Assembly: GCA_947492825.1 (NCBI GenBank)
Contig: CANLNT010000003.1
Coordinates: 62,001 to 126,000 of the forward strand
Direction of reading: 5' to 3'
Source of the DNA: an uncultured Paracoccaceae bacterium
Lineage (GTDB): Bacteria; Pseudomonadota; Alphaproteobacteria; Rhodobacterales; Rhodobacteraceae
Length of the DNA: 64,000 bases
Shown piece after piece: positions 1-64,000 of the stretch (position 1 is the first letter of the stretch; each line of letters begins with the position of its first letter). Under the pieces are notes generated by a model. It searched no databases. It was given only the letters and a program-made list of their open reading frames with translations, and was not told the origin of the DNA. The position numbers and the translations under genes are program-made.

Positions 1-1
1 A

Positions 2-259
2 ATAGCCCAGACTGGCGGCGCGAAAGGGTCGCTTCGAACGGGCGGTATGTATCGCTATTCGCGCAACCCACAGTACATCGCAGATATTGCAATGATTATC
101 GGATGGATTGTGCTTTCTGCGTCGTCTGGAGCGGTGCTAATCGGCTTCGCCGGAATAGCCGTCCTGATAGTCGCACCTTTCGCCGAGGAACCATGGCTCA
201 AGGAGCAATACGGTTCCGCGTTTGAGGGCTACAGAGCAAAGGTCCGACGCTTCTTGTAG
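2..259 (+). CDS. isoprenylcysteine/phospholipid methyltransferase family, C-terminal part
   Basis: The reading frame is open from base 2, so the gene begins outside the window. The visible 85 residues match the C-terminal half of small integral-membrane methyltransferases (ICMT/PEMT family): a GGMYRYSRNPQY block, which in the family binds the SAM cofactor, one hydrophobic helix, and the terminal EEPWLKEQYG...GYRAKVRRFL signature, where the acidic pair is conserved. The substrate cannot be told from the fragment; family members methylate phospholipids or small isoprenoid or thiol compounds. It lies outside the IS-bounded island that follows. Confidence 0.75.
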   Translation: MAQTGGAKGSLRTGGMYRYSRNPQYIADIAMIIGWIVLSASSGAVLIGFAGIAVLIVAPFAEEPWLKEQYGSAFEGYRAKVRRFL

Positions 260-504
260 GCAAACGACCAAATGCAAAAGCAGACCTTCGTCATGGTGCA
301 GCATCTTGGTAGGTCTGGGCTCTCTGCCGACCTTGGAGGAAGCGCAGCATCTCAACACTTGCGGAGTAAGGCGTCGTTTAGGACGGCCCCAACTTGCCAT
401 TCAGCTCGCTAGTTCTCGCTGCAGTGCAGCTTCTCCAAAGCGGACATTGCTTGTCCCTGATCGGCTGTTCCATCACTCATCATGACCGGAGAATGTTAGT
501 AACA
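260..504. other. intergenic stretch, nothing recognised
   Basis: Several overlapping short reading frames exist here, but none has a convincing ribosome binding site or protein-like composition. The only signal is the CtrA-like box that follows at 505. Confidence 0.4.
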
Positions 505-519
505 TTATATTAAGGTTAA
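505..519 (+). promoter_or_regulatory. CtrA-like box (TTAT-N7-TTAA)
   Basis: TTAT, seven bases, TTAA, then GG, ending 45 bp before the ATG at 565. This is the weakest member of the set, but its distance to the start matches the boxes before the genes at 2929 and 5507 (47 bp each). CtrA of alphaproteobacteria is known to bind TTAA-N7-TTAA; use of this site is inferred. Confidence 0.4.
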
Positions 520-564
520 GGGACCAGAAAGACGTAGGGGGGGTGTCTTGCTGGAAACAAAGAC

Positions 565-762
565 ATGCAAACTAGCGCACACAGGCGCCACCTCGCTATG
601 CAGGTGGTCGCGAAGTACATGAATGATTGGCCGAAAGAGGCATCGGATGTGTCGTTGATCGGCGAGCTAGAGAAAAAGGCCTACCAACTTGCCCGAGAAG
701 GGGATTTCGGCTCAGCGAAGAGGCTGTTTGTTGCCGTAGCTGACCTTCAGATTTCCACCTAG
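565..762 (+). CDS. small helical protein, paralogue of the gene at 2720-2929
   Basis: 65 residues, function unknown. The C-terminal half (GELEKKAYQLAREGD...KRLFVAVADL) aligns with the product at 2720-2929 (GRIEDKGYALARRGQ...NFLFVAVSDL), so the two are diverged copies. The predicted fold is a two-helix hairpin with no signal peptide or membrane segment. A GGAAA purine run precedes the ATG, and a weak CtrA-like box lies 45 bp upstream. I infer membership of the CtrA-box small-protein family described in the findings. Confidence 0.6.
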   Translation: MQTSAHRRHLAMQVVAKYMNDWPKEASDVSLIGELEKKAYQLAREGDFGSAKRLFVAVADLQIST

Positions 763-897
763 ATTTGCTTTTCTGTTCTTTGAAGTGCCTTGTTAGCTGT
801 AATAGCTAGGCTGATCCAAATCGCTCTTTCAATGTAGGAGTTGCGAAGGATCAAATTGTGGAGCAAGACACAACGAGTCCAACGTTTCTATCAATAG

Positions 898-1143
898 CTA
901 CTGTTCTGGCGTCAGAAGGATCACTCCATCGAATACTTCGTATCGAGTTTCGGGATCGTTGAGTAACTCTTCTGGTTGGTGAGTTCGTCGGCTGTTGAAG
1001 CTAGCTATACCTTGGAGCACTAGCCCGCAAACTGCTGCCGACCCATAGTATACCGCCACCAATTGACCCGCATTCAGACCATATATCAAGTACATCGCAA
1101 GCGTCGTTGCTGTCGCGACTAGACCGTAAAAGATAGCTATCAT
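898..1143 (-). CDS. small two-helix membrane protein
   Basis: 81 residues. The first 55 contain two hydrophobic segments (about residues 2-22 and 28-48) and the C-terminal 30 are polar and acidic, so it is probably an inner-membrane hairpin with a cytoplasmic tail. A GGGAG sequence lies a suitable distance before the ATG. No family is recognised. It is a stand-alone gene between the small gene at 565 and the IS element. Confidence 0.55.
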   Translation of the reverse strand: MIAIFYGLVATATTLAMYLIYGLNAGQLVAVYYGSAAVCGLVLQGIASFNSRRTHQPEELLNDPETRYEVFDGVILLTPEQ

Positions 1144-1386
1144 CAGGGTTCTCCCGAGTGGATCTCAATAGTCTGCAGGTCACTAGTTAATGAAAAATGA
1201 ATCCCACCGGCTGTTAACAGCAAATGGTAGAAACCGGACGCATAGCACACTTAGACAAGCACCTATAAATTCGGACCGAAGTCTAGTTAGCGTCGCACTG
1301 CTTGTTCGCTACGCGATCTGACCTGCCCCCCGCAACCTCCTGGACTTTAATGTAGAGTTTGCTCAACCTTTTGAAGGAGCAAACGA

Positions 1387-1650
1387 ATGCGAAAGAGCCG
1401 TTTCACAATAGCGCAGATAATTGGAATGATCAAAGAACAGGAAGCCGGGATGCCAACGGCTGAGGTGTGCCGCAAGCACGGCCTCAGCCAGGGCACATTC
1501 TACAAATTCAAGTCCAAGTATGGCGGCATGGAGGTGTCTGATGCAGTCAAGCTGAAGGCACTCGAGGATGAGAATGCCAAGCTGAAGCGTCTGCTGGCGG
1601 ACCAGACGCTGGATGACGTGGTTCTGAAAGACTTGCTGGGAAAGAACTGA
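1387..1650 (+). CDS. IS3-family transposase OrfA
   Basis: 87 residues: an N-terminal helix-turn-helix (about 8-45, containing CRKHGLSQGTFYKFKSKYGG) that in this family binds the terminal repeats, then a leucine-zipper-like coiled coil (about 55-85). AAGGAG precedes the ATG. In intact relatives the full transposase is an OrfAB fusion made by -1 frameshifting near the orfA end. Here that fusion would still be broken by the lesion in orfB. Confidence 0.85.
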   Translation: MRKSRFTIAQIIGMIKEQEAGMPTAEVCRKHGLSQGTFYKFKSKYGGMEVSDAVKLKALEDENAKLKRLLADQTLDDVVLKDLLGKN

Positions 1651-1688
1651 CGACATCAAACGACCGACGGGAAGCAGCGCTCAGGGCG

Positions 1689-2547
1689 ATGCGAGATCAT
1701 GCCATCTCGCAATGGCGGGCGTGCAGGCTGGTTGGTGTCGATCCAAAAACCGTCAGGTGCGACCGTCCGCCTGACAATCCGAAGATCCGCAAAGAGATGA
1801 AGAAGATCGCAAATAAGCGGCGCAGGTTTGGCTATCGCCGGATCGGGATCATGCTTGAGCGCGAAGGATATGTGATGAACCACAAGAAATTGTATCGCCT
1901 GAACACAGAAGAGAAACTGGGCGTCAGGCGACGATGGGGGAGGAAGCGGGCACGTGGGTCACGAACACCGATGCCAGAAGCGCTGCGGCCCGGAGAACGA
2001 TGGTCGCTAGACTTCTTGTCTGAAACGTTCGGCGCATCTCGCCGGTTCCGCATTCTGGCCGTGAATGATGATTGCTGCCGGGAAAACCTGTGCCTGATGG
2101 CTGACACCAGCCGTCTCGGGCGCACGGGTGGCACGGGAACTGGATGCACTTATCCGGTTCTATGGCGAACCGGCTAGCATTGTCAGTGACAACAGGACGG
2201 AGTTCAACAGTCGCGCGATCCTGAAATGGGCCAACGAAAACGGCGTTGAGTGGCATTACATTGATCCTGGCAAACCCCAGCAGAACGCCTTCTTCGAGAG
2301 CTTCAACGGTAGCTTGCGCGACGAACTCCTGAACGAGGAGATGTTCGACAGCCTAGACGATGCAAGACGCAAACTCGCCCTATGGCGATACGATTACAAC
2401 AACGTCAGGCCGCTCTCGTCGCTCGACAACAAAACACCCGCAGAAGCGCGCCGAGCGCTTGAACAATTTGAGGGCTCCGCGCCCGCCGCGCTTGCCCAAA
2501 CTGACAACAAAGAATATGAAAACCAGACCCGCAGACTCTCGTTTTGA
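1689..2547 (+). pseudogene. IS3-family transposase OrfB, frameshifted
   Basis: The DDE integrase is split over two frames. The first part ends at 2177 and contains WSLDFLSETFG with the first acidic residue. The second, from about 2128, has [10 protein letters not shown] and [14 protein letters not shown] with the second and third. The junction is in the segment after LMADTS, where one extra base compared with the expected reading (CCGTCTC in place of CCTCTC) moves the frame. The usual DNGTEF is also DNRTEF. The enzyme is therefore presumed inactive. Confidence 0.82.
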
Positions 2548-2577
2548 ATGAGGGAGCCTCGGGGGGGCAGGTCACAG

Positions 2578-2668
2578 TAGACGAACCGAATTCTTCCATT
2601 GTAGCAACGGGAGAGCTAAAGTGGTTTAGCCCGAAAAAGAGTTTGGCTTCGTCGTCGATGAAGAGGGC
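2578..2668 (+). pseudogene. cold-shock protein fragment next to the IS
   Basis: Immediately after the IS right end the frame reads NSSIVATGELKWFSPKK, the start of a cold-shock (CSD) domain. It can be resumed as FGFVVDEEGQ only after adding one base in the lysine-rich stretch near 2642. No start codon remains upstream because the IS lies there, and the rest of the domain is gone. This is a remnant of a CspA-type gene, perhaps the second domain of a double-CSD protein. Confidence 0.65.
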
Positions 2669-2719
2669 CAAGAGTTGGCACAACCGACGCTTTGTCTCCC
2701 TCAGAAACTAAGGCGAGCG

Positions 2720-2929
2720 TTACTGGCAGTCTCTTTTTCTCGCCAGCTCAAGGTCTGATACGGCCACGAAAAGAAAGTTCGCCTCGGCAGCTTGTCCCCG
2801 CCTTGCCAGTGCGTAGCCCTTGTCTTCAATTCTACCAATCAGTTGGTCCTCAGTTAGATTTTGACAGTCGCCCAAGTATTTTTGTGCAACAGTTTGAGCT
2901 CTCTCCAGAGCATTCTTTGAGCTTAACAT
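2720..2929 (-). CDS. small helical protein, CtrA-box family
   Basis: 69 residues, cytoplasmic, function unknown. It is predicted as an all-helical hairpin. Residues 28-62 match the product at 565-762, including LFVAV(S/A)DL. The start is the ATG at 2929, preceded by TTGGGG, the same ribosome-binding context seen before the gene at 5507. A CtrA-like box (TTAG-N7-TTAACC) lies exactly 47 bp upstream, as for the 5507 gene. Confidence 0.65.
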   Translation of the reverse strand: MLSSKNALERAQTVAQKYLGDCQNLTEDQLIGRIEDKGYALARRGQAAEANFLFVAVSDLELARKRDCQ

Positions 2930-2975
2930 GACACTACCCCAAGTTGTGTGATCCTTGAACGTTTGTCGCTTAAGG

Positions 2976-2990
2976 TTAATGAGAGCCTAA
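2976..2990 (-). promoter_or_regulatory. CtrA-like box (TTAG-N7-TTAA)
   Basis: On the minus strand it reads TTAG, GCTCTCA, TTAA, then CC, with its near edge 47 bp upstream of the ATG at 2929. The inner half-site TTAACC is identical to those before the genes at 5507 and 8960. Confidence 0.55.
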
Positions 2991-3000
2991 CAATCGCGAC

Positions 3001-3396
3001 CGTTTCTCGATTACTTTGTCGCCCGAGATCCAAGTACCTGAAGCGCCTAAGGAAACCGTGTGCATTACCCAACGTAAAGTTGGTCAATTACGTTAAATCG
3101 TCATTCTTCTAATGGATTGTTGCGGCGAACGAGCCAAGATGGTCCTTGATAGGGTCATCCGCGAGTCGATTGGGAATGAGGTCCAGGTCGTCAGCGGTTC
3201 GCTGGCAACACTCACTTGCTCTGCCGAAGTGCGAATTGGTGGAGAAAAGGACGCCGATCAACACGTTATCAGAAGATTTTTTTCCGACGCAAGTTTTGCC
3301 AAACAAGTTCAACCACCGTACTGATTAAGAGTTGGGAAGGACAACGTTAATATATTCAATTTGGTACGATTGGCGTGCCGATCCTCTCGAAATTCA
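3001..3396. other. intergenic stretch, no gene supported
   Basis: A 70-codon frame at 3112-3324 (+) lacks a ribosome binding site and resembles nothing I know. I see no promoter of obvious strength. Confidence 0.35.
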
Positions 3397-3435
3397 CCTT
3401 CAATCCACTCGCCGAGTGAGCGAGTGGATTGAAGG
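3397..3435. terminator. perfect 16-bp inverted repeat, possible terminator of the ppsR-like operon
   Basis: CCTTCAATCCACTCGC (3397-3412), a 7-base loop, and its exact complement (3420-3435). It lies 80 bp past the stop of the minus-strand ppsR-like gene. The minus-strand sequence after the stem has only a short T run (GAATTTC), so Rho-independent termination is plausible but not certain. Protein binding is an alternative. Confidence 0.45.
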
Positions 3436-3515
3436 CACAGCATTGGGTCTACAGCTGAGATCGAATGTCGAATTCGCATCTGAGAGAACATTCCCTGAGA
3501 CTGTCTCGAGCGCCA

Positions 3516-4190
3516 TCAATGTAGTGAGGCTCTTTTCCTCCGCCTGAGCTCTAAGCGAGTGATCCCCAATAACTCAGCGGCGGCGAATTCATCGCCACGG
3601 CAGGAGCGGAGCGCTTCAGCAATGCAGATTCTCGCCACCTCATCGGCAGCTGCTGCCATAATGTCTGCGAGAGGTGCCGCCCCGACCAATGCGCTCGCAG
3701 ATGCGCTAAATTGTTCTGCCGATGGCGCAGGTTCACGCGCAATCTGTTTGAGGAGCTTTTCGTTCTCGGCTTGCCATCGTGCATTCAACTCCGTCATTGG
3801 TCGGAGGTCTCTACAAACGATTTGATGGACGGGTCCAAATGTTGCTTGAACTCGAAAACTCTTGGCGAGGAGAGGGATCTCGGAATCACTTTCCACCATG
3901 AAGTTAAGATGTCGCCACCGGTCACTTGCAACTGACGGTGTTGCGTCGAGTCCTAGCAGTGACGGTATCTTGACGGCGCTGTCCTTGGCCACGATGTCCA
4001 CAAGCCCCCGTCCGCACCATTTCGTTCGGAGATCAAAGTCGAACTTCTTCTTTTCTGGCACCACAACGTCCAGAACTTCGATACGCTCCGACAACAGGAT
4101 GCTGACATCGCCACTAGACGCCAAAAGCGCGGCGGCGTCGTAACCGCTCCAAGGGTTTTTTCCCGACCCATCAATCGGCGCATCACCCAT
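3516..4190 (-). CDS. miniature PpsR/CrtJ-like transcriptional regulator
   Basis: 224 residues, about half the length of PpsR/CrtJ, the light/redox repressor of photosynthesis genes in purple bacteria. The N-terminal part (residues 10-130) resembles a PpsR PAS-type module ending in VCRDLRPMTELNARW. A linker helix follows, then LVGAAPLADIM and a Fis-type helix-turn-helix (RGDEFAAAELLGITRLELRRR), as at the PpsR C terminus. One or more PAS domains of full-length PpsR are missing. The start chosen is the ATG at 4190, which overlaps the end of the upstream AerR-like gene by 8 bp (translational coupling); an earlier in-frame start at 4310 would overlap that gene by 128 bp. The HTH is basic and somewhat atypical, so DNA binding is likely but unproven. 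Confidence 0.7.
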   Translation of the reverse strand: MGDAPIDGSGKNPWSGYDAAALLASSGDVSILLSERIEVLDVVVPEKKKFDFDLRTKWCGRGLVDIVAKDSAVKIPSLLGLDATPSVASDRWRHLNFMVESDSEIPLLAKSFRVQATFGPVHQIVCRDLRPMTELNARWQAENEKLLKQIAREPAPSAEQFSASASALVGAAPLADIMAAAADEVARICIAEALRSCRGDEFAAAELLGITRLELRRRKRASLH

Positions 4191-4965
4191 CAAACCGGCC
4201 TTCTCTACGTTCCGACTCCGTCCAACCTCGTTCGAAGAAGTCCATTGCATCATCTGCCGAAGCTGAAACGGCATCGGCACCCAAGAAGCTATAGAGGTTT
4301 GGGGATCCATGAATAGCGCTGCCGCCGACTAAAATCTTGATGTTGGGGTTTATGGCAGACCGCCTGATCTGTGTGACTAAGTCTGCCAAACCATCCAACT
4401 GATTGTCCGTACCAATCGAGACACCGATAACATCTATGTCGTGAGACCCAATTTTCTCAATCAAATCGTCTGAACTGAAGTCGTGCCAAAGATGTGCGTC
4501 CCACCCAAAACGTCTGATGTTGTCGACGAGCATTTGAGGCCCAAAAGTGTGCTGTTCGGTCTTTGGTATCCATATGATGGCCGTGCCAATGAAGAGTGAT
4601 GATTGGGCCGCTCGTGCTTGGGATGAGGTCAGTTCGTCCAGCGTCCTGCGCAATGTCCAGTAGGTTTCCGCAATCTCCCCGATTGTAAGCGTGTCATCGC
4701 TCCATGCTTTATCGAGATGTGCAATGGCTCCCAATGCCAAGGCTGGCCAATTGTCCGAGATGTTACCGAGTTCGCAAGCTTTTGAGATGTCTCGAGAACG
4801 CAGGGCTGACAAAAACGCACAAGTCATATCGTCCAGCGAGGCCGCTGCCCCGGAATAGGGATCGGAAGCACCGAGGAAAGACGCAACATCTTGAACACCT
4901 CGCACCGTCCAGTCGAATGTTTCATCACATTCTTCCCGTCTTCGAACACCAGTAAAACTCGTCAA
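4183..4965 (-). CDS. AerR/PpaA-like cobalamin-binding regulator
   Basis: 260 residues. The C-terminal half (about 125-250) is a B12-binding Rossmann domain: TEQHTFGPQM matches the His-containing loop, then DVIGVSIGTDNQ and KILVGGSAI. The N-terminal half is a helical B12-cap region. AerR/PpaA proteins bind cobalamin in a light-dependent way and act as antirepressors of CrtJ/PpsR. Here the gene precedes and overlaps a ppsR-like gene, the same partnership. No bacteriochlorophyll or puf genes are in the window, so the target is unknown. The start is uncertain: TTG at 4965 opens the longest frame, and a GTG about 60 bases downstream is possible. Confidence 0.75.
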   Translation of the reverse strand: MTSFTGVRRREECDETFDWTVRGVQDVASFLGASDPYSGAAASLDDMTCAFLSALRSRDISKACELGNISDNWPALALGAIAHLDKAWSDDTLTIGEIAETYWTLRRTLDELTSSQARAAQSSLFIGTAIIWIPKTEQHTFGPQMLVDNIRRFGWDAHLWHDFSSDDLIEKIGSHDIDVIGVSIGTDNQLDGLADLVTQIRRSAINPNIKILVGGSAIHGSPNLYSFLGADAVSASADDAMDFFERGWTESERREGRFDG

Positions 4966-5151
4966 GGTCCATTCCGCGCCAATCGATCACTCCGTGAACA
5001 ATTGTGTTCCGCCCCAGTTTGGCTAGCCCGTTCAGTCAGCTTACAGGGCAGAGTGCATAGTATCTCGTAGAGATAAGAACGAAACAAGCAGTCTACAAAT
5101 CCTAGATTGCATGTCGATTTAGTGAGGCTGTGCCATCCCTTCATTCTTTAA

Positions 5152-5208
5152 TAACCAATTTTCCTCATGGTCGATGCATCGCAACCCTCGCGATACACCC
5201 TCACACAG
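5152..5208 (+). ncRNA. conserved intergenic element, copy A (sRNA candidate)
   Basis: It begins TAACCAATTT and ends with ACACCCTCACACAG (5195-5208), and runs straight into a hairpin. The same two landmarks in the same order occur at 8056-8110, also before a hairpin. There is no reading frame in either copy. A short transcript ending at the 5208 terminator is the simplest reading, but the promoter is not obvious; it could instead be a protein-binding repeat. Confidence 0.35.
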
Positions 5209-5237
5209 CCCACTCGCTCACTGGCGAGTGGGCATTT
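5208..5237 (+). terminator. Rho-independent terminator
   Basis: GCCCACTCGC, loop TCACTG, GCGAGTGGGC (5208-5233), then ATTTCTTTT. A 10-bp perfect stem followed by a T-rich tract points to plus-strand termination. No plus-strand protein gene precedes it, which supports a short RNA upstream. Confidence 0.6.
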
Positions 5238-5327
5238 CTTTTCCAATCATGACCTTGTGGTATGGCTCCCGAAAACCGCTCGGCACGGCATTTTCGCAAG
5301 TTGTGAGTTATCGCCCGCTCTACGTAC

Positions 5328-5507
5328 TTATCTGACCGGTTTGAAAGACTTGTCTTGATCAACCAAGTTTGGGCGGTCGCTCCAAAGGGTGTCCTCGTTC
5401 AGCGTCGCTGCAACCTGATAAAGTGCCTGCTCAAGTCCATCAAAGCCTGAGCGCTTCGCCATCATGATCGCATCAACCAATCGTAGGTGCAGAAGTTCTT
5501 TTTCCAT
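5328..5507 (-). CDS. small helical protein (MEKELL type), CtrA-box family
   Basis: 59 residues, unknown function, beginning MEKELLHLRLVDAIMM. It forms a helix, a glycine-containing turn (KRSGFDG) and a second amphipathic helix (LEQALYQVAATLNED), then a polar tail. TTGGGGAAAATGTC precedes the ATG. A perfect TTAA-N7-TTAA box lies 47 bp upstream. A decayed copy with a deletion lies at 8550-8629. The gene is shorter than usual annotation cut-offs, but conservation of the copy and of its leader argues that it is real. Confidence 0.65.
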   Translation of the reverse strand: MEKELLHLRLVDAIMMAKRSGFDGLEQALYQVAATLNEDTLWSDRPNLVDQDKSFKPVR

Positions 5508-5553
5508 GACATTTTCCCCAATTTACGTCAACGGAAGGCGTAATTAGGGAAGG

Positions 5554-5568
5554 TTAACGAGGAGTTAA
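5554..5568 (-). promoter_or_regulatory. perfect CtrA box TTAA-N7-TTAA
   Basis: TTAACGAGGAGTTAA on the plus strand matches the alphaproteobacterial CtrA consensus exactly in both half-sites. Its near edge is 47 bp upstream of the ATG at 5507, equal to the spacing at the 2929 gene. This is the best box of the set. Confidence 0.65.
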
Positions 5569-5666
5569 ACTCAAGGATCTGTTAGTAGATGCGGCAGAAT
5601 TCTGCCTATTTGGTGGACACACAAAACTTCATGCCCGCCAAATGGGCAGCATTCCACTTTGTGCGC

Positions 5667-5849
5667 CTACTTCACGACGTGAAGGTTGGCCCGTTTTGAC
5701 CGTTGATAGATGGTAGTTTCGCAGCCCGTTTCGATGGCAGCGACAGCTTGCGCCTCTCGCAATGTCTCCTCAAGCTTTTCCAGTTTGTTCTTCTCGGCGT
5801 AACAAGCAACATCTTCAAGAATGCTAACAATCCATCCGTGGTTTTGCAT
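5667..5849 (-). CDS. small helical protein (ILED type), CtrA-box family
   Basis: 60 residues, paralogue of 8781-8960 (shared W-I-V-x-ILED, YAE-NKLE-L-x-T-REA-x-VA and a terminal VK). The start is the ATG at 5849, because the copy at 8960 has ATA at the preceding codon and both share CTGGGGAAG as ribosome binding site. A helix-turn-helix hairpin without motifs of known DNA-binding families. A CtrA-like box lies 65 bp upstream. Function unknown. Confidence 0.65.
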   Translation of the reverse strand: MQNHGWIVSILEDVACYAEKNKLEKLEETLREAQAVAAIETGCETTIYQRSKRANLHVVK

Positions 5850-5913
5850 CATCTTCCCCAGCAAAGGTTATCTAGTTCCAGCAAGTTGATTTGTATTTTG
5901 ACCGGTCTCATAG

Positions 5914-5928
5914 TTAAGGAATCGTAAA
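5914..5928 (-). promoter_or_regulatory. CtrA-like box (TTTA-N7-TTAA)
   Basis: On the minus strand TTTA, CGATTCC, TTAA, with its near edge 65 bp upstream of the ATG at 5849. The equivalent box of the paralogue at 8960 is TTTA-N7-TTAACC at 67 bp, so position and sequence are both kept. Confidence 0.55.
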
Positions 5929-5929
5929 C

Positions 5930-6513
5930 ATACCGAGCGGACCTTACGTACTGTGTTCAGCCTTCGATTGCAGGCTGCAAGAGTGGTCGTTCAAGCACTC
6001 ATCAGCGGATTTGATCGAGAGGGTTCCGCCTATAGGCATGGCAAGTCCGTCGAGGGTTGGGAGTATGCCGATTGAAAGGGATTCTACAACTGGCCATTTT
6101 TGGGGGGGGGCCCGCTGGCCCGAAGCACTCTGGCACCTGAGCGGTTGAACTCCTAGAGGTAGAACGAACCCGCCCAGTATGATATCGTCAAAATACTTTC
6201 TCCCACCGAGAGCAGTGGGGTCGCTGACCGTTTGCCGACTACTTTGCGGTCCCACACTCGGATGAAATCGCCAGCGAAGGCAATTCAAATAGCTTACACT
6301 TGCGATTTTTTGCTTGGTCAGACTGTGTGACAACTTCGAGGTATCGCTTGTCCGTTGGGCTTTGTGAAAGATTCAGTGGCGAAGGATGCCCTTGGACTGT
6401 CCAGTAACCGCGAATAATTGAACTGTTTATTAGTAGTTTTATGTTGAACCCTTTTGGGAGCACGTTCGAAGAATTCGGCGATTTGAAAACCCGAACCTAG
6501 CTAGTTGGGGATC
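5930..6513. other. intergenic stretch with no supported gene
   Basis: Minus-strand frames at 5944-6333 and 6239-6463 lack ribosome binding sites and look like chance. A run of nine G near 6103 could be a sequencing-prone or slipping tract. I see no RNA gene. Confidence 0.35.
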
Positions 6514-6945
6514 ATGTCTGACAGTCGGAATGCATCAAGTATGACGAATCACCTATTCAACTCGTTCTCGTACAAGATGATGACTTGGCAGCTTAAGCGA
6601 AAGCGACAAAGATACTGCTCGATATCGTTCAGGATGACGGATACTCAAAGGGACGAAACTGAAGCTTCTAGCGCCTATGGACTTACCTGTATGGGGCTTT
6701 CGGTAAGTCTGATCCGCTCCCTTGTTCGCAAGACGGATTCAGTATTGGCGGTTGCGCCCACACACATCACAATCTTGCTGATGGATTGTACAGAGGAAGC
6801 AGCGAACAAGGTTCTATTTAGAGTGATAGGAGTGGCAGTGGGGGGGAAACCAAGAGTCATCAACACATCACAGGCGTCGCATTCTTGTTTTGCTGAAGTG
6901 CTGGATAGAAACGGCAAAACTAAGTACCGGCACGTCCTCCGATAG
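6514..6945 (+). CDS. unknown protein, possibly a degenerate GGDEF-like domain
   Basis: 143 residues. The start is the ATG at 6514, preceded by TTGGGG (the leader also found before the CtrA-box small genes). The segment LIRSLVRKTDSVLAVAPTHITILLMDCTEEAANKVLFRV has the spacing and hydrophobic pattern of the strand-GGDEF-strand region of diguanylate cyclases, but with the GGDEF signature and metal ligands lost. It precedes a real cyclase gene by 174 bp. This resemblance is by eye and weak; the gene itself is likely but not certain. Confidence 0.4.
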   Translation: MSDSRNASSMTNHLFNSFSYKMMTWQLKRKRQRYCSISFRMTDTQRDETEASSAYGLTCMGLSVSLIRSLVRKTDSVLAVAPTHITILLMDCTEEAANKVLFRVIGVAVGGKPRVINTSQASHSCFAEVLDRNGKTKYRHVLR

Positions 6946-7119
6946 TTTCGTGAACGGCCTATCTCCGATTAGCCGGTGTGAAATCGAGAGTAGAGTCGTT
7001 TGCCATTCAGGCTCTGTCTCCACATGCCCCACTGTAACCGGGCCATCATCGAACTTCTTCACAAAGGATTCATTTGGTTTCGACATGCTTTGCCCAGAGA
7101 CGCAGCTTAAAGGCATGGC

Positions 7120-8010
7120 ATGAAGATAGCGAAACTTCTGGCTGAGAAGTCGACTAATAGTGTTGAAAAGGTGTCGCCAACTTCGACTTTGAGTGAGGTG
7201 GCAACCAAGTTGATGGAACTACGCATTGGAGCACTTGTTGTCTGCGATGCGGCAGGGAAACTGGTGGGGATTGTATCCGAACGTGATTTGCTACCTGTTG
7301 TCGCCAACATAAAAGCGCTTCCAGCCAACACAGTTGTTGCTAAGGTGATGTCTCCGAATGTCATCACTTGCGGCCCGGATGATGAGATTGCCGCCATACT
7401 TCGCCTGATGAATGCAAATTCCATCCGCCATATCCCTGTAATTGTTGAGCAAAGTTTGATCGATATGGTGAGTATCCGGGAGCTGACCACAGCTTATGAG
7501 ATCCTGCAAAAGGAAGCAGATACGGATCCTTTGACCGAATTGCCCAATCGCCGACCGTTCTTGGGAAGATTGGAGGCCGAGTTCGCTCGCGCAAAAAGAT
7601 TCAAGCATCATTTTGCTGTTGCCATGATAGACATCGACCACTTCAAAGCGGTGAATGATACCTATGGCCACGATGCAGGCGATCAGGTGTTGCGCGCGGT
7701 ATCAGGCAAACTCATCAATCAGTTCCGCACCATCGACATGGTAGGGCGACTAGGCGGTGAGGAGTTTGCCGTCATTTTTCCTGAAACCAAAGTCAAAAGC
7801 GCAGAGATTGCGTGTATTCGTTTACTCCAAGAACTTGAGTCAACGATCATTTTTGCAAGTGGACATCAGATTGGAATTACAGCAAGTGTTGGACTGGCAG
7901 GGTTGTCATCAGCTTCGACTGCGGGCGCAGAGGTTCTGAAGCGGGCGGACGAGTTGCTTTATGACGCAAAGAGAGCTGGTCGAAATAGGGTAGTTTCTAA
8001 GGCGGTCTAG
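7120..8010 (+). CDS. CBS-pair diguanylate cyclase (CBS-CBS-GGDEF)
   Basis: 296 residues. Two CBS motifs (about 10-65 and 75-125), which in other proteins bind adenosyl nucleotides, are followed by a complete GGDEF domain (about 130-293): metal-binding DIDHFKAVND (171-180), active-site GGEEF (212-216), and an inhibitory RxxD site (RTID, 203-206) exactly five residues before GGEEF. It should make c-di-GMP from two GTP, under CBS ligand control and product inhibition. It is cytosolic, with no membrane segment. It lies between the two copies of the duplicated small-gene block. c-di-GMP could control the neighbouring polysaccharide locus (inference). Confidence 0.9.
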   Translation: MKIAKLLAEKSTNSVEKVSPTSTLSEVATKLMELRIGALVVCDAAGKLVGIVSERDLLPVVANIKALPANTVVAKVMSPNVITCGPDDEIAAILRLMNANSIRHIPVIVEQSLIDMVSIRELTTAYEILQKEADTDPLTELPNRRPFLGRLEAEFARAKRFKHHFAVAMIDIDHFKAVNDTYGHDAGDQVLRAVSGKLINQFRTIDMVGRLGGEEFAVIFPETKVKSAEIACIRLLQELESTIIFASGHQIGITASVGLAGLSSASTAGAEVLKRADELLYDAKRAGRNRVVSKAV

Positions 8011-8055
8011 CAAGGCTACTTGGTAAAGCTCTCCAACTGCTTTTTGCCTTTTGTT

Positions 8056-8110
8056 AACCAATTTGTTCCAAATTCCTTGTCGCCATCATCGCACGCACAC
8101 CCTCACACAG
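8056..8110 (+). ncRNA. conserved intergenic element, copy B (sRNA candidate)
   Basis: Starts AACCAATTT and ends ACACCCTCACACAG (8097-8110), as in copy A at 5152-5208. The following hairpin is weaker (CAACT/AGTTG stem around TGCTTCGC) and lacks a T run. Confidence 0.3.
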
Positions 8111-8157
8111 TCAACTTGCTTCGCAGTTGGTGGGCAGCCCCGCGAGTCAGTTTCACT

Positions 8158-8361
8158 CTATCGACCCAAGAAACTCATCACGAATTTTCCTAGGCTTGTG
8201 AGGTTCACCTTCGACCCTTCTTCATCCACCTCCACGAGGCGGAGTTCAGAAAATATCCCAAAGTCTTCGCTTGACATTTCGCCAGCAGACGCAGCTCGCT
8301 GCAGATTTCCGTCTTCAGAATAATCCAGCGATGCTGAAATCACCCTCGAAATTCGTTCCAA
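8158..8361 (-). CDS. small hypothetical protein
   Basis: 67 residues. No ATG exists, but a TTG at 8361 follows a strong GGGAGGAGG ribosome binding site, so TTG is the likely start. The C-terminal half (SELRLVEVDEEGSKVNLTSLGKFVM) has the strand-turn-helix look of a winged-helix wing and last helix, but is too short for a full domain. No family recognised. It is inserted in copy B of the duplicated block and has no counterpart in copy A. Confidence 0.5.
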   Translation of the reverse strand: MERISRVISASLDYSEDGNLQRAASAGEMSSEDFGIFSELRLVEVDEEGSKVNLTSLGKFVMSFLGR

Positions 8362-8517
8362 TTTGGCCTCCTCCCAAAGATTTTGGATCTGCTACGGGAG
8401 GATTGACCCGAAGGAACGGGGAAGACGAAATGCAACGGCTCACAAGTTGCGTTTTGTTCAACGTTTCGATGCCCCATTTGGAAGTAGCGGTAGGTCTACG
8501 CGTCTTTCAGCCTGGTC

Positions 8518-8542
8518 TCCTTAGCAGATTCGCTGCTAAGGA
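8518..8542. repeat. 10-bp perfect inverted repeat
   Basis: TCCTTAGCAG, five bases, CTGCTAAGGA. It lies just past the decayed small gene at 8550-8629 on the minus strand. There is no T run on either side, so termination is doubtful. Confidence 0.35.
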
Positions 8543-8549
8543 AATGTTG

Positions 8550-8629
8550 GTCGTTTAGCGTGGTCGCAACCTCATAAAGCGCGGCCTCAAGTCCTACGAA
8601 GCCAAAACGCTTAGCAGCTCTTTTTCCAT
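8550..8629 (-). pseudogene. decayed copy of the MEKELL-type small gene
   Basis: The leader (TTGGGG) and first six codons (MEKELL) match 5328-5507. About a dozen codons are then missing and the frame is lost, so translation stops after 11 residues. The remainder, KRFGFVGLEAALYEVATTLND, can be read in another frame and aligns with KRSGFDGLEQALYQVAATLNE. The upstream box is also eroded (GCTA-N7-TTAACC, 49 bp away). Confidence 0.7.
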
Positions 8630-8780
8630 TCTGTGCACTCCCCAAATTATGTCTTTAGACGCTTACGTCAGGCTAGGTTAACATTGGATAGCCAAAGTTT
8701 AACTTGGCAAAATTTGCCGACGCCAAAGTGCAATCTACAGCTGAGCCTCGCCTGAATGGACAAGTCGATTTCGGAAGGAT

Positions 8781-8960
8781 CTACTTCACCAAAGACAGTT
8801 TTGGCTTAGCGGAAAAGGTTCGATGTATGGGATATCCAACTTCTTGAATCGCGACTGTTCTCGCCTCCCTGATCGTATCGTTCAGCCTGTCGAGTTTGTT
8901 ATCTTCGGCGTACCTGACAATATCTTCAAGTATACCAACAATCCATCGGTGTTCGTGCAT
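8781..8960 (-). CDS. small helical protein (ILED type), CtrA-box family
   Basis: 59 residues, paralogue of 5667-5849 with about half the positions identical in the first 45 residues (RWIVGILEDIVRYAEDNKLDRL). ATG at 8960 after CTGGGGAAG. A CtrA-like box lies 67 bp upstream. Cytoplasmic, no cysteines, function unknown. Divergence between copies is in surface-type residues while the hydrophobic pattern is kept, which suggests selection for function. Confidence 0.65.
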   Translation of the reverse strand: MHEHRWIVGILEDIVRYAEDNKLDRLNDTIREARTVAIQEVGYPIHRTFSAKPKLSLVK

Positions 8961-9026
8961 TATCTTCCCCAGCAAATGGTTTTCTAGTTCCAGAAAGCAG
9001 TAGTTACATGTTGACAGAAGAATTGG

Positions 9027-9041
9027 TTAACAGACCGTAAA
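9027..9041 (-). promoter_or_regulatory. CtrA-like box (TTTA-N7-TTAACC)
   Basis: On the minus strand TTTA, CGGTCTG, TTAA, CC, with its near edge 67 bp upstream of the ATG at 8960. It corresponds in position to the box at 5914. Confidence 0.55.
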
Positions 9042-9286
9042 CAAGTCGAACGTTACGCCCGAATAGTGGAGCAGAAAAGCGGACCCGTTCGCATTTGAAT
9101 TCATAAACAAGGTCGCAGCCGCATCAAAGCGCATTCGGATCGAGCGATTCACCCAACGCTGGGCCAAGAGTATCGCATTCACCCCAAATGGTCTGCAACT
9201 CGCTTTAGTTGGGGGTGGCGCTGACGGTGCGTCTATGGTTTGAGTTCTTTCGCTCCGAACATGCTTTTGTAGCGGGCTGTGGATGT

Positions 9287-9556
9287 TTAAGTCGACGTTG
9301 TAGTAGCTAATCGTTTGTTGGTGACCCGGTTCCGCGATTTATGCCATTCTGTAATCAGCGCCAGCAGGAAGCTGAGGTGGTGATCCGACAGTGTGGGACG
9401 TTCCATCCCGTTCGGGATAAAGTAGTACCATTCCATACCGTATTGCTCGCCGTATACCCATTTGCCAAGATGTTCACCGTCGCGAGTCAAAACATCTCCA
9501 CTCTCTACGTTCTCTTGTTCAAATCCTAGGAAGTTTATCGAATATTCTAGTGGCAT
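9287..9556 (-). CDS. small hypothetical protein
   Basis: 89 residues. The ATG at 9556 is preceded by GGGAGGAG; a longer frame to 9682 has no such site. Soluble, rich in aromatic residues (GKWVYGEQYGMEWYYF), acidic first half and basic tail. No family recognised. Same strand as the small genes at 8781 and 9737. Confidence 0.55.
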   Translation of the reverse strand: MPLEYSINFLGFEQENVESGDVLTRDGEHLGKWVYGEQYGMEWYYFIPNGMERPTLSDHHLSFLLALITEWHKSRNRVTNKRLATTTST

Positions 9557-9736
9557 ATCTCCTCCCTGCACTGCCCTACCTGAGCGCTCTTGAGGACTTG
9601 GCCGTATCAAACAAGCAAACACCTTGATTGCGTCCTCTAGCCAATGGGAACAAGGATGCATACCGGCTTGGTAGTTGCTCAACCCGCTTTTTATGGGGAG
9701 GGTATTGTCGGATCAGATTCAAGAAACCGACGCTGA

Positions 9737-9931
9737 TCATTCGGCTTGGTGGCCATGATCATCCACTTGTCCCTCAATCAAAACCAGCCCCCTTCGAAAG
9801 CCATGCTGATGAAGGGCCGAACCGGCCTGCTCCATGGCTTCCTGAAGAGTAATTTCGGTGTCCGGACAGAGCATATCTAGCTGTCTGATGGCTTGAGCTT
9901 CAACTTCGCTCAGAATGTCATTCTCAATCAT
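9737..9931 (-). CDS. small hypothetical protein
   Basis: 64 residues, acidic, mainly helical, ending in a His-rich tail. An AGGC sequence before the ATG is a modest ribosome binding site. It has the size and helix pattern of the CtrA-box family but no detectable sequence match, and no TTAA-N7-TTAA box upstream. Function unknown. Confidence 0.45.
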   Translation of the reverse strand: MIENDILSEVEAQAIRQLDMLCPDTEITLQEAMEQAGSALHQHGFRRGLVLIEGQVDDHGHQAE

Positions 9932-10065
9932 ATTCTATGCCTCGCAGCGCAGCGCCAGTACCGATGGCGACTTCGGTTTTCGACAGCGCGGAATTACGTC
10001 GATGGAATTGGACAAGAGAGTGCCCGTCCGGTGAAGGCGCTTTGGTGCGACGTCTACTGTCGCTG

Positions 10066-10214
10066 TTATGCTGCTCGAGCAGCACAATGCCAAGGTGTGA
10101 GCTCGTCGAGGCGCGTGATCTTGTGGTCAGTGATTTGGGCGAGGACCCATGTTAGCCACGCCTGCGGATCAACCTTGTTGAGCTTGGCGGTCTCGATGAG
10201 TGTGTAGGCAATTG
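10066..10214 (-). pseudogene. IS66-family transposase C-terminal fragment
   Basis: Read on the minus strand the frame ends with [34 protein letters not shown], the C-terminal signature of IS66 TnpC. It is cut at 10215 by the end of the truncated IS3 copy. On the far side (about 10640-10720) a degenerate AMRSI-like segment may be the next upstream piece of the same transposase. The element is non-functional. Confidence 0.7.
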
Positions 10215-10637
10215 TGACCTGCCCCCCGAGGCTCCCTCATTCAAAACGAGAGTCTGCGGGTCTGGTTTTCATATTCTTTGTTGTCAGTTTGGGCAAGCGC
10301 GGCGGGCGCGGAGCCCTCAAATTGTTCAAGCGCTCGGCGCGCTTCTGCGGGTGTTTTGTTGTCGAGCGACGAGTGCGGGCTTGACGTTGTTGTAATCGTA
10401 TCGCCATAGGGCGAGTTTGCGTCTTGCATCGTCTAGGCTGTCGAACATCTCCTCGTTCAAGAGTTCGTCGCGCAAGCTACCGTTGAAGCTTTCGATGAAG
10501 GCGTTCTGCTGGGGCTTGCCAGGATCGATGCAATGCCACTCAACGCCGTTTTCGTTGGCCCATTTCAGGATCGCGCGACTGGTGAACTCCGTCCTGTTGT
10601 CACTGACAATGCTAGCCGGTTTGCCATAGAACCGGAT
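10215..10637 (-). mobile_element. truncated IS3-family element (3' 420 bp only)
   Basis: It carries the same right end (TGACCTGCCCCCCGAGGC) and nearly the same orfB C terminus as 1319-2574, in opposite orientation. Homology stops at about 10637, corresponding to 2151 in the longer copy. A one-base difference near 10380 (an extra base after AACGTCA) shifts the frame between the two copies. It lies inside an IS66 remnant. Confidence 0.82.
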
Positions 10638-10823
10638 ACCACTCGGCGCTCCGACTGGGTGGCACCAATCTGATGGAACCCAATGATCGACCGCATGGCG
10701 AAGGAATGGCAGGGGTCAAGGATCAATGTGGAGATGTTTGGTGAATAGCCTCACTAAACCTTGATTGACGGCCCAAAGCCGGTTCGCGGCAATCATGGGG
10801 GGCATGCCGAGGGACTGAGAGCG

Positions 10824-11861
10824 TCATGTCCGACCCGCCATGAGACCTTTGTCACCAGATTCGCTGGTCCAAAAATGCGAGTTGGCACAAAGCAGTTGGC
10901 GCCATTTTAGAAAGAATGTTTCTTCGAGGATAATGGATTTCGCGTTCAATTCGTTGAGTGGGCTACCTGCCCGCGACCGAACTTGCAGGATCTTGCACGC
11001 TATACAATTCTTTGAATACTGCTCAAGAAACTCAGCGCCGAGCGGTTCATGGTCCTGCAATCCGTCAACATTCGAGCAGATCAACAATTTACCGGCACTG
11101 ATCGCTTCGATGGCGACCAAGCCGTAAGCTTCCCAGCGCGAAGGCATTACAACGGCGTCAATATTGGCGAACGCTTCGGTGGGTGAGGCCGCAAAGCCTT
11201 TGAAGACGATCCTTTGATCGCCTGCAGCGAGCTGACGGAGATTTTCTTCCTCTTCGCCTTCCCCAAAAATGTGAAGTTCGATGTCACGCGCCTCGCATGT
11301 CTTGAATGCCGCAATCAACGCATCAAAACCTTTTTGACGATCAAGCCGACCAATGGCACCAAATATCCGGACAGGACCGTCCGTGGCCGGGATTGAGCGG
11401 AACGGAGCAAGGTCGACGCAGGACTGGATTGTCGAAACCTTACTTCTGGCGCACAGGTTCTTTGCTGAAAACCAATCTGCCTGCGCGTAGCTCACGCTCA
11501 CAATTTGGTCGAACAAGGAAAAGCCGGTGCGGAGCAGTGTCAGGAACCGGCGCTGATGGGTCACGTTATGGGCCACAAATCCTTCAGTGTAGCTATGTTC
11601 GACATGGATCATTGGCTTCCCGGCATTCGACGCCCGAAGTAAAATGAGCGCCGGCAGGTTTCGCCAGGAAAACGTCAGATGTGATACGATGACATCTGCC
11701 TCGTAGCGCGTAGCGTTAAGTTTGCCTCGCGATGCAACCTGACGTTCGTGCTGGATCTCGGTCTGCCTGCCATTGCCGGACAAAATGAAATCGACAACCC
11801 GCGTGATGCCCCCGGCAGTCGTGTCATCAACAAGGTGGACGACTTTCATCGGACGCGTCAT
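10824..11861 (-). CDS. glycosyltransferase family 4
   Basis: 345 residues, GT-B fold. It opens with VVHLVDDTTAGGITRVVDF and has the nucleotide-sugar-binding C domain with GAIGRLDRQKGFDALI, then PSRWEAYGLVAIEAISAGK (the EX7E-type signature). It probably adds one sugar to the undecaprenyl-linked EPS repeat unit on the cytoplasmic face. The ATG at 11861 overlaps the previous gene's stop by 4 bp (ATGA). It is the last gene of a minus-strand run from 15018. The last 40 residues are less typical, perhaps from decay next to the IS remnants. Confidence 0.85.
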   Translation of the reverse strand: MTRPMKVVHLVDDTTAGGITRVVDFILSGNGRQTEIQHERQVASRGKLNATRYEADVIVSHLTFSWRNLPALILLRASNAGKPMIHVEHSYTEGFVAHNVTHQRRFLTLLRTGFSLFDQIVSVSYAQADWFSAKNLCARSKVSTIQSCVDLAPFRSIPATDGPVRIFGAIGRLDRQKGFDALIAAFKTCEARDIELHIFGEGEEEENLRQLAAGDQRIVFKGFAASPTEAFANIDAVVMPSRWEAYGLVAIEAISAGKLLICSNVDGLQDHEPLGAEFLEQYSKNCIACKILQVRSRAGSPLNELNAKSIILEETFFLKWRQLLCANSHFWTSESGDKGLMAGRT

Positions 11862-12838
11862 GACTTCGCTCCCTTGGCCACCAGGAAGGGACGCAGAGCA
11901 TTTGGCCCAACAAGTCTTAGTGCCCCCGCCGCCACCGCAGTCTGGATTGTTTTTATCGGTTCTTCGAAAACCGGGCGAAACGACTGGTGCAGGGATTGCA
12001 GCGTAAGATTCCAAGCCCGTACACCGTCAAAATCACTCACTGCCCGGCGCGCAAGATAGCGATACTGATATGACCGTGCTGCTGTCTCATGTTCGTCAAA
12101 GAAGGTCGGGTTAATCGGCCGCAGCTTTGAGACCATGTTCTCCCACGATGCAAGTTGACGGTCCGTATCAGCCGAGAGTCCAGAGGCATTGATGCGATAG
12201 TTTGTGAGGTGGCCGTCAACCCCTTCGAAGCACCAGTCCGTGGTCAACGCTATGCGTAGCCAACACTCGATGTCTTCTGACTGACGAAATGTCTCATCGA
12301 AATACCAATCACGTTCGGTTTCGAATGATGGCCGGTAGGCGATGGCATCAAACACTGCGCGGCGCATCACCGGTGCCGAACCGTTGCCGATCGGATTGCG
12401 CTTGAAAATGTGTTCGGGCCGGATATCCCGCAACCGCGGCGATTGATGTCGCCCAAGTTGGATACTTCCTTCATCCATTATCGCCGAACCGGCATAGCTG
12501 ATCCCAATATCAGGGTTTGCGTGCAAATGCCGGACATGGGTTTCGAGCTTCTCAGGTTCCCAGGTGTCGTCAGCATCGCAAAATGCGATCAGCCCACCTC
12601 GGGCGGCCGCGATGCCGGAATTGCGGGCGCCGGCCAAACCGCGGTTGCGTTGGGAAATCAGCTTGACGCGATCATCGCTCTGGAAGCTGTGAGCAATGCG
12701 TGCTGTCTCATCCGTCGAACCGTCATCTACGACAAGAACTTCAAAGTCTGAGAAAGATTGCGCAAGCAACGCGCCGAGCGTTTCCGGCAGGGTGCTGGCA
12801 ACATCGTAAGCAGGCACAATTATGGAAACATATGGCAT
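11858..12838 (-). CDS. glycosyltransferase family 2
   Basis: 326 residues, GT-A fold. It begins YVSIIVPAYDVASTLPETL, with VVDDGSTDET and the DXD-type FCDADDTWEP near residue 90. The start is the ATG at 12838 with AAAGGA upstream; a longer frame is open but not needed. It adds a sugar to the EPS repeat unit. It resembles the next gene upstream closely in length and layout (both end in a YLARRA segment plus C-terminal helix), so the two probably arose by duplication. Confidence 0.85.
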   Translation of the reverse strand: MPYVSIIVPAYDVASTLPETLGALLAQSFSDFEVLVVDDGSTDETARIAHSFQSDDRVKLISQRNRGLAGARNSGIAAARGGLIAFCDADDTWEPEKLETHVRHLHANPDIGISYAGSAIMDEGSIQLGRHQSPRLRDIRPEHIFKRNPIGNGSAPVMRRAVFDAIAYRPSFETERDWYFDETFRQSEDIECWLRIALTTDWCFEGVDGHLTNYRINASGLSADTDRQLASWENMVSKLRPINPTFFDEHETAARSYQYRYLARRAVSDFDGVRAWNLTLQSLHQSFRPVFEEPIKTIQTAVAAGALRLVGPNALRPFLVAKGAKS

Positions 12839-12855
12839 AGTATTGATCCTTTGAC

Positions 12856-13779
12856 TCAGCGTGAAAACAGAGTTCGGCAAACAGGTGTAGGAAGAACAAA
12901 CGCACATAATGCGCCGATCAACGTCAAAGCTCCGCGCTTGGGTGAGGCGAAAAAGCCGCTTGGGCATATGGCAAGTCCAGACAACGCAAAACGCAACGCC
13001 AGTGTGCGGCCCTGGCCGAGGCGCAAGGCGCGACGGGCAAGGTAACGCTGATAGACGGCGTTTGATGCAGCATCTGGTTCGAAACCAAACGATGCTGCGG
13101 TCTCAAGAACAGCCTTGCGACCAACTTCCATCGCCTTCAGGTCTGATGAAAGGCCATAAGGGCTGGCGCGATAAAACGTCTGAGTAGTCGGAAGCCCAAC
13201 GACGTTTGCGCCTTGCCCCACGAGCCGAACCAGCCATTCCAAGTCCTCGTTGTGAACCAGCGTTTCATCAAATCCGCCTGATCTTTCAAAAATCGCACGA
13301 CGGATGGACAGGTTCGACATCGTGCAAACTGGGTTTTCGCTCAGCAACATCGGAATGTGCAACGGCTTGGACGGAACGGTCGACGTGGCGGTCACTGCTG
13401 AAGGTCGATCACGAAAAAAGGCTACTTTGCCAAATGCGGCATCGACAAAAAGATCCGAAAATTCTGCATTCAGTTCGGCCAGCTTGCTTGGTGACCAAAG
13501 GTCGTCAGCGTCGCAGAATGCAATGATCTCACCCTTTGCCAGCGTCAGAGCGCCATGATTGCGCGCCGCACTTGGGCCTTTGCTTGTATTGTGGGTCAAA
13601 ATGATACGCGGGTCCGCATCTCGGGCGGCGGCGATAATTCGGGTCGTTGCATCGGTTGACCCATCATCAACGCAAACCGCTTCCCAGTTTGTGACGGTTT
13701 GGGCCTGGAGGCTGCACAACGTTTCCAAGATCGTCTCAGCTGCATTGAAACATGGGATAATGATTGAAAAGCTTGTCAT
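12856..13779 (-). CDS. glycosyltransferase family 2
   Basis: 307 residues: FSIIIPCFNAAETILET, CVDDGSTDAT and FCDADDLWSP mark the nucleotide-sugar and metal sites, and HNEDLEWLVRL is the usual acidic acceptor-side motif. The C-terminal 30 residues are hydrophobic and may contact the membrane. Lies 3 bp downstream of the flippase gene and 17 bp before the next glycosyltransferase, so it is in the same operon. Confidence 0.87.
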   Translation of the reverse strand: MTSFSIIIPCFNAAETILETLCSLQAQTVTNWEAVCVDDGSTDATTRIIAAARDADPRIILTHNTSKGPSAARNHGALTLAKGEIIAFCDADDLWSPSKLAELNAEFSDLFVDAAFGKVAFFRDRPSAVTATSTVPSKPLHIPMLLSENPVCTMSNLSIRRAIFERSGGFDETLVHNEDLEWLVRLVGQGANVVGLPTTQTFYRASPYGLSSDLKAMEVGRKAVLETAASFGFEPDAASNAVYQRYLARRALRLGQGRTLALRFALSGLAICPSGFFASPKRGALTLIGALCAFVLPTPVCRTLFSR

Positions 13780-13782
13780 GGT

Positions 13783-15018
13783 TTAAGCCTTTGTACTGCG
13801 CATGAGGAATGCGGGTCTGATTGCGGGGATGGATGCTCCGATAAAGATTATTGTGGCCGTGACCGCGTAACCGGTCGCAACGAACGTCAGGCCCATCGGC
13901 GCGAGGAGATAGGTGTTCAAGATGATGCCACCCGCCAGTCCGATCGTGACCCAAAGCTCGATATCGGGTCGATTGTTGGCACGAAGCCAACCGGCGGCGG
14001 CGGTCCAGATCGTTGTTGGAATTGCAACAAGGCAGAGGATCGAGACGATGTGAGCAATCCCGGCCCAGTCCGGGCCCAATAGCAAAGGGACATAGATTGG
14101 GGCCAGAAGGGCCTGAAGCACAACGATCGGGCTGATGGCTGCGACGCCTGCCACAAGGCTGTTGCGCAGCGCAGCAATCTGGTCCGCTGTCTGAGTCAGA
14201 TGGGGGAACAAAACGGTAGAAAAGGCGACAGTGAATGAGTTCGACAAGCTCAGCCCAGCATTGAAAGCCATGAAGTACAGCCCCAATGCTTCGGCCCCCA
14301 TGGTGACACCAACGATCATCTTGTCCGCTTGAAGACGCAGCGCCTTGACCAGCTCGACACCGAGAACAGCCCAGCCAAACTGAACAAACGGACGCAGCGG
14401 TGCCAAACCGGCATTGCGGTCACGGCTCCATGGCTGAAGTCGGCGGACCGCGATCAGCCAGATCGGCGCCGACAGCACCCGCGGCAGGATCATTGCGATG
14501 GCGGAAGGCCAGACAAACACCAAGACGATCGAGATCAGGTTCGCCCCCACGACCTGGGCGCCCGCAATCGAAGCCGTCTGCTTGAGCTTACCGGAGCGCA
14601 TGGCCAGAGCGACATTCACAAGGCCTGCCGGCATAAAGAGGTATTCAGCACCTAAGAGCAGGATCAATACCGCCAAGGTCATGCTGCCACCTGCCCAGAG
14701 GTATCCGGCTGCTATCAAGGCCTGAACGATGAAGAGCCCAACACACCATGCCCAAAAAATACGATGCGAGGTTGCGCATGTTGCTGCCAGATCACGGTCT
14801 TTGGCTGCGATAATCCGCTGCCCGACACCGTTCTCAGTCAGCGCCTTAAGAATGTCACCGGCCGCAATGGCGGTGGCTGCAATACCGATTTCTTTGAGGT
14901 CAAGCGTACGCGCGACTGCAACAACGACCAGTAGCCTCGATGCCTTAGCTGCAACCTCGGACGCGCCATAGGCCATCAGGTTCGCAATCAACGCTTTAGA
15001 GTTCGATGTGGTTTGCAC
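13783..15018 (-). CDS. Wzx-type polysaccharide flippase
   Basis: 411 residues with about 12-14 hydrophobic segments and the conserved family blocks near QADKMIVG and ALGLYFMAFN. Proteins of this MOP-superfamily type move lipid-linked repeat units across the inner membrane. The start is a GTG at 15018. First gene of the minus-strand glycosyltransferase operon, transcribed away from the OPX gene; the palindrome at 15119-15136 lies between them. Confidence 0.87.
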   Translation of the reverse strand: MQTTSNSKALIANLMAYGASEVAAKASRLLVVVAVARTLDLKEIGIAATAIAAGDILKALTENGVGQRIIAAKDRDLAATCATSHRIFWAWCVGLFIVQALIAAGYLWAGGSMTLAVLILLLGAEYLFMPAGLVNVALAMRSGKLKQTASIAGAQVVGANLISIVLVFVWPSAIAMILPRVLSAPIWLIAVRRLQPWSRDRNAGLAPLRPFVQFGWAVLGVELVKALRLQADKMIVGVTMGAEALGLYFMAFNAGLSLSNSFTVAFSTVLFPHLTQTADQIAALRNSLVAGVAAISPIVVLQALLAPIYVPLLLGPDWAGIAHIVSILCLVAIPTTIWTAAAGWLRANNRPDIELWVTIGLAGGIILNTYLLAPMGLTFVATGYAVTATIIFIGASIPAIRPAFLMRSTKA

Positions 15019-15118
15019 GAGGCCAGTTCCAATCTTGTTGCGAGGATTGGTCTAACAACCTATGACGCCCCGCGTCTCGGACGCCTTGGGTCAGGTGTCT
15101 TGCGCAAATGGGCAACAA

Positions 15119-15136
15119 CCTATCCGTTGGGATAGG
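15119..15136. promoter_or_regulatory. EPS-locus palindrome CCTATCC-N4-GGATAGG
   Basis: Perfect 7-bp arms around GTTG, in the 194-bp divergent region between wzx-like and OPX genes. The same motif occurs before the periplasmic/kinase pair (19548) and the chain-length gene (22760), with a half-site at 22039. It is a candidate operator for both directions. Confidence 0.65.
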
Positions 15137-15212
15137 CATCAGCACCTTTGACCCATGGACCGACGTCGGTGGTTCCCCTAGTGTCTCATTTGACAAGGAA
15201 TGCGAGGCAAAA

Positions 15213-16421
15213 GTGGCATTCAAGACAAACGCGAAGACAGCGCTACTACCGCTTGTGGTTGTGGCGGCCTGCAACAGCTATGACCCGCCAGACAATATTG
15301 AGGGCGTCTCGGTCGGTGATGCCTATCAGGCACAATATCGCGAACCGACAGTCACGCGCGCGGACGCCAAGAATCTGCGTTCTGTTGCTCTGAATGCGTC
15401 TAAATGCTTACCTCTTGGCGGCGCGACAGGCAAAGGCAGTGCGATCGCTGCATCCGCGTTGCAAGGTGAGCGTTTGACCCGAAACGATCTTGTCGATGTC
15501 CGTGTTGGCGACGACGAAACCTTTAACGGCAGCTATGTGATTTCGCGCGACGGCACACTCAAGCTGCCGTTCCTTAGTCCGGTCCGCGCGCAGGGTCGCA
15601 GCACAAACCAGATCGAAGCGGACATTGAGCAGCAATTGCTGTCCAACGACTTCTACGCAGAACCGCCAAGGATTTCGGTCCGTGCAGCCGATTTTGCATC
15701 CGTGACCGTGGGTGTATCTGGCGCAGTTTTCGAACCGCGGGCCGTCGAAATCGGAGGCGTGCCCGGCGACAGTGTCGACGGACGCCGACAGGATGCATTG
15801 GGCGCATCAACTGAGGCACGCAACTTGTCTGCAGCACTCAGGGCCGCTGGTGGTGTCCGGCCAGATGCCGACATTTCTGCTGTCGAAGTCCGGCGCAACG
15901 GTCTGGTTTATCGTCTGGACATGCAGGGCGTTTTTGAGGGTCAGAATGCCGTCGACATAATGCTGCTCACGGGTGATGAGGTCTCGGTCCCAAGCCGTCA
16001 ATGTTTTCAGGAAGACCTGATGCGGCCCAGTCCGATCAGCCCGCCGGGGGTTAGTTTGTTCTTGTCGAACCTTACACAACCGGCAACCGACAACGCCTCG
16101 TCCGCGATTGGCCAAACAGTTCGCGAGGTGCCTTATGGCACCCGCTACATGCAGGCTGTGATAGACTCCAACTGTGTCGGTGGTCCGCGCAGCACAAGTG
16201 CTGACCGTTCTTCTGTCCTGTTTTCACGCAACCCTGTCACCGGAATGTCGGCGGTTATTGAGCGCGACATTGAAGATCTGCTCCGCCGTGCAGACCGCGA
16301 TGACTATGACCCCTATTTGCTGCCAGGCGATGCGCTTGCCTGTTATGACAGTACAGTCACGAATATTACTGAAATTGGGCGTGTTTTGGGTGTGATCGGT
16401 GCGGTAACGTTTTTGCGTTAA
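15213..16421 (+). CDS. polysaccharide export outer-membrane lipoprotein (OPX, Wza-like)
   Basis: 402 residues. The start is the GTG at 15213 with GAGG upstream; this places a lipoprotein signal (about residues 1-20, lipobox VVAAC) at the N terminus, whereas the longer frame does not. A Poly_export domain (around RVGDDETFNGSYVISRDGTLKLPFL) is followed by SLBB-like repeats (VTVGVSGAVFEP, LSAALRAAGGVRPDADIS). OPX proteins form the outer-membrane exit for polysaccharide. The C-terminal 130 residues are less conserved. Its stop overlaps that of the convergent kinase gene. Confidence 0.85.
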   Translation: MAFKTNAKTALLPLVVVAACNSYDPPDNIEGVSVGDAYQAQYREPTVTRADAKNLRSVALNASKCLPLGGATGKGSAIAASALQGERLTRNDLVDVRVGDDETFNGSYVISRDGTLKLPFLSPVRAQGRSTNQIEADIEQQLLSNDFYAEPPRISVRAADFASVTVGVSGAVFEPRAVEIGGVPGDSVDGRRQDALGASTEARNLSAALRAAGGVRPDADISAVEVRRNGLVYRLDMQGVFEGQNAVDIMLLTGDEVSVPSRQCFQEDLMRPSPISPPGVSLFLSNLTQPATDNASSAIGQTVREVPYGTRYMQAVIDSNCVGGPRSTSADRSSVLFSRNPVTGMSAVIERDIEDLLRRADRDDYDPYLLPGDALACYDSTVTNITEIGRVLGVIGAVTFLR

Positions 16422-18916
16422 GACATCGCTGATTTCGAGGTCCGCCACAGGTTAGGCAACTCGTCAATAAGGTTCAAGACATTGCTGTCTTCACCGGCCT
16501 TGGCCGCGGCTTCGATATTTTTGAGATGCTCTCGCAGCGCAACAGCCCCGAAGACGGCGGCACTGCCAGCCACTTTGTGAGCGCGGCTTGCTATATCGGA
16601 ACGGTCAGGCCTTTCGGCGGTTTCCAACCAGTCGATCAAGTCATCTACCTCACCCGCAAGCCGGGTCAAGAGCTTGCCATAAGCCTCTTCCCCGAGCGCG
16701 TCTTTGGTTTCGAAGGCGTGTTTGGCATCGACGATGATCACGCCATCGATTGGCGTCTGCCGATGTCCCGACTGCAAAACCTGCCGCAGCGCGGCCTTGG
16801 TCAGCGGTTTTGTCAGTATTCCGTCCATGCCGTCAGCGATGAAATCTTCCTGCTCTTCGGCCATCGCATTTGCGGTCAGTGCGACAATTCTGGATTTCGC
16901 AGACTGACCATTTCCCTCGCGGATCGAGCGGGTCGCTGTGCGCCCATCCATGATCGGCATACTGATATCCATCAGGATCAAATCATACTTGGTTACATGG
17001 GCCAGATGGACACCCTGCTGCCCATCGTGCGCTTCAGTGACTTTGTGACCATCCAGCTCGAGCATCTCCCGCGCGACAACACGGTTGATTTCGTTGTCTT
17101 CGACCAACAGCACATTCAGTTGACCCATCACTTCAGTGGTAACGTTGTCCTGACTGGGCTCTTTGCCAGGGTCGGCCAGCGTGACAGGCAAATCGACAAA
17201 AAAGTTGCTGCCCTCCCCCTCGCGGCTCTCTAGCCAAATCTTGCCGTTCAAAGCGCTTACAAATCGCTTGGCAATGCTTAGGCCAAGCCCCGTGCCGCCC
17301 ACATCACGATCGTAGGCAGTGTTGCCGGTCACGAAATCATCAAAAATTCGATCTGCCAACTCGGGTGAGATGCCTGGTCCTGTGTCCGAGATTTCAAAGG
17401 TGATGGAATGGCCGTCGTCTGCCCGATGACTATGCGCGGTCAAGGAAACCTTACCACGCTTGGTGAACTTGACCGCGTTGCCGATCAGATTCATCAGGAC
17501 ATGCTGCAAACGGTCATGATCAGACTTGATCCAATTCAACGGATCGCCTTCCCAGCCCCAGTCCAGCGTGGTTTCGTTGGCCGCCGCCATGCTGGATTGA
17601 CTGTCTATGATATCCTGCAGCAACGCCGAAACATTGACCGGCTCTGAACGCGTATTCAGTTTGCCGGCGTCATATCGTGTAATGTCCAGAACGTCGGAAA
17701 TATGGCTCATCAGTAGCCGTCCAGACGTTTCCATATTGCGCATGTAGCGGTTTTGCGCCGAGTTCAGCTTAGTATCGCGCAAAAGATCCATATTCCCAAG
17801 TAGCCCATTGAGAGGCGTGCGGATTTCATGGCTCATGGTCGCAAGAAAATCTGTCTTTAGCTTCTCCCCCGCCAACGCCTTGTCGCGCGCGGCAACCAGT
17901 TCTTCCTGTGCCGCGACGCGTTTGGAGATGTCGCGCAGGAACGCAATGAACATCTCGCCCTCGTCTGTTACAGCGGACTGAATCGCGAGCTCGACGGGAA
18001 AGTGTTCTCCGTTTGCGCGTTTGGCTTCAAGTGTGACGCGACCTTTGCCAACAACCCGCTTTTGGCCACCCTGCCGCATCCGCTCCATGCCTGCATCATG
18101 GGCGTCCCGCAGATGGTCAGGCACAATGACATCACCGATTTCTTTGCCGAGGACATCCTCATGGTTGTGGCCGAATATCGCTTCGGCGGCAGGGCTGAAT
18201 TCAATGATTTTGCCCTCTTCATTGCTGACAATGACGCCATCCAGGGACGTGCCGATGACCGTGTTCATACGGTCCGCTGTCAGCTTTTGTTCGCGTTCTC
18301 GTACGACCGCGCGATTATTCATGCGATTGAGGTAATACACCAAAAAGGCCAACGCCCCAATAAGACTGGCCAAAACCGTGGCAAGTTGAGTCATGGTTCT
18401 GGCGACGGCCAGGCGTTGATTGTCGGCCGTGATCGCGAACTGCTCCAATCCGGAATTGGCCAGTCGCCGGACCACCGGCCGTATCTCCGCCGACATGGCC
18501 TCGAGCATTGGCAATTGGTTCAGGAAATCCGCGTCATCTGTGTCGATAATCTCGACACTCTCATCCAGAAAGTCCCTGATTTGATCAAGCTGTCGGGTAA
18601 AGGTTTCATTGGTCCGCAAGTTCTCGAAGACGGTCGCACGCCCAACAGTATCAATGCGGCTATAGAATACATCGAATTTGCGTCGAATGTCATTCAGATC
18701 AGGCACTGGCGCAGATGCACGTGTTGAAAACACAAGGAATTCAACTTCGGTCTGCGACAACGCCCACTGAACATTGTCAGAACTTGCCGAACCCAAGAGC
18801 CGTATTTCACGCGAGACATTATAGGTCAGAAGCACGATTGCTGCCAAAGCCACAAAACCAGCCAGTACCGCGACCGCACGACTGGTTTTGGCTCGCTCGT
18901 GAGTGGTGACTGACAA
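16418..18916 (-). CDS. hybrid sensor histidine kinase (PAS-HisKA-HATPase-REC-HPt)
   Basis: 832 residues. Two transmembrane helices (about 14-32 and 176-197) enclose a 140-residue periplasmic sensor region, then PAS (213-335), HisKA with H363 in FLATMSHEIRTPLNG, HATPase with N480 in the N box and DTGPGIS / GGTGLGLSIAK, REC with D650, and HPt with H780 in RAHKVAGSAA. All four phosphorelay residues are present, so it can pass phosphate His-Asp-His to a separate response regulator; the LuxR-type regulator at 22142 is the natural candidate. The start is a TTG at 18916 after GAGG. It is downstream of and probably co-transcribed with the periplasmic gene at 18959. Confidence 0.88.
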   Translation of the reverse strand: MSVTTHERAKTSRAVAVLAGFVALAAIVLLTYNVSREIRLLGSASSDNVQWALSQTEVEFLVFSTRASAPVPDLNDIRRKFDVFYSRIDTVGRATVFENLRTNETFTRQLDQIRDFLDESVEIIDTDDADFLNQLPMLEAMSAEIRPVVRRLANSGLEQFAITADNQRLAVARTMTQLATVLASLIGALAFLVYYLNRMNNRAVVREREQKLTADRMNTVIGTSLDGVIVSNEEGKIIEFSPAAEAIFGHNHEDVLGKEIGDVIVPDHLRDAHDAGMERMRQGGQKRVVGKGRVTLEAKRANGEHFPVELAIQSAVTDEGEMFIAFLRDISKRVAAQEELVAARDKALAGEKLKTDFLATMSHEIRTPLNGLLGNMDLLRDTKLNSAQNRYMRNMETSGRLLMSHISDVLDITRYDAGKLNTRSEPVNVSALLQDIIDSQSSMAAANETTLDWGWEGDPLNWIKSDHDRLQHVLMNLIGNAVKFTKRGKVSLTAHSHRADDGHSITFEISDTGPGISPELADRIFDDFVTGNTAYDRDVGGTGLGLSIAKRFVSALNGKIWLESREGEGSNFFVDLPVTLADPGKEPSQDNVTTEVMGQLNVLLVEDNEINRVVAREMLELDGHKVTEAHDGQQGVHLAHVTKYDLILMDISMPIMDGRTATRSIREGNGQSAKSRIVALTANAMAEEQEDFIADGMDGILTKPLTKAALRQVLQSGHRQTPIDGVIIVDAKHAFETKDALGEEAYGKLLTRLAGEVDDLIDWLETAERPDRSDIASRAHKVAGSAAVFGAVALREHLKNIEAAAKAGEDSNVLNLIDELPNLWRTSKSAMS

Positions 18917-18958
18917 ATTAGAAACCTCAGGGCCAGTATTGGGGGCTGCCCCAGTGGG

Positions 18959-19474
18959 TTACTTTACGACTTCAATTCTGTCGAGTTGCCAGATGCTGCG
19001 AGAAAAGATGACCTCAGAGCGATAGTCCGCGCTGCTGTCATATGGGTAGATGATCCAAAGCGGACCCTTATCGCGGACGGACATCTCTTCGCCATCCATA
19101 AAGTAGGCGATGATTGGCCCGCCTTCGACAGCGTCGCTGACCGGTATCTCGACCGTGTAGTCATTGATCGCTGCGGCAAGAAACGTGCCTGCCTCAGCAC
19201 CGACGAGATCTGCGAAAACATGCAGCGAAACACCTTCAAACGTGTGCACGCCGTCGGTCCAGATCGTTTCAGTTTCAAACGCAGTGCTGTCCATTTCCGT
19301 GAGTGCGGCTAGATCAAACTGAAGCGTCTCATCAACATTTGTCACGCTGATTTCGCCGCCAGCCGTCAAAAGCACTTCGCCTTCAGGCGCCTGGATGTCC
19401 TGTGCGATGGCCGAAGTCGCCAGCCCAATTGCAAAAATCAGGTTCAACCCCACAGACTTGAAAGACGTAAACAT
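18959..19474 (-). CDS. periplasmic molybdopterin-oxidoreductase-like domain protein
   Basis: 171 residues with a signal peptide ending near AIAQD (about residue 24). The mature part resembles the small sulfite-oxidase-type fold found in proteins annotated as molybdopterin-binding, including LWIIYPYDSS and IFSRSIWQLDRIEV near the end. It has no cysteine, so a Mo-cysteine ligand is absent and catalysis is unlikely. Its place just before the sensor kinase suggests a periplasmic ligand-binding partner of that kinase (inference). The start is the ATG at 19474; AAGGAGC lies upstream. Confidence 0.7.
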   Translation of the reverse strand: MFTSFKSVGLNLIFAIGLATSAIAQDIQAPEGEVLLTAGGEISVTNVDETLQFDLAALTEMDSTAFETETIWTDGVHTFEGVSLHVFADLVGAEAGTFLAAAINDYTVEIPVSDAVEGGPIIAYFMDGEEMSVRDKGPLWIIYPYDSSADYRSEVIFSRSIWQLDRIEVVK

Positions 19475-19538
19475 TGAAAGCTCCTTAGTTGTTGCAGGCT
19501 GAGTGACAGAACGTGCGGCGAATTGCATTTGGGCATCA

Positions 19539-19565
19539 GGATAGGGACCTATCCTTTCGGATAGG
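19539..19565. promoter_or_regulatory. EPS-locus palindrome, triple half-site
   Basis: GGATAGG (19539-19545), GA spacer, CCTATCC (19548-19554), TTTC, GGATAGG (19559-19565). It lies 65 bp upstream of the periplasmic protein gene at 19474 and just past the galU stop. The extra arm makes it the densest site in the locus. Confidence 0.62.
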
Positions 19566-19573
19566 TTTGCAGA

Positions 19574-20461
19574 TTATGCCGAAAAATAGTGTCTGTCAGA
19601 ACGGCTTCCCACAAAAGCGGCGAAGTCACCAACCAGGTCCGCACGGGCCAAGGCGAATGCAGCTGTCGCTTGGACAAATCCCTGCACCGAGCCACAATCA
19701 AACCGCTCACCTACAAAACGATACCCTGTCACCCCTGCCGCATCGACATCGGCATTGATCGCGTCGGTCAACTGCAACTCGCCACCTGCGCCCGGATCCA
19801 AAGTGTCCAACCGGTCAAAGATTGACGGACTCAGAATATACCGGCCAACCACCGCTTTGGTCGACGGCGCAGCGTTTGGTGCCGGCTTCTCGACTATGCC
19901 CTTGGCATGAGACAAGCGCCCAAATTCATTTGCGACATCTAGAACCCCGTAAGACTGCGTTGCCTTGCGCGGGACATCCATCGTCGCCACCATATGACCG
20001 CCGACCTTCGCATGGGCCTTCACCATCTGCGTGAGGGCACCTGTTTCACTGGCGATGACATCATCCGGCAGCAACACGGCAAAGGGTTCGTTTCCGATCA
20101 GACCTTTGGCATGCCGAACCGCGTGGCCAAGCCCCAAGGGTTGCGCTTGGCGAAGGATCGTGAGCGCACCTTCAGGCATTCGGGTACATTCCAAAGCGGC
20201 CAAGGCGTCGGACTTTCCCTTTGCCACAAGCTGGTGCTCCAGCGCGGCTGCCGTATCGAAGTAGTCCTCCAATGCTCCTTTGCCTGCTGCAGAAACAAAG
20301 ATGAATTCTTCAATGCCGGCCTCTCGTGCCTCGTCGACTGCATATTGGATCAGCGGACGATCAACCAGAGTGAGCATTTCTTTGGGAACTGACTTCGTGG
20401 CTGGCAGAAAACGGGTCCCCATACCTGCGACGGGAAAGACGGCTTTGCGAACATGTGTCAT
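19574..20461 (-). CDS. galU: UTP-glucose-1-phosphate uridylyltransferase
   Basis: 295 residues. It makes UDP-glucose from UTP and glucose-1-phosphate, the donor for EPS assembly. The nucleotide-binding signature GMGTRFLPATKSVPKEML is at residues 14-31, and the usual VEKP and GGELQLTDAI blocks follow. Full family length (ExoN/GalU). It is the second gene after the glycosyltransferase fusion at 20507, 45 bp away on the same strand. A housekeeping copy is probably on the chromosome, so this is a dedicated copy. Confidence 0.92.
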   Translation of the reverse strand: MTHVRKAVFPVAGMGTRFLPATKSVPKEMLTLVDRPLIQYAVDEAREAGIEEFIFVSAAGKGALEDYFDTAAALEHQLVAKGKSDALAALECTRMPEGALTILRQAQPLGLGHAVRHAKGLIGNEPFAVLLPDDVIASETGALTQMVKAHAKVGGHMVATMDVPRKATQSYGVLDVANEFGRLSHAKGIVEKPAPNAAPSTKAVVGRYILSPSIFDRLDTLDPGAGGELQLTDAINADVDAAGVTGYRFVGERFDCGSVQGFVQATAAFALARADLVGDFAAFVGSRSDRHYFSA

Positions 20462-20506
20462 TGAAAAGATCCTTGCTTGTGTGATTGATGTGGAGGAAGA
20501 GCGAAT

Positions 20507-21892
20507 TCAGTGCGCACCACGGCCCGAGATGACAGCTCGAAACGTCAGAGCAATTACGATGAGGTCAAGCATCACGGTCCGGGAACCGGCATAGGCGAGG
20601 TCCATGTCGATCATCCGGTCAAAGCTGGTGTTTGCGCGACCCGAGACCTGCCAGACCCCCGTGATCCCCGGCTTGACGGCCAGCCGACCATAAGCTCGCG
20701 CCGGATAGGCCTGCACCTCGGATGGCAAGGCGGGGCGCGGCCCGACAATTGACATTTCACCCTTGAGAACGTTCAGCACTTGCGGCAATTCGTCGATCGA
20801 CGTGCGGCGGATGAAGCGACCGACACGTGTGATCCGTGGGTCGTCTTTTGATTTGAAGCAGACACCTTCGCGATCAGATGTTTCGAGCAAACCACCGCGC
20901 AGTTCTTCGGCGTTTTGAACCATCGAACGGAACTTGATCATCGTGAACGGGATACCGTCTTTACCGATCCGCGTCTGCTTGAAGAGCACCGGCCCCTTGC
21001 TTTCGGACTTCACGGCAATTGCGGTGGCAGCAAGGACAGGCGCCAACAGAACGAGTGCAGATGTTGCAATAGTCACATCCAGGATGCGGCGCGCGATCGA
21101 CGCGCCTGATGCCTGACGGGCCGTCGCTGCGGCTGCGCGTACGAGGAAGGTGAAGTTGCCTGACAGATACCGCTTGGCCATGCGGCGAGGCTCCATCGCC
21201 AGGCGCCAAACCCATTCGGACTTGGCACGACGCACCCACTTGGGTGCCCGCGCTACGTTACCAGCGAAAAAGTCGAACGCAGCGCCCACACCCATTGTTA
21301 GATCGGCATTCAGATATGCCGCATTCTGGTGCACCCATTTTTCCTGCATCGGCACACCAAGGGCGACCAAGACGATATCAGCGCCGCTGGCATTGATATC
21401 GGCAATGACCTCTGCAGTATCGGCGGCGCCTGCGAAACCATCGCGGGTGCCTGCAATCCGCAAGCCGGGCGTCTTTGCAATCAGGTTCAAGGCTGCCTTT
21501 TCGGCCGTGCCTAGCGTTCCACCATACAAGAAGACCGATTTGCCTTGGTCTGCGGCCTCTCTCAGTAGCAGTGGGATCAAATCCGTGCCGTTGAGGTTTG
21601 CAGTCAGCTTTTTGCCGGACATCTTGGCAGCCATTTCGACACCAATGCCGTCAGGCAGCAGAACGTCAGCTCGACGAACCGCCGCTTTGTACTGGCGGTC
21701 CTGGTGCAGAATGTTGCAGCAGTGCGCGTTCATGAAAAAGGCCATGCGGCGGCCAGGTGTGAGGAGCGCGCGGATGGCATCGACTTGCGAACAATCTGCG
21801 AGCGAAAGGCCGAGAGCCGGAAGAAACGTTGTCTTAAGGATTGTCGCGTCTGATGCGGTGTCGAAGTCGAAGTCGAAGGTTGCGTGTTTCAT
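20507..21892 (-). CDS. fused WecG/TagA glycosyltransferase and undecaprenyl-phosphate sugar transferase
   Basis: 461 residues. The N-terminal part (about 30-235) is a WecG/TagA/CpsF GT26 domain ([44 protein letters not shown]). The C-terminal part (about 262-461) is a bacterial sugar transferase (WbaP/ExoY type): one membrane helix, then [25 protein letters not shown] and the [11 protein letters not shown] block. One polypeptide could thus place the first sugar phosphate on undecaprenyl phosphate and add the next sugar. The start is an ATG at 21892. Confidence 0.9.
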
Positions 21893-22038
21893 TTTGCGAT
21901 CCTGTGTTCGTGTTCAGTTGCTATTCTGATCAACGAAAACAGGGGGTTGGCTCAACGGAGCGGGCGGGCAGGTTAGTGGGTCAAATGGCGCGAGAACTGC
22001 CCAACAGATCACGCCGCATGGTTCCGCAGGATGGCGGC

Positions 22039-22056
22039 CCTATCCGAAAGTGGGAC
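22039..22056. promoter_or_regulatory. EPS-locus palindrome, half-site
   Basis: CCTATCC is intact, but the right arm is GTGGGAC, so only half the motif is kept. It lies between the divergent fusion gene (21892, minus) and the LuxR-type regulator (22142, plus). Confidence 0.35.
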
Positions 22057-22141
22057 AATGCCACCCGGATTTCCCGTGTCTTTGGCCTTTGATTGACCTT
22101 AGTCACACAATAAGGTGCAAGAAAGTCGCATTGGACACGCT

Positions 22142-22756
22142 ATGAGAGTATTAATCGCTGACGATCACGACCTGCTACGTGACACCCTTGTCATGTTCCT
22201 TGAGGGCGAGGGGCGAATGGAGACCGCTGCGGTTGGAAATTTCGCTGATGCATGCGTACGCATTGAAGAAGATGAGCGCTATGATCTCATCCTTCTCGAT
22301 TACAACATGCCTGGGATGAACGGGCTTGATGGGTTGAAGACCGCCATTGCAATGGGGGAAGGGCAACGCGTCGCCCTGATTTCCGGAGAGGCGACGAAGC
22401 AGATCGCGGAAAGCGCGCTTGAGGCTGGAGCAGCGGGATTTGTGCCTAAATCCCTGCCAGCAAAATCCTTGGTGAATGCAGTCAAGTTTATGGCCATGGG
22501 AGAGCAATACGCGCCGCTCGATTTCATGACCGCCGTCGAAGAAGAGCCAACGAATGCTTTGGCTGAGAAGCTGACTGAGAGAGAACGCCAGGTTCTCAAG
22601 GGATTGACCGAAGGCAAGTCCAACAAGGAAATTGCACGCGACCTGGATATTCAGGAACCGACGGTCAAACTCCACGTCAAAACGCTCTACCGCAAAGTGG
22701 GTGCTGCAAACCGTACGCAGGCTGCAATGATCGCGCGAGAAGCCGGACTTTATTAA
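22142..22756 (+). CDS. LuxR-type response regulator
   Basis: 204 residues. The receiver domain (1-118) has acidic pair DD (7-8), phospho-acceptor D53 in LLDYNMPGMNG and a switch lysine in VPKSLPA. The LuxR/GerE helix-turn-helix (about 140-200) contains LTERERQVLKGLTEGKSNKEIARDL. The start is the ATG at 22142; nine more codons are open upstream without a better site. It lies inside the EPS locus without its own kinase, so the hybrid kinase at 16418 is the expected phosphodonor, and the CCTATCC-N4-GGATAGG palindrome a candidate target (inference). Confidence 0.88.
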   Translation: MRVLIADDHDLLRDTLVMFLEGEGRMETAAVGNFADACVRIEEDERYDLILLDYNMPGMNGLDGLKTAIAMGEGQRVALISGEATKQIAESALEAGAAGFVPKSLPAKSLVNAVKFMAMGEQYAPLDFMTAVEEEPTNALAEKLTERERQVLKGLTEGKSNKEIARDLDIQEPTVKLHVKTLYRKVGAANRTQAAMIAREAGLY

Positions 22757-22759
22757 GGT

Positions 22760-22777
22760 TCTATCCTTTTGGTTAGG
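22760..22777. promoter_or_regulatory. EPS-locus palindrome, imperfect
   Basis: TCTATCC, TTTT, GGTTAGG, three bases after the stop of the response regulator and about 90 bp before the chain-length gene start at 22868. One mismatch per arm from the consensus. Confidence 0.5.
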
Positions 22778-22867
22778 TCTATAGCCAAACGATACCGGTA
22801 CCACTCCGACCGCGCAGATGAATTCGCTAAGATTTCAAGGCTAGAACATCGGCAAAGGAGACCGCCG

Positions 22868-24313
22868 ATGACTTTGCAACCTACAATGCCATTTGTCGCT
22901 GAAGATGCACCTTCACCCCAAAAAGGTGGACGTATCCGCCGCGCACTGGTTGGTGGACGGCTTAGCGATTTTGGGCGACTCCCGCGGTATCTTGCTTTTG
23001 CCATCCTGGGCGGCACGCTGATCTGGGCACCGATCACCGGTTACCTCAAGACGGCCCCATTGTCGTACAAATCGACAACCTCGCTGATCCTGCCAGGATC
23101 AGGTGCCTCGGCCTCCCTCAACCTCAACGGCATTGGTCAGGCCTCTTCCTACGCAAATTCCGCCTTTGCCAACAATGCCGTTAGCCCGACCGAGACTTAT
23201 AAACGCTTGTTGGGCGCAGATCGTATTCTCAGTGAGGCCGCCGACGACCTTGGAGTTTCGCGCGCAGAAATGGGCCGCCCTCGCGTCGAACTGGTGGATC
23301 AGACAAGCCTGATCCATATCGAAATGACAGGTCGCAGCCCCGAAGAGGCCCAACAACGCGGCGAAGCCATCCTAGCTGCCTTTTTTGCAGAGCTTGACGC
23401 GTTGCGCGCGGATGAGGTCAGCACACGTGAAGACAGCGGTCTACAGGCCATTTCCGACTACCGTGCTTCGGTGGGCGGAACTCGGACAGAAATCGCCAAC
23501 CTGCAAGCTCAGTCAGGCCTGATTTCAGTAGAGCAATACGACGTACTCATGGACCGCAACCTTGCGCTGGAAGCGCGTATTCTGGCCAAGTCGGCCGAAC
23601 TCAGCGAAACATCCGCATCCGTAAACGCGCTTGCCAACCAACTTGAACTGACGCCCGCGATGGCCGCCGCGACACTCAAACTTTTTGCGGACGGCGCCTA
23701 CCTCGCCCTGTTGGACGAGATTGCTGACCATGAGGCGGATCTTGCACAGGCTAACTCACAATATGGCGCGCGCCATCCGAAGGTCGAAGAAGCCCGCAAG
23801 GCACGCGATGCCGCCGCTTTGGCGGCCAATCAGATGGCCATGGCGGTCACCGGACTTGATGACGATTCGCTTGCTGCCCTCGACCTGGCCCCACAGGGTG
23901 CTCGTGCAAACCTGCAGGCCCAACTTGTCCAGATGGAGGCAACACGTCAGGGTGCGGCGCGCGAATTGGCAACACTCAAGGCACAATTCGAAGAAGGCAG
24001 CGCCGATCTCGCCCGTTTGGCTGCCGCCGCAGCACAGCTTCAGGATCTCGAACGCGACTTCACCGTCGCCGAGGCTGTCTTTGCCTCTGCGATTGCCAAA
24101 GCCCAATCCAGCAAATCAGATGTTTATGCATCTTACCCGCTGGTACAAGTGCTTGAGAATCCGTCGCTTGCTGAAAAACCATCGTCGCCCAATCGCAAAC
24201 TGGCGATCGCGGCCGGTGGTGCTGCGACTTTCATGCTGTTGATCGGTCTGATGTTGGGTTGGGTGCGACTCGCCGTCATCAGCCGCCTGATGTCCAAGCC
24301 TCGCGACGAATGA
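22868..24313 (+). CDS. Wzz/ExoP-type polysaccharide chain-length determinant (no kinase domain)
   Basis: 481 residues. First membrane helix near 40-60, a Wzz domain, a long coiled coil through the periplasm (about 190-420, alanine- and glutamine-rich), a proline-containing motif before the second helix (PSSPNRK, then about 440-460), and a short cytoplasmic tail. The BY-kinase domain of ExoP/Wzc is absent. It sets the chain length and links the polymerase to the OPX pore. The start is the ATG at 22868 behind AAAGGAGA. Confidence 0.87.
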   Translation: MTLQPTMPFVAEDAPSPQKGGRIRRALVGGRLSDFGRLPRYLAFAILGGTLIWAPITGYLKTAPLSYKSTTSLILPGSGASASLNLNGIGQASSYANSAFANNAVSPTETYKRLLGADRILSEAADDLGVSRAEMGRPRVELVDQTSLIHIEMTGRSPEEAQQRGEAILAAFFAELDALRADEVSTREDSGLQAISDYRASVGGTRTEIANLQAQSGLISVEQYDVLMDRNLALEARILAKSAELSETSASVNALANQLELTPAMAAATLKLFADGAYLALLDEIADHEADLAQANSQYGARHPKVEEARKARDAAALAANQMAMAVTGLDDDSLAALDLAPQGARANLQAQLVQMEATRQGAARELATLKAQFEEGSADLARLAAAAAQLQDLERDFTVAEAVFASAIAKAQSSKSDVYASYPLVQVLENPSLAEKPSSPNRKLAIAAGGAATFMLLIGLMLGWVRLAVISRLMSKPRDE

Positions 24314-25605
24314 TGACCGACCTCAACCCCGCCGAGGGACTGGTCTATCGGACCCTTGTCCTGACCTGGCCTTTCTACGCGGTTGGCTCTCTCTATGTTG
24401 TGGGTCCCGTTCTGGCGTGGGTCCTTGGCGGTCTGGCAGTACTGGTTCTTTATCTCGGCCCGGCCGTCCGCGATGACCTTCGGGCAACAGGCACGATCCC
24501 CCCGGTTGTTTGGGCGTGGATCCTCGGCATGTTCGTTATGCTGGTGGCCCTTTGGCTGGGGCACCTTGATTGGGGACTTGGACTCAAGAAGACGATTAAA
24601 TCCTCAATCGGATGGGCCAAGGGTTGGGCGCTTCTCGCTCTTTTCCCGCTGGCCGGCTCACTTCTTCCCATCAGACGAGAGGTGCTTGTCCGCGCACAAT
24701 GTGTCGTCGGACTTTGGACCCTGATCATCGCGCCCATGCTCCTCGTTGCGCCCTATGTCGGCCTGCCCGAAAGGATATTCACATCTCCGCTAAAAGCGAT
24801 CGGTGGCCCCGGCCCCGAATATTTCTCTGTCTTTCTCTTTACTTGGGATCCGGCCAGCTGGACGCCACGGTGGCAGTTCTATGCGCCGTGGTCGCCGTTC
24901 GCTGCGCTTCTTGGCGTCGTCATGGTGTTGTTCGCGCTCGAGGAAAAATCCATCAAATGGCGCAGCTTCGGTGTCGCGGCCGGCATGTTGATGATCTTTG
25001 CGTCGAAGTCGCGCATGGGTTTGGTTGGCCTCGTCACCTGCACCGTTGGCCCACGTATGATGCCGTTGATCCTGCGCGGTTGGGCCTGGCAGGTCGTCGC
25101 GGTTTTGACGGCTTCAATGGCCATCTTTGGCACATCTGTTGTGACGTCAGTTTCACAAGCGATCTCGGCTTTCAAAAGCGCGCGCGCTGACAGCACACGG
25201 GTCCGCGCAACTCTACAGCGGATCGCATCCGAACGTTGGGAGAATGAAGCATTCTGGTTTGGTCATGGAACAGTTCAACCCGGCAGCCACGCCGTGGAAT
25301 ATATGCCGATTGGAAGCCATCATACGTGGTTCGGACTGCTGTTCGTGAAAGGGATCGTCGGTCTGATTGCGTTGCTGGTTCCATTTGTTTGGCAAACATG
25401 TCTCAGCCTCATTGACTCTGCACGTGGTCCCAGAGGGCATTTGCCGTTGGGGATTGTGATGACTTTCACACTGCTCTCGTTTGGCGAAAACATCGAGATC
25501 GAAGCCTACCTGCTTTGGCCAGCGTTGATCGTCCTTGGCATCCATGCCCGCGAACTCGTGTCTGACACAAAACCGGAAGGAACATCTCTGATTAAATCTG
25601 ACTGA
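24310..25605 (+). CDS. O-antigen ligase/Wzy-type polysaccharide polymerase
   Basis: 431 residues, about 10-11 hydrophobic segments with one long periplasmic loop (about 270-345) containing GHGTVQPGSHAVEYMPIGSHHTW, the type of loop that carries catalytic residues in WaaL/Wzy proteins. It probably polymerises the repeat units delivered by the flippase. The start ATG overlaps the previous stop (ATGATGA), so it is translationally coupled to the chain-length gene. Confidence 0.82.
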   Translation: MMTDLNPAEGLVYRTLVLTWPFYAVGSLYVVGPVLAWVLGGLAVLVLYLGPAVRDDLRATGTIPPVVWAWILGMFVMLVALWLGHLDWGLGLKKTIKSSIGWAKGWALLALFPLAGSLLPIRREVLVRAQCVVGLWTLIIAPMLLVAPYVGLPERIFTSPLKAIGGPGPEYFSVFLFTWDPASWTPRWQFYAPWSPFAALLGVVMVLFALEEKSIKWRSFGVAAGMLMIFASKSRMGLVGLVTCTVGPRMMPLILRGWAWQVVAVLTASMAIFGTSVVTSVSQAISAFKSARADSTRVRATLQRIASERWENEAFWFGHGTVQPGSHAVEYMPIGSHHTWFGLLFVKGIVGLIALLVPFVWQTCLSLIDSARGPRGHLPLGIVMTFTLLSFGENIEIEAYLLWPALIVLGIHARELVSDTKPEGTSLIKSD

Positions 25606-25707
25606 TCAAGGGCGAACGGCAGCTCATGGAGCCGAATTGCCTGCCTTGGGCACATGCAGCGAAGGTCCGCTCTCCGCCCACTCGACCGACATACCACCCT
25701 CGCCACC

Positions 25708-27714
25708 CTATCGAGCAACAAGCTTTTGACCACCATCCTCCCGCAGCATCGCTTCCATGTCGTCCAAGCCACCGACGGCGGAGCGCATTTGCGCCTCGCC
25801 CACGGCGCTCGCTGTCTCGGCATCCATGACTTGGCCCCCAAAATCCATCTCCATCTGGCGTTGTTCCTCGGCGATCACAGCTTGAACGACGGGCGCGGTT
25901 TTCTTTGGAACGACATGCGCTGACGGCTGACCAGCAGCGGCCTGGTGTGCAGCGTCCACTTCGGTGTTGGGTCCGCTTTGCCCGTCCGGTGGCGGTGTCA
26001 TCGGCATGGCGCGCATACTCAACGGCAGATTGCCTTGCGGCCCCCCTCCCCCCAGCTCCGGGAACGGCAGCTCGCCTGACTGCGCCGCGTGGATCGCCCT
26101 GAACAGCCGATCATCGAAGTACTGGATCCGTTTTGCCCGGACAGGCATTTGGGCATCGATGACCATGACGATCTCGTCGAGCGGCAGGCGGCGCGCTTCA
26201 TCTTCAGGAAGCAAGGAGCTTTCCTCGGTCCGTGTTGATTGGCTGCGCCCCTCGAAGGGATTCTTGCCGATGGATTGGGAGCGCGTGACGACGGTTTTCG
26301 TGGTCTTGCCGACCGCCTTGCTCAGCTCCTCGACGGTCTTTTCATCTGAGGGTGTCAGGTAGAGTTTCACGCCCGCATTGCCCTGCAGCGCACGGCGGGT
26401 GTTCTCGCCGTAGATTTCATCGAGGGCGGGTATGGTTTGTGTCACTACGGCAAGGTGACCGCGATAGGTCCGCAGGGTCTCGATGCTCTCGACCACGATG
26501 GGCATCTTGCCCAAGCGATTGAACTCATCGAGCATGATCATCACCGGCCAGGGCTCATCCGGCCCGGGATCCTTCTCCTGCATGGCCGAGAGAAGATCGG
26601 AGAAGAAGAGCCGGATCAGGGGTGCCAGAGGCTTCACCATGAGAGGCTGGACCACAAGATAGACCGAAAAGGGTTTCTTGCGGATCGTGCGGAAGTCAAA
26701 GTCCGAGACCGCCGTCGCCTCATCGATGGCCGGGTTCTGCCATTGATCGAGCCCCGAGGTCATCAAGAGCGAGACGTAGGAGGTCAGCGTATCGTTGTTG
26801 GTCGAGGCAAGCCGCGTGAAAATCAGCTTTGCTGCCCTGTTGTCGACCTCGTGACCCCGCGCGAAATACTCCTTCTGCTTGTTCCCGCCCGAGGCGGCGA
26901 TGCGGTAGATCTCGCCCAAGGTCGGGCGCTTGCGCTGGAACGCCAAGAGCCCTGCCGCCACGAAGAGATCGATCCCGCCTTTGAGGAGGCCCTGCACCCG
27001 GTCGTTGTCACTCTGCAGGAACAGCGTCGCCAAGAGCTGCAGTTCCATCTGCTGGCGGGCAGGGTCTCTCAGCTCGAAGATACGCAGGAGCGGGTTGTAG
27101 CGATGCGTGCGCTTGCCCTCCCAATCGGTAGGGGCAAAGCGATAGACCTTGTCGCCTTGGGCCGCGCGGTGCCGGGCCGTGGCCTCGAAACACTCGCCCT
27201 TCACATCGAGCGTCACGGCGGAGCCTTGCCAGGTCAGCAGGTTCGGAATGACAAAGCCCGTGGTCTTGCCACGGCCCGTGGGCGCCACGATCAGCGCATG
27301 GGGGAAGACCTTGGAGCAAATGTAATTGGCGCGGGAGCCCGGCGGCCCCAGCTTGCCGAGGATGAACCCGGTCCCTGGCGCCCCGAAGAAGCCATTGGCC
27401 TTCATCTCGCGCGCAGACTGCCAATGGGTCTGGCCAAAGCGTGTGAGGGCCGAGCCTGAAAGGGCGAGGCTCAGCATCAGGCCGGCGGCGGCGAAGCTGC
27501 CGACGATCAGGTGAATAAGTTGCGCGTCCTCCGGGCGGCGATCGAGGATCGTGATGTAGTTCTGCGCGATATAAGCAAAGTCGATCTCGGCCCCAAACCC
27601 AAGATCCTGGTAGGTCAGCACCGCCGAGGCGATGGTATAGCCCATGGCCCCGGTCACCAGCGTCACAAGCAGGACGCCCGTGGCGATCCGCGCTTTTCCC
27701 ATGGAGGCGCTCAA
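25708..27714 (-). CDS. VirD4/TraG-type conjugative coupling protein
   Basis: 668 residues: two N-terminal membrane helices (about 10-30 and 68-90), Walker A APTGRGKT near 144-151, Walker B in PVMIMLDEFNRLGKMP, and a proline/glutamine-rich C-terminal tail. It is the hexameric ATPase that delivers the relaxase-DNA complex to a type IV channel. It follows the relaxase with overlapping codons (TTG at 27714 over TGA); an ATG at 27702 is an alternative start. No VirB genes are in the window. Confidence 0.9.
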   Translation of the reverse strand: MSASMGKARIATGVLLVTLVTGAMGYTIASAVLTYQDLGFGAEIDFAYIAQNYITILDRRPEDAQLIHLIVGSFAAAGLMLSLALSGSALTRFGQTHWQSAREMKANGFFGAPGTGFILGKLGPPGSRANYICSKVFPHALIVAPTGRGKTTGFVIPNLLTWQGSAVTLDVKGECFEATARHRAAQGDKVYRFAPTDWEGKRTHRYNPLLRIFELRDPARQQMELQLLATLFLQSDNDRVQGLLKGGIDLFVAAGLLAFQRKRPTLGEIYRIAASGGNKQKEYFARGHEVDNRAAKLIFTRLASTNNDTLTSYVSLLMTSGLDQWQNPAIDEATAVSDFDFRTIRKKPFSVYLVVQPLMVKPLAPLIRLFFSDLLSAMQEKDPGPDEPWPVMIMLDEFNRLGKMPIVVESIETLRTYRGHLAVVTQTIPALDEIYGENTRRALQGNAGVKLYLTPSDEKTVEELSKAVGKTTKTVVTRSQSIGKNPFEGRSQSTRTEESSLLPEDEARRLPLDEIVMVIDAQMPVRAKRIQYFDDRLFRAIHAAQSGELPFPELGGGGPQGNLPLSMRAMPMTPPPDGQSGPNTEVDAAHQAAAGQPSAHVVPKKTAPVVQAVIAEEQRQMEMDFGGQVMDAETASAVGEAQMRSAVGGLDDMEAMLREDGGQKLVAR

Positions 27715-30041
27715 TGGACCTGTCCCCGCTCGGTCTCGCCATCCACATCGCCAGTGCGGTGTTTTTCATACTCGGCGTCGGCAAGATCATCGACCACCTG
27801 GCGCAAGGCCTCCGTGTTGGCCGTCGCGGCATCGGATTGCAGGTAGACCTTGGCGACATAGAGCCGGTCGAGACGGTCCTCGAGAACCTTGTCCAGCGCA
27901 TCGGCATCGCCGGATGTGAGCCGCTCAAGTTGGCGAACGTCCAGCGCCCGCGCGATCTCCTCGCGGAACGCGTCCCGCTCCGCCTCGGTCTCGAAGGGCG
28001 CGGACAACTCCCCCGCCCGCTCATGGTCCAGGACACGTGCAATCTCGTCTGCGAGACGGTCGGTACGTTCATCAGACCGCATCGCCGTTTCATCGCGGGC
28101 TGCGAGAGCTTCGTCGCGTGTGCCAACCCCAATCCCGTCTCGTAACTCGGTTTCGCGGCGGACCTGATTGATGGCCTCCGTGTCGCGGATCTCGGCGACG
28201 GCCGCGTAGGTCGCGCCAAGCCCGCGGGCGAGGTGCGACGGCATGTCCGGATATCGCGTGCGCAAGTCATCCGCGACAGCATCTGCAACAGGCGTGCGGA
28301 CATCGCGTGCCTCCATGATCCGGTCGACCTCGCGGGCGATCTCACTGGCGCGGGCCGCATCGGTGATGGTCTCCCTGTAGGGCTCGGACCGGTCGATCAC
28401 ATCGTCCGGACGGGCGAGCAGCTCCGGGTGTACCTCAAGATACGCGCGCTGCTCCGCCTCGATCCGGCGCTCTGCCTTTGAGACCACCTCCCACTCCCGA
28501 TCTTCGATTTGCTGCGCTTTCAGACCTTCTGCGCGCATCTCCTGACGGATTGTCCCTTCCATCGCCCGCACCGCATCCTCGTGATAGTGGAACCGCTCGC
28601 TCACCGCTCCCGTGACACCATCCCGGCGCAGCACGTTCTCCCGTTCCAAAAGCGTGCCAAGCGCGACATGCACGTCATTCAGGATGTCGCGCGCCTGTTC
28701 CAGATCGGCGCGGCGTTCGAGGTTCAGATCGCGCGCCTCGGCCACCTTGGCGAGATCATCGGCGATCCATTGATGCTCGAGTGCTGCATTGGAGGCGCCC
28801 GTCTCGATCCGGGCGACCACTTCCGCTGTACTGATCCCGGTGCCGCGCAGGGCCGCGTCAATCCGCGACCGCAAGTGCGGCTCGACAAGGCGTTCGAGCT
28901 GGCTCTCTTGTATGTTTGCCTCTGAGTAAACCCCGCCCTCCGAGGGGGCCTCAGACAGCGTGCTCGACCGCAATCCGAGCGGCTGCATGTGCTGGACCTG
29001 CGTCTGGATCTTGATGAGGCGTTTTTCCAGCTCGGGACGTTCCGTGTCAGGCTTCTCGGTGATCATGCCTTGCACCCGCGCGAGCTTCTCCGCATAGAGG
29101 CTTCTCAGATCCTCGAAACTTTGATCCTCGGCCATATAGACATCTCCTGTTCGGTCCACCTGCCCGCCCCGCGCCAGCACCTCGCCCGCGCGGAAGAGGG
29201 CTGCAGCAATATCCTCGCGGGCCTCGCGCGAAGCCTCCGCGGCAAGCGAATGGTAGACGGTTCTGGTGTTGGCGATCTCCGCGAGCGTCCGCGTCAGGTC
29301 CTGCCCCACGCGTTCCCGCTCGCGGGGTGCGCGCCCCTCTTCTTTCGCCGCATAGACCTCGCGGGTCCGGGCGGGGTAATGCATGAGCCCCCGATCCACC
29401 CGGCGCGTGGCCTCCAGGCGCACGCCATACTTCTCGGCCTCCTCGACCATGGCGAGGCGGAAGTCGTCATAGTTGAAGCGGTGGTTGCGCCCCAGAAAGA
29501 AGAACTCGCCTTCCTGCGAGCGGCGGTTCAGCACCAGATGCGCATGGGGGTGATCGCGGTCCTCATGCACCGCGATGATGTAGTCGAAATGCCCCGCGTC
29601 AGTCTGGAAGAACCGCTCGGCCACATCCGTCGCGATGTCGCGCACATCATCGCCGCGCGTACCGACGGGGAAGGACATGAGCATGTGGGTGGTTTGCCCG
29701 AGCTTGGGCTTGAAGCCCGCGTCCCATCGCTTGGCGAAGCGCTCTGTCAGGTCCTTGATGTCCTTTGCATCGAGCTTCGCCTTGCCATCCAGAAACCCGC
29801 TGCTGTCCACGATATGGGTGGACTTGGTCGTGAGGTAATCGAGCTGGTTCATCAGCTGCGATTTGGTGTGGGTGCCCCCGCCCCGGATCGCCTTGAAGAC
29901 CGCTGGCCGGTGCCCTGCAGCCGCGCGCACAAGCTGGCTCTGCTTGGCGACATGCAGCCCCTGCATCGAGCCTCGGATCCGGCTCCAGCCGTCCCGGAAG
30001 ACCTCGCCTGTGACAGCGTCAACCGCATCATTCAGCCGCAT
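27711..30041 (-). CDS. VirD2-type relaxase (mobilization nuclease)
   Basis: 776 residues. The N-terminal 260 form the relaxase domain: the metal-binding histidine motif HEDRDHPHAHLVL is intact, and the tyrosine candidate is in MNQLDYLTTKS. The remaining 500 residues are charged and helical, probably a translocation or scaffold region. It nicks oriT and stays covalently attached to the 5' end. The ATG at 30041 (MRLND) is preferred over a TTG two codons earlier. It overlaps the mobC stop. Confidence 0.88.
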   Translation of the reverse strand: MRLNDAVDAVTGEVFRDGWSRIRGSMQGLHVAKQSQLVRAAAGHRPAVFKAIRGGGTHTKSQLMNQLDYLTTKSTHIVDSSGFLDGKAKLDAKDIKDLTERFAKRWDAGFKPKLGQTTHMLMSFPVGTRGDDVRDIATDVAERFFQTDAGHFDYIIAVHEDRDHPHAHLVLNRRSQEGEFFFLGRNHRFNYDDFRLAMVEEAEKYGVRLEATRRVDRGLMHYPARTREVYAAKEEGRAPRERERVGQDLTRTLAEIANTRTVYHSLAAEASREAREDIAAALFRAGEVLARGGQVDRTGDVYMAEDQSFEDLRSLYAEKLARVQGMITEKPDTERPELEKRLIKIQTQVQHMQPLGLRSSTLSEAPSEGGVYSEANIQESQLERLVEPHLRSRIDAALRGTGISTAEVVARIETGASNAALEHQWIADDLAKVAEARDLNLERRADLEQARDILNDVHVALGTLLERENVLRRDGVTGAVSERFHYHEDAVRAMEGTIRQEMRAEGLKAQQIEDREWEVVSKAERRIEAEQRAYLEVHPELLARPDDVIDRSEPYRETITDAARASEIAREVDRIMEARDVRTPVADAVADDLRTRYPDMPSHLARGLGATYAAVAEIRDTEAINQVRRETELRDGIGVGTRDEALAARDETAMRSDERTDRLADEIARVLDHERAGELSAPFETEAERDAFREEIARALDVRQLERLTSGDADALDKVLEDRLDRLYVAKVYLQSDAATANTEALRQVVDDLADAEYEKHRTGDVDGETERGQVH

Positions 30042-30621
30042 GGGCAAACTCCCTCAGCGCGGCCGTGGCCTCGAGCTGCATGGCGTCCCGACGGCGGCGC
30101 AGGAGCAGATCGATCTCGTCCGCGGAATCCAGAATGAACCGCGCCAGCCCGCGCATCTGCGCGAGGCGCAATTCGGTGAACTCGGCACGCGTGCCCCCCA
30201 CGGCCCCCTGCCCCCGCCGGTTGGCCTGCGTCATCTGCTTGGCGATCTGCGCGACCCCATTGCCGACCTCGTGCAACGAGGCGCGGTAGCGCGCCATCTC
30301 TGCCGCCATCTGCGCGTCCGGAACAAACACCCCACCCGCCGCCTGAATGAGCCGCCGCAGCCCCTCGGCCCGGCTCTCGATCCCAGCGGCGGCCAGCACT
30401 TCATCGAGCGCCGCAAGCTCTTCTGCCGTCACCTTCACACTGACTGCGGAGACCGGGATCGCGGCATCCGTCTGGCGCTCGGCGTCGGCTTTCAAGACGT
30501 AGCGCACGGCCCGCGACGTGACCACAAAACGCTCCGCAAGCTCAGAGGTCGACACCCCTTCGGCGGCTTCGCGGACGATCTCCATCTTCTCAAAGTCGGT
30601 AAGTCGCTTCGAACGGGACAT
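30028..30621 (-). CDS. MobC-like relaxosome accessory protein
   Basis: 197 residues. The N-terminal 50 are a helix-turn-helix (DFEKMEIVREAAEGVSTSEL, VTSRAVRYVLK). Residues 75-190 match MobC-type proteins, with the typical GVNQIA-like segment here as EVGNGVAQIAKQMTQANRRG. It is thought to bind oriT and help the relaxase melt the nick site. The start is the ATG at 30621. First gene of a mobC-relaxase-virD4 run. Confidence 0.8.
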   Translation of the reverse strand: MSRSKRLTDFEKMEIVREAAEGVSTSELAERFVVTSRAVRYVLKADAERQTDAAIPVSAVSVKVTAEELAALDEVLAAAGIESRAEGLRRLIQAAGGVFVPDAQMAAEMARYRASLHEVGNGVAQIAKQMTQANRRGQGAVGGTRAEFTELRLAQMRGLARFILDSADEIDLLLRRRRDAMQLEATAALREFAHAAE

Positions 30622-30879
30622 GCGGAAGAAAGCCCCCCTATTTCCTGCCACCTTCCACCAAGGCCGCCCTTACCTTACGATAATATACCCATCTGTCAAT
30701 TATGTACTTACGTTGCATTCAGGCTCAGGCAGCCTTGGTGTCCGCTTCACGCCGCGGCCCGCAGGGACGCGGCTCTGACGCCCTCACCACCGGGCGACCC
30801 ACCTGTCCAATGGGTCCCCTTCCCCAGCAGCGCCCGAGGGACTGGCCGAACACGCATGTGTTCGGACGGAACCGCGGGC

Positions 30880-31030
30880 GGGCGCAAACCCCACCGACAG
30901 GGCGGACAGTCTGGGTCAAGGAGGGCCAGATTTGGCTTGCCAAATCTCTGCCGCAAAAACTGGGAGGCATTGGCCGATAGGTTTTTGTGGATGGCCCCCT
31001 TGAGGCTGACTGTCCGCCCTGTCGCGGCCT
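30880..31030. other. candidate oriT region
   Basis: It lies upstream of mobC, where oriT usually sits. It holds two nested inverted repeats: AGGGCGGACAGTC at about 30899 pairs with GACTGTCCGCCCT at about 31010, and inside this AGATTTGGC pairs with GCCAAATCT (about 30929-30948). The enclosed sequence has no reading frame of note. I cannot point to the nick sequence, so this is positional inference. Confidence 0.35.
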
Positions 31031-31139
31031 GATCATTCCGGGGGGGCGTGCGTCCCTTGACCGCACAGCGACCGGCACCAAGAGGAGGTCGCTGTAGGCG
31101 ATCACCCGCGCCGGTGACGGCATCCCTGGAACAGGGATC

Positions 31140-31170
31140 GGGCCGCCCCAAGATCGTCCTGGGGCGGCCC
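31140..31170. terminator. strong GC hairpin after the gene at 31187
   Basis: GGGCCGCCCCA and TGGGGCGGCCC with a 9-base loop, 17 bp past the minus-strand stop. No T run follows, so it may act as an mRNA 3' end stabiliser instead. Confidence 0.45.
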
Positions 31171-31186
31171 ATCCTCGTCAGAGGAT

Positions 31187-31393
31187 TTAGTCCTGCGGGT
31201 CCTTCGCGCTCGGCGGAAACATCACCAGCTCCGAGACCGCGACCGGGAAGTCGAGCTTGAGGCTGAAGAACTCCGATCCATCCCCGTTGCGGGTGTTGCG
31301 AAACATCGCGCCCACGCGCTGAAAACGGGTGCGCTCTTGGCCATCGGTATCGGTGAACTTGACGGGGACGGTGGCGACGTAGTGGTTGGTCAT
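31187..31393 (-). CDS. small conserved-type plasmid protein, unknown function
   Basis: 68 residues, predicted mostly beta (HYVATVPVKFTD, FFSLKLDFPVAVSELVMFP). The composition resembles the DUF736-type product at 45841 (GSEFFSLKLD compared with single-domain beta proteins), but I cannot assign it. AAGGAGT precedes the ATG. Followed by a strong hairpin. Confidence 0.6.
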   Translation of the reverse strand: MTNHYVATVPVKFTDTDGQERTRFQRVGAMFRNTRNGDGSEFFSLKLDFPVAVSELVMFPPSAKDPQD

Positions 31394-31399
31394 TTGGGT

Positions 31400-31899
31400 T
31401 ACTCCTTGTTGCGATGGGGATCACCCGGCACGGGGCAAGAGGCCCGGTCGCAAGCGCAAATGCGGAGGATCCGCGGCTCCGCCGTGGAAGCCGTATTTGT
31501 GCTTGCCGAAGCGTGAGCTGAGGGCACGAACGGGCCGACCCCGTGCGATCCACATGCATAGCAAAAAGGAGAGACCCGGATGATCCTTGCCATCACGCAG
31601 TCGCCACCATCCGCGTCCACGTCCTGCCGAACCTGGCCGGGGTGCTGATGATGCCCGCCCGCGTGGATGCGATGTTCCGAAACACTACCCGAGGGTTGTG
31701 CGGGTCTTCAACCTCATGTCCGACGTCTCGACCCCTCGGTCTTGCGCTGCTGACGATGTACGAGGTGCGCACCATCCCCAGCCCCTACCGATGCGGATGG
31801 GCCGAAATCTGACGGACCGGGTAGAGCGATGACGGTGCTGGCCGCCGCGAGACGCCGATCACGCGTGACCGAACGCACGCGCCATGAGAAACAACGAAA
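31400..31899. other. GC-rich stretch without a supported gene
   Basis: Contains CAAGCGCAAATGCGG and a near-complement about 40 bp later (CCGTATTTGTGCTTG), together a long imperfect hairpin at 31450-31507. Frames on both strands lack ribosome binding sites; a fragment with MFRNT at 31672 echoes MFRNTRNG of the 31187 gene and could be a decayed copy of its centre. Confidence 0.3.
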
Positions 31900-31920
31900 G
31901 GGCCGCGCCAAGCGCGACCC
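31900..31920 (-). terminator. Rho-independent terminator of the DUF2493 gene
   Basis: GGGCCGCGC paired with GCGCGACCC around a 3-base loop, followed on the minus strand by TTTCGTTGTTT. It starts 8 bp past the stop at 31928. Confidence 0.6.
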
Positions 31921-31927
31921 CCTCTCT

Positions 31928-32857
31928 TCAATCCTGCGACGCCTTCTTCGCCGGGTCCGCAACTCGCATGACCGTCAGGCCCTTCGCTTCCGCCTTCTGC
32001 CCGAGGTTCAGCGCGACCCCGTTGCCACCGAAGAGCACAACTCCCGTCGCCGCGAACTTGTCGTCCAGCATTTCGTCGTTGCACTTGAACGGTGCCGCCC
32101 GCCCATGCGCGGACCAGCGCGGATCAAAGCGCGCCTGTGCTATCCCGCGTGCCCGGGCCCACCGAGCCGCAATCATCTCCGCCCCGTGCTTGCCACCCTT
32201 GTGGCAGAGAAAGATCTCCTGGTTACGGTTCTGCTTGATCCGTTCGCGAACCTTGTCGAGCGTGTTGAAGATCACATCGACATCGGTCCAGTCGGTAGCG
32301 CCTGAGACGATCAGGGGCACCCCCTCGACTTTCGACTTCTCGGCGGTTTCGCGGTCGTGCTGCTCCAGCAGTTGCCGAGCCTCGAAGACCGCCCCGGTCT
32401 CTTGCGCCCGGGTGCTTGCGCGCGATCCGGCTGCCGGGATGAAGGCGTGGCCCGTCTCGACCTCGTAGCATTCCGCTGCGGCCTCGCTCATCACCTCGAT
32501 TGCGCCGACGATATCGCGCAGCTGCAGAAAGCGCGACTGCGCCTCTTCGAGCGCGGTCTCGGCGATCTCGGATCCATCGTGGGATTTTGCGAGCGCGCCG
32601 ATCTTGTCAGCGGTGCGGTCGACCTCCTTGCCGAGCGCCACCTTGCGGCGCTGCAGGATCGTGGCGAGCCCGTGCGCCAGCGGTTCGATTTCCGCTTCGA
32701 GCCCGGTCCCGCGCAGCTGCCCGAGTAGAGCCTCGAAGCTCTCGCGGATGATGCGGTCGGTCAGAACGTGATCCTCCGGGATCGGCAGCTGTGCGTCCTT
32801 CTCGGTCAGCCCGAAAAGCTCGATGGTCTCGTAGGTGTTTGCGGTGTCGTAAGCCAT
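31928..32857 (-). CDS. DUF2493 (SLOG-type) plasmid protein
   Basis: 309 residues. The N-terminal 180 are helical; the C-terminal part (about 185-305) is a DUF2493/YspA-like Rossmann domain with LIVSGATDWTDVDVI and HKGGKHGAEMIAARWARARGIAQ, which in the SLOG superfamily binds a nucleotide-derived ligand. Common in alphaproteobacterial plasmid and ICE backbones; function unknown. The start is the ATG at 32857 (MAYDTANTYET). Confidence 0.8.
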   Translation of the reverse strand: MAYDTANTYETIELFGLTEKDAQLPIPEDHVLTDRIIRESFEALLGQLRGTGLEAEIEPLAHGLATILQRRKVALGKEVDRTADKIGALAKSHDGSEIAETALEEAQSRFLQLRDIVGAIEVMSEAAAECYEVETGHAFIPAAGSRASTRAQETGAVFEARQLLEQHDRETAEKSKVEGVPLIVSGATDWTDVDVIFNTLDKVRERIKQNRNQEIFLCHKGGKHGAEMIAARWARARGIAQARFDPRWSAHGRAAPFKCNDEMLDDKFAATGVVLFGGNGVALNLGQKAEAKGLTVMRVADPAKKASQD

Positions 32858-33766
32858 GTTCTTATCTCCAGTGTTCGGTTCCAAGGCCTCCACGTGAGTG
32901 TGGGGGCATGGCCGAATGCCTGGTTTCCGAATCTGCCCGGGTCAGGGACGGCGCAGCCGCCGGCTTGCCGGGCGTAAAAGTTTTCTGCGCGCAGCACCTG
33001 ACACATGCGCGGCCTCACGCACCGGACCGCCCCACGCCACAGGCCCTGCCCTCACCGAAAAGTTTTGCGATCCTTGAGGCGGGCTGATTTGGGGGCCATC
33101 CGGAGGATATGCTTCCGCACTCATGTGTGTGTGTTTTGACGGTAGGTTTGCCCGGCACGAGCAGGCAAACGGCCCGACCGGACGCGAGAGACGGATGAAG
33201 TGGCGGGATCGTTTTGCTCCGCAAAACAGACCAGAGCGCAATCCGGCGGAGCGGCCGGGGAGGGACGTGCTCGCGAGGCGGGCAAACCGGAATGCCGGGT
33301 GCGACGCCGCGGTGAGGCCGCATGGCCGAATGCGCGACGGACCGAAGGGCCGTTCTCCCCTGCGACACGCGCAGCCGAGCTGGGGAGGCCGGAAGGCTAT
33401 GTCTTTAGTTTTCGTTGAGCACAATAATCGCCTCGGAACGACGCATCCCAAGAGCGCTAGAAATCTGTGGGACTCAGCCGCCGAGGTCAAAAGCGGAAAT
33501 TCGCTGCACCGTGCGTGAACTGGTAAGATGCGGGACAAAGCGGACTTGTGCAGGTGCAGCTATTGCTGACGCAGCATTTCTTCGCAGTCACACCATCGTT
33601 GTAGATGCGATGCAGCTGACGTCATCGAAGCCGTCATTCAAACCTTCGGTTTTGAGCCGGTCGACACCAGCTTTTCGCAGCGGCTGCGGCAATAGCCGTT
33701 TTTCTAACATACTCGGCCCATGGTGGGGGTACGTCTTTTGGGAGGCACTTTGCCAGAGGCGTGGTT
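32858..33766. other. 909-bp GC-rich region with no gene I can support
   Basis: The long minus-strand frame at 32942-33538 and the plus frame at 33415-33804 have no start signals and biased residue composition. An inverted repeat GTTTGCC...GGCAAAC lies at about 33149-33171. The region could hold a regulatory or transfer-related site; I see no RNA gene. Confidence 0.3.
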
Positions 33767-34048
33767 CTAGAAGTCATCAGTTTCCGGAACACTCCCGAGC
33801 CTAACAAGAAAGCTCGGTGATCCAACCTCGCCACTCTCGGGGTCTTCACTAATCATATAGGCATCGGCACCGGCGCACTCCTCAGACTGAGCTTCCCGTT
33901 CTGCTCTGTTCTGAGCTTCTGCTGCCGTGGAATACTGAAACTGTTTGCCAATCTTCAGGCTCGCTTGCCCGTCGCGCGCTGGCTTCTGTTCCACGTATGT
34001 CTGACAGATATAGTGAACTTTTGTTGTGCTCTCATTTTCGTGCGTCAT
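33767..34048 (-). CDS. hypothetical protein
   Basis: 93 residues, soluble and acidic at the C terminus (SEDPESGEVGSPSFLVRLGSVPETDDF). AAGGAA precedes the ATG at 34048; the longer frame to 34399 has no site. No family recognised. Same strand as the next small gene, 106 bp away. Confidence 0.6.
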   Translation of the reverse strand: MTHENESTTKVHYICQTYVEQKPARDGQASLKIGKQFQYSTAAEAQNRAEREAQSEECAGADAYMISEDPESGEVGSPSFLVRLGSVPETDDF

Positions 34049-34154
34049 TGGCAAATTCCTTCTGGTGTGTCCGGTCGCTCTGGCAGGCATAAAGGCGCGG
34101 ACAAAACGGGGGGCGTTGCGATGTGGTCGCCTTGGTTGAACCTTTCCTACGCCC

Positions 34155-34346
34155 CTAGCGTGACGGCTTTGTCGGAGTGTTGGCCTCCCGTTCAAGGCGC
34201 GCGTTGCGAAGACGGTCGTTCTTGGCTTGGCGCTGCTCAGCCTCTTCTGCGACCATCTTGCGAACGATGCGGGTTGTCTTGTCCAATGGTGTTTCGGCAT
34301 TGGGAGTTTGAGCCTTGAACACGCTCGTTTTTGTGAGTTTTGCCAA
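34155..34346 (-). CDS. small basic protein with TTG start
   Basis: 63 residues, highly charged and helical (MVAEEAEQRQAKNDRLRNAR). AGAAGGAA lies upstream of TTG at 34346, giving MAKLTKTSVFKAQTPN. No ATG fits better. Function unknown; the coiled-coil-like charge pattern recalls small nucleic-acid-associated proteins, but that is only composition. Confidence 0.5.
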   Translation of the reverse strand: MAKLTKTSVFKAQTPNAETPLDKTTRIVRKMVAEEAEQRQAKNDRLRNARLEREANTPTKPSR

Positions 34347-34395
34347 GTGATCATTTCCTTCTTGATTGCGCTTTGCCGGGCCCCAACACTGTCGA

Positions 34396-35517
34396 TCAAA
34401 CCAATGCCAGGTGTTTCTTTGGACCATGGGCATCGTTTTCCTGTGACCGAGGCTGGTCATTGTGTAGAATCGTTTGAATGTCAGGCGCGGCCATGGCGCG
34501 CATCAATGCGCTATAGTTCATCTGAAACCGCATTTCCGATCCAACGCGGAGCTTTTGATCTGTCGTGCCAATGACGAGATGATCGCTTGTCGCACCGACA
34601 AGTGTACTGCCAGCAGGCATCGAAAGCCCCGCCGTATCCGTGTCTTGGTTTCCAAGGGCAAGAATAATCCTTGTCGTCTCGAGGGTGGCTGGAACGAGCC
34701 GAATGATTGCCGGTGCATGATCCGCGGTACCCAAGAGTGGGCTCACTGTCTTGGTGTCGGTTTCGATCACTTCGGCGACAAGCGTAAAGCTGTCTTGAAA
34801 CAAACCACCAATCTGAACTCCTGTGATCGGATCCATGCCAAGCAGTATGGCTTCGCCAATGCGCAGATCGTTGATCCGGCCGGTCGCACGCGAGCCGAAC
34901 GCCCAAGGCAAATTTGCAGAGTTGCCGCCAGATACTGTTTGAACGAATGGGCCACACCGCCCCTCGACTTCATTGGCAAGTGCGGTCAAGGCCTGCATTT
35001 TGGTAGCCGTAGGGGCAATACCGCTCAGACAGGCGAAATTGGCACCGATGCCTTTCAGCGCCACACCGGGCATGTCCACGACTTGCTGTCCCATATGTCC
35101 AATGTCTTGCGGCATGATCCCTTCGCGTAAGTCACCCATTTCGACCATCAGGACAACGTCGTGAGTCGTGTTTTGCCGGAGTGCAGCGGCGGCTAATGCT
35201 GCGATCACAGGTATCTCTGTGTTGTAGCTCGCCTCACAGACTTGCACGATGTCATCGACCTGGCTCAACATGGGTGTGCGGATCAAGGTGATCGGACAAG
35301 TCACGCCAGCCTGGCGCAACCGCTTTACATTGCTCAAACGCGCCTCAGCCAAGCCCTCGGCGCCGCCGTCAAGCATGGCCTGTGCCATGGCCGGATGCCC
35401 ACATACCGCTTTGGTCACCGCAGTCACCCGAATGCCACGCGCTTTCAAGCGCTCGACAACTGTTCGTGTGTTGTGCCGCAATTTGTGCAGATCAACTTCT
35501 ATCCGAGGGCAGTTCAA
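34396..35517 (-). CDS. alanine/ornithine-racemase-family PLP enzyme
   Basis: 373 residues, fold-type III: an alanine-racemase-like TIM barrel with the PLP lysine in TAVTKAVCG (about 30-38), VEMGDLREGI and SGGNSANLPWA in the phosphate-binding region, then a beta domain. Family members racemise alanine, ornithine or related amino acids. The start codon overlaps the DUF1611 stop by 4 bp (ATGA), so the two are co-translated and probably act in one D-amino-acid pathway. Confidence 0.85.
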   Translation of the reverse strand: MNCPRIEVDLHKLRHNTRTVVERLKARGIRVTAVTKAVCGHPAMAQAMLDGGAEGLAEARLSNVKRLRQAGVTCPITLIRTPMLSQVDDIVQVCEASYNTEIPVIAALAAAALRQNTTHDVVLMVEMGDLREGIMPQDIGHMGQQVVDMPGVALKGIGANFACLSGIAPTATKMQALTALANEVEGRCGPFVQTVSGGNSANLPWAFGSRATGRINDLRIGEAILLGMDPITGVQIGGLFQDSFTLVAEVIETDTKTVSPLLGTADHAPAIIRLVPATLETTRIILALGNQDTDTAGLSMPAGSTLVGATSDHLVIGTTDQKLRVGSEMRFQMNYSALMRAMAAPDIQTILHNDQPRSQENDAHGPKKHLALV

Positions 35518-36704
35518 ATCGCGGCCACGGGGGTTCCTTGCTGCAGGCCAGGATAGGCCGCAGCAACCATTGCCAACAAATGTGCCGCAGGTCTGCTAAG
35601 CGCGTCGGTGACGGGCAGTTCAAGTTCCTCGCTTTGGGCAGCAATCGTGTTCGTGATCTCGGCTTCCGACATGCCCTCATGATTGAGCGTGAGGCCGATG
35701 ACTTTCGTATCGGCAAACGCCTCGATCAAAGCAATCTCGCTTGCCGGGGTGGGCATTGGCATATTGGGAAAATCGCAGCGATGGGCGCGTTTTGGGGCAT
35801 GCTGAAGGATGACGGCATCGGGTTGGCTGCCGCGCAGGATAAAGGCAGATGTGCAGAACGCTGGATGGCTCAACGCACCTTGGCCCTCGACCAAAATGAC
35901 ATCGGGCTGTTCCGCCTCTGAGGCGGCGACAATCGCCCCCTCAAGTTCGCCGCAGCAGAATTGGGGCGGGACGGCGTCCATGGCCACACCATATTTTGCC
36001 CCCTGCATCAGGCCCGTCTGGCCCGTGCCCACCAGCACAGTCTTGATGCCCTTTGCATTGAGGGCGCGTGCCAAGACGGTCGTAGTGGTCCGTTTTCCGA
36101 TCGCGCAATCGGTTCCCAGTACTGCGATGCGTAGCGCATGGACATTCGCGACGCTGCCGTCGAACAAGCGCATGTCTTTGCTGGCTTTGGGTTTGCGGAT
36201 GTCGCGGATGGTGACCTGTCTGTCCGATGCGGCTTGCGCGATTTCGGCATCGTCACTGAGATATTCATGCAGGCCGCTGACGATGTTCATACCCCGCGCG
36301 ATTGCGTCCAGCACTACGCCACGATCCGCGGGCGAAAGCCGCCCTGTTGAGGGGGCCATGCCGTAGATGAAAGTATCAGGCATGGAGGATTCGCGGGCGA
36401 TAGCGATGTTCAGGCTTTCGAGGATTGGTATGTCGTTGATTACGTCATCAAGAATCCACCCGGCGTTCTCGCCGATATGGGTGCTGTCGATGACCGAAGT
36501 AATCCTGTAGGCCTCTGAATGACGTACAAGGCCGTTGGCCGTCTTACCGTCAATTTTGGCGAAGTTGCCTTCGCAGTAGACAACCGCCGTTGGGATTTTA
36601 GTCAGCGAAAATGATTGCGCTGGTGCCTCAAGGATCACGGGGGGCGCTTGAGCGCCCCTGACGGGACGGCGAACGGTATCTACCGTCTGGATTTCGGTTT
36701 TCAT
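35514..36704 (-). CDS. DUF1611 family protein (DgcN-like)
   Basis: 396 residues. An N-terminal Rossmann-like domain is followed by a P-loop domain with GTDCAIGKRTTT (about 197-208), VGTGQTGLMQGAKYG and VLVEGQGALSHP. DUF1611 members include DgcN, a D-glutamate N-acetyltransferase of a marine D-glutamate breakdown route. In that route the partner is an enolase-superfamily racemase; here it is a PLP racemase, so the substrate may differ. The start is the ATG at 36704 after GGAAG. Confidence 0.83.
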   Translation of the reverse strand: MKTEIQTVDTVRRPVRGAQAPPVILEAPAQSFSLTKIPTAVVYCEGNFAKIDGKTANGLVRHSEAYRITSVIDSTHIGENAGWILDDVINDIPILESLNIAIARESSMPDTFIYGMAPSTGRLSPADRGVVLDAIARGMNIVSGLHEYLSDDAEIAQAASDRQVTIRDIRKPKASKDMRLFDGSVANVHALRIAVLGTDCAIGKRTTTTVLARALNAKGIKTVLVGTGQTGLMQGAKYGVAMDAVPPQFCCGELEGAIVAASEAEQPDVILVEGQGALSHPAFCTSAFILRGSQPDAVILQHAPKRAHRCDFPNMPMPTPASEIALIEAFADTKVIGLTLNHEGMSEAEITNTIAAQSEELELPVTDALSRPAAHLLAMVAAAYPGLQQGTPVAAI

Positions 36705-36779
36705 CTTGTCTTCCTTTTGGTGGTGAGACTGTCGTTCGACTAGGTTAGGTGTTGAGGTGGACGTCTTGGTGCGACGCGC

Positions 36780-37550
36780 TTAGTTATTTAGAACGCACAG
36801 ACCCCTAGATTTTTGAAAGTTCCGATTGCATTCCCAACGGTTGCCAGACCTGTCGAGATGGGCGTTTGCGGGGATTTCGATGACTTGGCAGCCTGCGTCT
36901 GAAACTTCATATCCCCGTTGGCATTTCCATCCCTCGCCGTAAGACGCATCGTCGAAATATGCGAACTCCGGGATCACGACGGCCTTGCACAGGCCGTCCT
37001 GTTCGAAAAACCCACGTTCGCATGACCAGGTTTGACCGTAGCGCGACCCGTTCAGATATCCGTTGGCGGGCACCACGATCGCAGCGCAACTGTCGTCCAC
37101 CGTCTCAAACCCGCGTCGACATTCCCACGCGGACCCGTAGGTCGCGTCCACCAGATAGCCGTTTTCTGGCAAGACGATCTCTTGGCAGGTATCGTCGACT
37201 TTGGAATATCCGCGCAAGCAATGCCAACGTTCGCCTGAAGGGTCCAGGAACCCGCCATCGGGGACAACCACCGCAACGCAGGCCAATTCCTCGACCTTGC
37301 GAAAACCGTGATGACATTCCCAGCCGGATCCATAGGTGCGGTTTGTCCCATAGGCGTTTTCAGGGACCACAATCGCTGCGCAGGTCTCGTCGATCGCGCG
37401 GTACCCAACGTCGCATTCCCATCCGTCGCCATAGCTTTTTGCGCTGGCGTTTTCAGGTATGGTTTGGGCAATGGCGGGCATTGCAAAGAGGAGCAGAGCG
37501 AAGATGGGACCCGTGAAAACGACCCAAAGTATTCGGGCGTTCACGAACAT
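36780..37550 (-). CDS. secreted seven-repeat cysteine protein
   Basis: 256 residues: a signal peptide (about 1-28, ending AIAQT), then seven tandem repeats of 31-34 residues. Each repeat reads roughly (I/V/L)P-x2-A/G-Y/F-x5-7-G-x2-W-x-C-x2-G-F/Y-x6-7-C-x2-I/V, with two cysteines per unit, so the protein is probably a disulfide-stapled periplasmic or secreted rod. The start is the ATG at 37550 with GCGGGA upstream. No catalytic motif; a binding or structural role is inferred. Confidence 0.7.
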   Translation of the reverse strand: MFVNARILWVVFTGPIFALLLFAMPAIAQTIPENASAKSYGDGWECDVGYRAIDETCAAIVVPENAYGTNRTYGSGWECHHGFRKVEELACVAVVVPDGGFLDPSGERWHCLRGYSKVDDTCQEIVLPENGYLVDATYGSAWECRRGFETVDDSCAAIVVPANGYLNGSRYGQTWSCERGFFEQDGLCKAVVIPEFAYFDDASYGEGWKCQRGYEVSDAGCQVIEIPANAHLDRSGNRWECNRNFQKSRGLCVLNN

Positions 37551-37596
37551 CGGTGTCCCGCAAATTGCCGGTGAAGTTTGCAGCGTGACGTTTGAA

Positions 37597-37950
37597 TTAT
37601 GATCCATCCAATTCAAGCCCCGCGAGGCAAGCGTCTGCAAGGTCACGGTCCGGCGCATCTGAGCCTGGGTAGGTCGCCCAGCCGGTTTCCATCATTGCAG
37701 TGCGGCGACCAAAGCCAGAAATCTCCTGCAGAACTGCGAGCTTCTGTGTGCGCTCTGGATCAGCCGCCGACAGATTGAGGCACACTGGAACCATCGCCAA
37801 AGTCACTTCGTCAGATGCGAACTCATGCGCCATGGTTTCGGCGTTGCTGCTCGTCGTCCAGCCACCCCAAGTGAAGCCAAGTATAGAAACCGCAATCGCA
37901 CCTCCCAAAGCACCGTAAAGGCCGGGTTTCGTCCATTCTGGAAAAGTCAT
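37597..37950 (-). CDS. membrane-anchored hypothetical protein
   Basis: 117 residues: one N-terminal membrane helix (about 10-30, GLYGALGGAIAVSILGFTWGGW), then a soluble periplasmic part with two cysteines (VCLNL and ADACLAG). AAAGGA precedes the ATG. It resembles a widespread family of uncharacterised proteobacterial proteins with the same layout. It lies 46 bp upstream of the repeat-protein gene on the same strand, so both may be one operon. Confidence 0.65.
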   Translation of the reverse strand: MTFPEWTKPGLYGALGGAIAVSILGFTWGGWTTSSNAETMAHEFASDEVTLAMVPVCLNLSAADPERTQKLAVLQEISGFGRRTAMMETGWATYPGSDAPDRDLADACLAGLELDGS

Positions 37951-38363
37951 TTTGGATCCTTTGACGGAGAAAGCGCCGCCTCACTGGTTTTTTGATCCGA
38001 CAAATCATTTTGTCAGAGCGGCATCGAGGTCGTTTGATCGAAGGCGCGCAGTCAATGCGTGGGCGCAAATCGCTGGTCCGTCAGGCCGCCAAGACGGAAA
38101 AACATGACGCATGGGTGATGCGGTCGTGCGCCATCAGTCGGCAACCGTCCCAAGCGTCAAGCCCCTGTAAAGGCGCGCGACAGTCGAATTTTAGTGATAG
38201 GTAATTGCAGTTGGCTCTGGCAGGCGATGCACCTTTGCCGAAGAAGACTACAACTTTGTAAATCTCATGTAGTCGCCCGGAACCCAATTTACAATGCTGG
38301 CTGACTTGACCCCTTTCAGAATCAAGCCTGTGGTTTCTAGCTCTTGACCTCTTTGAGCCGCCT
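37951..38363. other. intergenic stretch, nothing recognised
   Basis: A frame at 38081-38383 overlaps the oxygenase gene and lacks a start signal. No tRNA or terminator of note. Confidence 0.35.
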
Positions 38364-38927
38364 TCAGCGAAACGCCGGGCCATGCGCCCAGACTGTCAAC
38401 GAGCGCCGGATGCCCCGCTTCATCGGCGTCACCTGATGTAGTGCAAAACTCGGAAACACGCTTACAGATCCCTGCGCCCGGTTGGCTAAGAGGACCTGAG
38501 CACTTGGCCTGATTTCCAGGTCGCCCCCATCGTAGGTGTCAGGATTGCTCAATTGCAGCACAAGTGTGAGCTTTCTTTTACCGGCAGCGGGACCATGACC
38601 AATGTCAGAATGCCACGCGAAATGTCCCTCTTTGGCCGCATCATATCTGGCAATTTGCGGACTTTCCGCAAATTCCCGCACGTCGAAATTAAACCGTCGG
38701 TTATTGGAATGACTGACAAGCTCAATCAACCGAGTCATCACCCAACTGAGTTCTCCGACATCGTCCATCCAAACGAGTTCCGCATTACGCAGATTGTGAT
38801 ACCGCTTGCGGCCCACAAGCAGCGCGTCATCGATGGGCATTTTGGCGATTGCCGCAACGATGCGTTCACATTCCCACGTCGTGAACGCATCGGGCACTGA
38901 GTGCACACCCGTCATGCCGCCCACCAT
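38364..38927 (-). CDS. 2-oxoglutarate/Fe(II)-dependent oxygenase (prolyl-4-hydroxylase type)
   Basis: 187 residues, double-stranded beta-helix fold. Iron ligands are H and D in FAWHSDIGH and the distal H in FALHQVTP; the 2OG-binding arginine is in RRSLTVW. GGDLEIR fits the strand between them. Members hydroxylate proline or other residues in peptides; the substrate is unknown here. The enzyme is cytosolic. It starts at the ATG at 38927 with only a modest ribosome binding site. Confidence 0.83.
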   Translation of the reverse strand: MVGGMTGVHSVPDAFTTWECERIVAAIAKMPIDDALLVGRKRYHNLRNAELVWMDDVGELSWVMTRLIELVSHSNNRRFNFDVREFAESPQIARYDAAKEGHFAWHSDIGHGPAAGKRKLTLVLQLSNPDTYDGGDLEIRPSAQVLLANRAQGSVSVFPSFALHQVTPMKRGIRRSLTVWAHGPAFR

Positions 38928-38973
38928 TTACAGGTCTTAGTTCGCGTCTGCATCGATGCGAGAAGGATCTGCA

Positions 38974-39450
38974 TCAATGCACAGCCGGTTTCCCGGACCG
39001 ATCCGATAGGTCTTTGAATACTTTTATGATTTCGGCGGGCTCCGCGCGATCAAGTGCCGCGTTAGCGATTTCTTCTTCCGTCCAAATCCACGTCTTTGCA
39101 GGATCATGAAGCATTGCCCAACTTGCAAACAAGCGACTTTGTAACTTGTGGTTCAGGAGTTCTTTGACCCCAGCATGACGATTATCGCGACAAATCCGTG
39201 CATAGACTGCGCGCACTGCATCTTCTGGTCCTTCGAGTAGTTGGAGGTAGATGTCATGCCGACAAACCAACGCGCCGGTCACGTCATCCCGCTCATTGCA
39301 ACGTCTGGCATCGATCAAAATGCCTGCCAGTGTCGGCTCATCGTATCCAAACGGCTGTGACGCATAAACGATCTGAATGAGATTTGTGATGAATTGGCTC
39401 CCTGCGGGATTGAGCGATGCATGAAAGTACTTTGAAAGAGGCACGATCAC
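38974..39450 (-). CDS. BLUF-domain blue-light sensor
   Basis: 158 residues, single BLUF domain (about 22-115) with a C-terminal helical tail. The flavin-binding tyrosine is in IVYAS, the asparagine is in ARRCNERDDVTGAL, and the glutamine is in IYLQLLEG; the SWAM segment holds the semi-conserved tryptophan. It binds FAD and signals light by hydrogen-bond rearrangement. No output domain, so it must act on a partner protein. The start is uncertain (GTG at 39450, no clear Shine-Dalgarno). Confidence 0.85.
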   Translation of the reverse strand: MIVPLSKYFHASLNPAGSQFITNLIQIVYASQPFGYDEPTLAGILIDARRCNERDDVTGALVCRHDIYLQLLEGPEDAVRAVYARICRDNRHAGVKELLNHKLQSRLFASWAMLHDPAKTWIWTEEEIANAALDRAEPAEIIKVFKDLSDRSGKPAVH

Positions 39451-39652
39451 ATCGCTTCAGATGGAGACCTTAGGGCTTCGGGGACGCCGAGTCTCGACGA
39501 AAGTGAACGAACGGCCAATTAAGAGATAATCATTTCAAATTTACGTTCTCTTCCTGTGAGCTCACAGGATGTGAACAATACGGCCCCTCGCCGCGCGAAG
39601 GATAAACAACCTCTTCGAAATGGCGAACGGCAGAGCCGCTCGCCAAGGCAAG

Positions 39653-40285
39653 TCAGATGTCAATGCGCTCTGCAATGCTAAGAGCATCTTCAAGCTCGAC
39701 ACCCAGATATCGAACGGTGCTGTCCACTTTGGTGTGACCAAGCAGCAGTTGGACGGCGCGGAGGTTGCCTGTCTTGCGGTAGATCTCCGCAGCTTTGGTC
39801 CGTCGCAGCGAATGGGTGCCGTAGCCACTCGGTTCCAATCCGATCGCCGTCACCCAATCGCGAACAATCCGACCATACTGACGGGTTGAGATGTGCGGGC
39901 GATCGTGGAAGCGGCTCGGGAACATGAAATGGCATCCGATCATCTCTGGTGATCTTACCCATGCAGTGACAGTATCTCTTGTGTTTTCAGTCAATTCGAA
40001 CTGGACTGGCCTCTTGGTTTTGCTTTGCATCACCGAAACTCTTTCGCGAACGCGATCATTTTTGACCAAATCGCTCACGGCGAGTTTGACCAGATCACAG
40101 CCCCTTAGCTTGCTATCAATCGCCACGTTGAACAGTGCAAGGTCGCGAAGATAGCCCGCAAGTTCGAGCCGCGCACGGATAGCCCATACCTGTCTGGGAA
40201 GCAGCGGCCGCTTCTGGCCAATGATACGCCCCTTGTTCCAGGCTTTGCGCTTTGGGGTGACTGCGGGAAGTTGGACTCTTGGCAT
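39653..40285 (-). CDS. tyrosine recombinase/integrase
   Basis: 210 residues. The catalytic set is visible: R in SKLRGCDL, HSLRRT (H-x-x-R), LLGHTKV and the nucleophile Y in TVRYLGVE. It lacks the N-terminal core-binding domain of phage integrases, matching a short plasmid/chromosome integrase family of proteobacteria. GGAGGG precedes the ATG at 40285. It may have driven gain of neighbouring cargo; I see no attachment-site repeats. Confidence 0.85.
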   Translation of the reverse strand: MPRVQLPAVTPKRKAWNKGRIIGQKRPLLPRQVWAIRARLELAGYLRDLALFNVAIDSKLRGCDLVKLAVSDLVKNDRVRERVSVMQSKTKRPVQFELTENTRDTVTAWVRSPEMIGCHFMFPSRFHDRPHISTRQYGRIVRDWVTAIGLEPSGYGTHSLRRTKAAEIYRKTGNLRAVQLLLGHTKVDSTVRYLGVELEDALSIAERIDI

Positions 40286-40441
40286 ATTTTGCCCTCCAAT
40301 CCTCCCTCCATACCCAGTCATCAGCACCTCGCTGACGCAGAGAGCTTAGCATGGCGTTGAATTGCAGTTTTCCGAAGAACCTGAAACATGGCCTCTCTGC
40401 AAGCGCATTGGGTGTCTCAGAGCCCTTCCTACCTTGTTGCT

Positions 40442-41005
40442 TCAGGACGGCGCGTTTTCGTTCTTCGTTCGACGCTTCGCCAGTTCTCGATATAGTGCAG
40501 GGGGTGTCACACCGATCCAATCCGCGACCCGTACCCATCCGCCTTCCTCAGGGGGACCGTACAGTTCGAGATAGGCGTCCACCCGATCTGCGACTTTGCG
40601 CAAACGCATAATCTCAATGCGAGTTCGCAAGGTCTGTAACTCTCTCGCTGTTCTTTCGAACGCTTTGATCAAAAGTTGATCTGATGAAACAGCATTTTCC
40701 AAATGCGCCATCAATTTAGCTCTGGGCAACCAAACGACCGTCGTCGCCGTGCCCGCCATTGCATCGCAGTGATACCTGTCCGCAAAGAGGGATGCTTCGG
40801 CGACCAGATCACCAGCACCGGTGCTGTGAAGGGTCAGTAGCCCGCCATCTTGGAGCGCCCGCCGAAGGGAAATACGCCCTTCACGGACCAGGAATGCCCA
40901 GTCAACTTTATCGCCTCGCCGAAATAGCGTTTCGCCTTCCGCCAGCGTTCTCTTAGGCGCGCCGTCAAAACAATGAAGCCAATGATCATACATGATTTCT
41001 ATCAT
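40442..41005 (-). CDS. Crp/Fnr-family transcriptional regulator
   Basis: 187 residues, shorter than typical CRP (about 210). A cyclic-nucleotide-binding-like beta barrel (about 15-105: LAEGETLFRRGDKVDWAFLVREGRI) is followed by the dimer helix and a short C-terminal HTH (ADWIGVTPPALYRELAKR). No iron-sulfur cysteines, so not an FNR. It lies next to the copper genes and is divergent from them; a copper-responsive role is possible. Two ATG codons four codons apart are equally plausible starts. Confidence 0.82.
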   Translation of the reverse strand: MIEIMYDHWLHCFDGAPKRTLAEGETLFRRGDKVDWAFLVREGRISLRRALQDGGLLTLHSTGAGDLVAEASLFADRYHCDAMAGTATTVVWLPRAKLMAHLENAVSSDQLLIKAFERTARELQTLRTRIEIMRLRKVADRVDAYLELYGPPEEGGWVRVADWIGVTPPALYRELAKRRTKNENAPS

Positions 41006-41070
41006 GTTCTGTACTGCTCACTCCATGCAATCCCTTTGCGCCAACGCCTGATCAATCAAGGACTTAAATT

Positions 41071-41655
41071 ATGACAGCCATGCGCTTTGCACTTGTCATG
41101 GTGCTCTTGCCCACCATCGCCATCGCGCAGAGTCATGGCACTTTGCCCTCGGATTACGTGGGCGAAGAAACGCGCCTGATCAAATCCTTGTCGGGACAGG
41201 ACTTAGAGGAAATCGCACGTGGCGGCGGATGGGGGCTTGCGCGTGCTGCCGAACTCAATGGTGTGCCGGGGCCGACGCACCTGCTTGAGCTTGCCGATGA
41301 CATCGGTCTGACCGAACAGCAGCGCAGTGACATTGAGGCGATCCGGGCGCAGATGCAGGCAGACGCCATAACGGCCGGGGAGCGTTTCGTGGCTGCGGAA
41401 CAAGCGTTAGACACAGCCTTTCAACCAGGAGCACCAGATGCCGAGGCGCTTGAACGGTTGGTTGCACAAGCCGGTCAAGCGCGGGCAGATCTCCGCCTCG
41501 TTCATCTGAATGCTCATCTGTTAACTTTGCCATTGCTGACCGATGCCCAAGTCAGCCAGTACGCGGTCTTGCGCGGTTATTCAGATGATCCCTCTGCCTC
41601 TGTTCCTGAGGGGCATGACCCGGAGATGTGGCGTAGCCATAACGGATGCAATTAG
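41071..41655 (+). CDS. Spy/CpxP-like periplasmic metal-resistance protein
   Basis: 194 residues: a signal peptide (about 1-18), then a helical domain with LGLTEQQRSDIEAIRAQM-like spacing (here DIGLTEQQRSDIEAIRAQMQ) and an LVHLNAHLLTLPLLTDAQV segment. The family is periplasmic, often metal-induced, with chaperone-like members. AAGGAC lies upstream of the ATG. First plus-strand gene of the copper island. Confidence 0.65.
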   Translation: MTAMRFALVMVLLPTIAIAQSHGTLPSDYVGEETRLIKSLSGQDLEEIARGGGWGLARAAELNGVPGPTHLLELADDIGLTEQQRSDIEAIRAQMQADAITAGERFVAAEQALDTAFQPGAPDAEALERLVAQAGQARADLRLVHLNAHLLTLPLLTDAQVSQYAVLRGYSDDPSASVPEGHDPEMWRSHNGCN

Positions 41656-41695
41656 GCTCGATTACGGCGACACATCCTCGTGACTTGTCAAAGCC

Positions 41696-41714
41696 ATATA
41701 CCCCCAGTAGGTAT
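41696..41714 (+). promoter_or_regulatory. CsoR-type operator
   Basis: TATACCCCC-AGT-AGGTATT, a near match to the known CsoR box TACCCC-N-GGGGTA, directly upstream of the gene at 41720. It matches the second box at 44624 in type, so the repressor at 44282 should control both. Confidence 0.6.
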
Positions 41715-41719
41715 TTGTT

Positions 41720-42055
41720 ATGTTTCGTTTAGTTCTGTCGATCATTCTTGTTTTTGCATTCGCTGGTGCATCCACCGCATCTGTGATGCATGGCTTGAAC
41801 CACGGATCGGATCACGCCGACCACCACGCCCAAATGTCAGAAAGCGATCCTTTGGCCGATGCTGAGAAGGCACTCGCGGACTGCTGCGACGCGACCAGCG
41901 GCATGGGGTCAATGCCCTGTTTTGGCGATCTCGCGGCCACTTCTGCTACTTTGCAGGTCATTCCCGCGAGCAGATCAGTTGTTAGTGTTCTGTACGCTGA
42001 TTTCGACTTTGCAAACCTGACGCTGGCTGTCCCAACCGGTCCTCCGAAAGTCTGA
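41720..42055 (+). CDS. copper-island membrane-anchored protein, unknown function
   Basis: 111 residues. An N-terminal hydrophobic segment serves as signal or anchor (about 3-20), then a His-rich stretch (HGLNHGSDHADHHAQMSE) and a cysteine pair (DCCD, MPCFGD). The histidines, cysteines and methionines suggest copper binding. It resembles the DUF2946-type proteins of copper gene clusters in layout. Position behind a CsoR box supports copper induction. Confidence 0.65.
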   Translation: MFRLVLSIILVFAFAGASTASVMHGLNHGSDHADHHAQMSESDPLADAEKALADCCDATSGMGSMPCFGDLAATSATLQVIPASRSVVSVLYADFDFANLTLAVPTGPPKV

Positions 42056-42113
42056 ACGGCAACGGGCGCTTGCCCGCAGTCCATTCAACTTTTTATTCAA
42101 AGGACCGACAGAC

Positions 42114-42581
42114 ATGATCACACGTCGTCACTTCACCAGCCTATCTGCAACAACTCTTGTCATGGCTGCCCTGCCTGCGAGTGCTAGCACTCCCATGCGC
42201 GTTCTCGCCTCGCCAGGCTGCGGATGCTGTCACGCCTGGGCTGACCTAGCTCGCGCACGCGGCTACGCCGTCACCGTCGAGGAGCTGACCGACCCCGATG
42301 CGCAAAAGTCAGAGCGCGGCATTCCGCTTGAGCTCGCCTCCTGTCACACCATTGAGGCGGATGGTTATGTCTTTGAAGGGCATGTGCCGTTCGAAGCATT
42401 GGAAGCCGTCTTGCAGGATCGCCCAAACATCACTGGGCTTGCTGTTCCGGGCATGCCAATGGGCTCTTCCGGCATGGGCGACGACCCGTCCGCCCGCTAC
42501 GACGTCATTGCTTTTGGTGGAGAGGCTGGCGCGGGCACAGTGTACTACCGTGCTGGCACTGCGCAACCGTTCGACACCTGA
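42114..42581 (+). CDS. DUF411 copper-associated protein
   Basis: 155 residues: a Tat-like signal (RRHFTSLSATTLVMAALPASA, about 4-26), then DUF411 with the metal-binding CGCCHAW motif and a second conserved cysteine in LASCHTIEADGY. DUF411 proteins occur with copper or cobalt resistance genes. AAAGGA precedes the ATG. The stop overlaps the next ATG (TGATG). Confidence 0.85.
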   Translation: MITRRHFTSLSATTLVMAALPASASTPMRVLASPGCGCCHAWADLARARGYAVTVEELTDPDAQKSERGIPLELASCHTIEADGYVFEGHVPFEALEAVLQDRPNITGLAVPGMPMGSSGMGDDPSARYDVIAFGGEAGAGTVYYRAGTAQPFDT

Positions 42582-43045
42582 TGGTAAGTCGGAAAGCCAT
42601 TTTGCTCACCGGCGGGCTCACGCTCGCCGGTTTCGCCGCCGCATTTGTTCTGGCGCAACCTGCCCAAACGGTTGGTATTTTGACGCCTAACGACGCCGAA
42701 GTGATCGCCGTGGGCCAAGGCATTTACGCAAACCAATGTGCCGCTTGCCATGGTGCGCGCCTAGAAGGGCAGCCAAACTGGCGGATACGTGGAGAAGATG
42801 GACTGCTTCCAGCACCTCCGCATGACGCAACTGGCCACACTTGGCACCATGATGATGAAACGCTTTTCACCCTGACCAAATACGGGCTTGCCGGTCTGAT
42901 GGAGAACGCGCCGCCATCTGGCATGCCTGTCTATGAGGGCGTGCTCAGCGATGACGAGATCATTGCGGTGCTCTCCTTCATTAAGTCAACTTGGCCCGAC
43001 GACCTTCGTCAGTATCACGACGAACTGAACGCCCAGTCCGAATAG
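42581..43045 (+). CDS. c-type cytochrome
   Basis: 154 residues: a membrane anchor or signal (about 6-25), then one class I haem domain with haem attachment CAACH (QCAACHGARLEG) and a distal methionine in PPSGMPVYEG. The region CLSDDEIIAVLSFIKS-like end of the fold is complete (here VLSDDEIIAVLSF). It probably shuttles electrons in periplasmic copper handling or oxidation. In one operon with DUF411 and copCD. Confidence 0.85.
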   Translation: MVSRKAILLTGGLTLAGFAAAFVLAQPAQTVGILTPNDAEVIAVGQGIYANQCAACHGARLEGQPNWRIRGEDGLLPAPPHDATGHTWHHDDETLFTLTKYGLAGLMENAPPSGMPVYEGVLSDDEIIAVLSFIKSTWPDDLRQYHDELNAQSE

Positions 43046-43057
43046 AGGAAAAACCAG

Positions 43058-43402
43058 ATGATCAAACAAACTCTTCTCGGCTTGGCCGTTGTGGTTGCTC
43101 CCGCTCTTGCCTTTGCCCATTCGAAGTCTGAGACAACAACACCCGCTGACGGTGAGACAGTCACGGAAGTGCCGGAGCTTTCAATGCGGTTCGATGATCC
43201 GATGCGCATCATTTCAGTCACGCTTACCTCTCCGGATGGAGATGTCGAAATCGAACGCGAGACAGGTATGAACCCCACTACCGAGTTCCGAGCTTTGCCA
43301 TCGGAAGAGCTTCCGCCTGGAAACTATCGTTTCGACTGGCGCGGTATGGCGTCGGACGGCCACCCGATGCAGGGCAGCTTCTCTTTCACGGTTGCTGAGT
43401 GA
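43058..43402 (+). CDS. copC: periplasmic copper-binding protein CopC
   Basis: 114 residues, of usual single-domain CopC length. The signal peptide ends AFA before a histidine, so the mature protein begins with His1, the known Cu(II) ligand; the second ligand region is SDGHPMQG. A beta-barrel with strands at 40-110. It hands copper to CopD. GAGGAAA lies upstream of the ATG; GTGA overlap with copD. Confidence 0.88.
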   Translation: MIKQTLLGLAVVVAPALAFAHSKSETTTPADGETVTEVPELSMRFDDPMRIISVTLTSPDGDVEIERETGMNPTTEFRALPSEELPPGNYRFDWRGMASDGHPMQGSFSFTVAE

Positions 43403-44277
43403 CCGGACTGGCACCGATCGACGGTCTTGTCGTTTTGGCCATCTTTGCCAAAGCGATTGGCTATGGCACGGCACTCCTCGCGATGGGAGGCGTGCTGTTT
43501 TCGGTCGTCTTCGCAAAGCGTGCTGAGGGGTATGTACTCCAACTGGCACGGAAGCTCGCTGTCGGTGCAGCGCTTGTCGGTCTCGCCGTGCTGGCCGTCC
43601 GGTTCGGCATTCGTTCTGCCCGGATATCCGGGATGGGCTTAGAGGGCGCGACCGACCCAGTGATGCTTGGCTTCGTTTGGGAAAGTCCACTTGGGACCGC
43701 CGCAATTTGGCGCGGGATAGGCGAACTTGCGATAGTTGCAATTCTGGTGCCCCGTATTGGACAATGGATCGCTCTGGCAGGCAGCATTGCTGTGGCGATA
43801 TCCTTTGCTCAGGTGGGCCACGCTCTTGGAGAGCCCAGAGTAGCCCTGGCTGTCCTGCTGGTGCTGCATCTTCTAGCAGCTGCTTTCTGGGTTGGCGCTC
43901 TCATACCTTTGCGGCAGGCAGCACTTGTTCCAGCCGGTGCTGATCTGTTGCACTATTTTGGTAATCTCGCCGCTGGCGGAGTAGCGGCTCTAATCCTCGC
44001 AGGCACATCGCTCGCTTGGCTGCTTTCAGGTTCTGCCACTGCGTTATTTGGAACGGCCTACGGCTTAGCACTTCTGGTCAAAGTCGCGATTGTTGCGGTC
44101 CTCCTGGGCTTTGCAACTTGGAATAAGGTGAGGCTGGTCCCGGCTTTGCGCGCTGAGACACCCGGTACAGCACATGCCCTAAGGCGCTCAATTTCTATGG
44201 AAATGCTGGCTGCGATACTGATACTGTTGGCAACGGCGACACTCACGAGCGTCACGACGCCACCAATCAATCTTTGA
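43399..44277 (+). CDS. copD: copper-resistance membrane protein CopD
   Basis: 292 residues with eight hydrophobic segments and conserved His in HALGEPR, VLHLLAAAFWVGAL and the C-terminal helices. It moves copper received from CopC across the inner membrane. GTG start at 43399 overlaps the copC stop by 4 bp, so the pair is coupled. Shares the operon with DUF411 and the cytochrome. Length is typical. Confidence 0.87.
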   Translation: MTGLAPIDGLVVLAIFAKAIGYGTALLAMGGVLFSVVFAKRAEGYVLQLARKLAVGAALVGLAVLAVRFGIRSARISGMGLEGATDPVMLGFVWESPLGTAAIWRGIGELAIVAILVPRIGQWIALAGSIAVAISFAQVGHALGEPRVALAVLLVLHLLAAAFWVGALIPLRQAALVPAGADLLHYFGNLAAGGVAALILAGTSLAWLLSGSATALFGTAYGLALLVKVAIVAVLLGFATWNKVRLVPALRAETPGTAHALRRSISMEMLAAILILLATATLTSVTTPPINL

Positions 44278-44281
44278 AGAC

Positions 44282-44554
44282 TTAGCCGCGCGCCTTGTCC
44301 AGCAATTCAAGCAATTCAGTGAACTTCGCTCGTTGGTTCTCCCGATCACCCGAGGCGAGCGCATCCTCGATACAATGCGACGCGTGATCATCGATCACCA
44401 GCTTTTCGACGCCCTTCAGCGCTGCGCGCACCGCCGCGATCTGCGTCAGGACATCGACGCAATAGCGGTCCTCTTCGACCATCCGAGCGATCCCTCGGAC
44501 CTGGCCCTCCAGGCGTTTGAGGCGTTTCAAAGTGGCTTCGCGGTTTTCGTGCAT
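44282..44554 (-). CDS. csoR: CsoR-type copper-sensing repressor
   Basis: 90 residues, all helical. C32, H57 and C61 keep the exact spacing (25 and 4) of the Cu(I) ligands of CsoR. RLKRLEGQVRGIARM is the DNA-contacting first helix. It releases its operators when Cu(I) binds. The start is the ATG at 44554 with AAAGAGA upstream; two upstream in-frame ATGs are less likely. Divergent from the 44687 gene, with one operator between. Confidence 0.87.
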   Translation of the reverse strand: MHENREATLKRLKRLEGQVRGIARMVEEDRYCVDVLTQIAAVRAALKGVEKLVIDDHASHCIEDALASGDRENQRAKFTELLELLDKARG

Positions 44555-44623
44555 AGTCTCTTTTCGCATGGTGGCAGACAAAAAGTCGAGTGAGTGCGGA
44601 ACCAAAGCTCGCACTCTTGATTG

Positions 44624-44642
44624 TATACCCTATGGGGGTATA
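44624..44642. promoter_or_regulatory. CsoR operator
   Basis: TATACCC-TAT-GGGGGTATA, close to the known CsoR box, in the divergent region of csoR and the glutaredoxin-MauE gene. A second box is at 41696. Confidence 0.72.
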
Positions 44643-44686
44643 TGGAAGTGAAACATGACCACGCAAATAAATCGTCAGAGAAGCGC

Positions 44687-45472
44687 ATGCCCAAAGACAC
44701 ACGCGACGTTGCAGACATTGATACAAACCCGGCCGAAGTGGCTTTGGGCAAAACAGCTGTGCTTTACCGGATGGCTTTACCAGATCATCTGTGCCCATCC
44801 GGTCAAAAGGCGCGCTGGCTGCTGGAACGTCAGGGATATGATGTCGACGACCGGCTTTTCCGAACCCGTGCGGAAGTTGATGCTTTCAAGGCCGAGCACG
44901 ACGTCACGACGACGCCCCAAGCATGGATCGAAGGCGAACGCGTTGGCGGCTATACGGACCTGCGCGAAAAGCTGACCGGCTGGGACCCGAAGGCAACCAC
45001 CTACCGGCCAGTGCTTTATCTCTTCGCCGTGGCAGCTCTGACCGCAATCGCGCTCTCTATTGGGTTCGTCGGCGCAATCACTTGGCAAACACTCGGCTGG
45101 TTCATCTCGGTCTCGATGATCCTTCTCGGTATGCAGAAACTACGCGATATCGAGGGCTTCTCCACGATGTTCCTTAACTACGACATTCTCGCGCGGAAGT
45201 GGGTGCCGTACGCATATATCTATCCATTCGTGGAAACAGGCGCGGGCATCCTAATGACCGGCATGATCCTGACTTGGGTGTCAGCTCCCGCAGCACTTTT
45301 CGTTGCCAGCATTGGAGCCGTAAGCGTCTTTAAGGCCGTCTACATCGACAAACGGGAGCTCAAATGCGCCTGCGTTGGAGGAAATTCGAATGTCCCGCTT
45401 GGGTTCGTTAGCCTCACCGAAAACCTGATGATGGTAGGAATGGCAGTCGTGATGCTTTGGTTGATGGTTTGA
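44687..45472 (+). CDS. glutaredoxin-MauE fusion membrane protein
   Basis: 261 residues. N-terminal glutaredoxin-like domain (about 15-85) with a CPSGQKARW active site (single cysteine, CxxG type) and a TTPQAWIEG cis-proline loop, then four or so membrane helices of the MauE/DoxX type (about 100-258). Likely handles thiol or disulfide chemistry at the membrane under copper stress. The operator overlaps an earlier ATG at 44642, which is why the later ATG is preferred; the earlier one cannot be excluded. A paired-cysteine motif CACVGG lies near 233. Confidence 0.78.
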   Translation: MPKDTRDVADIDTNPAEVALGKTAVLYRMALPDHLCPSGQKARWLLERQGYDVDDRLFRTRAEVDAFKAEHDVTTTPQAWIEGERVGGYTDLREKLTGWDPKATTYRPVLYLFAVAALTAIALSIGFVGAITWQTLGWFISVSMILLGMQKLRDIEGFSTMFLNYDILARKWVPYAYIYPFVETGAGILMTGMILTWVSAPAALFVASIGAVSVFKAVYIDKRELKCACVGGNSNVPLGFVSLTENLMMVGMAVVMLWLMV

Positions 45473-45775
45473 GTGACGCGGTCTTCGATTTATGCATTCT
45501 ACAGGCCAAAAAGCAGACATTTGAATCGGGACTATCTTGGCAGGTTTTGCCAGCAGTCTGTCATTTCCACTTAAAAAATTCTGCATGATGCTCGAATGAC
45601 CGGAGTTGCCGCTGCTTCGCAGTAGTCGAATCTTTGTAGATGCTGAGATTTTCTTGCTGCGCGCGCTCGCAGCGAGAAAACTGAATTCACAAGTTGGGCT
45701 CTTCGGTTGCATTCGCTGCGGACGAAACGAACGTCTCCAATGCACGCTGGGTTCCTTCAAGCATACCAGCACAGA
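45473..45775. other. intergenic stretch, nothing recognised
   Basis: Boundary between copper island and plasmid backbone. No start signals; the sequence TTGGCAGGTTTTGCCAG at about 45538 has a short inverted repeat only. Confidence 0.3.
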
Positions 45776-45808
45776 AAAAGGGGAACCGTGATCCCACGGC
45801 TCCCCTTT
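45776..45808 (-). terminator. Rho-independent terminator of the DUF736 gene
   Basis: AAAGGGGAACCGTG pairs with CACGGCTCCCCTTT (14-bp arms, one mismatch, 4-base loop). On the minus strand a TTTTTC run follows. It begins 33 bp past the stop at 45841. Confidence 0.78.
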
Positions 45809-45840
45809 CGGTTCAGATCGTCTCCCCCCACGCGCGCCGA

Positions 45841-46569
45841 TTAGGCGACCAAGGAGAGCCCCGCGCCTGCGTCCTGCGGCTGCTCACCGCTGTCGATGAA
45901 CGGGATGATCGAGAAGGTCTGCCCGCCGCGCTGCTCTTCGTTCTGCACGGCGTTGACGCGCAGGTCGCCATCGGGCGTGTTGATCAGCAGCGACAGGTAG
46001 TCATTGCCCGTGCGGCTGCTTTTGGCCATCCAGGCCGAGCCGACGCGGATCGGCGTGCCCCGGGGCGAGCTGACCTCGATCCGGTAATCGGGGTGGGTCT
46101 CCTCGGATTTGTAGCTGTTCTCGATCAGCATGAACTCCAGATCGAACATCATGTTGGCGATGTAGCCGGTGAAGGCGTTGTCGGCGTCCATGGCGGTGAG
46201 CTCGCCCGAGATCGAGCCGGATTTCATCAGGCCGTTCGAGACCAGTGGGATGATCTCGAACGCGCCGCTTTGGGCCGCACGCGCCTCTTTCGTCTGCACC
46301 GCGTTGACCCGGAACGGGCCGAGGCCGACATCGATTTGCATCGAGATGTAGGGGTTGCCGCTGGTATTGCCGGTCTCGTTCCAGGCCGTGCCGATACGCA
46401 CCTTGCGGCCTGATTTGTTGACTGCCGTCACGTCAAAATCCGGGCTGCGTGCGGACATTTTCGGGCGGGCTTCGAGCTGGATGGCGACATCGAAGCGCGT
46501 CGAATGGATCATGCCGGTGTATTCGGCGGCGGCGGTCTCGACATTGCGGGTGAGGGTTCCTGCGAACAT
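45841..46569 (-). CDS. tandem DUF736 protein
   Basis: 242 residues in which two DUF736-like units follow one another (about 15-110 and 120-235). Matching motifs: RIGTAWNETG...NPYISMQID with RVGSAWMAKS...NDYLSLLIN, and VNAVQTKEARAAQSG with VNAVQNEEQRGGQ. Single-unit DUF736 is common in alphaproteobacterial plasmids and is small and beta-rich; a double version is unusual. Function unknown. The start is the ATG at 46569. Ends at a strong terminator. Confidence 0.78.
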   Translation of the reverse strand: MFAGTLTRNVETAAAEYTGMIHSTRFDVAIQLEARPKMSARSPDFDVTAVNKSGRKVRIGTAWNETGNTSGNPYISMQIDVGLGPFRVNAVQTKEARAAQSGAFEIIPLVSNGLMKSGSISGELTAMDADNAFTGYIANMMFDLEFMLIENSYKSEETHPDYRIEVSSPRGTPIRVGSAWMAKSSRTGNDYLSLLINTPDGDLRVNAVQNEEQRGGQTFSIIPFIDSGEQPQDAGAGLSLVA

Positions 46570-46693
46570 GGGATGGTTCCTTTTGGATTGGCCGGTGCCT
46601 GACGTCATTGCCAGCGCATCCGGGATTGCTTTCTCGACCCCTTGAGGGATCACAAATCAGAAAGCTTGCTTTCCTTTCAGCCCCGCCCACAGG

Positions 46694-46996
46694 TCAGAGC
46701 TGCCGTCCGAGTGGGAATGCCCCCGCGCCTCCGGGTGCTACGCCCCTCCCCTGCCCGTCTGGTCTTGATTGGCTGCCCGGATTTTCCGCGCAGTCCTCCG
46801 ATCGCGCGATGAAGAACTCCGCCTCTTTTCCGTTCAACCCGTGCCCGCCCCGGTCGGTCAGACCGATGCAGCTACCGTTCGGCACATAGGTGATGAGGTA
46901 CTGACCGAGCCGGTCCTTGTGGACAACGTAGCCGGTATTGGCCCAATGCACGGTCTGGCCGGCATCGACGGCGGCCTTGATTTCATCGAGTGTCAT
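46694..46996 (-). CDS. hypothetical plasmid protein
   Basis: 100 residues. The first 65 are compact and mixed alpha/beta (DEIKAAVDAGQTVHWANTGYVVHKD), with the pattern of small plasmid-encoded proteins having a conserved GxTVHWxNxGYxVxxD core. The tail is disordered. GAGGAGG lies before the ATG at 46996. No function known. Confidence 0.68.
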   Translation of the reverse strand: MTLDEIKAAVDAGQTVHWANTGYVVHKDRLGQYLITYVPNGSCIGLTDRGGHGLNGKEAEFFIARSEDCAENPGSQSRPDGQGRGVAPGGAGAFPLGRQL

Positions 46997-47035
46997 GCGA
47001 TCCTCCTCAAGAAGAATGGTGGGTAAACGACGCAA

Positions 47036-47061
47036 GAAGCCCGATCTTCCAACCGGGCTTC
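47036..47061 (-). terminator. hairpin after the gene at 47097
   Basis: GAAGCCCG and CGGGCTTC with a 10-base loop, and TTCTTG following on the minus strand; 35 bp past the stop. Confidence 0.5.
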
Positions 47062-47096
47062 CATGCAGTATTCGTTTGGCAAACGGCCGAGACCTG

Positions 47097-47558
47097 TCAG
47101 GCGCTTTGCGTGGCTTGCGTCGCGCGCGCCGCCATCCAATCTTTCAGGCCAAGAACCGTTCGGCCAGCGGCGACCTCGGAGGCCCAGGCAACCCTTGGGT
47201 CGCCGCAGGGCTCATCGCCGGCATGCTGGTCGATGTGGCCATTGGCCATCCATGGCTCGGGCTGTATCCGTCGCAGCCAGTCCGCCATGCTCGGGATACG
47301 GCCCTGGCAGTCTTCGCGGACATGTTGCTCGCCGATCCAGCGCACGGGGATCTCTCGACCAGCGCTATTGGTCAGGGTCAGGCCGAAGACACGTTCGGCT
47401 TCAAACAGGCCTTGAGCATGATGGCGCATGGCTCGGTGCGTGAAGAGCGCGAGGTGCTCTTTCGAGGCGTCGAACCAGTCGTGGACGGCTTGATAGTCGG
47501 ACGGAACCCCGCCGAATTTCCGGGCAGAGCTTTCAGCATGATGAAGCGGATGGGCCAT
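47097..47558 (-). CDS. DUF6915-type plasmid protein
   Basis: 153 residues, helical and rich in histidine (MAHPLHHAESSARKFGG, AMRHHAQGLFEAERVFG). Begins one base after the preceding gene's stop, so the two are one operon. The family is a plasmid/ICE backbone protein of unknown role. A conserved WIGEQHVREDC segment gives one potential metal ligand cluster. Confidence 0.65.
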   Translation of the reverse strand: MAHPLHHAESSARKFGGVPSDYQAVHDWFDASKEHLALFTHRAMRHHAQGLFEAERVFGLTLTNSAGREIPVRWIGEQHVREDCQGRIPSMADWLRRIQPEPWMANGHIDQHAGDEPCGDPRVAWASEVAAGRTVLGLKDWMAARATQATQSA

Positions 47559-47559
47559 C

Positions 47560-47946
47560 TCAAAGCCCCTCGTCATAGCTGTGCGAGCATTCGACATAGC
47601 GGTCCGCGTGATCAAGGGTGATGCTGTCGCCCGTGATGTCCCAGGTCAGCGTGCCATAGCCGCCCTCGTTGTTCTCGAACCCAGGATGATGGTGATAGGC
47701 GAGCGACCAGGCGAAATCGCCCACTGCGGTGACAAGCGCCTCCGGCAGTTTGACCTCCGCGGGCTGCACCGTCACATCCTCGACATTGCCGGAATCGCCA
47801 TAGCCTTCATATTCGGCAGTGACTTCGCTGATGCCAAGCGCACGTAGTTGCGCGATCAGCTCTGCTCGGGTCGCCTTCAAGGTGGTTTCGCGCTCTGCAC
47901 GCCACTGAGCCGCCATTGCGGCATAGTCGATCTGGGGATTGGTCAT
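47560..47946 (-). CDS. DUF6878 family protein
   Basis: 128 residues, alpha/beta, with conserved TAEYEGYGDSGNVEDVTVQP and GGYGTLTWDI, typical of this small plasmid family. AGAGGACAG precedes the ATG at 47946. Function unknown. It is located between the strawberry-notch gene and the DUF6915 gene on the same strand. Confidence 0.75.
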   Translation of the reverse strand: MTNPQIDYAAMAAQWRAERETTLKATRAELIAQLRALGISEVTAEYEGYGDSGNVEDVTVQPAEVKLPEALVTAVGDFAWSLAYHHHPGFENNEGGYGTLTWDITGDSITLDHADRYVECSHSYDEGL

Positions 47947-48067
47947 GGGTCTGTCCTCTTGTCTGAATTTGGGGGGCCGGGCGTGGCATTGGTCAGCGCA
48001 CGGCCGGAAAGCGCAGACCGGTGAAACCCAGATCCGCGACGCCCGACCGGAAGCCCGCTTTGACTTT

Positions 48068-51000
48068 TCAGGCGGCTTGTTCTGCCGCTTTGGTGGTTCC
48101 CTGCCCAACGATCCGGGCCAGAATGCGGCCCGTGTCGATCCCGTCCCCATGCGGCAGGAACACCCGCAACTGGAAGGCGATGATCTCCGTGAAACACCCC
48201 ATGGCCTTGAGACCTTCAATCATGCCCCGATCCGCACCGCCCAGCTCGAGACGCATCTCGCCTGCGACCCGGCGACGGGTCAGGGTGAGACCCCGGCCCA
48301 GATCGACAGGTGCGGTGGTACCGAGGGCGGCGGTCAGCATCTCCTGCGGTGTTTGCGGGTTGGAGACGAGGAAGCGGGCGCGCAGGGCCGCTGCCCCTTC
48401 CTCACTCAGTGTGCGCCCGATCATCGCGGTCGCCCCGTCCGGCGCAACGCGGTAGATGCGCTCATTGGTGGTCGGAATGTCCTTCCAGATCGGCAGCAAA
48501 AGCCCGGTCAGCAGGTAGAGCTTGGTCGTGGTGGTTTTTGGCAGGGAGGCAGCATCGGCATCCCAAAGCCTTGCAAACTCGGGCCTTCCGATGTCTTCCC
48601 AAGCCGAAGACTCGAACCGCGTCTCCTCCAGATAGCTGGACCCGTTTGGCCGCACCGCCTTGCGCATCAGCGAGACAATGTCTTCGTCATACATCTGCAT
48701 CGGGCGCGCCGAGATGAGCGCCGCGCGACCAGAGGCGCGATTAACCATCGGCAGCTTATCCGGATTGCGCGATATGGCCTCTTCGGCGCCAAGGACATGC
48801 ACCGGATCCGTGACCTCGAGCCCGATGATCCGCGTCACCGCGCCGGATTTCGGGCAGGTCCAAAGATCCTCGGTGGAGACCTGCTCGATCTTTTCACCAC
48901 GCAAGGTTTCCACGCCGAGATCGAGCGTGCCCGCCGCGCGCGCCCGTTCGGTTTGATCGGCAATCCGGCGCATGAACTCGGCAAAGAGCGCGTTCTGCAT
49001 GTGGATGGGAAGGGCAAGCACCCGATTGAGAAACCGCTGGATCGGCGGCAGCTCCTCGAGCAGAACACCGTCCTTGTCGATCAGTCGCAGGGCCGTCCAG
49101 TCGGTGAAGCTCCCGTAGCTCATCGCCTCGGCGCGTCCGGCGGCAAGATCGGCGAAATATCCCCGCAAAGCCGCCCGCGCAATCGGGCTTTCGAGATTGT
49201 CTTCCTCGCGGAACATGCCCTGCGAGCCGGTCTCGCGCTGGCCCTTGGTGAGCGCCCCCAACTGGTCGAGGCGTTTGGCAATCGTCGAGGTGAAGCGCTT
49301 CTCGCCATGCACATCCGATGTGCAGACCCGGAAGAAGGGCGCTGACACTTGAGCCGAGCGATGCGTGCGGCCGAGCCCCTGGATGGCCGCATCGGCGCGC
49401 CAGCCGGGCTCCAGCAGATAATGCCGCCGCCGCTTCTGGTTCTTGGCCGTTTGCGCCGCGTGATAGGATCGGCCCGTGCCGCCTGCATCAGAGAAGATCA
49501 GGATATCCTTTTCGCCGTCCATGAAGGCTTGGGTCTCGGAGGAATTGCTGCTTGCGGCGCGCTTTTCGATGAAGAGATGACCATCTTGGGCCTTGAGGGG
49601 CCGGATGGACCGCCCTGTGACTTCTGCGACAGCCTCATCGCCAAAAGCCCAGAGGATCTGATCGAGCGCCGAGGGGATCGGCGCCAGCGTCATCAACTCC
49701 ATCATGGCCGCATCGCGCAGAGCGAGCGCCTCGCGCGAGACAACCAGTGCGCCGGTCTCATCCCGCAAGGGTTCCGCCACCATGTTACCGTCGATCTCCA
49801 CGAGCTTTTGCGCATGGATCGGGAAGGCCTGTTCCAGGTAGCCCAGAACATAGTCGCGCGGCGTCAAGGCACCCTCGACGAGCTCGTCTTCCGCGTCCAT
49901 CGTTTCAAGCCGACGTTTCAGCAGGCTCTCGCCGGTCGAAACCACCTGGATGACGCACGCGTGGCCCGTTGCCAGATCGTCCTCGATGGCGCGGATGATG
50001 GTCGGTGCCTTCATGCCCATCAGCAGATGATTGAAGAAGCGCTGTTTCGTGCTCTCGAAGCGGGACTTGGCCGAGGCGCGTGCGGCCGAGGCATTGGTCT
50101 CGCCAGAGGCATCTTTGACGCCGGTCGCTGTCAGTGCCGCCTCGAGGTTCTGGTGGATCGTCCGAAACGCGCCCGCATAGGCGTCGTAGATCTCGATCTG
50201 GGCCGGGGTCAGCGCGTGTTCGAGAACGTCATACTCCACCCCATTAAAGCTGAGAGCGCGGGCGGTATAGAGCCCGAGCGTCTTGAGATCGCGCGCGACC
50301 ACCTCCATGGCGGCGACACCGCCTGCCTCCATCGCCGAGACGAAGCTCTCACGGCTTGGAAAGGGGTATTCAGGGCCTTGCCCCCAGAGACCGAGACGCG
50401 CGGCATAGGCGAGGTTGTGGACGCTCGTGGCGCCCGTGGCCGAGATGTAGAAGACACGAGCGCGCGGGGCGGCCAGTTGCAGCCGCAGGCCAGCAAGGCC
50501 CTGCTGCGAGGGTTTGACCCCCCTGCCCTGCTCGGACCCGGCCGCGTTCTGCATGGCATGGGCCTCGTCAAAGGCCAGCACGCCGTCGAAATCTTCGCCC
50601 ATCCAGTCGAGGATCTGGCTGAGCCGCGTGGTGCCGCATTTGCCCGCGGACCGCAGCGTGGCGTAGGTCACGAACAGGATGCCGTCGCCCATCGGGATGG
50701 GCTGGTCCGGCTTCCACTCGGAGAGCGGCTGGATGTCGGCGGGCGAGCCGCCGAGATCGGTCCAGTCGCGGATGGCGTCCTCGATGAGCGTGGCGGACTT
50801 CGAGACCCAGATCGCCTTTCTGCGTCCGGCCAGCCAGTTCACCAGGATGAGCCCCGCGCATTCGCGGCCCTTGCCGCAACCGGTGCCGTCGCCGAGGAAG
50901 TAACCGAGGCGGTAGGCACCTGCGTTTGGGTCATCATCCGCACGTGTCAGCTTGATCTGGTCGTCATCGATCGTGAACCGACCGGGCAGGTCACGCCCGT

Positions 51001-52330
51001 GGGCATCATAAGCCATGATGATGGTTTCCAGCTGCGCCTCGGAGAGGTGTCCCTCCTCGATCAGCTTTCCGGGCAGACGCAATTCCGCGCTGGCGGCACC
51101 TGAGGGCACAGGTGGCGCGACCGAGGCCATGGCGATGCTTTCGACCAGCGGCGTGGGATGTTCCTGCGCCCCTGTGATCTCGATCCGCTGCGGACGGTAG
51201 CGCGCATAGATGTCCGAGACGGGGGTATTGTCGCGCGGGACATCGAAGCTTGTGAAGCTGAGCGGGAGAACGGCATTGGTCCGGGGCTTGGAGGCGGCGA
51301 CCGGCGCAGCGGCGGTCTTGCGCGGGGCAGATGATGGAACGGTCGGCCGCCCGTGAGGGATCGCCGCCGCCCTTTGGGCGGGGCGCATCTCGGGTCGGGT
51401 CGCGGCCACGGCGTCGACAAGAGGAAAGGCTTCCTCAAGGTCCTGGACTGTATCACGGATCATCTCACTATCCTCCTGCACCTTGTCGAAGACCATGAGC
51501 TGGGTTTCCACCGAGGTGCCGAGCTTGCGATAGACCTGTCCCTGCAGCGTGAGGGCCAGGCGCGGCGTCAGGAGGCCGCAGGCGCGGGACCAATGCGCGG
51601 CATCACGCTCCGGGCTGAACCCCGGCGGCATGATCGCCACCAGCCGTCCGCCGGGTGCCAGGCGCTTGGCAGCCGCAATGAGATGCTTGGCGGCGATGTG
51701 CTTGTCCCGCGACCGATCGACCGAGGAGGCGAAGGGCGGGTTCATCACCACGACGTCGGGCAGAACCGGTGCCTGCAGCAGATCGTCGATATGTTCGCCG
51801 TCATGGCCCGCCACCTCGCCGCCGAAGGCCGCGCGCAGGAGGCTCTGGCGAAAGGGATCGATCTCGTTGAGCAGAAGTGCGGCACCACCCCGTGCCGCGA
51901 ACGCAGCGAGAGCACCGGTGCCAGCCGACGGCTCCAGAACGGTCTCGCCCTTGCGGATCGCTGCGGCCCGCACCGTCAGAGCCGCGAATGCCAGCGGCGT
52001 GGAAAACTGCTGCAGCCGGATCTGCTGTTCCGACCGGCGTGTCTCTGTCAGCAGCCGTGAAGCGAGGAGCTTTGCTAGGGCGATGTCACCCGCTGCGTTG
52101 TCCCCACGCAGCAGCACCTGGATGGCCGCGGCCTGCATCAGGTCGTAGGCCATCCGCCAGTCCCATACGCCGCCGGCGTCGCTGCCATGGAACGTCTCAC
52201 GCATGATGCGCGCGAGCGCTGAGCTGCGCAGGGGTCGGTTGTCGACCTCTGTGCCGATCTGGTCGAGGGCAGAGACTAGCTCAGCGGTTGAGATTGAGAG
52301 AGCCGAGTTTGCCAGTTTGGGCTTGGACAT
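48068..52330 (-). CDS. strawberry-notch-family helicase with N-terminal DNA methylase-like domain
   Basis: 1420 residues. The N-terminal part (about 105-270) is a class I SAM methylase-like fold with VLEPSAGTGAL and the NPPF motif (VVMNPPFASS). The centre is a superfamily 2 helicase (GDGTGCGKGRE as motif I, FDEAHAM as motif II), and the C-terminal domain is the Sno helicase-C segment (IFSDAGGTGRSYHA, GLGRTHRSAQ). Such giants are common on alphaproteobacterial plasmids; a role in replication, transfer or evading restriction has been suggested but is not established. The start is the ATG at 52330. Confidence 0.88.
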   Translation of the reverse strand: MSKPKLANSALSISTAELVSALDQIGTEVDNRPLRSSALARIMRETFHGSDAGGVWDWRMAYDLMQAAAIQVLLRGDNAAGDIALAKLLASRLLTETRRSEQQIRLQQFSTPLAFAALTVRAAAIRKGETVLEPSAGTGALAAFAARGGAALLLNEIDPFRQSLLRAAFGGEVAGHDGEHIDDLLQAPVLPDVVVMNPPFASSVDRSRDKHIAAKHLIAAAKRLAPGGRLVAIMPPGFSPERDAAHWSRACGLLTPRLALTLQGQVYRKLGTSVETQLMVFDKVQEDSEMIRDTVQDLEEAFPLVDAVAATRPEMRPAQRAAAIPHGRPTVPSSAPRKTAAAPVAASKPRTNAVLPLSFTSFDVPRDNTPVSDIYARYRPQRIEITGAQEHPTPLVESIAMASVAPPVPSGAASAELRLPGKLIEEGHLSEAQLETIIMAYDAHGRDLPGRFTIDDDQIKLTRADDDPNAGAYRLGYFLGDGTGCGKGRECAGLILVNWLAGRRKAIWVSKSATLIEDAIRDWTDLGGSPADIQPLSEWKPDQPIPMGDGILFVTYATLRSAGKCGTTRLSQILDWMGEDFDGVLAFDEAHAMQNAAGSEQGRGVKPSQQGLAGLRLQLAAPRARVFYISATGATSVHNLAYAARLGLWGQGPEYPFPSRESFVSAMEAGGVAAMEVVARDLKTLGLYTARALSFNGVEYDVLEHALTPAQIEIYDAYAGAFRTIHQNLEAALTATGVKDASGETNASAARASAKSRFESTKQRFFNHLLMGMKAPTIIRAIEDDLATGHACVIQVVSTGESLLKRRLETMDAEDELVEGALTPRDYVLGYLEQAFPIHAQKLVEIDGNMVAEPLRDETGALVVSREALALRDAAMMELMTLAPIPSALDQILWAFGDEAVAEVTGRSIRPLKAQDGHLFIEKRAASSNSSETQAFMDGEKDILIFSDAGGTGRSYHAAQTAKNQKRRRHYLLEPGWRADAAIQGLGRTHRSAQVSAPFFRVCTSDVHGEKRFTSTIAKRLDQLGALTKGQRETGSQGMFREEDNLESPIARAALRGYFADLAAGRAEAMSYGSFTDWTALRLIDKDGVLLEELPPIQRFLNRVLALPIHMQNALFAEFMRRIADQTERARAAGTLDLGVETLRGEKIEQVSTEDLWTCPKSGAVTRIIGLEVTDPVHVLGAEEAISRNPDKLPMVNRASGRAALISARPMQMYDEDIVSLMRKAVRPNGSSYLEETRFESSAWEDIGRPEFARLWDADAASLPKTTTTKLYLLTGLLLPIWKDIPTTNERIYRVAPDGATAMIGRTLSEEGAAALRARFLVSNPQTPQEMLTAALGTTAPVDLGRGLTLTRRRVAGEMRLELGGADRGMIEGLKAMGCFTEIIAFQLRVFLPHGDGIDTGRILARIVGQGTTKAAEQAA

Positions 52331-52431
52331 GGGGATTTCCTTTGGATCAGGGTCTGAATTCCAAAGAATAAAAAGCCCACTTTCGCTTTTTTGGGTGATG
52401 AGGTCAGACCGCGCTGACCTCCAAGGCTTGG

Positions 52432-52584
52432 TCAGGGCTTGGATTGGCCCTGGCGCTTCGCAACAATCAAAGCCTGCGCGGCCTGCATTACCTGAACCTG
52501 TGAAGTTCCCGCGCGTGCATCCTCAAGCGCGGTCTGTACCTGCGCGCGAAACCACGCGTCATACGAATTGACATCAGCCGCCAC
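52432..52584 (-). CDS. orphan StbD/RelB-type antitoxin
   Basis: 50 residues. Its YDAWFRAQVQTALEDARAG core matches C-terminal segments of StbD/RelB antitoxins that wrap the RelE/ParE toxin. GTG start at 52584 after AGGAG. No toxin gene follows, since the next gene downstream is the strawberry-notch gene. It is a remnant or a free anti-toxin; the DNA-binding N-terminal part seems missing. Confidence 0.5.
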   Translation of the reverse strand: MAADVNSYDAWFRAQVQTALEDARAGTSQVQVMQAAQALIVAKRQGQSKP

Positions 52585-52731
52585 GGAAATGCTCCTCGAG
52601 ACCGAGGTGCAGCTGTTCCTTACCCGTTGGGTCCATTGCGCTTTCTCCGAATATGCTATGGGTCGATGCTACATCACCCACAGTGGTGCCGTAAACGGGA
52701 AGGCCGTAAGGTTCACAGCTAACCGGGCCAC

Positions 52732-53250
52732 TTACCGATCGGGCGCCGCTTCGACAGCCGTCTCGAACCGCTTGTCCGCCGCCGCAGCTTCTTTCAAGAG
52801 CGCATCGAAATTGTCAGGTGGGTTGCCATCTTCCAGCATCCCTTTGAAGGTCGCATAGGCATCCGTCTTGCTGCCATAGGCGCGCAGAGACTTGTCGTCG
52901 TTCACCCAGGCCACCACGATGACCTTCGCATCGCTGTTGAACCGATAGAACAGCCGATACTGCTGGAAGAATTTCGCCCGGAACCAGTGCTTGCGGTGAT
53001 CCCCGAGCGTGCTGCCTTGCCGGAACGCCGCGGCACCCGGATCTGCCGGTATGGCCTCGGTCACCAGCTTGAAGATGGCGGCCAGACGTTTCGTGGAATT
53101 TTTCTTCCGCCAAGTCTTAGGATCGCGTGCCTTACGCGCCTCGACTTCCTCGATCAGCCCTTCGAACTGGTCCAGAAAGAGCGGATGCGCATAAATCGAC
53201 CATCCGTTTACGACAAGGGGCGCTTGGGCGGGCACGCTATCGCCGGTCAT
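52732..53250 (-). CDS. yhaV: YhaV-type toxin (RNase)
   Basis: 172 residues, of standard YhaV length. RelE-like core with RLAAIFKLVTEAIPADP, HWFRAKFFQQYRLFYRF and VVAWVNDDKSLRAYGS, which are the family hallmarks. Overlaps the antitoxin stop by 4 bp. YhaV degrades mRNA and is neutralised by PrlF. Keeps the replicon in the population by post-segregational killing (established role for such pairs). Confidence 0.88.
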   Translation of the reverse strand: MTGDSVPAQAPLVVNGWSIYAHPLFLDQFEGLIEEVEARKARDPKTWRKKNSTKRLAAIFKLVTEAIPADPGAAAFRQGSTLGDHRKHWFRAKFFQQYRLFYRFNSDAKVIVVAWVNDDKSLRAYGSKTDAYATFKGMLEDGNPPDNFDALLKEAAAADKRFETAVEAAPDR

Positions 53251-53573
53251 TCATCCTCGAGCGATAGCGGCGCATCGAGATCGACGTCAACGTCTCCGAC
53301 CAGTGCTGCAAGACGATCATGCAAAGCCCCATCGAACGCCCGAATGCGGTCCGGATGCGCCTTGATATCGGCCTCGACAAAATCGAGAAAAGCTCCGAGC
53401 ACGGGATCATCCTCGTCGCTGCGCACGGGCTCGATATAGACCCTGCCACTCGGCTCGGTGCAGTAGCGAATCTGGTCGCCCTTGCCCAGCTTGAGCTGTT
53501 TGCGCACACCCGCCGGCACGGTCGTCTGATACCGATCCGTGAGTTTCGAGACATCTTGTGCGAGCGCTGTCAT
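53247..53573 (-). CDS. prlF: PrlF-type antitoxin (AbrB fold)
   Basis: 108 residues. The N-terminal swapped-hairpin AbrB/SpoVT domain (LTDRYQTTVPAGVRKQLKLGKGDQIRYC) should bind the operon's operator; the acidic C terminus binds YhaV. The start is the ATG at 53573 with AGGAGA upstream; the longer frame is not needed. Paired with yhaV in ATGA overlap. Confidence 0.87.
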   Translation of the reverse strand: MTALAQDVSKLTDRYQTTVPAGVRKQLKLGKGDQIRYCTEPSGRVYIEPVRSDEDDPVLGAFLDFVEADIKAHPDRIRAFDGALHDRLAALVGDVDVDLDAPLSLEDE

Positions 53574-53697
53574 GGCAGTCTCCTGAAAGAATGGGGTCTT
53601 TGCTGCCTGCGATAGGTAATGCATTTGCATTGCCCTGTCAAGATAAGCCGCAGGATCTGCTGTCGCCGGCAGGTCGATCAACGGTTCGGCACAGCAC

Positions 53698-54354
53698 CTA
53701 TTCTCGCCCCGCGAGATACTCCGCCAACACAGGACTGGCCACGCCCTTCGCGGAGCCGATCAGTTCCGAGCCGGAAAGCGAAGCTTTCGACAGGCGTACG
53801 AGCGCTCCGGTTTCCTCGATGCGGTAGCAGAGGCGTTTTTGCCGCCCGCGCCTGTAATGAGTCGCGGTGACAATCTGGCAAGTGCTGCCATCGGTGAGCG
53901 TCACCGGTTTTGCGAGCTTGATCTTGTCGCCTTCCTCGTAGTCCGGGATCGACGCCCAGTCCCGGCAACGCCGGCGCCAGCCATGGGCGTAGCTGCCTTC
54001 GTCTTTCAGGTTGGAGAGAAGCTCGATCAGCCCAAGAGGAGCACGAGACTCGTTCGGGCCAGCGCTTTCCTCCATGTCCTTGTAGCCCCAGCACCCATCA
54101 TCGTATCGGGTGAGGAAGACAGCGCCGAAGGTGATAGAACCGTCAGGATCGGTGACATAGGTCGTGTCCTCGACAGGGGTCTCGTCAAGATTGGTGACCC
54201 TTGCCGCCGCATACCAGGTGGAGCCGACCTTGCAGGCCTTGACCAACTCGGTCTTTCGGATGTCGGTCTCGAAGGTGCAGAGCCGGGTGATTTCCGCCTT
54301 CTCGTCCGCGTAGGATTTGACGCAGCGGTCGGTGTAGAAGGGCCAACCCATCAC
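53698..54354 (-). CDS. hypothetical protein, plasmid conserved
   Basis: 218 residues, mixed alpha/beta; CVKSYADEKAEITRLCTF at the N terminus and beta-rich middle (VEDTTYVTDPDGSITFGAVFLTRYDDGCWGYKDME). No motif of a known enzyme class. Its ATG overlaps the upstream gene's stop by 4 bp (ATGA), so they are coupled. The GCWGYKD segment recalls DUF6927-type proteins, but I am not certain. Confidence 0.65.
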   Translation of the reverse strand: MMGWPFYTDRCVKSYADEKAEITRLCTFETDIRKTELVKACKVGSTWYAAARVTNLDETPVEDTTYVTDPDGSITFGAVFLTRYDDGCWGYKDMEESAGPNESRAPLGLIELLSNLKDEGSYAHGWRRRCRDWASIPDYEEGDKIKLAKPVTLTDGSTCQIVTATHYRRGRQKRLCYRIEETGALVRLSKASLSGSELIGSAKGVASPVLAEYLAGRE

Positions 54355-54944
54355 GCCACCCTCCGGTCATCGAGTTCCATCAGCGCATCGAGCGGCACGC
54401 GATAGGGCTGCATCGAGTCGAAATCCTCGCAATTGCCGCAGTTCTGCACGATCGCGAAGGTGTCGCAGGCATCCGTGAGGATGACCCGGAAGGTGCCGCC
54501 GAGGCCCGAGGGCACTTCGTAGGTTCCGCCGATGAGATAATCCGAGACCCGGCGCACGAAGACGCGGATGCTGTGGCCATCGGTAGCAAGCCGGACCGCC
54601 CCTTGGCCACGGTCGATGAGTACCTGCACGTCATCCAGGATGTCGGTGTAGAACTGGCCGGTCAGATCGCGGAACGCCATGCGGCGCTGCGCCATCCAGT
54701 CGGTGTCCCGGAACGGGTTCATGCCGTCGGCGAAGGCAAAGGAGGGATCGGCCTGCTCGGTGGTGACGATGCGGGTGGTCGTGCCGTCGATCCCGTTCGA
54801 GCGCAGATGCACGCCATTGCCGACGATCAGGATCAGGGCGGGCCTGTCCACGGGTCCGTTCCAATTGGGCAGGAAGGTCTTGCAGGCGCGCGCATGGGCG
54901 ATCTGCGCCGCGACTGCAGAGGCCGAGAACTTGAGAATAGCCAT
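54351..54944 (-). CDS. hypothetical protein, plasmid conserved
   Basis: 197 residues, mixed alpha/beta. The start is the ATG at 54944 (MAILKFSASAVAAQ). Motif-like RGQGAVRLATDGHSIRVFVRRVSDYLIGGTYE suggests a beta sandwich. No homology I can name. First gene of a coupled pair with 53698, 76 bp downstream of the ParB-like gene and on the same strand. Confidence 0.62.
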   Translation of the reverse strand: MAILKFSASAVAAQIAHARACKTFLPNWNGPVDRPALILIVGNGVHLRSNGIDGTTTRIVTTEQADPSFAFADGMNPFRDTDWMAQRRMAFRDLTGQFYTDILDDVQVLIDRGQGAVRLATDGHSIRVFVRRVSDYLIGGTYEVPSGLGGTFRVILTDACDTFAIVQNCGNCEDFDSMQPYRVPLDALMELDDRRVA

Positions 54945-55020
54945 GGTGATGTCTTTCTGTTGGGTGTGGGAGGGTCAACCCGCGCGCGCGGCATGGCCTA
55001 CGCGCGGGTCGCTGGAGCGC

Positions 55021-56997
55021 TCAGGCCGCCTGCGCAGCCTCGCTGTCAGGCTCGGGGGTTTCCGCAATGGGCGCCGTCTCTTTACAGGCGACAACGGCGG
55101 TCTGCATCATCGGCGGACACCAGGCCGCCACGGCAGCGCGCTGCGCGTCCGTAAGCGTGGCGAAGGGCTCGGCAAAGAGCTTGTCGCAAAAAGCGACGAT
55201 CTCCTTCTTGCTCGACGAGGCCAGCGTGACCGCCTCCTGGGCCAGACCCAGATCCTCGCCAAGGATTTTCAGCAGCCAGGCCTTCTTGAAGCGATTGAAC
55301 AGCGCCGCATTCGGCGTCCAGTGAGCGCGGATGTCCGGCATGATCTCGATCTCGAAATCATGCATCAGGCTGTCGCGCTGACGGTCCCGGGCGAAGCAGG
55401 ACTGCGTGGTGCTGGCCGTCGCATAGGCCACGAGCTTGGCCTTCTCACTAGCCTCGAGCGCGCGAAACGCCGCGAACTGATCGGCGGGCGGGCGGGTGTC
55501 ATCGAGCCAGGACAGATCAAGCGCATCATGCGCCGCCGCCACCTGCTCGAGCGAGGTTGCGTCGATCTCGTCCATCTTGGCGTGGTTGCGGTTTTCCTTC
55601 CGGGCCTCGACCTTTATCGCCTGCGTGACGCTCATGCCGCGACCCAGAACGTCACTCACCAGTTTGAAGAGCGTCAGATCGAGCGTGACCTCCGGATGCA
55701 GTGCCATCGCGGCCCCGAGCGCCATGGCCCGCTCGGTCTTGAGGTCTTCGGCCAGCGAGGCCGGGTAGGTGATCTCGCCCGCTTCGGACTCGTCCTTGTC
55801 GCCCTGTACACCTGAGGCGCTGCGCGCTGCCTCCTGCTTGTCCTCGGGGCGCACAAGGCCCACATGAATCGTCACCTTCCCATTCGACCACGAGGCGATA
55901 ACCCCGGCCCGCGCCAGATCCTCGGCGCTGTAGGCCTCCTGCAGGTCGCGGGCTTCGTCTTCCAAGGCGTCCACGCGCTCGTAAAGCGCGTTGTAGGCTT
56001 CGTCCTCGAGCCCCTCATCCTCCATCTCGAGCTGGAGTTGCTCGAGCTCGGTGGTGATCTCGTCGATGCGCTTCTGTGCCTCTTCATCCGGTTCGATCAG
56101 GCCGGGATAGACGCGGCCGTAGTCGGCCATGGTCGCGTAATCATAGCGCACCATCGCATCTGCCCAGGCAAAGCCCAGTTTTGCGCGGGCCTGCTCAGCG
56201 GCAGCCCCGAGTTTCTCGAGCAGGATAGTCTCGACCAGCGCCGCATCCTCGAGCACGGAATGCTCTTCCAGAAGGTCAGCCGCGACGGCACCGCCACGCG
56301 CCTCGTAGTCTTCGCGCACGAAAACCCCGATATCGTCGCTGACCTGCACCCCGCGGGATTTGAGCGCCTGACGGACAGTATAGGCCTGCAGGTAGCTGTC
56401 CTCCTTGGTGAGCGCCTCGAAGACCTCCTTCTGCACCTCCTGGCTGGGATGCTCGGCAAAGGCCTTCATCGTGTCGAGCGTGATCACTTTGGCCCGGGCC
56501 GCAGTGCGGATGTCGGGGTGGATCAGGCCATAGCGCAACCGGCCTTTCACGGCCGCCACCGTGGTGCCGAAAGTCTTTGCGATCGTCTCGGGCGTCTGTC
56601 CGTCGACCTCCATCATCCGCGCGAAGGCCTCGAATTCGTCGATGGCATTCATCGGCGCTTGCGTGATGTTCTCGGCGAGCGACAGAGCCGTGGTGACGTC
56701 GCAATCCTCGGGCACGAGGCGGCAGTCGATCTTGGTCTTCGCGGTGAACCCCTTGGCGGCCTTGTCTGCGACCAGCTCGTTCAGCGCGGCATGACGGCGG
56801 CCACCGGCAAGCACGGCATATTTCCCGTCAAGCTTCTGGACGAGGAGCGGCTGAAGTAGACCCAGCACAGCGATGCTGGCCTTCAGATGCGCGATGTTCT
56901 CGGAGTCATAGGTTTCCGGCGAGTTGCTGCGCACGTTGGCGGGATGGGCAGTCAGATCACCGATAGCGACGGAGACGGGTTTGAAACTTGCGGTCAT
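55021..56997 (-). CDS. large ParB-like nuclease-domain protein
   Basis: 658 residues. An N-terminal ParB domain (about 5-110: IAHLKASIAVLGLLQPLLVQ, VLAGGRRHAAL, ENITQAPMNAIDEFEAFARM) is followed by the HTH-containing middle (PETIAKTFGTTVAAVKGRLRYG) and a long acidic coiled-coil tail (about 290-350). It is not the RepB of this replicon, which lies at 61820. Such proteins on plasmids are often annotated as ParB/RepB/Spo0J nuclease-domain proteins; ParB-fold CTP-binding switches are known. The start is the ATG at 56997. Confidence 0.83.
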   Translation of the reverse strand: MTASFKPVSVAIGDLTAHPANVRSNSPETYDSENIAHLKASIAVLGLLQPLLVQKLDGKYAVLAGGRRHAALNELVADKAAKGFTAKTKIDCRLVPEDCDVTTALSLAENITQAPMNAIDEFEAFARMMEVDGQTPETIAKTFGTTVAAVKGRLRYGLIHPDIRTAARAKVITLDTMKAFAEHPSQEVQKEVFEALTKEDSYLQAYTVRQALKSRGVQVSDDIGVFVREDYEARGGAVAADLLEEHSVLEDAALVETILLEKLGAAAEQARAKLGFAWADAMVRYDYATMADYGRVYPGLIEPDEEAQKRIDEITTELEQLQLEMEDEGLEDEAYNALYERVDALEDEARDLQEAYSAEDLARAGVIASWSNGKVTIHVGLVRPEDKQEAARSASGVQGDKDESEAGEITYPASLAEDLKTERAMALGAAMALHPEVTLDLTLFKLVSDVLGRGMSVTQAIKVEARKENRNHAKMDEIDATSLEQVAAAHDALDLSWLDDTRPPADQFAAFRALEASEKAKLVAYATASTTQSCFARDRQRDSLMHDFEIEIMPDIRAHWTPNAALFNRFKKAWLLKILGEDLGLAQEAVTLASSSKKEIVAFCDKLFAEPFATLTDAQRAAVAAWCPPMMQTAVVACKETAPIAETPEPDSEAAQAA

Positions 56998-57078
56998 GGG
57001 ATGTCCTTCTCGATGGGTATGGTGTGGCCCGCGCGCTTGCGCGTGACCAATCCCCGGCTTCGGGGATCAACACGACCA

Positions 57079-57114
57079 AAGGCCCACTCTCCCTTTGTGG
57101 GATCAGTGGGCCTT
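57079..57114. terminator. strong hairpin between the DUF3768 gene and the ParB-like gene
   Basis: AAGGCCCACT and AGTGGGCCTT with a 16-base loop, 39 bp after the DUF3768 stop and 82 bp before the ParB-like start, on the minus strand. TTTGG follows, so it may terminate or attenuate. Confidence 0.5.
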
Positions 57115-57152
57115 CATCGGCTGCGATGTCAGGGGGGGAGTGCCCTGCCCCT

Positions 57153-57542
57153 CTACCAGTCGCGCGCCATCATGATGGTCAGCACGCGCATGGTGGTGGC
57201 GGGATTGTCCGGGGTCTCAGCCCCATAGCGGAAGTCGGAATCCGCCTCATAGAGATCGATCTTCCAGAACACGGTCTCACCCCGGATCTCGACCGCCCCG
57301 AAATCATGCCAGCCCTCGGGGTCATTCTCGGGCTCGAACGCGGCAAACTCACCAGTTGCCTTCACCGCCTCGGCCATGAAGCCGTCGCCAGCCTCCATAA
57401 TCGAGCGGGTCACATGCATGCGGCCCTGGATGGGCTGCTCGGGCGGCACTCCAAGGCACGCGAGCCTGCGAAACGCGTCGTTCTGCGCTGCGATCACACT
57501 CGGATCAGGGCGGTCTGTCTGGGGTTGTGCGGTGTTGGTCAT
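57153..57542 (-). CDS. DUF3768 family protein
   Basis: 129 residues with the family core IAAQNDAFRRL, GRMHVTRSI, NDPEGWHDFGAVE and VFWKIDLYEAD, ending MRVLTIMMARDW. Small basic-acidic alpha/beta protein found on many alphaproteobacterial plasmids next to ardC and parB-like genes. Role unknown. ATG at 57542 with GAGGAATG upstream. Confidence 0.82.
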   Translation of the reverse strand: MTNTAQPQTDRPDPSVIAAQNDAFRRLACLGVPPEQPIQGRMHVTRSIMEAGDGFMAEAVKATGEFAAFEPENDPEGWHDFGAVEIRGETVFWKIDLYEADSDFRYGAETPDNPATTMRVLTIMMARDW

Positions 57543-57610
57543 GGGGCATTCCTCTGTGAAGTTGAAACACCCATCTCAAAGCCTGCTTTTTCTTTTCCGG
57601 CACACATCCC

Positions 57611-58549
57611 TTAAGCGGCCTCGGCGTCCTCCCCTGCCCTCCCCGCCTCCGACCGTGCGATCAGGTAGTCGCAGGCGCGCTGCGCGTCAGCGGCGTGCTT
57701 GAAGATGGCGCCCTTGTCCGAGCGCAGAACGCGCAGCCAATTGTAGAGATACGCCGCGTTCATCTCGAGCGTATGGGCCGTAAAGCCGAGCGTCTGGCCA
57801 AGGAACACCGAAGTCAGCTCGGCGACGATCTCTTCGCGGGCATAGGCCGTGTTGCCGAAGCGCGAGAGGCCGTAGTCGCGGTTCAGCCGATGACGCGCCT
57901 TGGTGGCATGGGCGAGCTCATGCGCCCAGACCCCGTAGAAATTCCGCGGGTTCTCGAACCGCGAAATCGATGGCATGAAGACCTTATCCACGGGCGGCAG
58001 ATAGTAGGCTTCCGTCCCCGTGAAGACGGTCGTGATGTCGATGGCGTCGAAAAACGCCTGCATGTGCGGGATAGGCTCGGACGGCGGATGTTCGGGTGCC
58101 GGCTCCGGATCCGGGAAGAAGCTGTCGGGCAAGCCCTCGATCTGGCAGGCATTGAACACGCGGTAGGATTTCTGGAATCGAAAGACGCGGGCCTCCTCAG
58201 AGCGATCATCCCCGTCGATACGGTCGTCCTCATCGTTAGCGGTCGTCCGGCTTTGTCCGTAGTAGACGACGACAGACGACTTCTCGCCGTTGCGAACCTT
58301 TGCATCCAAGGCATTGGCCTGCGGAAGCGTCATCCAGAAGGGCGAGCTGTGGCCCGCCATCACGGTGCGCATGGTCAGCAGGAAGTTGTTCACGCCTTGG
58401 TAGGGTTCACCGCCCACGCGCAGCGGTTTTGAGCTGCCACCTGCCGTCCAGGTTTTGCGCCACGGCAGGACGCCGCGCTCGATGATGCGGATGATTTCGT
58501 TTGTGATGACCTCGGAAGCATCGAATTTGGGCGTGCGGGATCGGGCCAT
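57611..58549 (-). CDS. ardC: ArdC-like antirestriction protein
   Basis: 312 residues. N-terminal ssDNA-binding domain (about 10-130, with LPWRKTW, YQGVNNFLL) and C-terminal zincin-like metallopeptidase with HELAHATKARH (zinc site HExxH). ArdC binds single-stranded DNA entering a recipient and is known to blunt restriction. The ATG at 58549 (MARSRTPKFD) is preferred; the earlier frame opens to 58633. Likely anti-defence cargo that is expressed early after transfer (inference). Confidence 0.88.
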   Translation of the reverse strand: MARSRTPKFDASEVITNEIIRIIERGVLPWRKTWTAGGSSKPLRVGGEPYQGVNNFLLTMRTVMAGHSSPFWMTLPQANALDAKVRNGEKSSVVVYYGQSRTTANDEDDRIDGDDRSEEARVFRFQKSYRVFNACQIEGLPDSFFPDPEPAPEHPPSEPIPHMQAFFDAIDITTVFTGTEAYYLPPVDKVFMPSISRFENPRNFYGVWAHELAHATKARHRLNRDYGLSRFGNTAYAREEIVAELTSVFLGQTLGFTAHTLEMNAAYLYNWLRVLRSDKGAIFKHAADAQRACDYLIARSEAGRAGEDAEAA

Positions 58550-58589
58550 GGCTGGCGTCCTTTCGAGTTTTGGTGAAGGGGAATGGGGA

Positions 58590-59075
58590 TCAGATTGACC
58601 GACGGGGCCGCGGATCGTTGGTGATGCTGGCACCGAGCTTTACGACCATGTCGATGTAGGTGGTCAGCGAGACGGACCTGCCAGGACCGCAAGGGTCAGG
58701 GTCGACAGATCCGTCCTGCGCCACCCGCGGCAGGTTCGCAAAGGCGATGACATCGGTGACGGGTCGGAGATCGATGAAGGGCGTCCCTCGTGCGACCGCA
58801 AGAGCGGCCAACGGAAAGCGCTCGATCGGCGCGAAACTCGAGACGGTGGTCCAGCCGAGATGGAGGAACGTCCCACCCTCCCCGCAGATCACATGCGCGT
58901 TTGGCAATGACGCCGCCTGCTTCAGATAGCCGAGATCACGCAGGACGATCTGGCGTTCGAGCCGTTGTGCCAGCGCCGTCTGGCCAGTTCGGCGCAGCTC
59001 TCTATGCCGCCACCAAGAGGCTGCGGTTGCGCGGAGCACGCGCAAGACACCTGTTTGCATGGGAATGCCCTTCAT
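58590..59075 (-). CDS. hypothetical protein
   Basis: 161 residues. The N terminus is basic and helical (RATAASWWRHRELRRTGQTALAQRLERQI); the remainder has alternating hydrophobic strands with DLRPVTDVIAFANLPRVAQDG. No family recognised. The ATG at 59075 (MKGIPM) is likely, or one five codons on. Same strand as ardC, 40 bp upstream of it. Confidence 0.6.
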   Translation of the reverse strand: MKGIPMQTGVLRVLRATAASWWRHRELRRTGQTALAQRLERQIVLRDLGYLKQAASLPNAHVICGEGGTFLHLGWTTVSSFAPIERFPLAALAVARGTPFIDLRPVTDVIAFANLPRVAQDGSVDPDPCGPGRSVSLTTYIDMVVKLGASITNDPRPRRSI

Positions 59076-59430
59076 CAGGAACGGCAGACCGGAACCCGGC
59101 CCGGACCCATCTGAGGGACCCCAAAGGCCCTCATCCGTCAGTCACAGAACCCGAAGAACACTTTTACTTTTCACCAGCCAAACGGTCCGGGATAACTGCC
59201 GATGGTCCGACACCACCGCGGACCCCAGTGGCTGCATGCAGTAAGTGCCGGTTCCGGTCCAAAATCGGCAAGCCAAATCGGCAAACCCGGTCCGACTGCC
59301 GCAGTCTTTGACATATTATCAATAACTTATCTGATGTTCTCGATCGCCAAAAAGCAGAAGCTCCGGCGTTCAGAGCAATGCAGCGTTTCGGAAGAGCATG
59401 GGAAACGAAGGCTCAGCACCTCCTGACAGC
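59076..59430. other. intergenic stretch, nothing recognised
   Basis: Divergent region between the minus-strand backbone and the TA operon. TTGACA at about 59308 is a possible -35 element, without a good -10 at 17 bp. No gene. Confidence 0.3.
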
Positions 59431-59469
59431 TTGAATTTCAGCCATATTGCCGCTATATACCGTCAATAT
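59431..59469 (+). promoter_or_regulatory. TA-operon promoter with overlapping operator
   Basis: TTGAAT (59431-59436), 17 bp, TATATA (59454-59459): a good sigma-70-type promoter. The inverted half-sites ATATTG (59444-59449) and CAATAT (59464-59469) straddle its -10, the layout expected for autoregulation by an Xre-type antitoxin. Confidence 0.6.
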
Positions 59470-59488
59470 CACTGTAGGAGCATAGATC

Positions 59489-59839
59489 ATGCACATCACG
59501 AACTTTGCTGAAGCTGGGCAATTCGAACCGCGCAAGATCGCCGCGGTGCTACGCACATCAGCAGAAGAGATCGCATTGACCGTCGGCTTGGGCAAAGACG
59601 CGCTGCAGAGGCGAGCCCGCATCGGTTCGGACAAGACACAGCGCCGCCTGCGCGAATTGGTAGAGGTGCTGAATAAAGTCGAGCCTCGCTTCGGCTCGGA
59701 ACTGATGGCCTATGCATGGTACCGGTCAGAGCCCCTGCCCGGCTTTGATGGCCGGACAGCCATGCAGCTGGTGCAGGAAGGCAAAGCTCAGCAAGTTCTG
59801 GAATACATCGATGCGGTCGATGCGGGCGTCTTTGCCTGA
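59489..59839 (+). CDS. MbcA/ParS/Xre-type antitoxin
   Basis: 116 residues: N-terminal Xre-like helix-turn-helix, then a DUF2384 domain (about 55-116) with RFGSELMAYAWYRSEPLPGF and RTAMQLVQEGKAQQVLEYID. Binds and blocks RES toxins. TAGGAG precedes the ATG at 59489. Its stop shares a base with the toxin ATG (TGATG). Confidence 0.88.
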   Translation: MHITNFAEAGQFEPRKIAAVLRTSAEEIALTVGLGKDALQRRARIGSDKTQRRLRELVEVLNKVEPRFGSELMAYAWYRSEPLPGFDGRTAMQLVQEGKAQQVLEYIDAVDAGVFA

Positions 59840-60351
59840 TGCCGCTGAAAGATGGGCGCTACACAGGGCCACTCTATCGCGCCCTAAACCCGGTCTATGC
59901 GCGTGAACCTCTGTCCGGAAGAGGCGCTGAACTCTATGGAGGGCGCTTTAACGCCAAGGGCACCCCTGCCCTCTACACCTCGCTGGATCCCGCCACCGCT
60001 CTTAGAGAAGCCAATCAGGTTGGTAGCCTGCAACCCACAACCCTGGTGTCCTACAAGGCCGACCTTGGGCCTATTTTCGATACCCGCAATCAGGACGGAC
60101 TTGACCGGTATGGCGCGACCGAGGCGATGCTTGCCGACCCTTCATGGCGCATGAAGATGCTCGATGGCCAATCAGTTCCGACACAGGAATTGGCACGCGC
60201 GCTCATAGCAGATCGGTTTGCGGGGCTCCTGATCAAGAGTTTTGCGAAGGGTGCGTCGTCGTCGGACTTCAACATCGTCCTGTGGGCCTGGACTGACAAT
60301 AAAGGTTCTTTGGAATTGGTGGATGACGAAGAGCGGCTGTCACGCATGTGA
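59839..60351 (+). CDS. RES-domain toxin
   Basis: 170 residues. RES domain with YRALNPVYAREPLSGRGAELYGGRFNAKG-type core (R, E and S residues recoverable) and GTPALYTSLDPATALREAN, GLLIKSFAKGASSSDFNIVLWAW. RES toxins consume NAD+. Coupled to the antitoxin. Stabilises the plasmid; downstream lie the two candidate parS sites and repC on the other strand. Confidence 0.88.
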   Translation: MPLKDGRYTGPLYRALNPVYAREPLSGRGAELYGGRFNAKGTPALYTSLDPATALREANQVGSLQPTTLVSYKADLGPIFDTRNQDGLDRYGATEAMLADPSWRMKMLDGQSVPTQELARALIADRFAGLLIKSFAKGASSSDFNIVLWAWTDNKGSLELVDDEERLSRM

Positions 60352-60374
60352 GTTGTGAGACTTGGTGCCGGATC

Positions 60375-60392
60375 TGTCCACCGCGGTGGACA
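60375..60392. other. candidate parS site 1 (18-bp palindrome)
   Basis: TGTCCACCGCGGTGGACA, a perfect palindrome, 24 bp past the RES toxin stop. The same 16-bp core recurs at 60509. RepABC plasmids carry short palindromic parS sites bound by RepB, often near repC. Confidence 0.65.
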
Positions 60393-60508
60393 TCGGCCGG
60401 TCGGAGGAACACGGAATGACCGCAAAGTATCGCCTTGTTGGAATTTGGCTCGATGGCTTTGTTGCATGTGGAGACACCGCGCGTCAGTGGACCAGTTGCC
60501 AGTCAAGC

Positions 60509-60524
60509 GTCCACCGCGGTGGAC
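60509..60524. other. candidate parS site 2 (16-bp palindrome)
   Basis: GTCCACCGCGGTGGAC, the same core as at 60376-60391, one base before the repC stop on the other strand. Spacing between the two centres is 133 bp. Confidence 0.65.
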
Positions 60525-60525
60525 A

Positions 60526-61581
60526 CTAGGCGGTTTGCATAGCAGTTTTGGATAGACGCTTGATCAAAACCACTGGATCAAACTGGTCTCGACGTTGACC
60601 CAAGGTGATACTGTGAAAATACGCTCCAAAGTCCCTGATGCGTTGTCCAAGTTGTAGCATGATGAAGATCGCGCATGACGCTTTCTGAGCTCCTACTGCA
60701 TTCTTGGCTTTCTCGAATGTATCTGGGTGAATCCCCATCATGGGTGCAAGAGTTCGAGCATGGTTTTCAATGTCCAACCAGTTTCTAAGCTTCTCTGTGG
60801 AGAACGATGTCGCTTGATCGCAAACTGAGGTTAGCAAGTCTGGTTTCATAGCTTCATTGCCTATGTTGCTATCTAAATCTTTTTTTTCTTCTTTAGACAT
60901 AGATTGGTGCCGGACAGTTTGTCCGTCATTGGCGGGCAATTCCACAGTTTCTGGTAGGTCATCTGGGGTATGCAAAGTCAGGCATTCTTTGTCCGTGTCG
61001 GCGAGCAGCGCGTGGTATTCGGGAAGGCTCAGCTTCCGGCGTAGTGCTCTACGTGCGTGGTTGATGAATGTGTTGCTGGGATCATGCTCTTCCAAATGGG
61101 CGAGCTTTGTTAGGATCTGTTTGCGGACAAATATCCGATCCCGCCGGTTGTTCTCCATCTCATGTGCGATGGCGATAAGCTCGCTCGCGCGTTGGAGGAG
61201 GGGGGTAAGAGACAGTCCAAAACTGATGCATTCCCCGCTGGACGAGCGAACGCGGTAGCGCTTTCGATTTGAACTGTCATTGCGTTTGATGAACCCGAGT
61301 TCGACGAAGCGGTTGATGTGTCTGCGGAGTGTCCGTTCGTCGATTCCGCCGACGCGCTGGCAAATCGAGTCGTTGGACGCGAAAACCGTTTCACCATGGC
61401 CGGGCTTCAAGAAACTGAGCATGGCTTGAAGTGTTTGGATATGGCCAGGACGCAGACCGAATACGCTACGTGCATCTCTCAGTGCCCTGAAGATGGTCCA
61501 GATGTCGGTTTCAGCCGCAGAAATTGGACCGCGTGATGCATCAGCGCCAGCGGTTCCGATCGATAGTTTTGTAAATGCCAT
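60526..61581 (-). CDS. repC: replication initiator RepC
   Basis: 351 residues. N-terminal winged-helix region (about 25-140: DIWTIFRALRDARSVFGLRPGHIQTLQAMLSF, ERTLRRHINRFVELGFIKR) typical of RepC initiators, which open the origin inside their own gene. The C-terminal half (ending QRIRDFGAYFHSITLGQR) also matches. Last gene of the repABC operon. Translation and transcription are held down by the ctRNA just upstream. The start is the ATG at 61581. Confidence 0.87.
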   Translation of the reverse strand: MAFTKLSIGTAGADASRGPISAAETDIWTIFRALRDARSVFGLRPGHIQTLQAMLSFLKPGHGETVFASNDSICQRVGGIDERTLRRHINRFVELGFIKRNDSSNRKRYRVRSSSGECISFGLSLTPLLQRASELIAIAHEMENNRRDRIFVRKQILTKLAHLEEHDPSNTFINHARRALRRKLSLPEYHALLADTDKECLTLHTPDDLPETVELPANDGQTVRHQSMSKEEKKDLDSNIGNEAMKPDLLTSVCDQATSFSTEKLRNWLDIENHARTLAPMMGIHPDTFEKAKNAVGAQKASCAIFIMLQLGQRIRDFGAYFHSITLGQRRDQFDPVVLIKRLSKTAMQTA

Positions 61582-61682
61582 GGTTTGTTCACGACGACCG
61601 TTTGGCCCTCAACTTCCCAGTCTCTTCCCAAAATTTCGCTCAGGAAAAGGCAATAAAAATCCGTCCACCGAATCGGTGACTC

Positions 61683-61711
61683 TTGACCGGTTTGCTGGAG
61701 GTTGCTACATC
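61683..61711 (+). promoter_or_regulatory. ctRNA promoter
   Basis: TTGACC (61683-61688), 17 bp, TACATC (61706-61711) on the strand opposite repABC, in the repB-repC gap. The position fits the promoter of the antisense RNA of repABC plasmids. Confidence 0.55.
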
Positions 61712-61717
61712 ATGAGT

Positions 61718-61770
61718 GCTAATCGAATGATGAGGGCTCTCCAGGGGAAACTTTGGGGGGCTCTTTTCTT
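61718..61770 (+). ncRNA. antisense counter-transcribed RNA (incompatibility RNA)
   Basis: About 53 nt. It starts just past the TACATC -10 element and ends in a GAAA-tetraloop hairpin (CTCCAGGG/CTTTGGGG, 61738-61758, with wobble pairs) followed by CTCTTTTCTTT. In repABC plasmids a ctRNA of 50-60 nt from this place represses repC and sets copy number and incompatibility. Exact ends are inferred. Confidence 0.6.
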
Positions 61771-61819
61771 TCTGGTCTTCGCTTTTCTCCTCTGCTCGCG
61801 TTACTCTGTGTGGCTTGGG

Positions 61820-62788
61820 TTAGGACCCAGAGCCGCTCTCATTCCGCCACTGTTCGAAGAGCTGCAAAAGCGTTGCCTCCGCGCGCTCTTCGAGCCATCG
61901 GCCGAATTCTGGGTTGTCCTTCTTGGCGATCTTGATGGCGATCGTTTTCTGATCGACTGTCAGCGTTCCCACAGAGCTACCGTCCCCATCTTTGACGACG
62001 GACGTTAGGCTGCGGTTGTCTTGCTTCTTGTTGCTACGCGCCTTGTTCGAGCATGCCGAGTAGACTGCCTGAAACTTCTCCGCGCTTGGAGTGTCGTCGG
62101 GCAGGGCGGCAATCGCCTCTTTGGCCGTGTTCACCAGATCTATATTTTTCGAGAACGCGGCCAGGTCACCCCATTGCCGTCGTCCGATGCCATGTGCCGG
62201 CCCGATCAGCTGTACAAGCCCTTCTGGCAGTTGCTCTATGACGACGCGATGGTTGGATACGCCCTGCCGTGTCAAGCCTAGAGCATCCTGAATTACGTTT
62301 GGCTTGTAACCTGATTCCTGCATCTCTTTGATAAAAAGAGATTTCTCGATGAAAGACGGGTCTAGTCTGAGGTTGTTCTCTTGGCCCTGTGCGATCAGAG
62401 ATGCGTCGTCATCCAAGGTTCGAACGATCGCCTTGACCGTTCCGCCGACCATGCGGATTGCTGCAAGTCTGCGTCGGCCGTAGATGATACGGTATCTGTC
62501 CGGTTGGGCCGATGGACGGACCATAATTGGCACTTGTTGCCCATGCTTGCGAATGCTTTCGGCCAACTCATCAATACTGGAATCCTCGAGCACCAACCGA
62601 TCGCGCAGACCATCCATGTCAATCTGATCGGGCTCGATGTCCCGAATGGAATTCGCGGTGATCTCGCGCAAAGAGTCGCGCAAGCCGCCAACAGATCCTG
62701 GCAGTTTTGCCGCTTTCGGCGGGGTAGGGGAGGGGGCCGCGCTCTCCTTCTCGTCCTTTGGAGGCTGATTGAAGATATTTCGGGCCAT
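61820..62788 (-). CDS. repB: partitioning protein RepB
   Basis: 322 residues. The ParB-like domain has EDSSIDELAESIRKHGQQVPIMVRP-type spacing (about 70-90), the RIIYGRRRLAAIR box and a HTH (LGLTRQGVSNHRVVIEQLP). It binds parS, helped by RepA. The start ATG shares one base with the repA stop (TGATG at 62786-62790), so it is translationally coupled; an earlier ATG in frame is less likely. Confidence 0.9.
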   Translation of the reverse strand: MARNIFNQPPKDEKESAAPSPTPPKAAKLPGSVGGLRDSLREITANSIRDIEPDQIDMDGLRDRLVLEDSSIDELAESIRKHGQQVPIMVRPSAQPDRYRIIYGRRRLAAIRMVGGTVKAIVRTLDDDASLIAQGQENNLRLDPSFIEKSLFIKEMQESGYKPNVIQDALGLTRQGVSNHRVVIEQLPEGLVQLIGPAHGIGRRQWGDLAAFSKNIDLVNTAKEAIAALPDDTPSAEKFQAVYSACSNKARSNKKQDNRSLTSVVKDGDGSSVGTLTVDQKTIAIKIAKKDNPEFGRWLEERAEATLLQLFEQWRNESGSGS

Positions 62789-63987
62789 CAGCGACGCCCC
62801 CATGCCATTTGGATTGTTTGTTCCAACTCATCGCCAACGCCGTTCACGCTGGTCAGAGCGCGATCAATCGTTTTCCTGATGAACTGGCTCGGATCAACTT
62901 CGTAGACGGTTTGCTGGGTCATACCGGCGTCCGAGATTGCTGTAGACTTCAGCATTGGCTCAGTCATGACCTGTCCGGCCAAGATCGATCTCAGGTAGCC
63001 CGCCATCTGGGTCTGAGGCCCGTCCGACGGCTCGTATCTCGTGATCAAGAACTTTACGAAGTCCCATGTAACGCGCCGGCCAATGGCTTCTTCGACAGCC
63101 TTTACTGTTTCCGAAGCAAGTTTCAGGAACTGGCTCATCGAAGCAATGTCGAGCATGCCTGGTACGACCGTTACCAGGAGTCCCGTCGAGGCTGCCAACG
63201 CCGTTAGGGTCAGAAAGCCAAGTTGAGGCGGGCAGTCGATCAGCACGATGTCGTAACTCGCCTCAACTTCCTCAAGCGCTAAGGCGAGGCGCTCCGCAAA
63301 TATGGGCTGCACCCGACGGGCGAGGGCGTTTGCCGTCTCAGTTTCGTATTCCGAGAGCATTAGGCCCGCCGGAACCATATCGAGCTTATGGAAGTAGGTC
63401 GTTTGGATGACGGCTGAGAGTGGAACTTGCTCCTCATATCTCAGAGCATCATAGATTGTGCCGCCTTCAGCGAACTCGAGCTCAGGCCGAAAACCGAAAA
63501 AAGTGGTCAAACTTGCCTGCGGATCGAGATCCAAGACCAACACTCGGTAACCTCGCAAAGCATACCGTTGTGCAAGATGGATCGTTGCTGTTGTTTTTGA
63601 CGATCCGCCTTTGAAATTGACGACAGATATCACCTGGAGACGATCGCCTTCACGTCGACCGGGGCGGTAGCTTTCTGCGTTCTTTCCGGTGCGCCCCAGA
63701 ATATCGCGCAGCTTATCGATCTCTTGGGCCGTGTAGAACCGGTGTCCGCGGTTGTCTGTATGAACTTCCGGGAAGCTGCCGTCCTTGTGCCGGTTGCGCA
63801 GGTTAGATGTGCTAACGCGCAGGAGGCTGGCAACTTCGGTAGAACTGAAACGGCGCAGGGACTTTCGTTCTTCGGGCTCGAAAGCGATCTTCATCTGGCG
63901 ATCCAAAGATTCAGCCAGATTGTCGGCAAATGCTCCGATGTCGGAAGAGCCTATGCCTTGCGCGTATCCAACGTTACGATCATCCAT
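62788..63987 (-). CDS. repA: partitioning ATPase RepA (ParA family)
   Basis: 399 residues. N-terminal MerR-like HTH (about 45-90: FSSTEVASLLRVSTSNLRNRHKDGSFPEVHTDNRGHRFYTA-type region) is followed by deviant Walker A FKGGSSKTT (about 125-133), DLDPQASLT and DCPPQLG. It drives plasmid segregation and autorepresses the operon. The ATG at 63987 (MDDRNVGYAQ) is the start; the repABC promoter and any upstream site are beyond the window edge. Confidence 0.92.
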   Translation of the reverse strand: MDDRNVGYAQGIGSSDIGAFADNLAESLDRQMKIAFEPEERKSLRRFSSTEVASLLRVSTSNLRNRHKDGSFPEVHTDNRGHRFYTAQEIDKLRDILGRTGKNAESYRPGRREGDRLQVISVVNFKGGSSKTTATIHLAQRYALRGYRVLVLDLDPQASLTTFFGFRPELEFAEGGTIYDALRYEEQVPLSAVIQTTYFHKLDMVPAGLMLSEYETETANALARRVQPIFAERLALALEEVEASYDIVLIDCPPQLGFLTLTALAASTGLLVTVVPGMLDIASMSQFLKLASETVKAVEEAIGRRVTWDFVKFLITRYEPSDGPQTQMAGYLRSILAGQVMTEPMLKSTAISDAGMTQQTVYEVDPSQFIRKTIDRALTSVNGVGDELEQTIQMAWGRR

Positions 63988-64000
63988 GTCCTGCCGCCCA

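Follow-up and report, generated by a model that had tools for sequence, protein, structure and literature searches.

Results

Boxed small genes on a repABC plasmid

The window, the whole 64,000-nucleotide stretch of DNA that was analysed, belongs to replicon C3, a 128.7-kb repABC plasmid of a marine bacterium that carries an array of small genes. RepA, RepB and RepC and type IV secretion proteins identify C3 as a plasmid, with repC, repB and repA (plasmid replication and partition; Pfam RP-C, RepB/ParB_N and AAA_31) at 60529-63987 on the reverse strand. Positions with the prefix C3 are contig coordinates; all others are window coordinates.

The five intact small genes fall into three sequence types, and each is preceded by a predicted CtrA box that matches TTAA-N7-TTAA at 7 or 8 of the 8 core positions, 45-46 bp from the start codon in types 1 and 2 and 64-66 bp in type 3. 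Type 1 comprises a 65-aa protein (565-762, forward strand; 94% identical in the sister genome G002, dN/dS 0.18) and a 69-aa protein (2720-2929, reverse strand; dN/dS 0.14 versus G002). For gene 565, the box TTAT-ATTAAGG-TTAA (505-519, forward) lies 45 bp from the ATG, and an alternative, GTAA-N7-TTAA (499-513, forward; 51 bp), is preferred by the scoring matrix described below (score 10.2). The other window genes discussed here and their boxes are on the reverse strand. The box TTAG-N7-TTAA, 46 bp before 2929 (2976-2990), has a matrix score of 19.6, joint best on the plasmid. The type-2 gene encodes a 59-aa protein (5328-5507; dN/dS 0.15 versus a G002 copy, with synonymous sites near saturation) and stands 46 bp behind TTAA-CTCCTCG-TTAA (5554-5568; 16.6), which is indeed the perfect box reported by a first-pass annotation. 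The type-3 genes encode proteins of 60 aa (5667-5849) and 59 aa (8781-8960), each behind a TTTA-N7-TTAA box, 64 bp upstream in the former (5914-5928; 19.6) and 66 bp in the latter (9027-9041; 18.3). A further, boxed type-3 copy is found at C3:13266, and a weak type-3-like ORF at C3:14681 (E about 0.01) has a best box score of only 4.8.

The first-pass annotation had placed boxes before these five genes and a decayed sixth, at 45, 47, 47, 65, 67 and 49 bp. The 45 bp for 565 stands, and re-measurement of the next four, counting one base differently, gives 46, 46, 64 and 66 bp. The sixth, a decayed type-2 copy (8496-8629) that starts with MEKELL and then runs out of frame with 5507, lacks a full box and retains a leftover half site, TTAA(CC), at 8678-8681, at a distance of 48 bp. 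Within 100 bp, no 15-mer agrees with the box at more than 6 of the 8 core positions, and the best matrix score of 2.8 (distance taken from 8645) is reached by 5% of shuffles. A TTGGGG leader had been thought common to the set; in the form (T/C)TGGGG, it ends 6-10 bp before the starts of 2929, 5507, 5849, 8960 and 8629 and is absent from 565.

A fourth kind of boxed small gene (898-1143) encodes an 81-aa protein with hydrophobic stretches recognised by eye (dN/dS 0.27 versus G002), 43 bp behind a TTCA-N7-TTAA box (1187-1201; 10.4) that is conserved in G002. Its Pfam matches were all below cut-off, and a second, diverged copy lies at C3:5174-5446 (reverse). This gene was absent from the first-pass annotation, as were the connection between type 3 and luxRI and the type 2-type 3 neighbours in other genera described below. 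The c-di-GMP role proposed there is not retained, its sole basis being an intervening CBS-GGDEF gene for which the matrix scan lists no site.

High-scoring boxes concentrate before the small genes

The training set of the matrix consisted of 75 boxes that precede luxRI in other members of the Rhodobacteraceae, with the window genes left out. A scan of C3 yielded seven strand matches scoring at least 15, at six places, compared with none in each of 15 order-2 Markov simulated sequences. Five of these places directly precede small genes (2929, 5849, 8960, 5507 and C3:13266), and the sixth, C3:2081, has no recognisable ORF behind its box. In 1000 dinucleotide shuffles per upstream region, no shuffle scored as high for those five genes, and 0.3% equalled the score upstream of 565. 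The bare TTAA-N7-TTAA motif was not enriched genome-wide (31 places versus 37 for the reversed control), and AT-rich windows score at least 10 in 11-15% of cases, a background that still includes true boxes. By matrix score, the boxes exceed random expectation.

The CtrA protein of Alphaproteobacteria governs motility, cell division, gene-transfer agents and signalling. The host encodes a CtrA (NCBIfam NF045991, 424 bits versus a cut-off of 350), a ChpT that is above the Pfam HPTransfase cut-off and below both NCBIfam ChpT cut-offs, and a CckA-like hybrid kinase recognised by eye. Its ctrA has a box 47 bp upstream (score 12.4), and the CckA-like gene has a perfect TTAA-N7-TTAA 41 bp before its longest frame, with a matrix score of only 8.8; elsewhere in the genome, perfect boxes also stand before larger genes. 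In Dinoroseobacter shibae, according to the available text of PMC4046655, the luxR2 promoter contains two perfect CtrA sites, and luxR2I2 is CtrA-dependent and shows the strongest drop in a ctrA mutant. The fit to the luxRI-promoter matrix, the presence of CtrA in the host and the box before its own ctrA support the earlier assignment of the motif as a CtrA box, and CtrA control of these small genes is likely from sequence evidence.

Three protein types without a match to known families

The paralogy described earlier was confirmed within types, with identities of 41% for type 1, 49% for type 2 (over a gapped alignment) and 47-50% for type 3. No homology between types 1, 2 and 3 was found by profile comparison (hhalign probabilities <1%). 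The turn-helix patterns look alike by eye, and a single family had been proposed; it is not supported, as the profiles show no relation and type 1 has a third helix. A hairpin pattern had been suggested for all types; AlphaFold2 modelled type 3 (5849) as a hairpin of two helices (H5-20 and H24-41) and the type-1 protein 2929 with three helices (pLDDT 90.5).

Searches of Pfam, NCBIfam, PHROGs and PADLOC returned no significant match for the small proteins, including no known toxin or antitoxin family (best PADLOC E 0.019, best PHROG E 0.09). There was no match among PLSDB plasmids with one query for each type, no Rfam family at gathering score within the window, and no PDB match by fold with E up to 0.001. 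By sequence, the PDB gave weak matches only, the lowest E being 0.019 (type 1) and 0.45 (type 3).

Conservation in a sister genome and in other genera

In G002, the array and the ccr-luxRI locus share an 841-kb contig; the plasmid location noted earlier applies here and is not general. Over 30 kb of G002, seven places score at least 10, six of them before small genes and one before a transposase-like ORF, and the box spacing within gene types is kept. Comparison of the window with G002 gave dN/dS values of 0.14-0.30 for types 1-3 and the hydrophobic protein, where values with dS >2 are rough (type 2, and three of the chromosomal pairs below) and the type-3 pairs may be paralogues. This own-versus-sister comparison indicates purifying selection on the small proteins.

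Outside the genus, type 2 was seen again in nine of the sampled genomes, and in six of them it adjoins a type-3 gene. A score of 10 or more within 110 bp was obtained for 8 of the 13 type-2 copies in these genomes (binomial 1.7e-4 with the most generous background), and scores below 10 for the other 5/13 and for 5/9 neighbouring type-3 copies; these counts exclude second rows in one ORF, repeats via two loci and near-edge rows. In the first relatives search, three of five type-3-like copies were boxed and two had no site, a count that left out the weaker matches G028:C11, G002:C3:486264, G001:C1:499482, L021 and L025. The matches at L021 and L025 look like chance. The sole type-1-like match in another genus (G162, 29 residues) lies at a locus without a site scoring at least 5.

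Type 3 is related to a small ORF before luxRI

A small ORF located between ccr and luxRI in related bacteria was identified by profile comparison as a homologue of type 3 (hhalign 97.6%, E 3.6e-12), the type that includes the 60-aa protein at 5667-5849. The chromosomal ORF is boxed in 75 of 80 loci, with the box 20-23 bp before it, and has dN/dS of 0-0.25 in 8 pairs. In all 76 loci with a LuxR match, LuxR homology starts ahead of the small-ORF stop codon. The stand-alone type-3 copies of the window and the G002 copy do not share this position before an overlapping luxR: no LuxR or Ccr match was found in the 3-kb loci around the window copies (L001, L026) or the G002 copy (L002). Derivation of the plasmid copies from the host's own chromosomal copy was considered and dropped, as a poorly resolved type-3 tree (46 columns) does not place the two together.

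A TGCTAnnnT element recognised by eye immediately precedes the chromosomal box. Such a position behind a -10-like element would suggest repression, which was set aside because the D. shibae data show activation. No description of the ccr-luxRI small ORF was found in literature text, including that available from PMC6473078, PMC4046655, PMC3824088, PMC11655674, PMC9426580 and PMC6180460 (figures, supplements and subscription journals being outside this scope), and it has apparently been overlooked so far.

Discussion

We consider it somewhat probable that the small genes are under host CtrA and that their products are small helical adaptors tying the plasmid to the CtrA/quorum-sensing circuit. 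Types 1, 2 and 3 and the small hydrophobic protein would each be expressed from their own promoter under host CtrA. A box 45-66 bp before the start codon would be able to accommodate a -10 some 17 bp further on, which fits activation; CtrA would be expected to occupy these boxes and to activate rather than repress. Type 3 has a common origin with the small protein at the front of the CtrA-boxed luxRI operon. In this reading, the proteins may bind a regulator of the circuit, either a LuxR-type protein or a phosphorelay member, and through such binding the plasmid would both read and tune the host's switch. We infer both this role and the protein partner. Small helical proteins fit many roles, and TTAA repeats could be read by another regulator.

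The CtrA sites could instead be real and the proteins serve the plasmid itself, in addiction, copy number or transfer timing, with CtrA merely timing them to the cell cycle. The plasmid's type IV secretion genes and the recurring type 2-type 3 neighbours speak for this; however, where pairs are boxed, the genes often each have a box (G317, G394, G139:C20b and 5507/5849 here), unlike a toxin-antitoxin operon, the G002 array sits on a chromosomal contig, a decayed copy is tolerated and the PADLOC and PHROG searches gave no significant match. We regard this explanation as unlikely.

It is improbable that the boxes are AT-rich promoter sequence or sites of another regulator, as the lack of genome-wide enrichment and the AT-rich background would allow: scores of at least 15 were absent from the simulated sequences and concentrated before small genes, each gene type has retained its spacing in G002, and the motif also precedes ctrA. 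We hold it to be quite improbable that type 3 and its relatives are Rop/ROM-like RNA-binding hairpins acting on plasmid small RNAs. The type-3 model superposes on ROM (2ijh) with an rmsd of 0.6 over 39 columns, and RNA-like hairpins occur nearby, one behind the strong box at C3:2081; against this, the Foldseek E of 8.9 is not significant, any two-helix hairpin would match, Rop/ROM is absent among the PDB sequence matches listed with E up to 1, and the C3:2081 element, rejected as a conserved small RNA, is present in 1/31 genomes, its own. The small ORF before luxR could be a leader that serves translational coupling alone, with the plasmid copies as its relics. This agrees with the overlap at 76/76 loci but is very improbable in view of purifying selection on the first 42 codons of the peptide and on the stand-alone plasmid copies.

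Returning to the adaptor reading, the array points to a simple means by which mobile DNA could connect to the host's master switch. The CtrA regulon of D. shibae is repressed when one plasmid is present, through a mechanism that is not known, and CtrA-responsive small proteins, on a plasmid and paired across genera, would be additional, low-cost candidates for that mechanism. The quorum-sensing operon luxRI is well studied, and the conserved small ORF ahead of luxR adds a component to it that can be put to the test. More tentatively, and with some doubt, these proteins may form a new class of small helical proteins that serves as a mobile interface to the Rhodobacteraceae CtrA/quorum-sensing switch. 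The class would have a resident form in the CtrA-boxed luxRI operon and a mobile form, the type 2-type 3 cassette with its own boxes, through which plasmids and islands would sense and modify whether the host swims, sticks or exchanges DNA.

Among known systems, TraM is a small helical modulator that acts by binding a partner, and the proposed adaptors resemble TraM and Rop/ROM as small helical proteins acting through partner binding; Rop/ROM differs in having no significant sequence or fold match to the window proteins. The D. shibae plasmid genes luxI3/luxB are likewise plasmid genes tied to a chromosomal CtrA circuit, and the available text of PMC9426580 describes a CtrA regulon altered by plasmids; luxI3/luxB (available text of PMC4046655 and PMC9426580) are an AHL synthase and an autoinducer-binding gene, whereas the window encodes small proteins without a known family. 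The closest known loci are luxR2I2 of D. shibae (PMC4046655) and the 'topology B' loci of roseobacters (PMC3824088). Topology B has ccr upstream of luxRI, and luxR2I2 offers a promoter with perfect CtrA sites whose expression depends on CtrA; a small ORF between box and luxR goes unmentioned in the available texts, and one figure, outside this scope, marks 'conserved hypothetical' genes. In contrast to these loci, the relatives in the window stand alone and are plasmid-borne.

Matrix searches for CtrA-like boxes before the small genes

Each of the five intact small genes in the window, comprising type 1 at 565(+) and 2929(-), type 2 at 5507(-), and type 3 at 5849(-) and 8960(-), follows a CtrA-like TTAA-N7-TTAA box matching 7 or 8 of the 8 core positions, with distances from box edge to start codon of 45, 46, 46, 64, and 66 bp. 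The fixed placement proposed in the first-pass annotation thus held for all five intact genes but not for the decayed type 2 copy at 8629(-), which opens with MEKELL before the frame is lost and has only a half site. Genome-wide, the bare pattern was not enriched, occurring at 31 places compared to 37 for the reversed control, and therefore an independent matrix was used. This matrix has 22 columns and was built from 75 boxes of the luxRI small ORF, a chromosomal homologue of type 3 (from the best 80 of at least 560 relatives), and was scanned over C3, the plasmid contig.

Six distinct places scored at least 15: the boxes before 2929 and 5849 (both 19.6), a further type 3 copy at C3:13266 (19.0), 8960 (18.3), and 5507 (16.6), along with a site at C3:2081 (17.8) with no recognizable ORF behind it. 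None of 15 order-2 Markov sequences reached this score. At a score of at least 10, C3 yielded 12 strand hits, and the 15 Markov sequences gave a mean of 0.53 and a maximum of 2. The box before 565 (499-513) scored 10.2. A fourth boxed small gene, encoding a hydrophobic protein (898-1143(-)), has a site scoring 10.4 at 1187-1201, and its second copy (C3:5174-5446(-)) has one scoring 14.0 at C3:5490; both boxes lie at 43 bp, and the first copy is conserved in the sister genome G002. When each 110-bp upstream region was shuffled 1000 times, no shuffle matched the real score for five genes, and the share that did so was 0.3% at 565 and 5% at the decayed 8629. As types 1 and 2 and the hydrophobic protein have no homology to the proteins of the training genes, it is unlikely that their box matches were inherited from those genes.

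Conservation in a sister genome and relations of the types

In G002, of the same genus, the same genes are arrayed over ~7 kb of an 841-kb contig, and a 30-kb scan found seven places scoring at least 10. These precede type 2 genes at 8125 (24.4, 45 bp) and 12486 (13.1, 47 bp), type 1 genes at 10892 (14.5, 46 bp) and 5376 (10.4, 50 bp), a type 3 gene at 12141 (12.6, 65 bp), the hydrophobic protein (10.4), and a transposase-like ORF (11.3); a third type 2-like copy (10422) falls below this threshold, its site scoring 7.1 at 44 bp. By these distances, spacing is kept by gene type. A luxI-like gene was seen by eye inside this array (L044, 6786-7529). Between the two genomes, dN/dS was 0.18 and 0.14 for type 1, 0.22 and 0.20 for type 3, 0.15 and 0.30 for type 2 (with dS above 2), and 0.27 for the hydrophobic protein. 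These low ratios are a sign of selection and indicate that the small proteins of the array are very probably made by the cell. Between the two type 3 copies of the window, dN/dS was 0.39.

The three types had been described as one family, a grouping that profile comparison does not support, as it shows no relation among them. The predicted type 3 structure has two helices and a poorly predicted tail (pLDDT 79.6), and that of type 1, built from four sequences only, has three helices (pLDDT 90.5). A PDB fold search returned no significant match for either model.

A boxed chromosomal homologue at luxRI

Type 3 has a chromosomal homologue between ccr and luxR-luxI, which came to light in a search for type 3 relatives and is clearly related by profile comparison. 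Among 80 loci from a named collection, the best 80 of at least 560 confirmed relatives, the box is perfect in 72 and matches at least 7 of 8 positions in 76, lying 20-23 bp upstream of the small ORF in 75; the fetched flanks contain LuxR in 76/80, Ccr in 75/80, and LuxI in 71/80. The ORF encodes ~68 aa, of which the first 42 residues are conserved (WIIDVLADLxxFAxxNxLPxLA), and in 76 of 76 loci from the same best 80 its stop codon falls downstream of the start of LuxR homology (median 52 bases). Over 42 codons, dN/dS was 0-0.25 in eight pairs, with dS above 2 in three. According to a review of luxRI topologies in roseobacters, luxRI is preceded by ccr (PMC3824088, in part). An excerpt of PMC4046655 judged that, within Rhodobacterales, quorum sensing is under CtrA in some marine strains only; here, in a sample picked by small-ORF similarity (best 80 of at least 560), the box is nearly universal.

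Recurrence in other genera

Type 1 is rare. Among 149 genomes sampled family-wide, two have it: our own and another whose match spans 29 residues and has no site at all. Within the genus, it occurs in three of six genomes, two of them conspecific. The type 2 profile found copies in 11 of 394 genomes and 10 of 393 genera, own included. Nine of these genomes lie outside the genus; six have a type 3 match in the same fetched locus (G216, G394, G317, G144, G139, and G077), and none was found in the fetched loci of G126, G411, and G340. Outside the genus, a site scoring 10 or more lies within 110 bp of 8 of 13 type 2 copies and of 4 of 9 neighboring type 3 copies. Three of the 13 had entered the type 2 profile, which is based on protein sequence alone. 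The background for this score was 4.4% of 594 upstream regions and 15% of 99 AT-rich ones, true boxes included in both; at 15%, binomial probabilities were 1.7e-4 for type 2 and 0.035 for type 3. The G317 pair has a box before each gene (18.4 at 46 bp and 18.0 at 49 bp). Of five type 3-like copies examined away from luxRI, all taken from the first search for relatives, three are boxed (two in G007 and one in G028) and the other two lack a box. Adjoining two type 3-like genes in G007 is a 91-aa ORF of another type (L047, 6388; site 20.3 at 47 bp), which may represent a further kind of boxed small gene.

The plasmid array and candidate RNAs

C3 is a repABC plasmid of 128,714 bases in a 4.0-Mb genome, with RepC, RepB, and RepA at 60529-63987 of the window. 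It also carries genes for a type IV coupling protein (25711-27714 of the window) and, at C3:18942, a member of the VirB family. Identity within pairs is 41% for type 1, 47-50% for type 3, and 49% for type 2 (gapped alignment), and a weak type 3-like ORF at C3:14681 is without a good matrix site. Interrupted insertion-sequence transposase frames were seen by eye within and beside the array (1387-2547 and 10214-10475). At 3516-4965(-), a B12-binding-domain protein adjoins a PpsR-like fragment, a relative of which was seen by eye beside the array in G002.

At C3:1955-2096(-), the box scoring 17.8 is followed by a 13-bp hairpin and no recognizable ORF. The fold of 112 nt has a z of -5.2, and ACTACCCCA, from the loop and adjoining stem, is complementary to nine leader bases of gene 2929. 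This element, present in one of 31 genomes searched (our own), is a possible CtrA-controlled small RNA. Both type 3-type 2 pairs have, close to their end, a copy of one repeated element (5140-5245 and 8043-8150). It reads TAACCAATTT, then ACACCCTCACACAG and a hairpin; the hairpin of the first copy is strong (z -4.6), that of the second is not (z +1.25). The element may be a small RNA or terminator that was duplicated. A long hairpin around TTCAATCCACTCGC...GCGAGTGGATTGAA lies at 3395-3440 (z -5.1).

Host CtrA and proposed mechanism

One host response regulator exceeds the NCBIfam CtrA cut-off (424 bits vs 350). Host ChpT is above the cut-off of Pfam HPTransfase and under NCBIfam's ChpT cut-offs, and a hybrid kinase at C2:435541 resembles CckA by eye. 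The data themselves establish the boxes, signs of selection, the homology of type 3, a host CtrA, and recurrence in other genera. Going beyond them, CtrA would activate the boxed small genes, given that in Caulobacter it activates from sites near -35 and represses from half sites that overlap -10 (PMC6180460, in part). The small proteins may in turn bind a partner in the CtrA/quorum-sensing circuit, as suggested by where the resident relative sits, at luxRI, and by the finding that plasmids influence the CtrA regulon of D. shibae, an effect for which the authors name other candidate genes (PMC9426580, in part). The earlier suggestion of a c-di-GMP role was not borne out, the CBS-GGDEF gene at 7120-8010 having no upstream site among the C3 matrix sites listed.

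Finally, the host resembles D. shibae in having CtrA-like sites before its own regulators: ctrA has a site scoring 12.4 at 47 bp upstream of the start, and the CckA-like gene has a perfect TTAA-N7-TTAA (matrix 8.8) 41 bp upstream of its longest frame, as sites are also predicted at ctrA and cckA in D. shibae (PMC4046655 and PMC6473078, both in part). In that species, the luxR2 promoter contains two perfect CtrA sites, and the strongest reduction in a ctrA mutant is that of luxR2I2 (PMC4046655, in part), which we infer to be a ccr-type locus.
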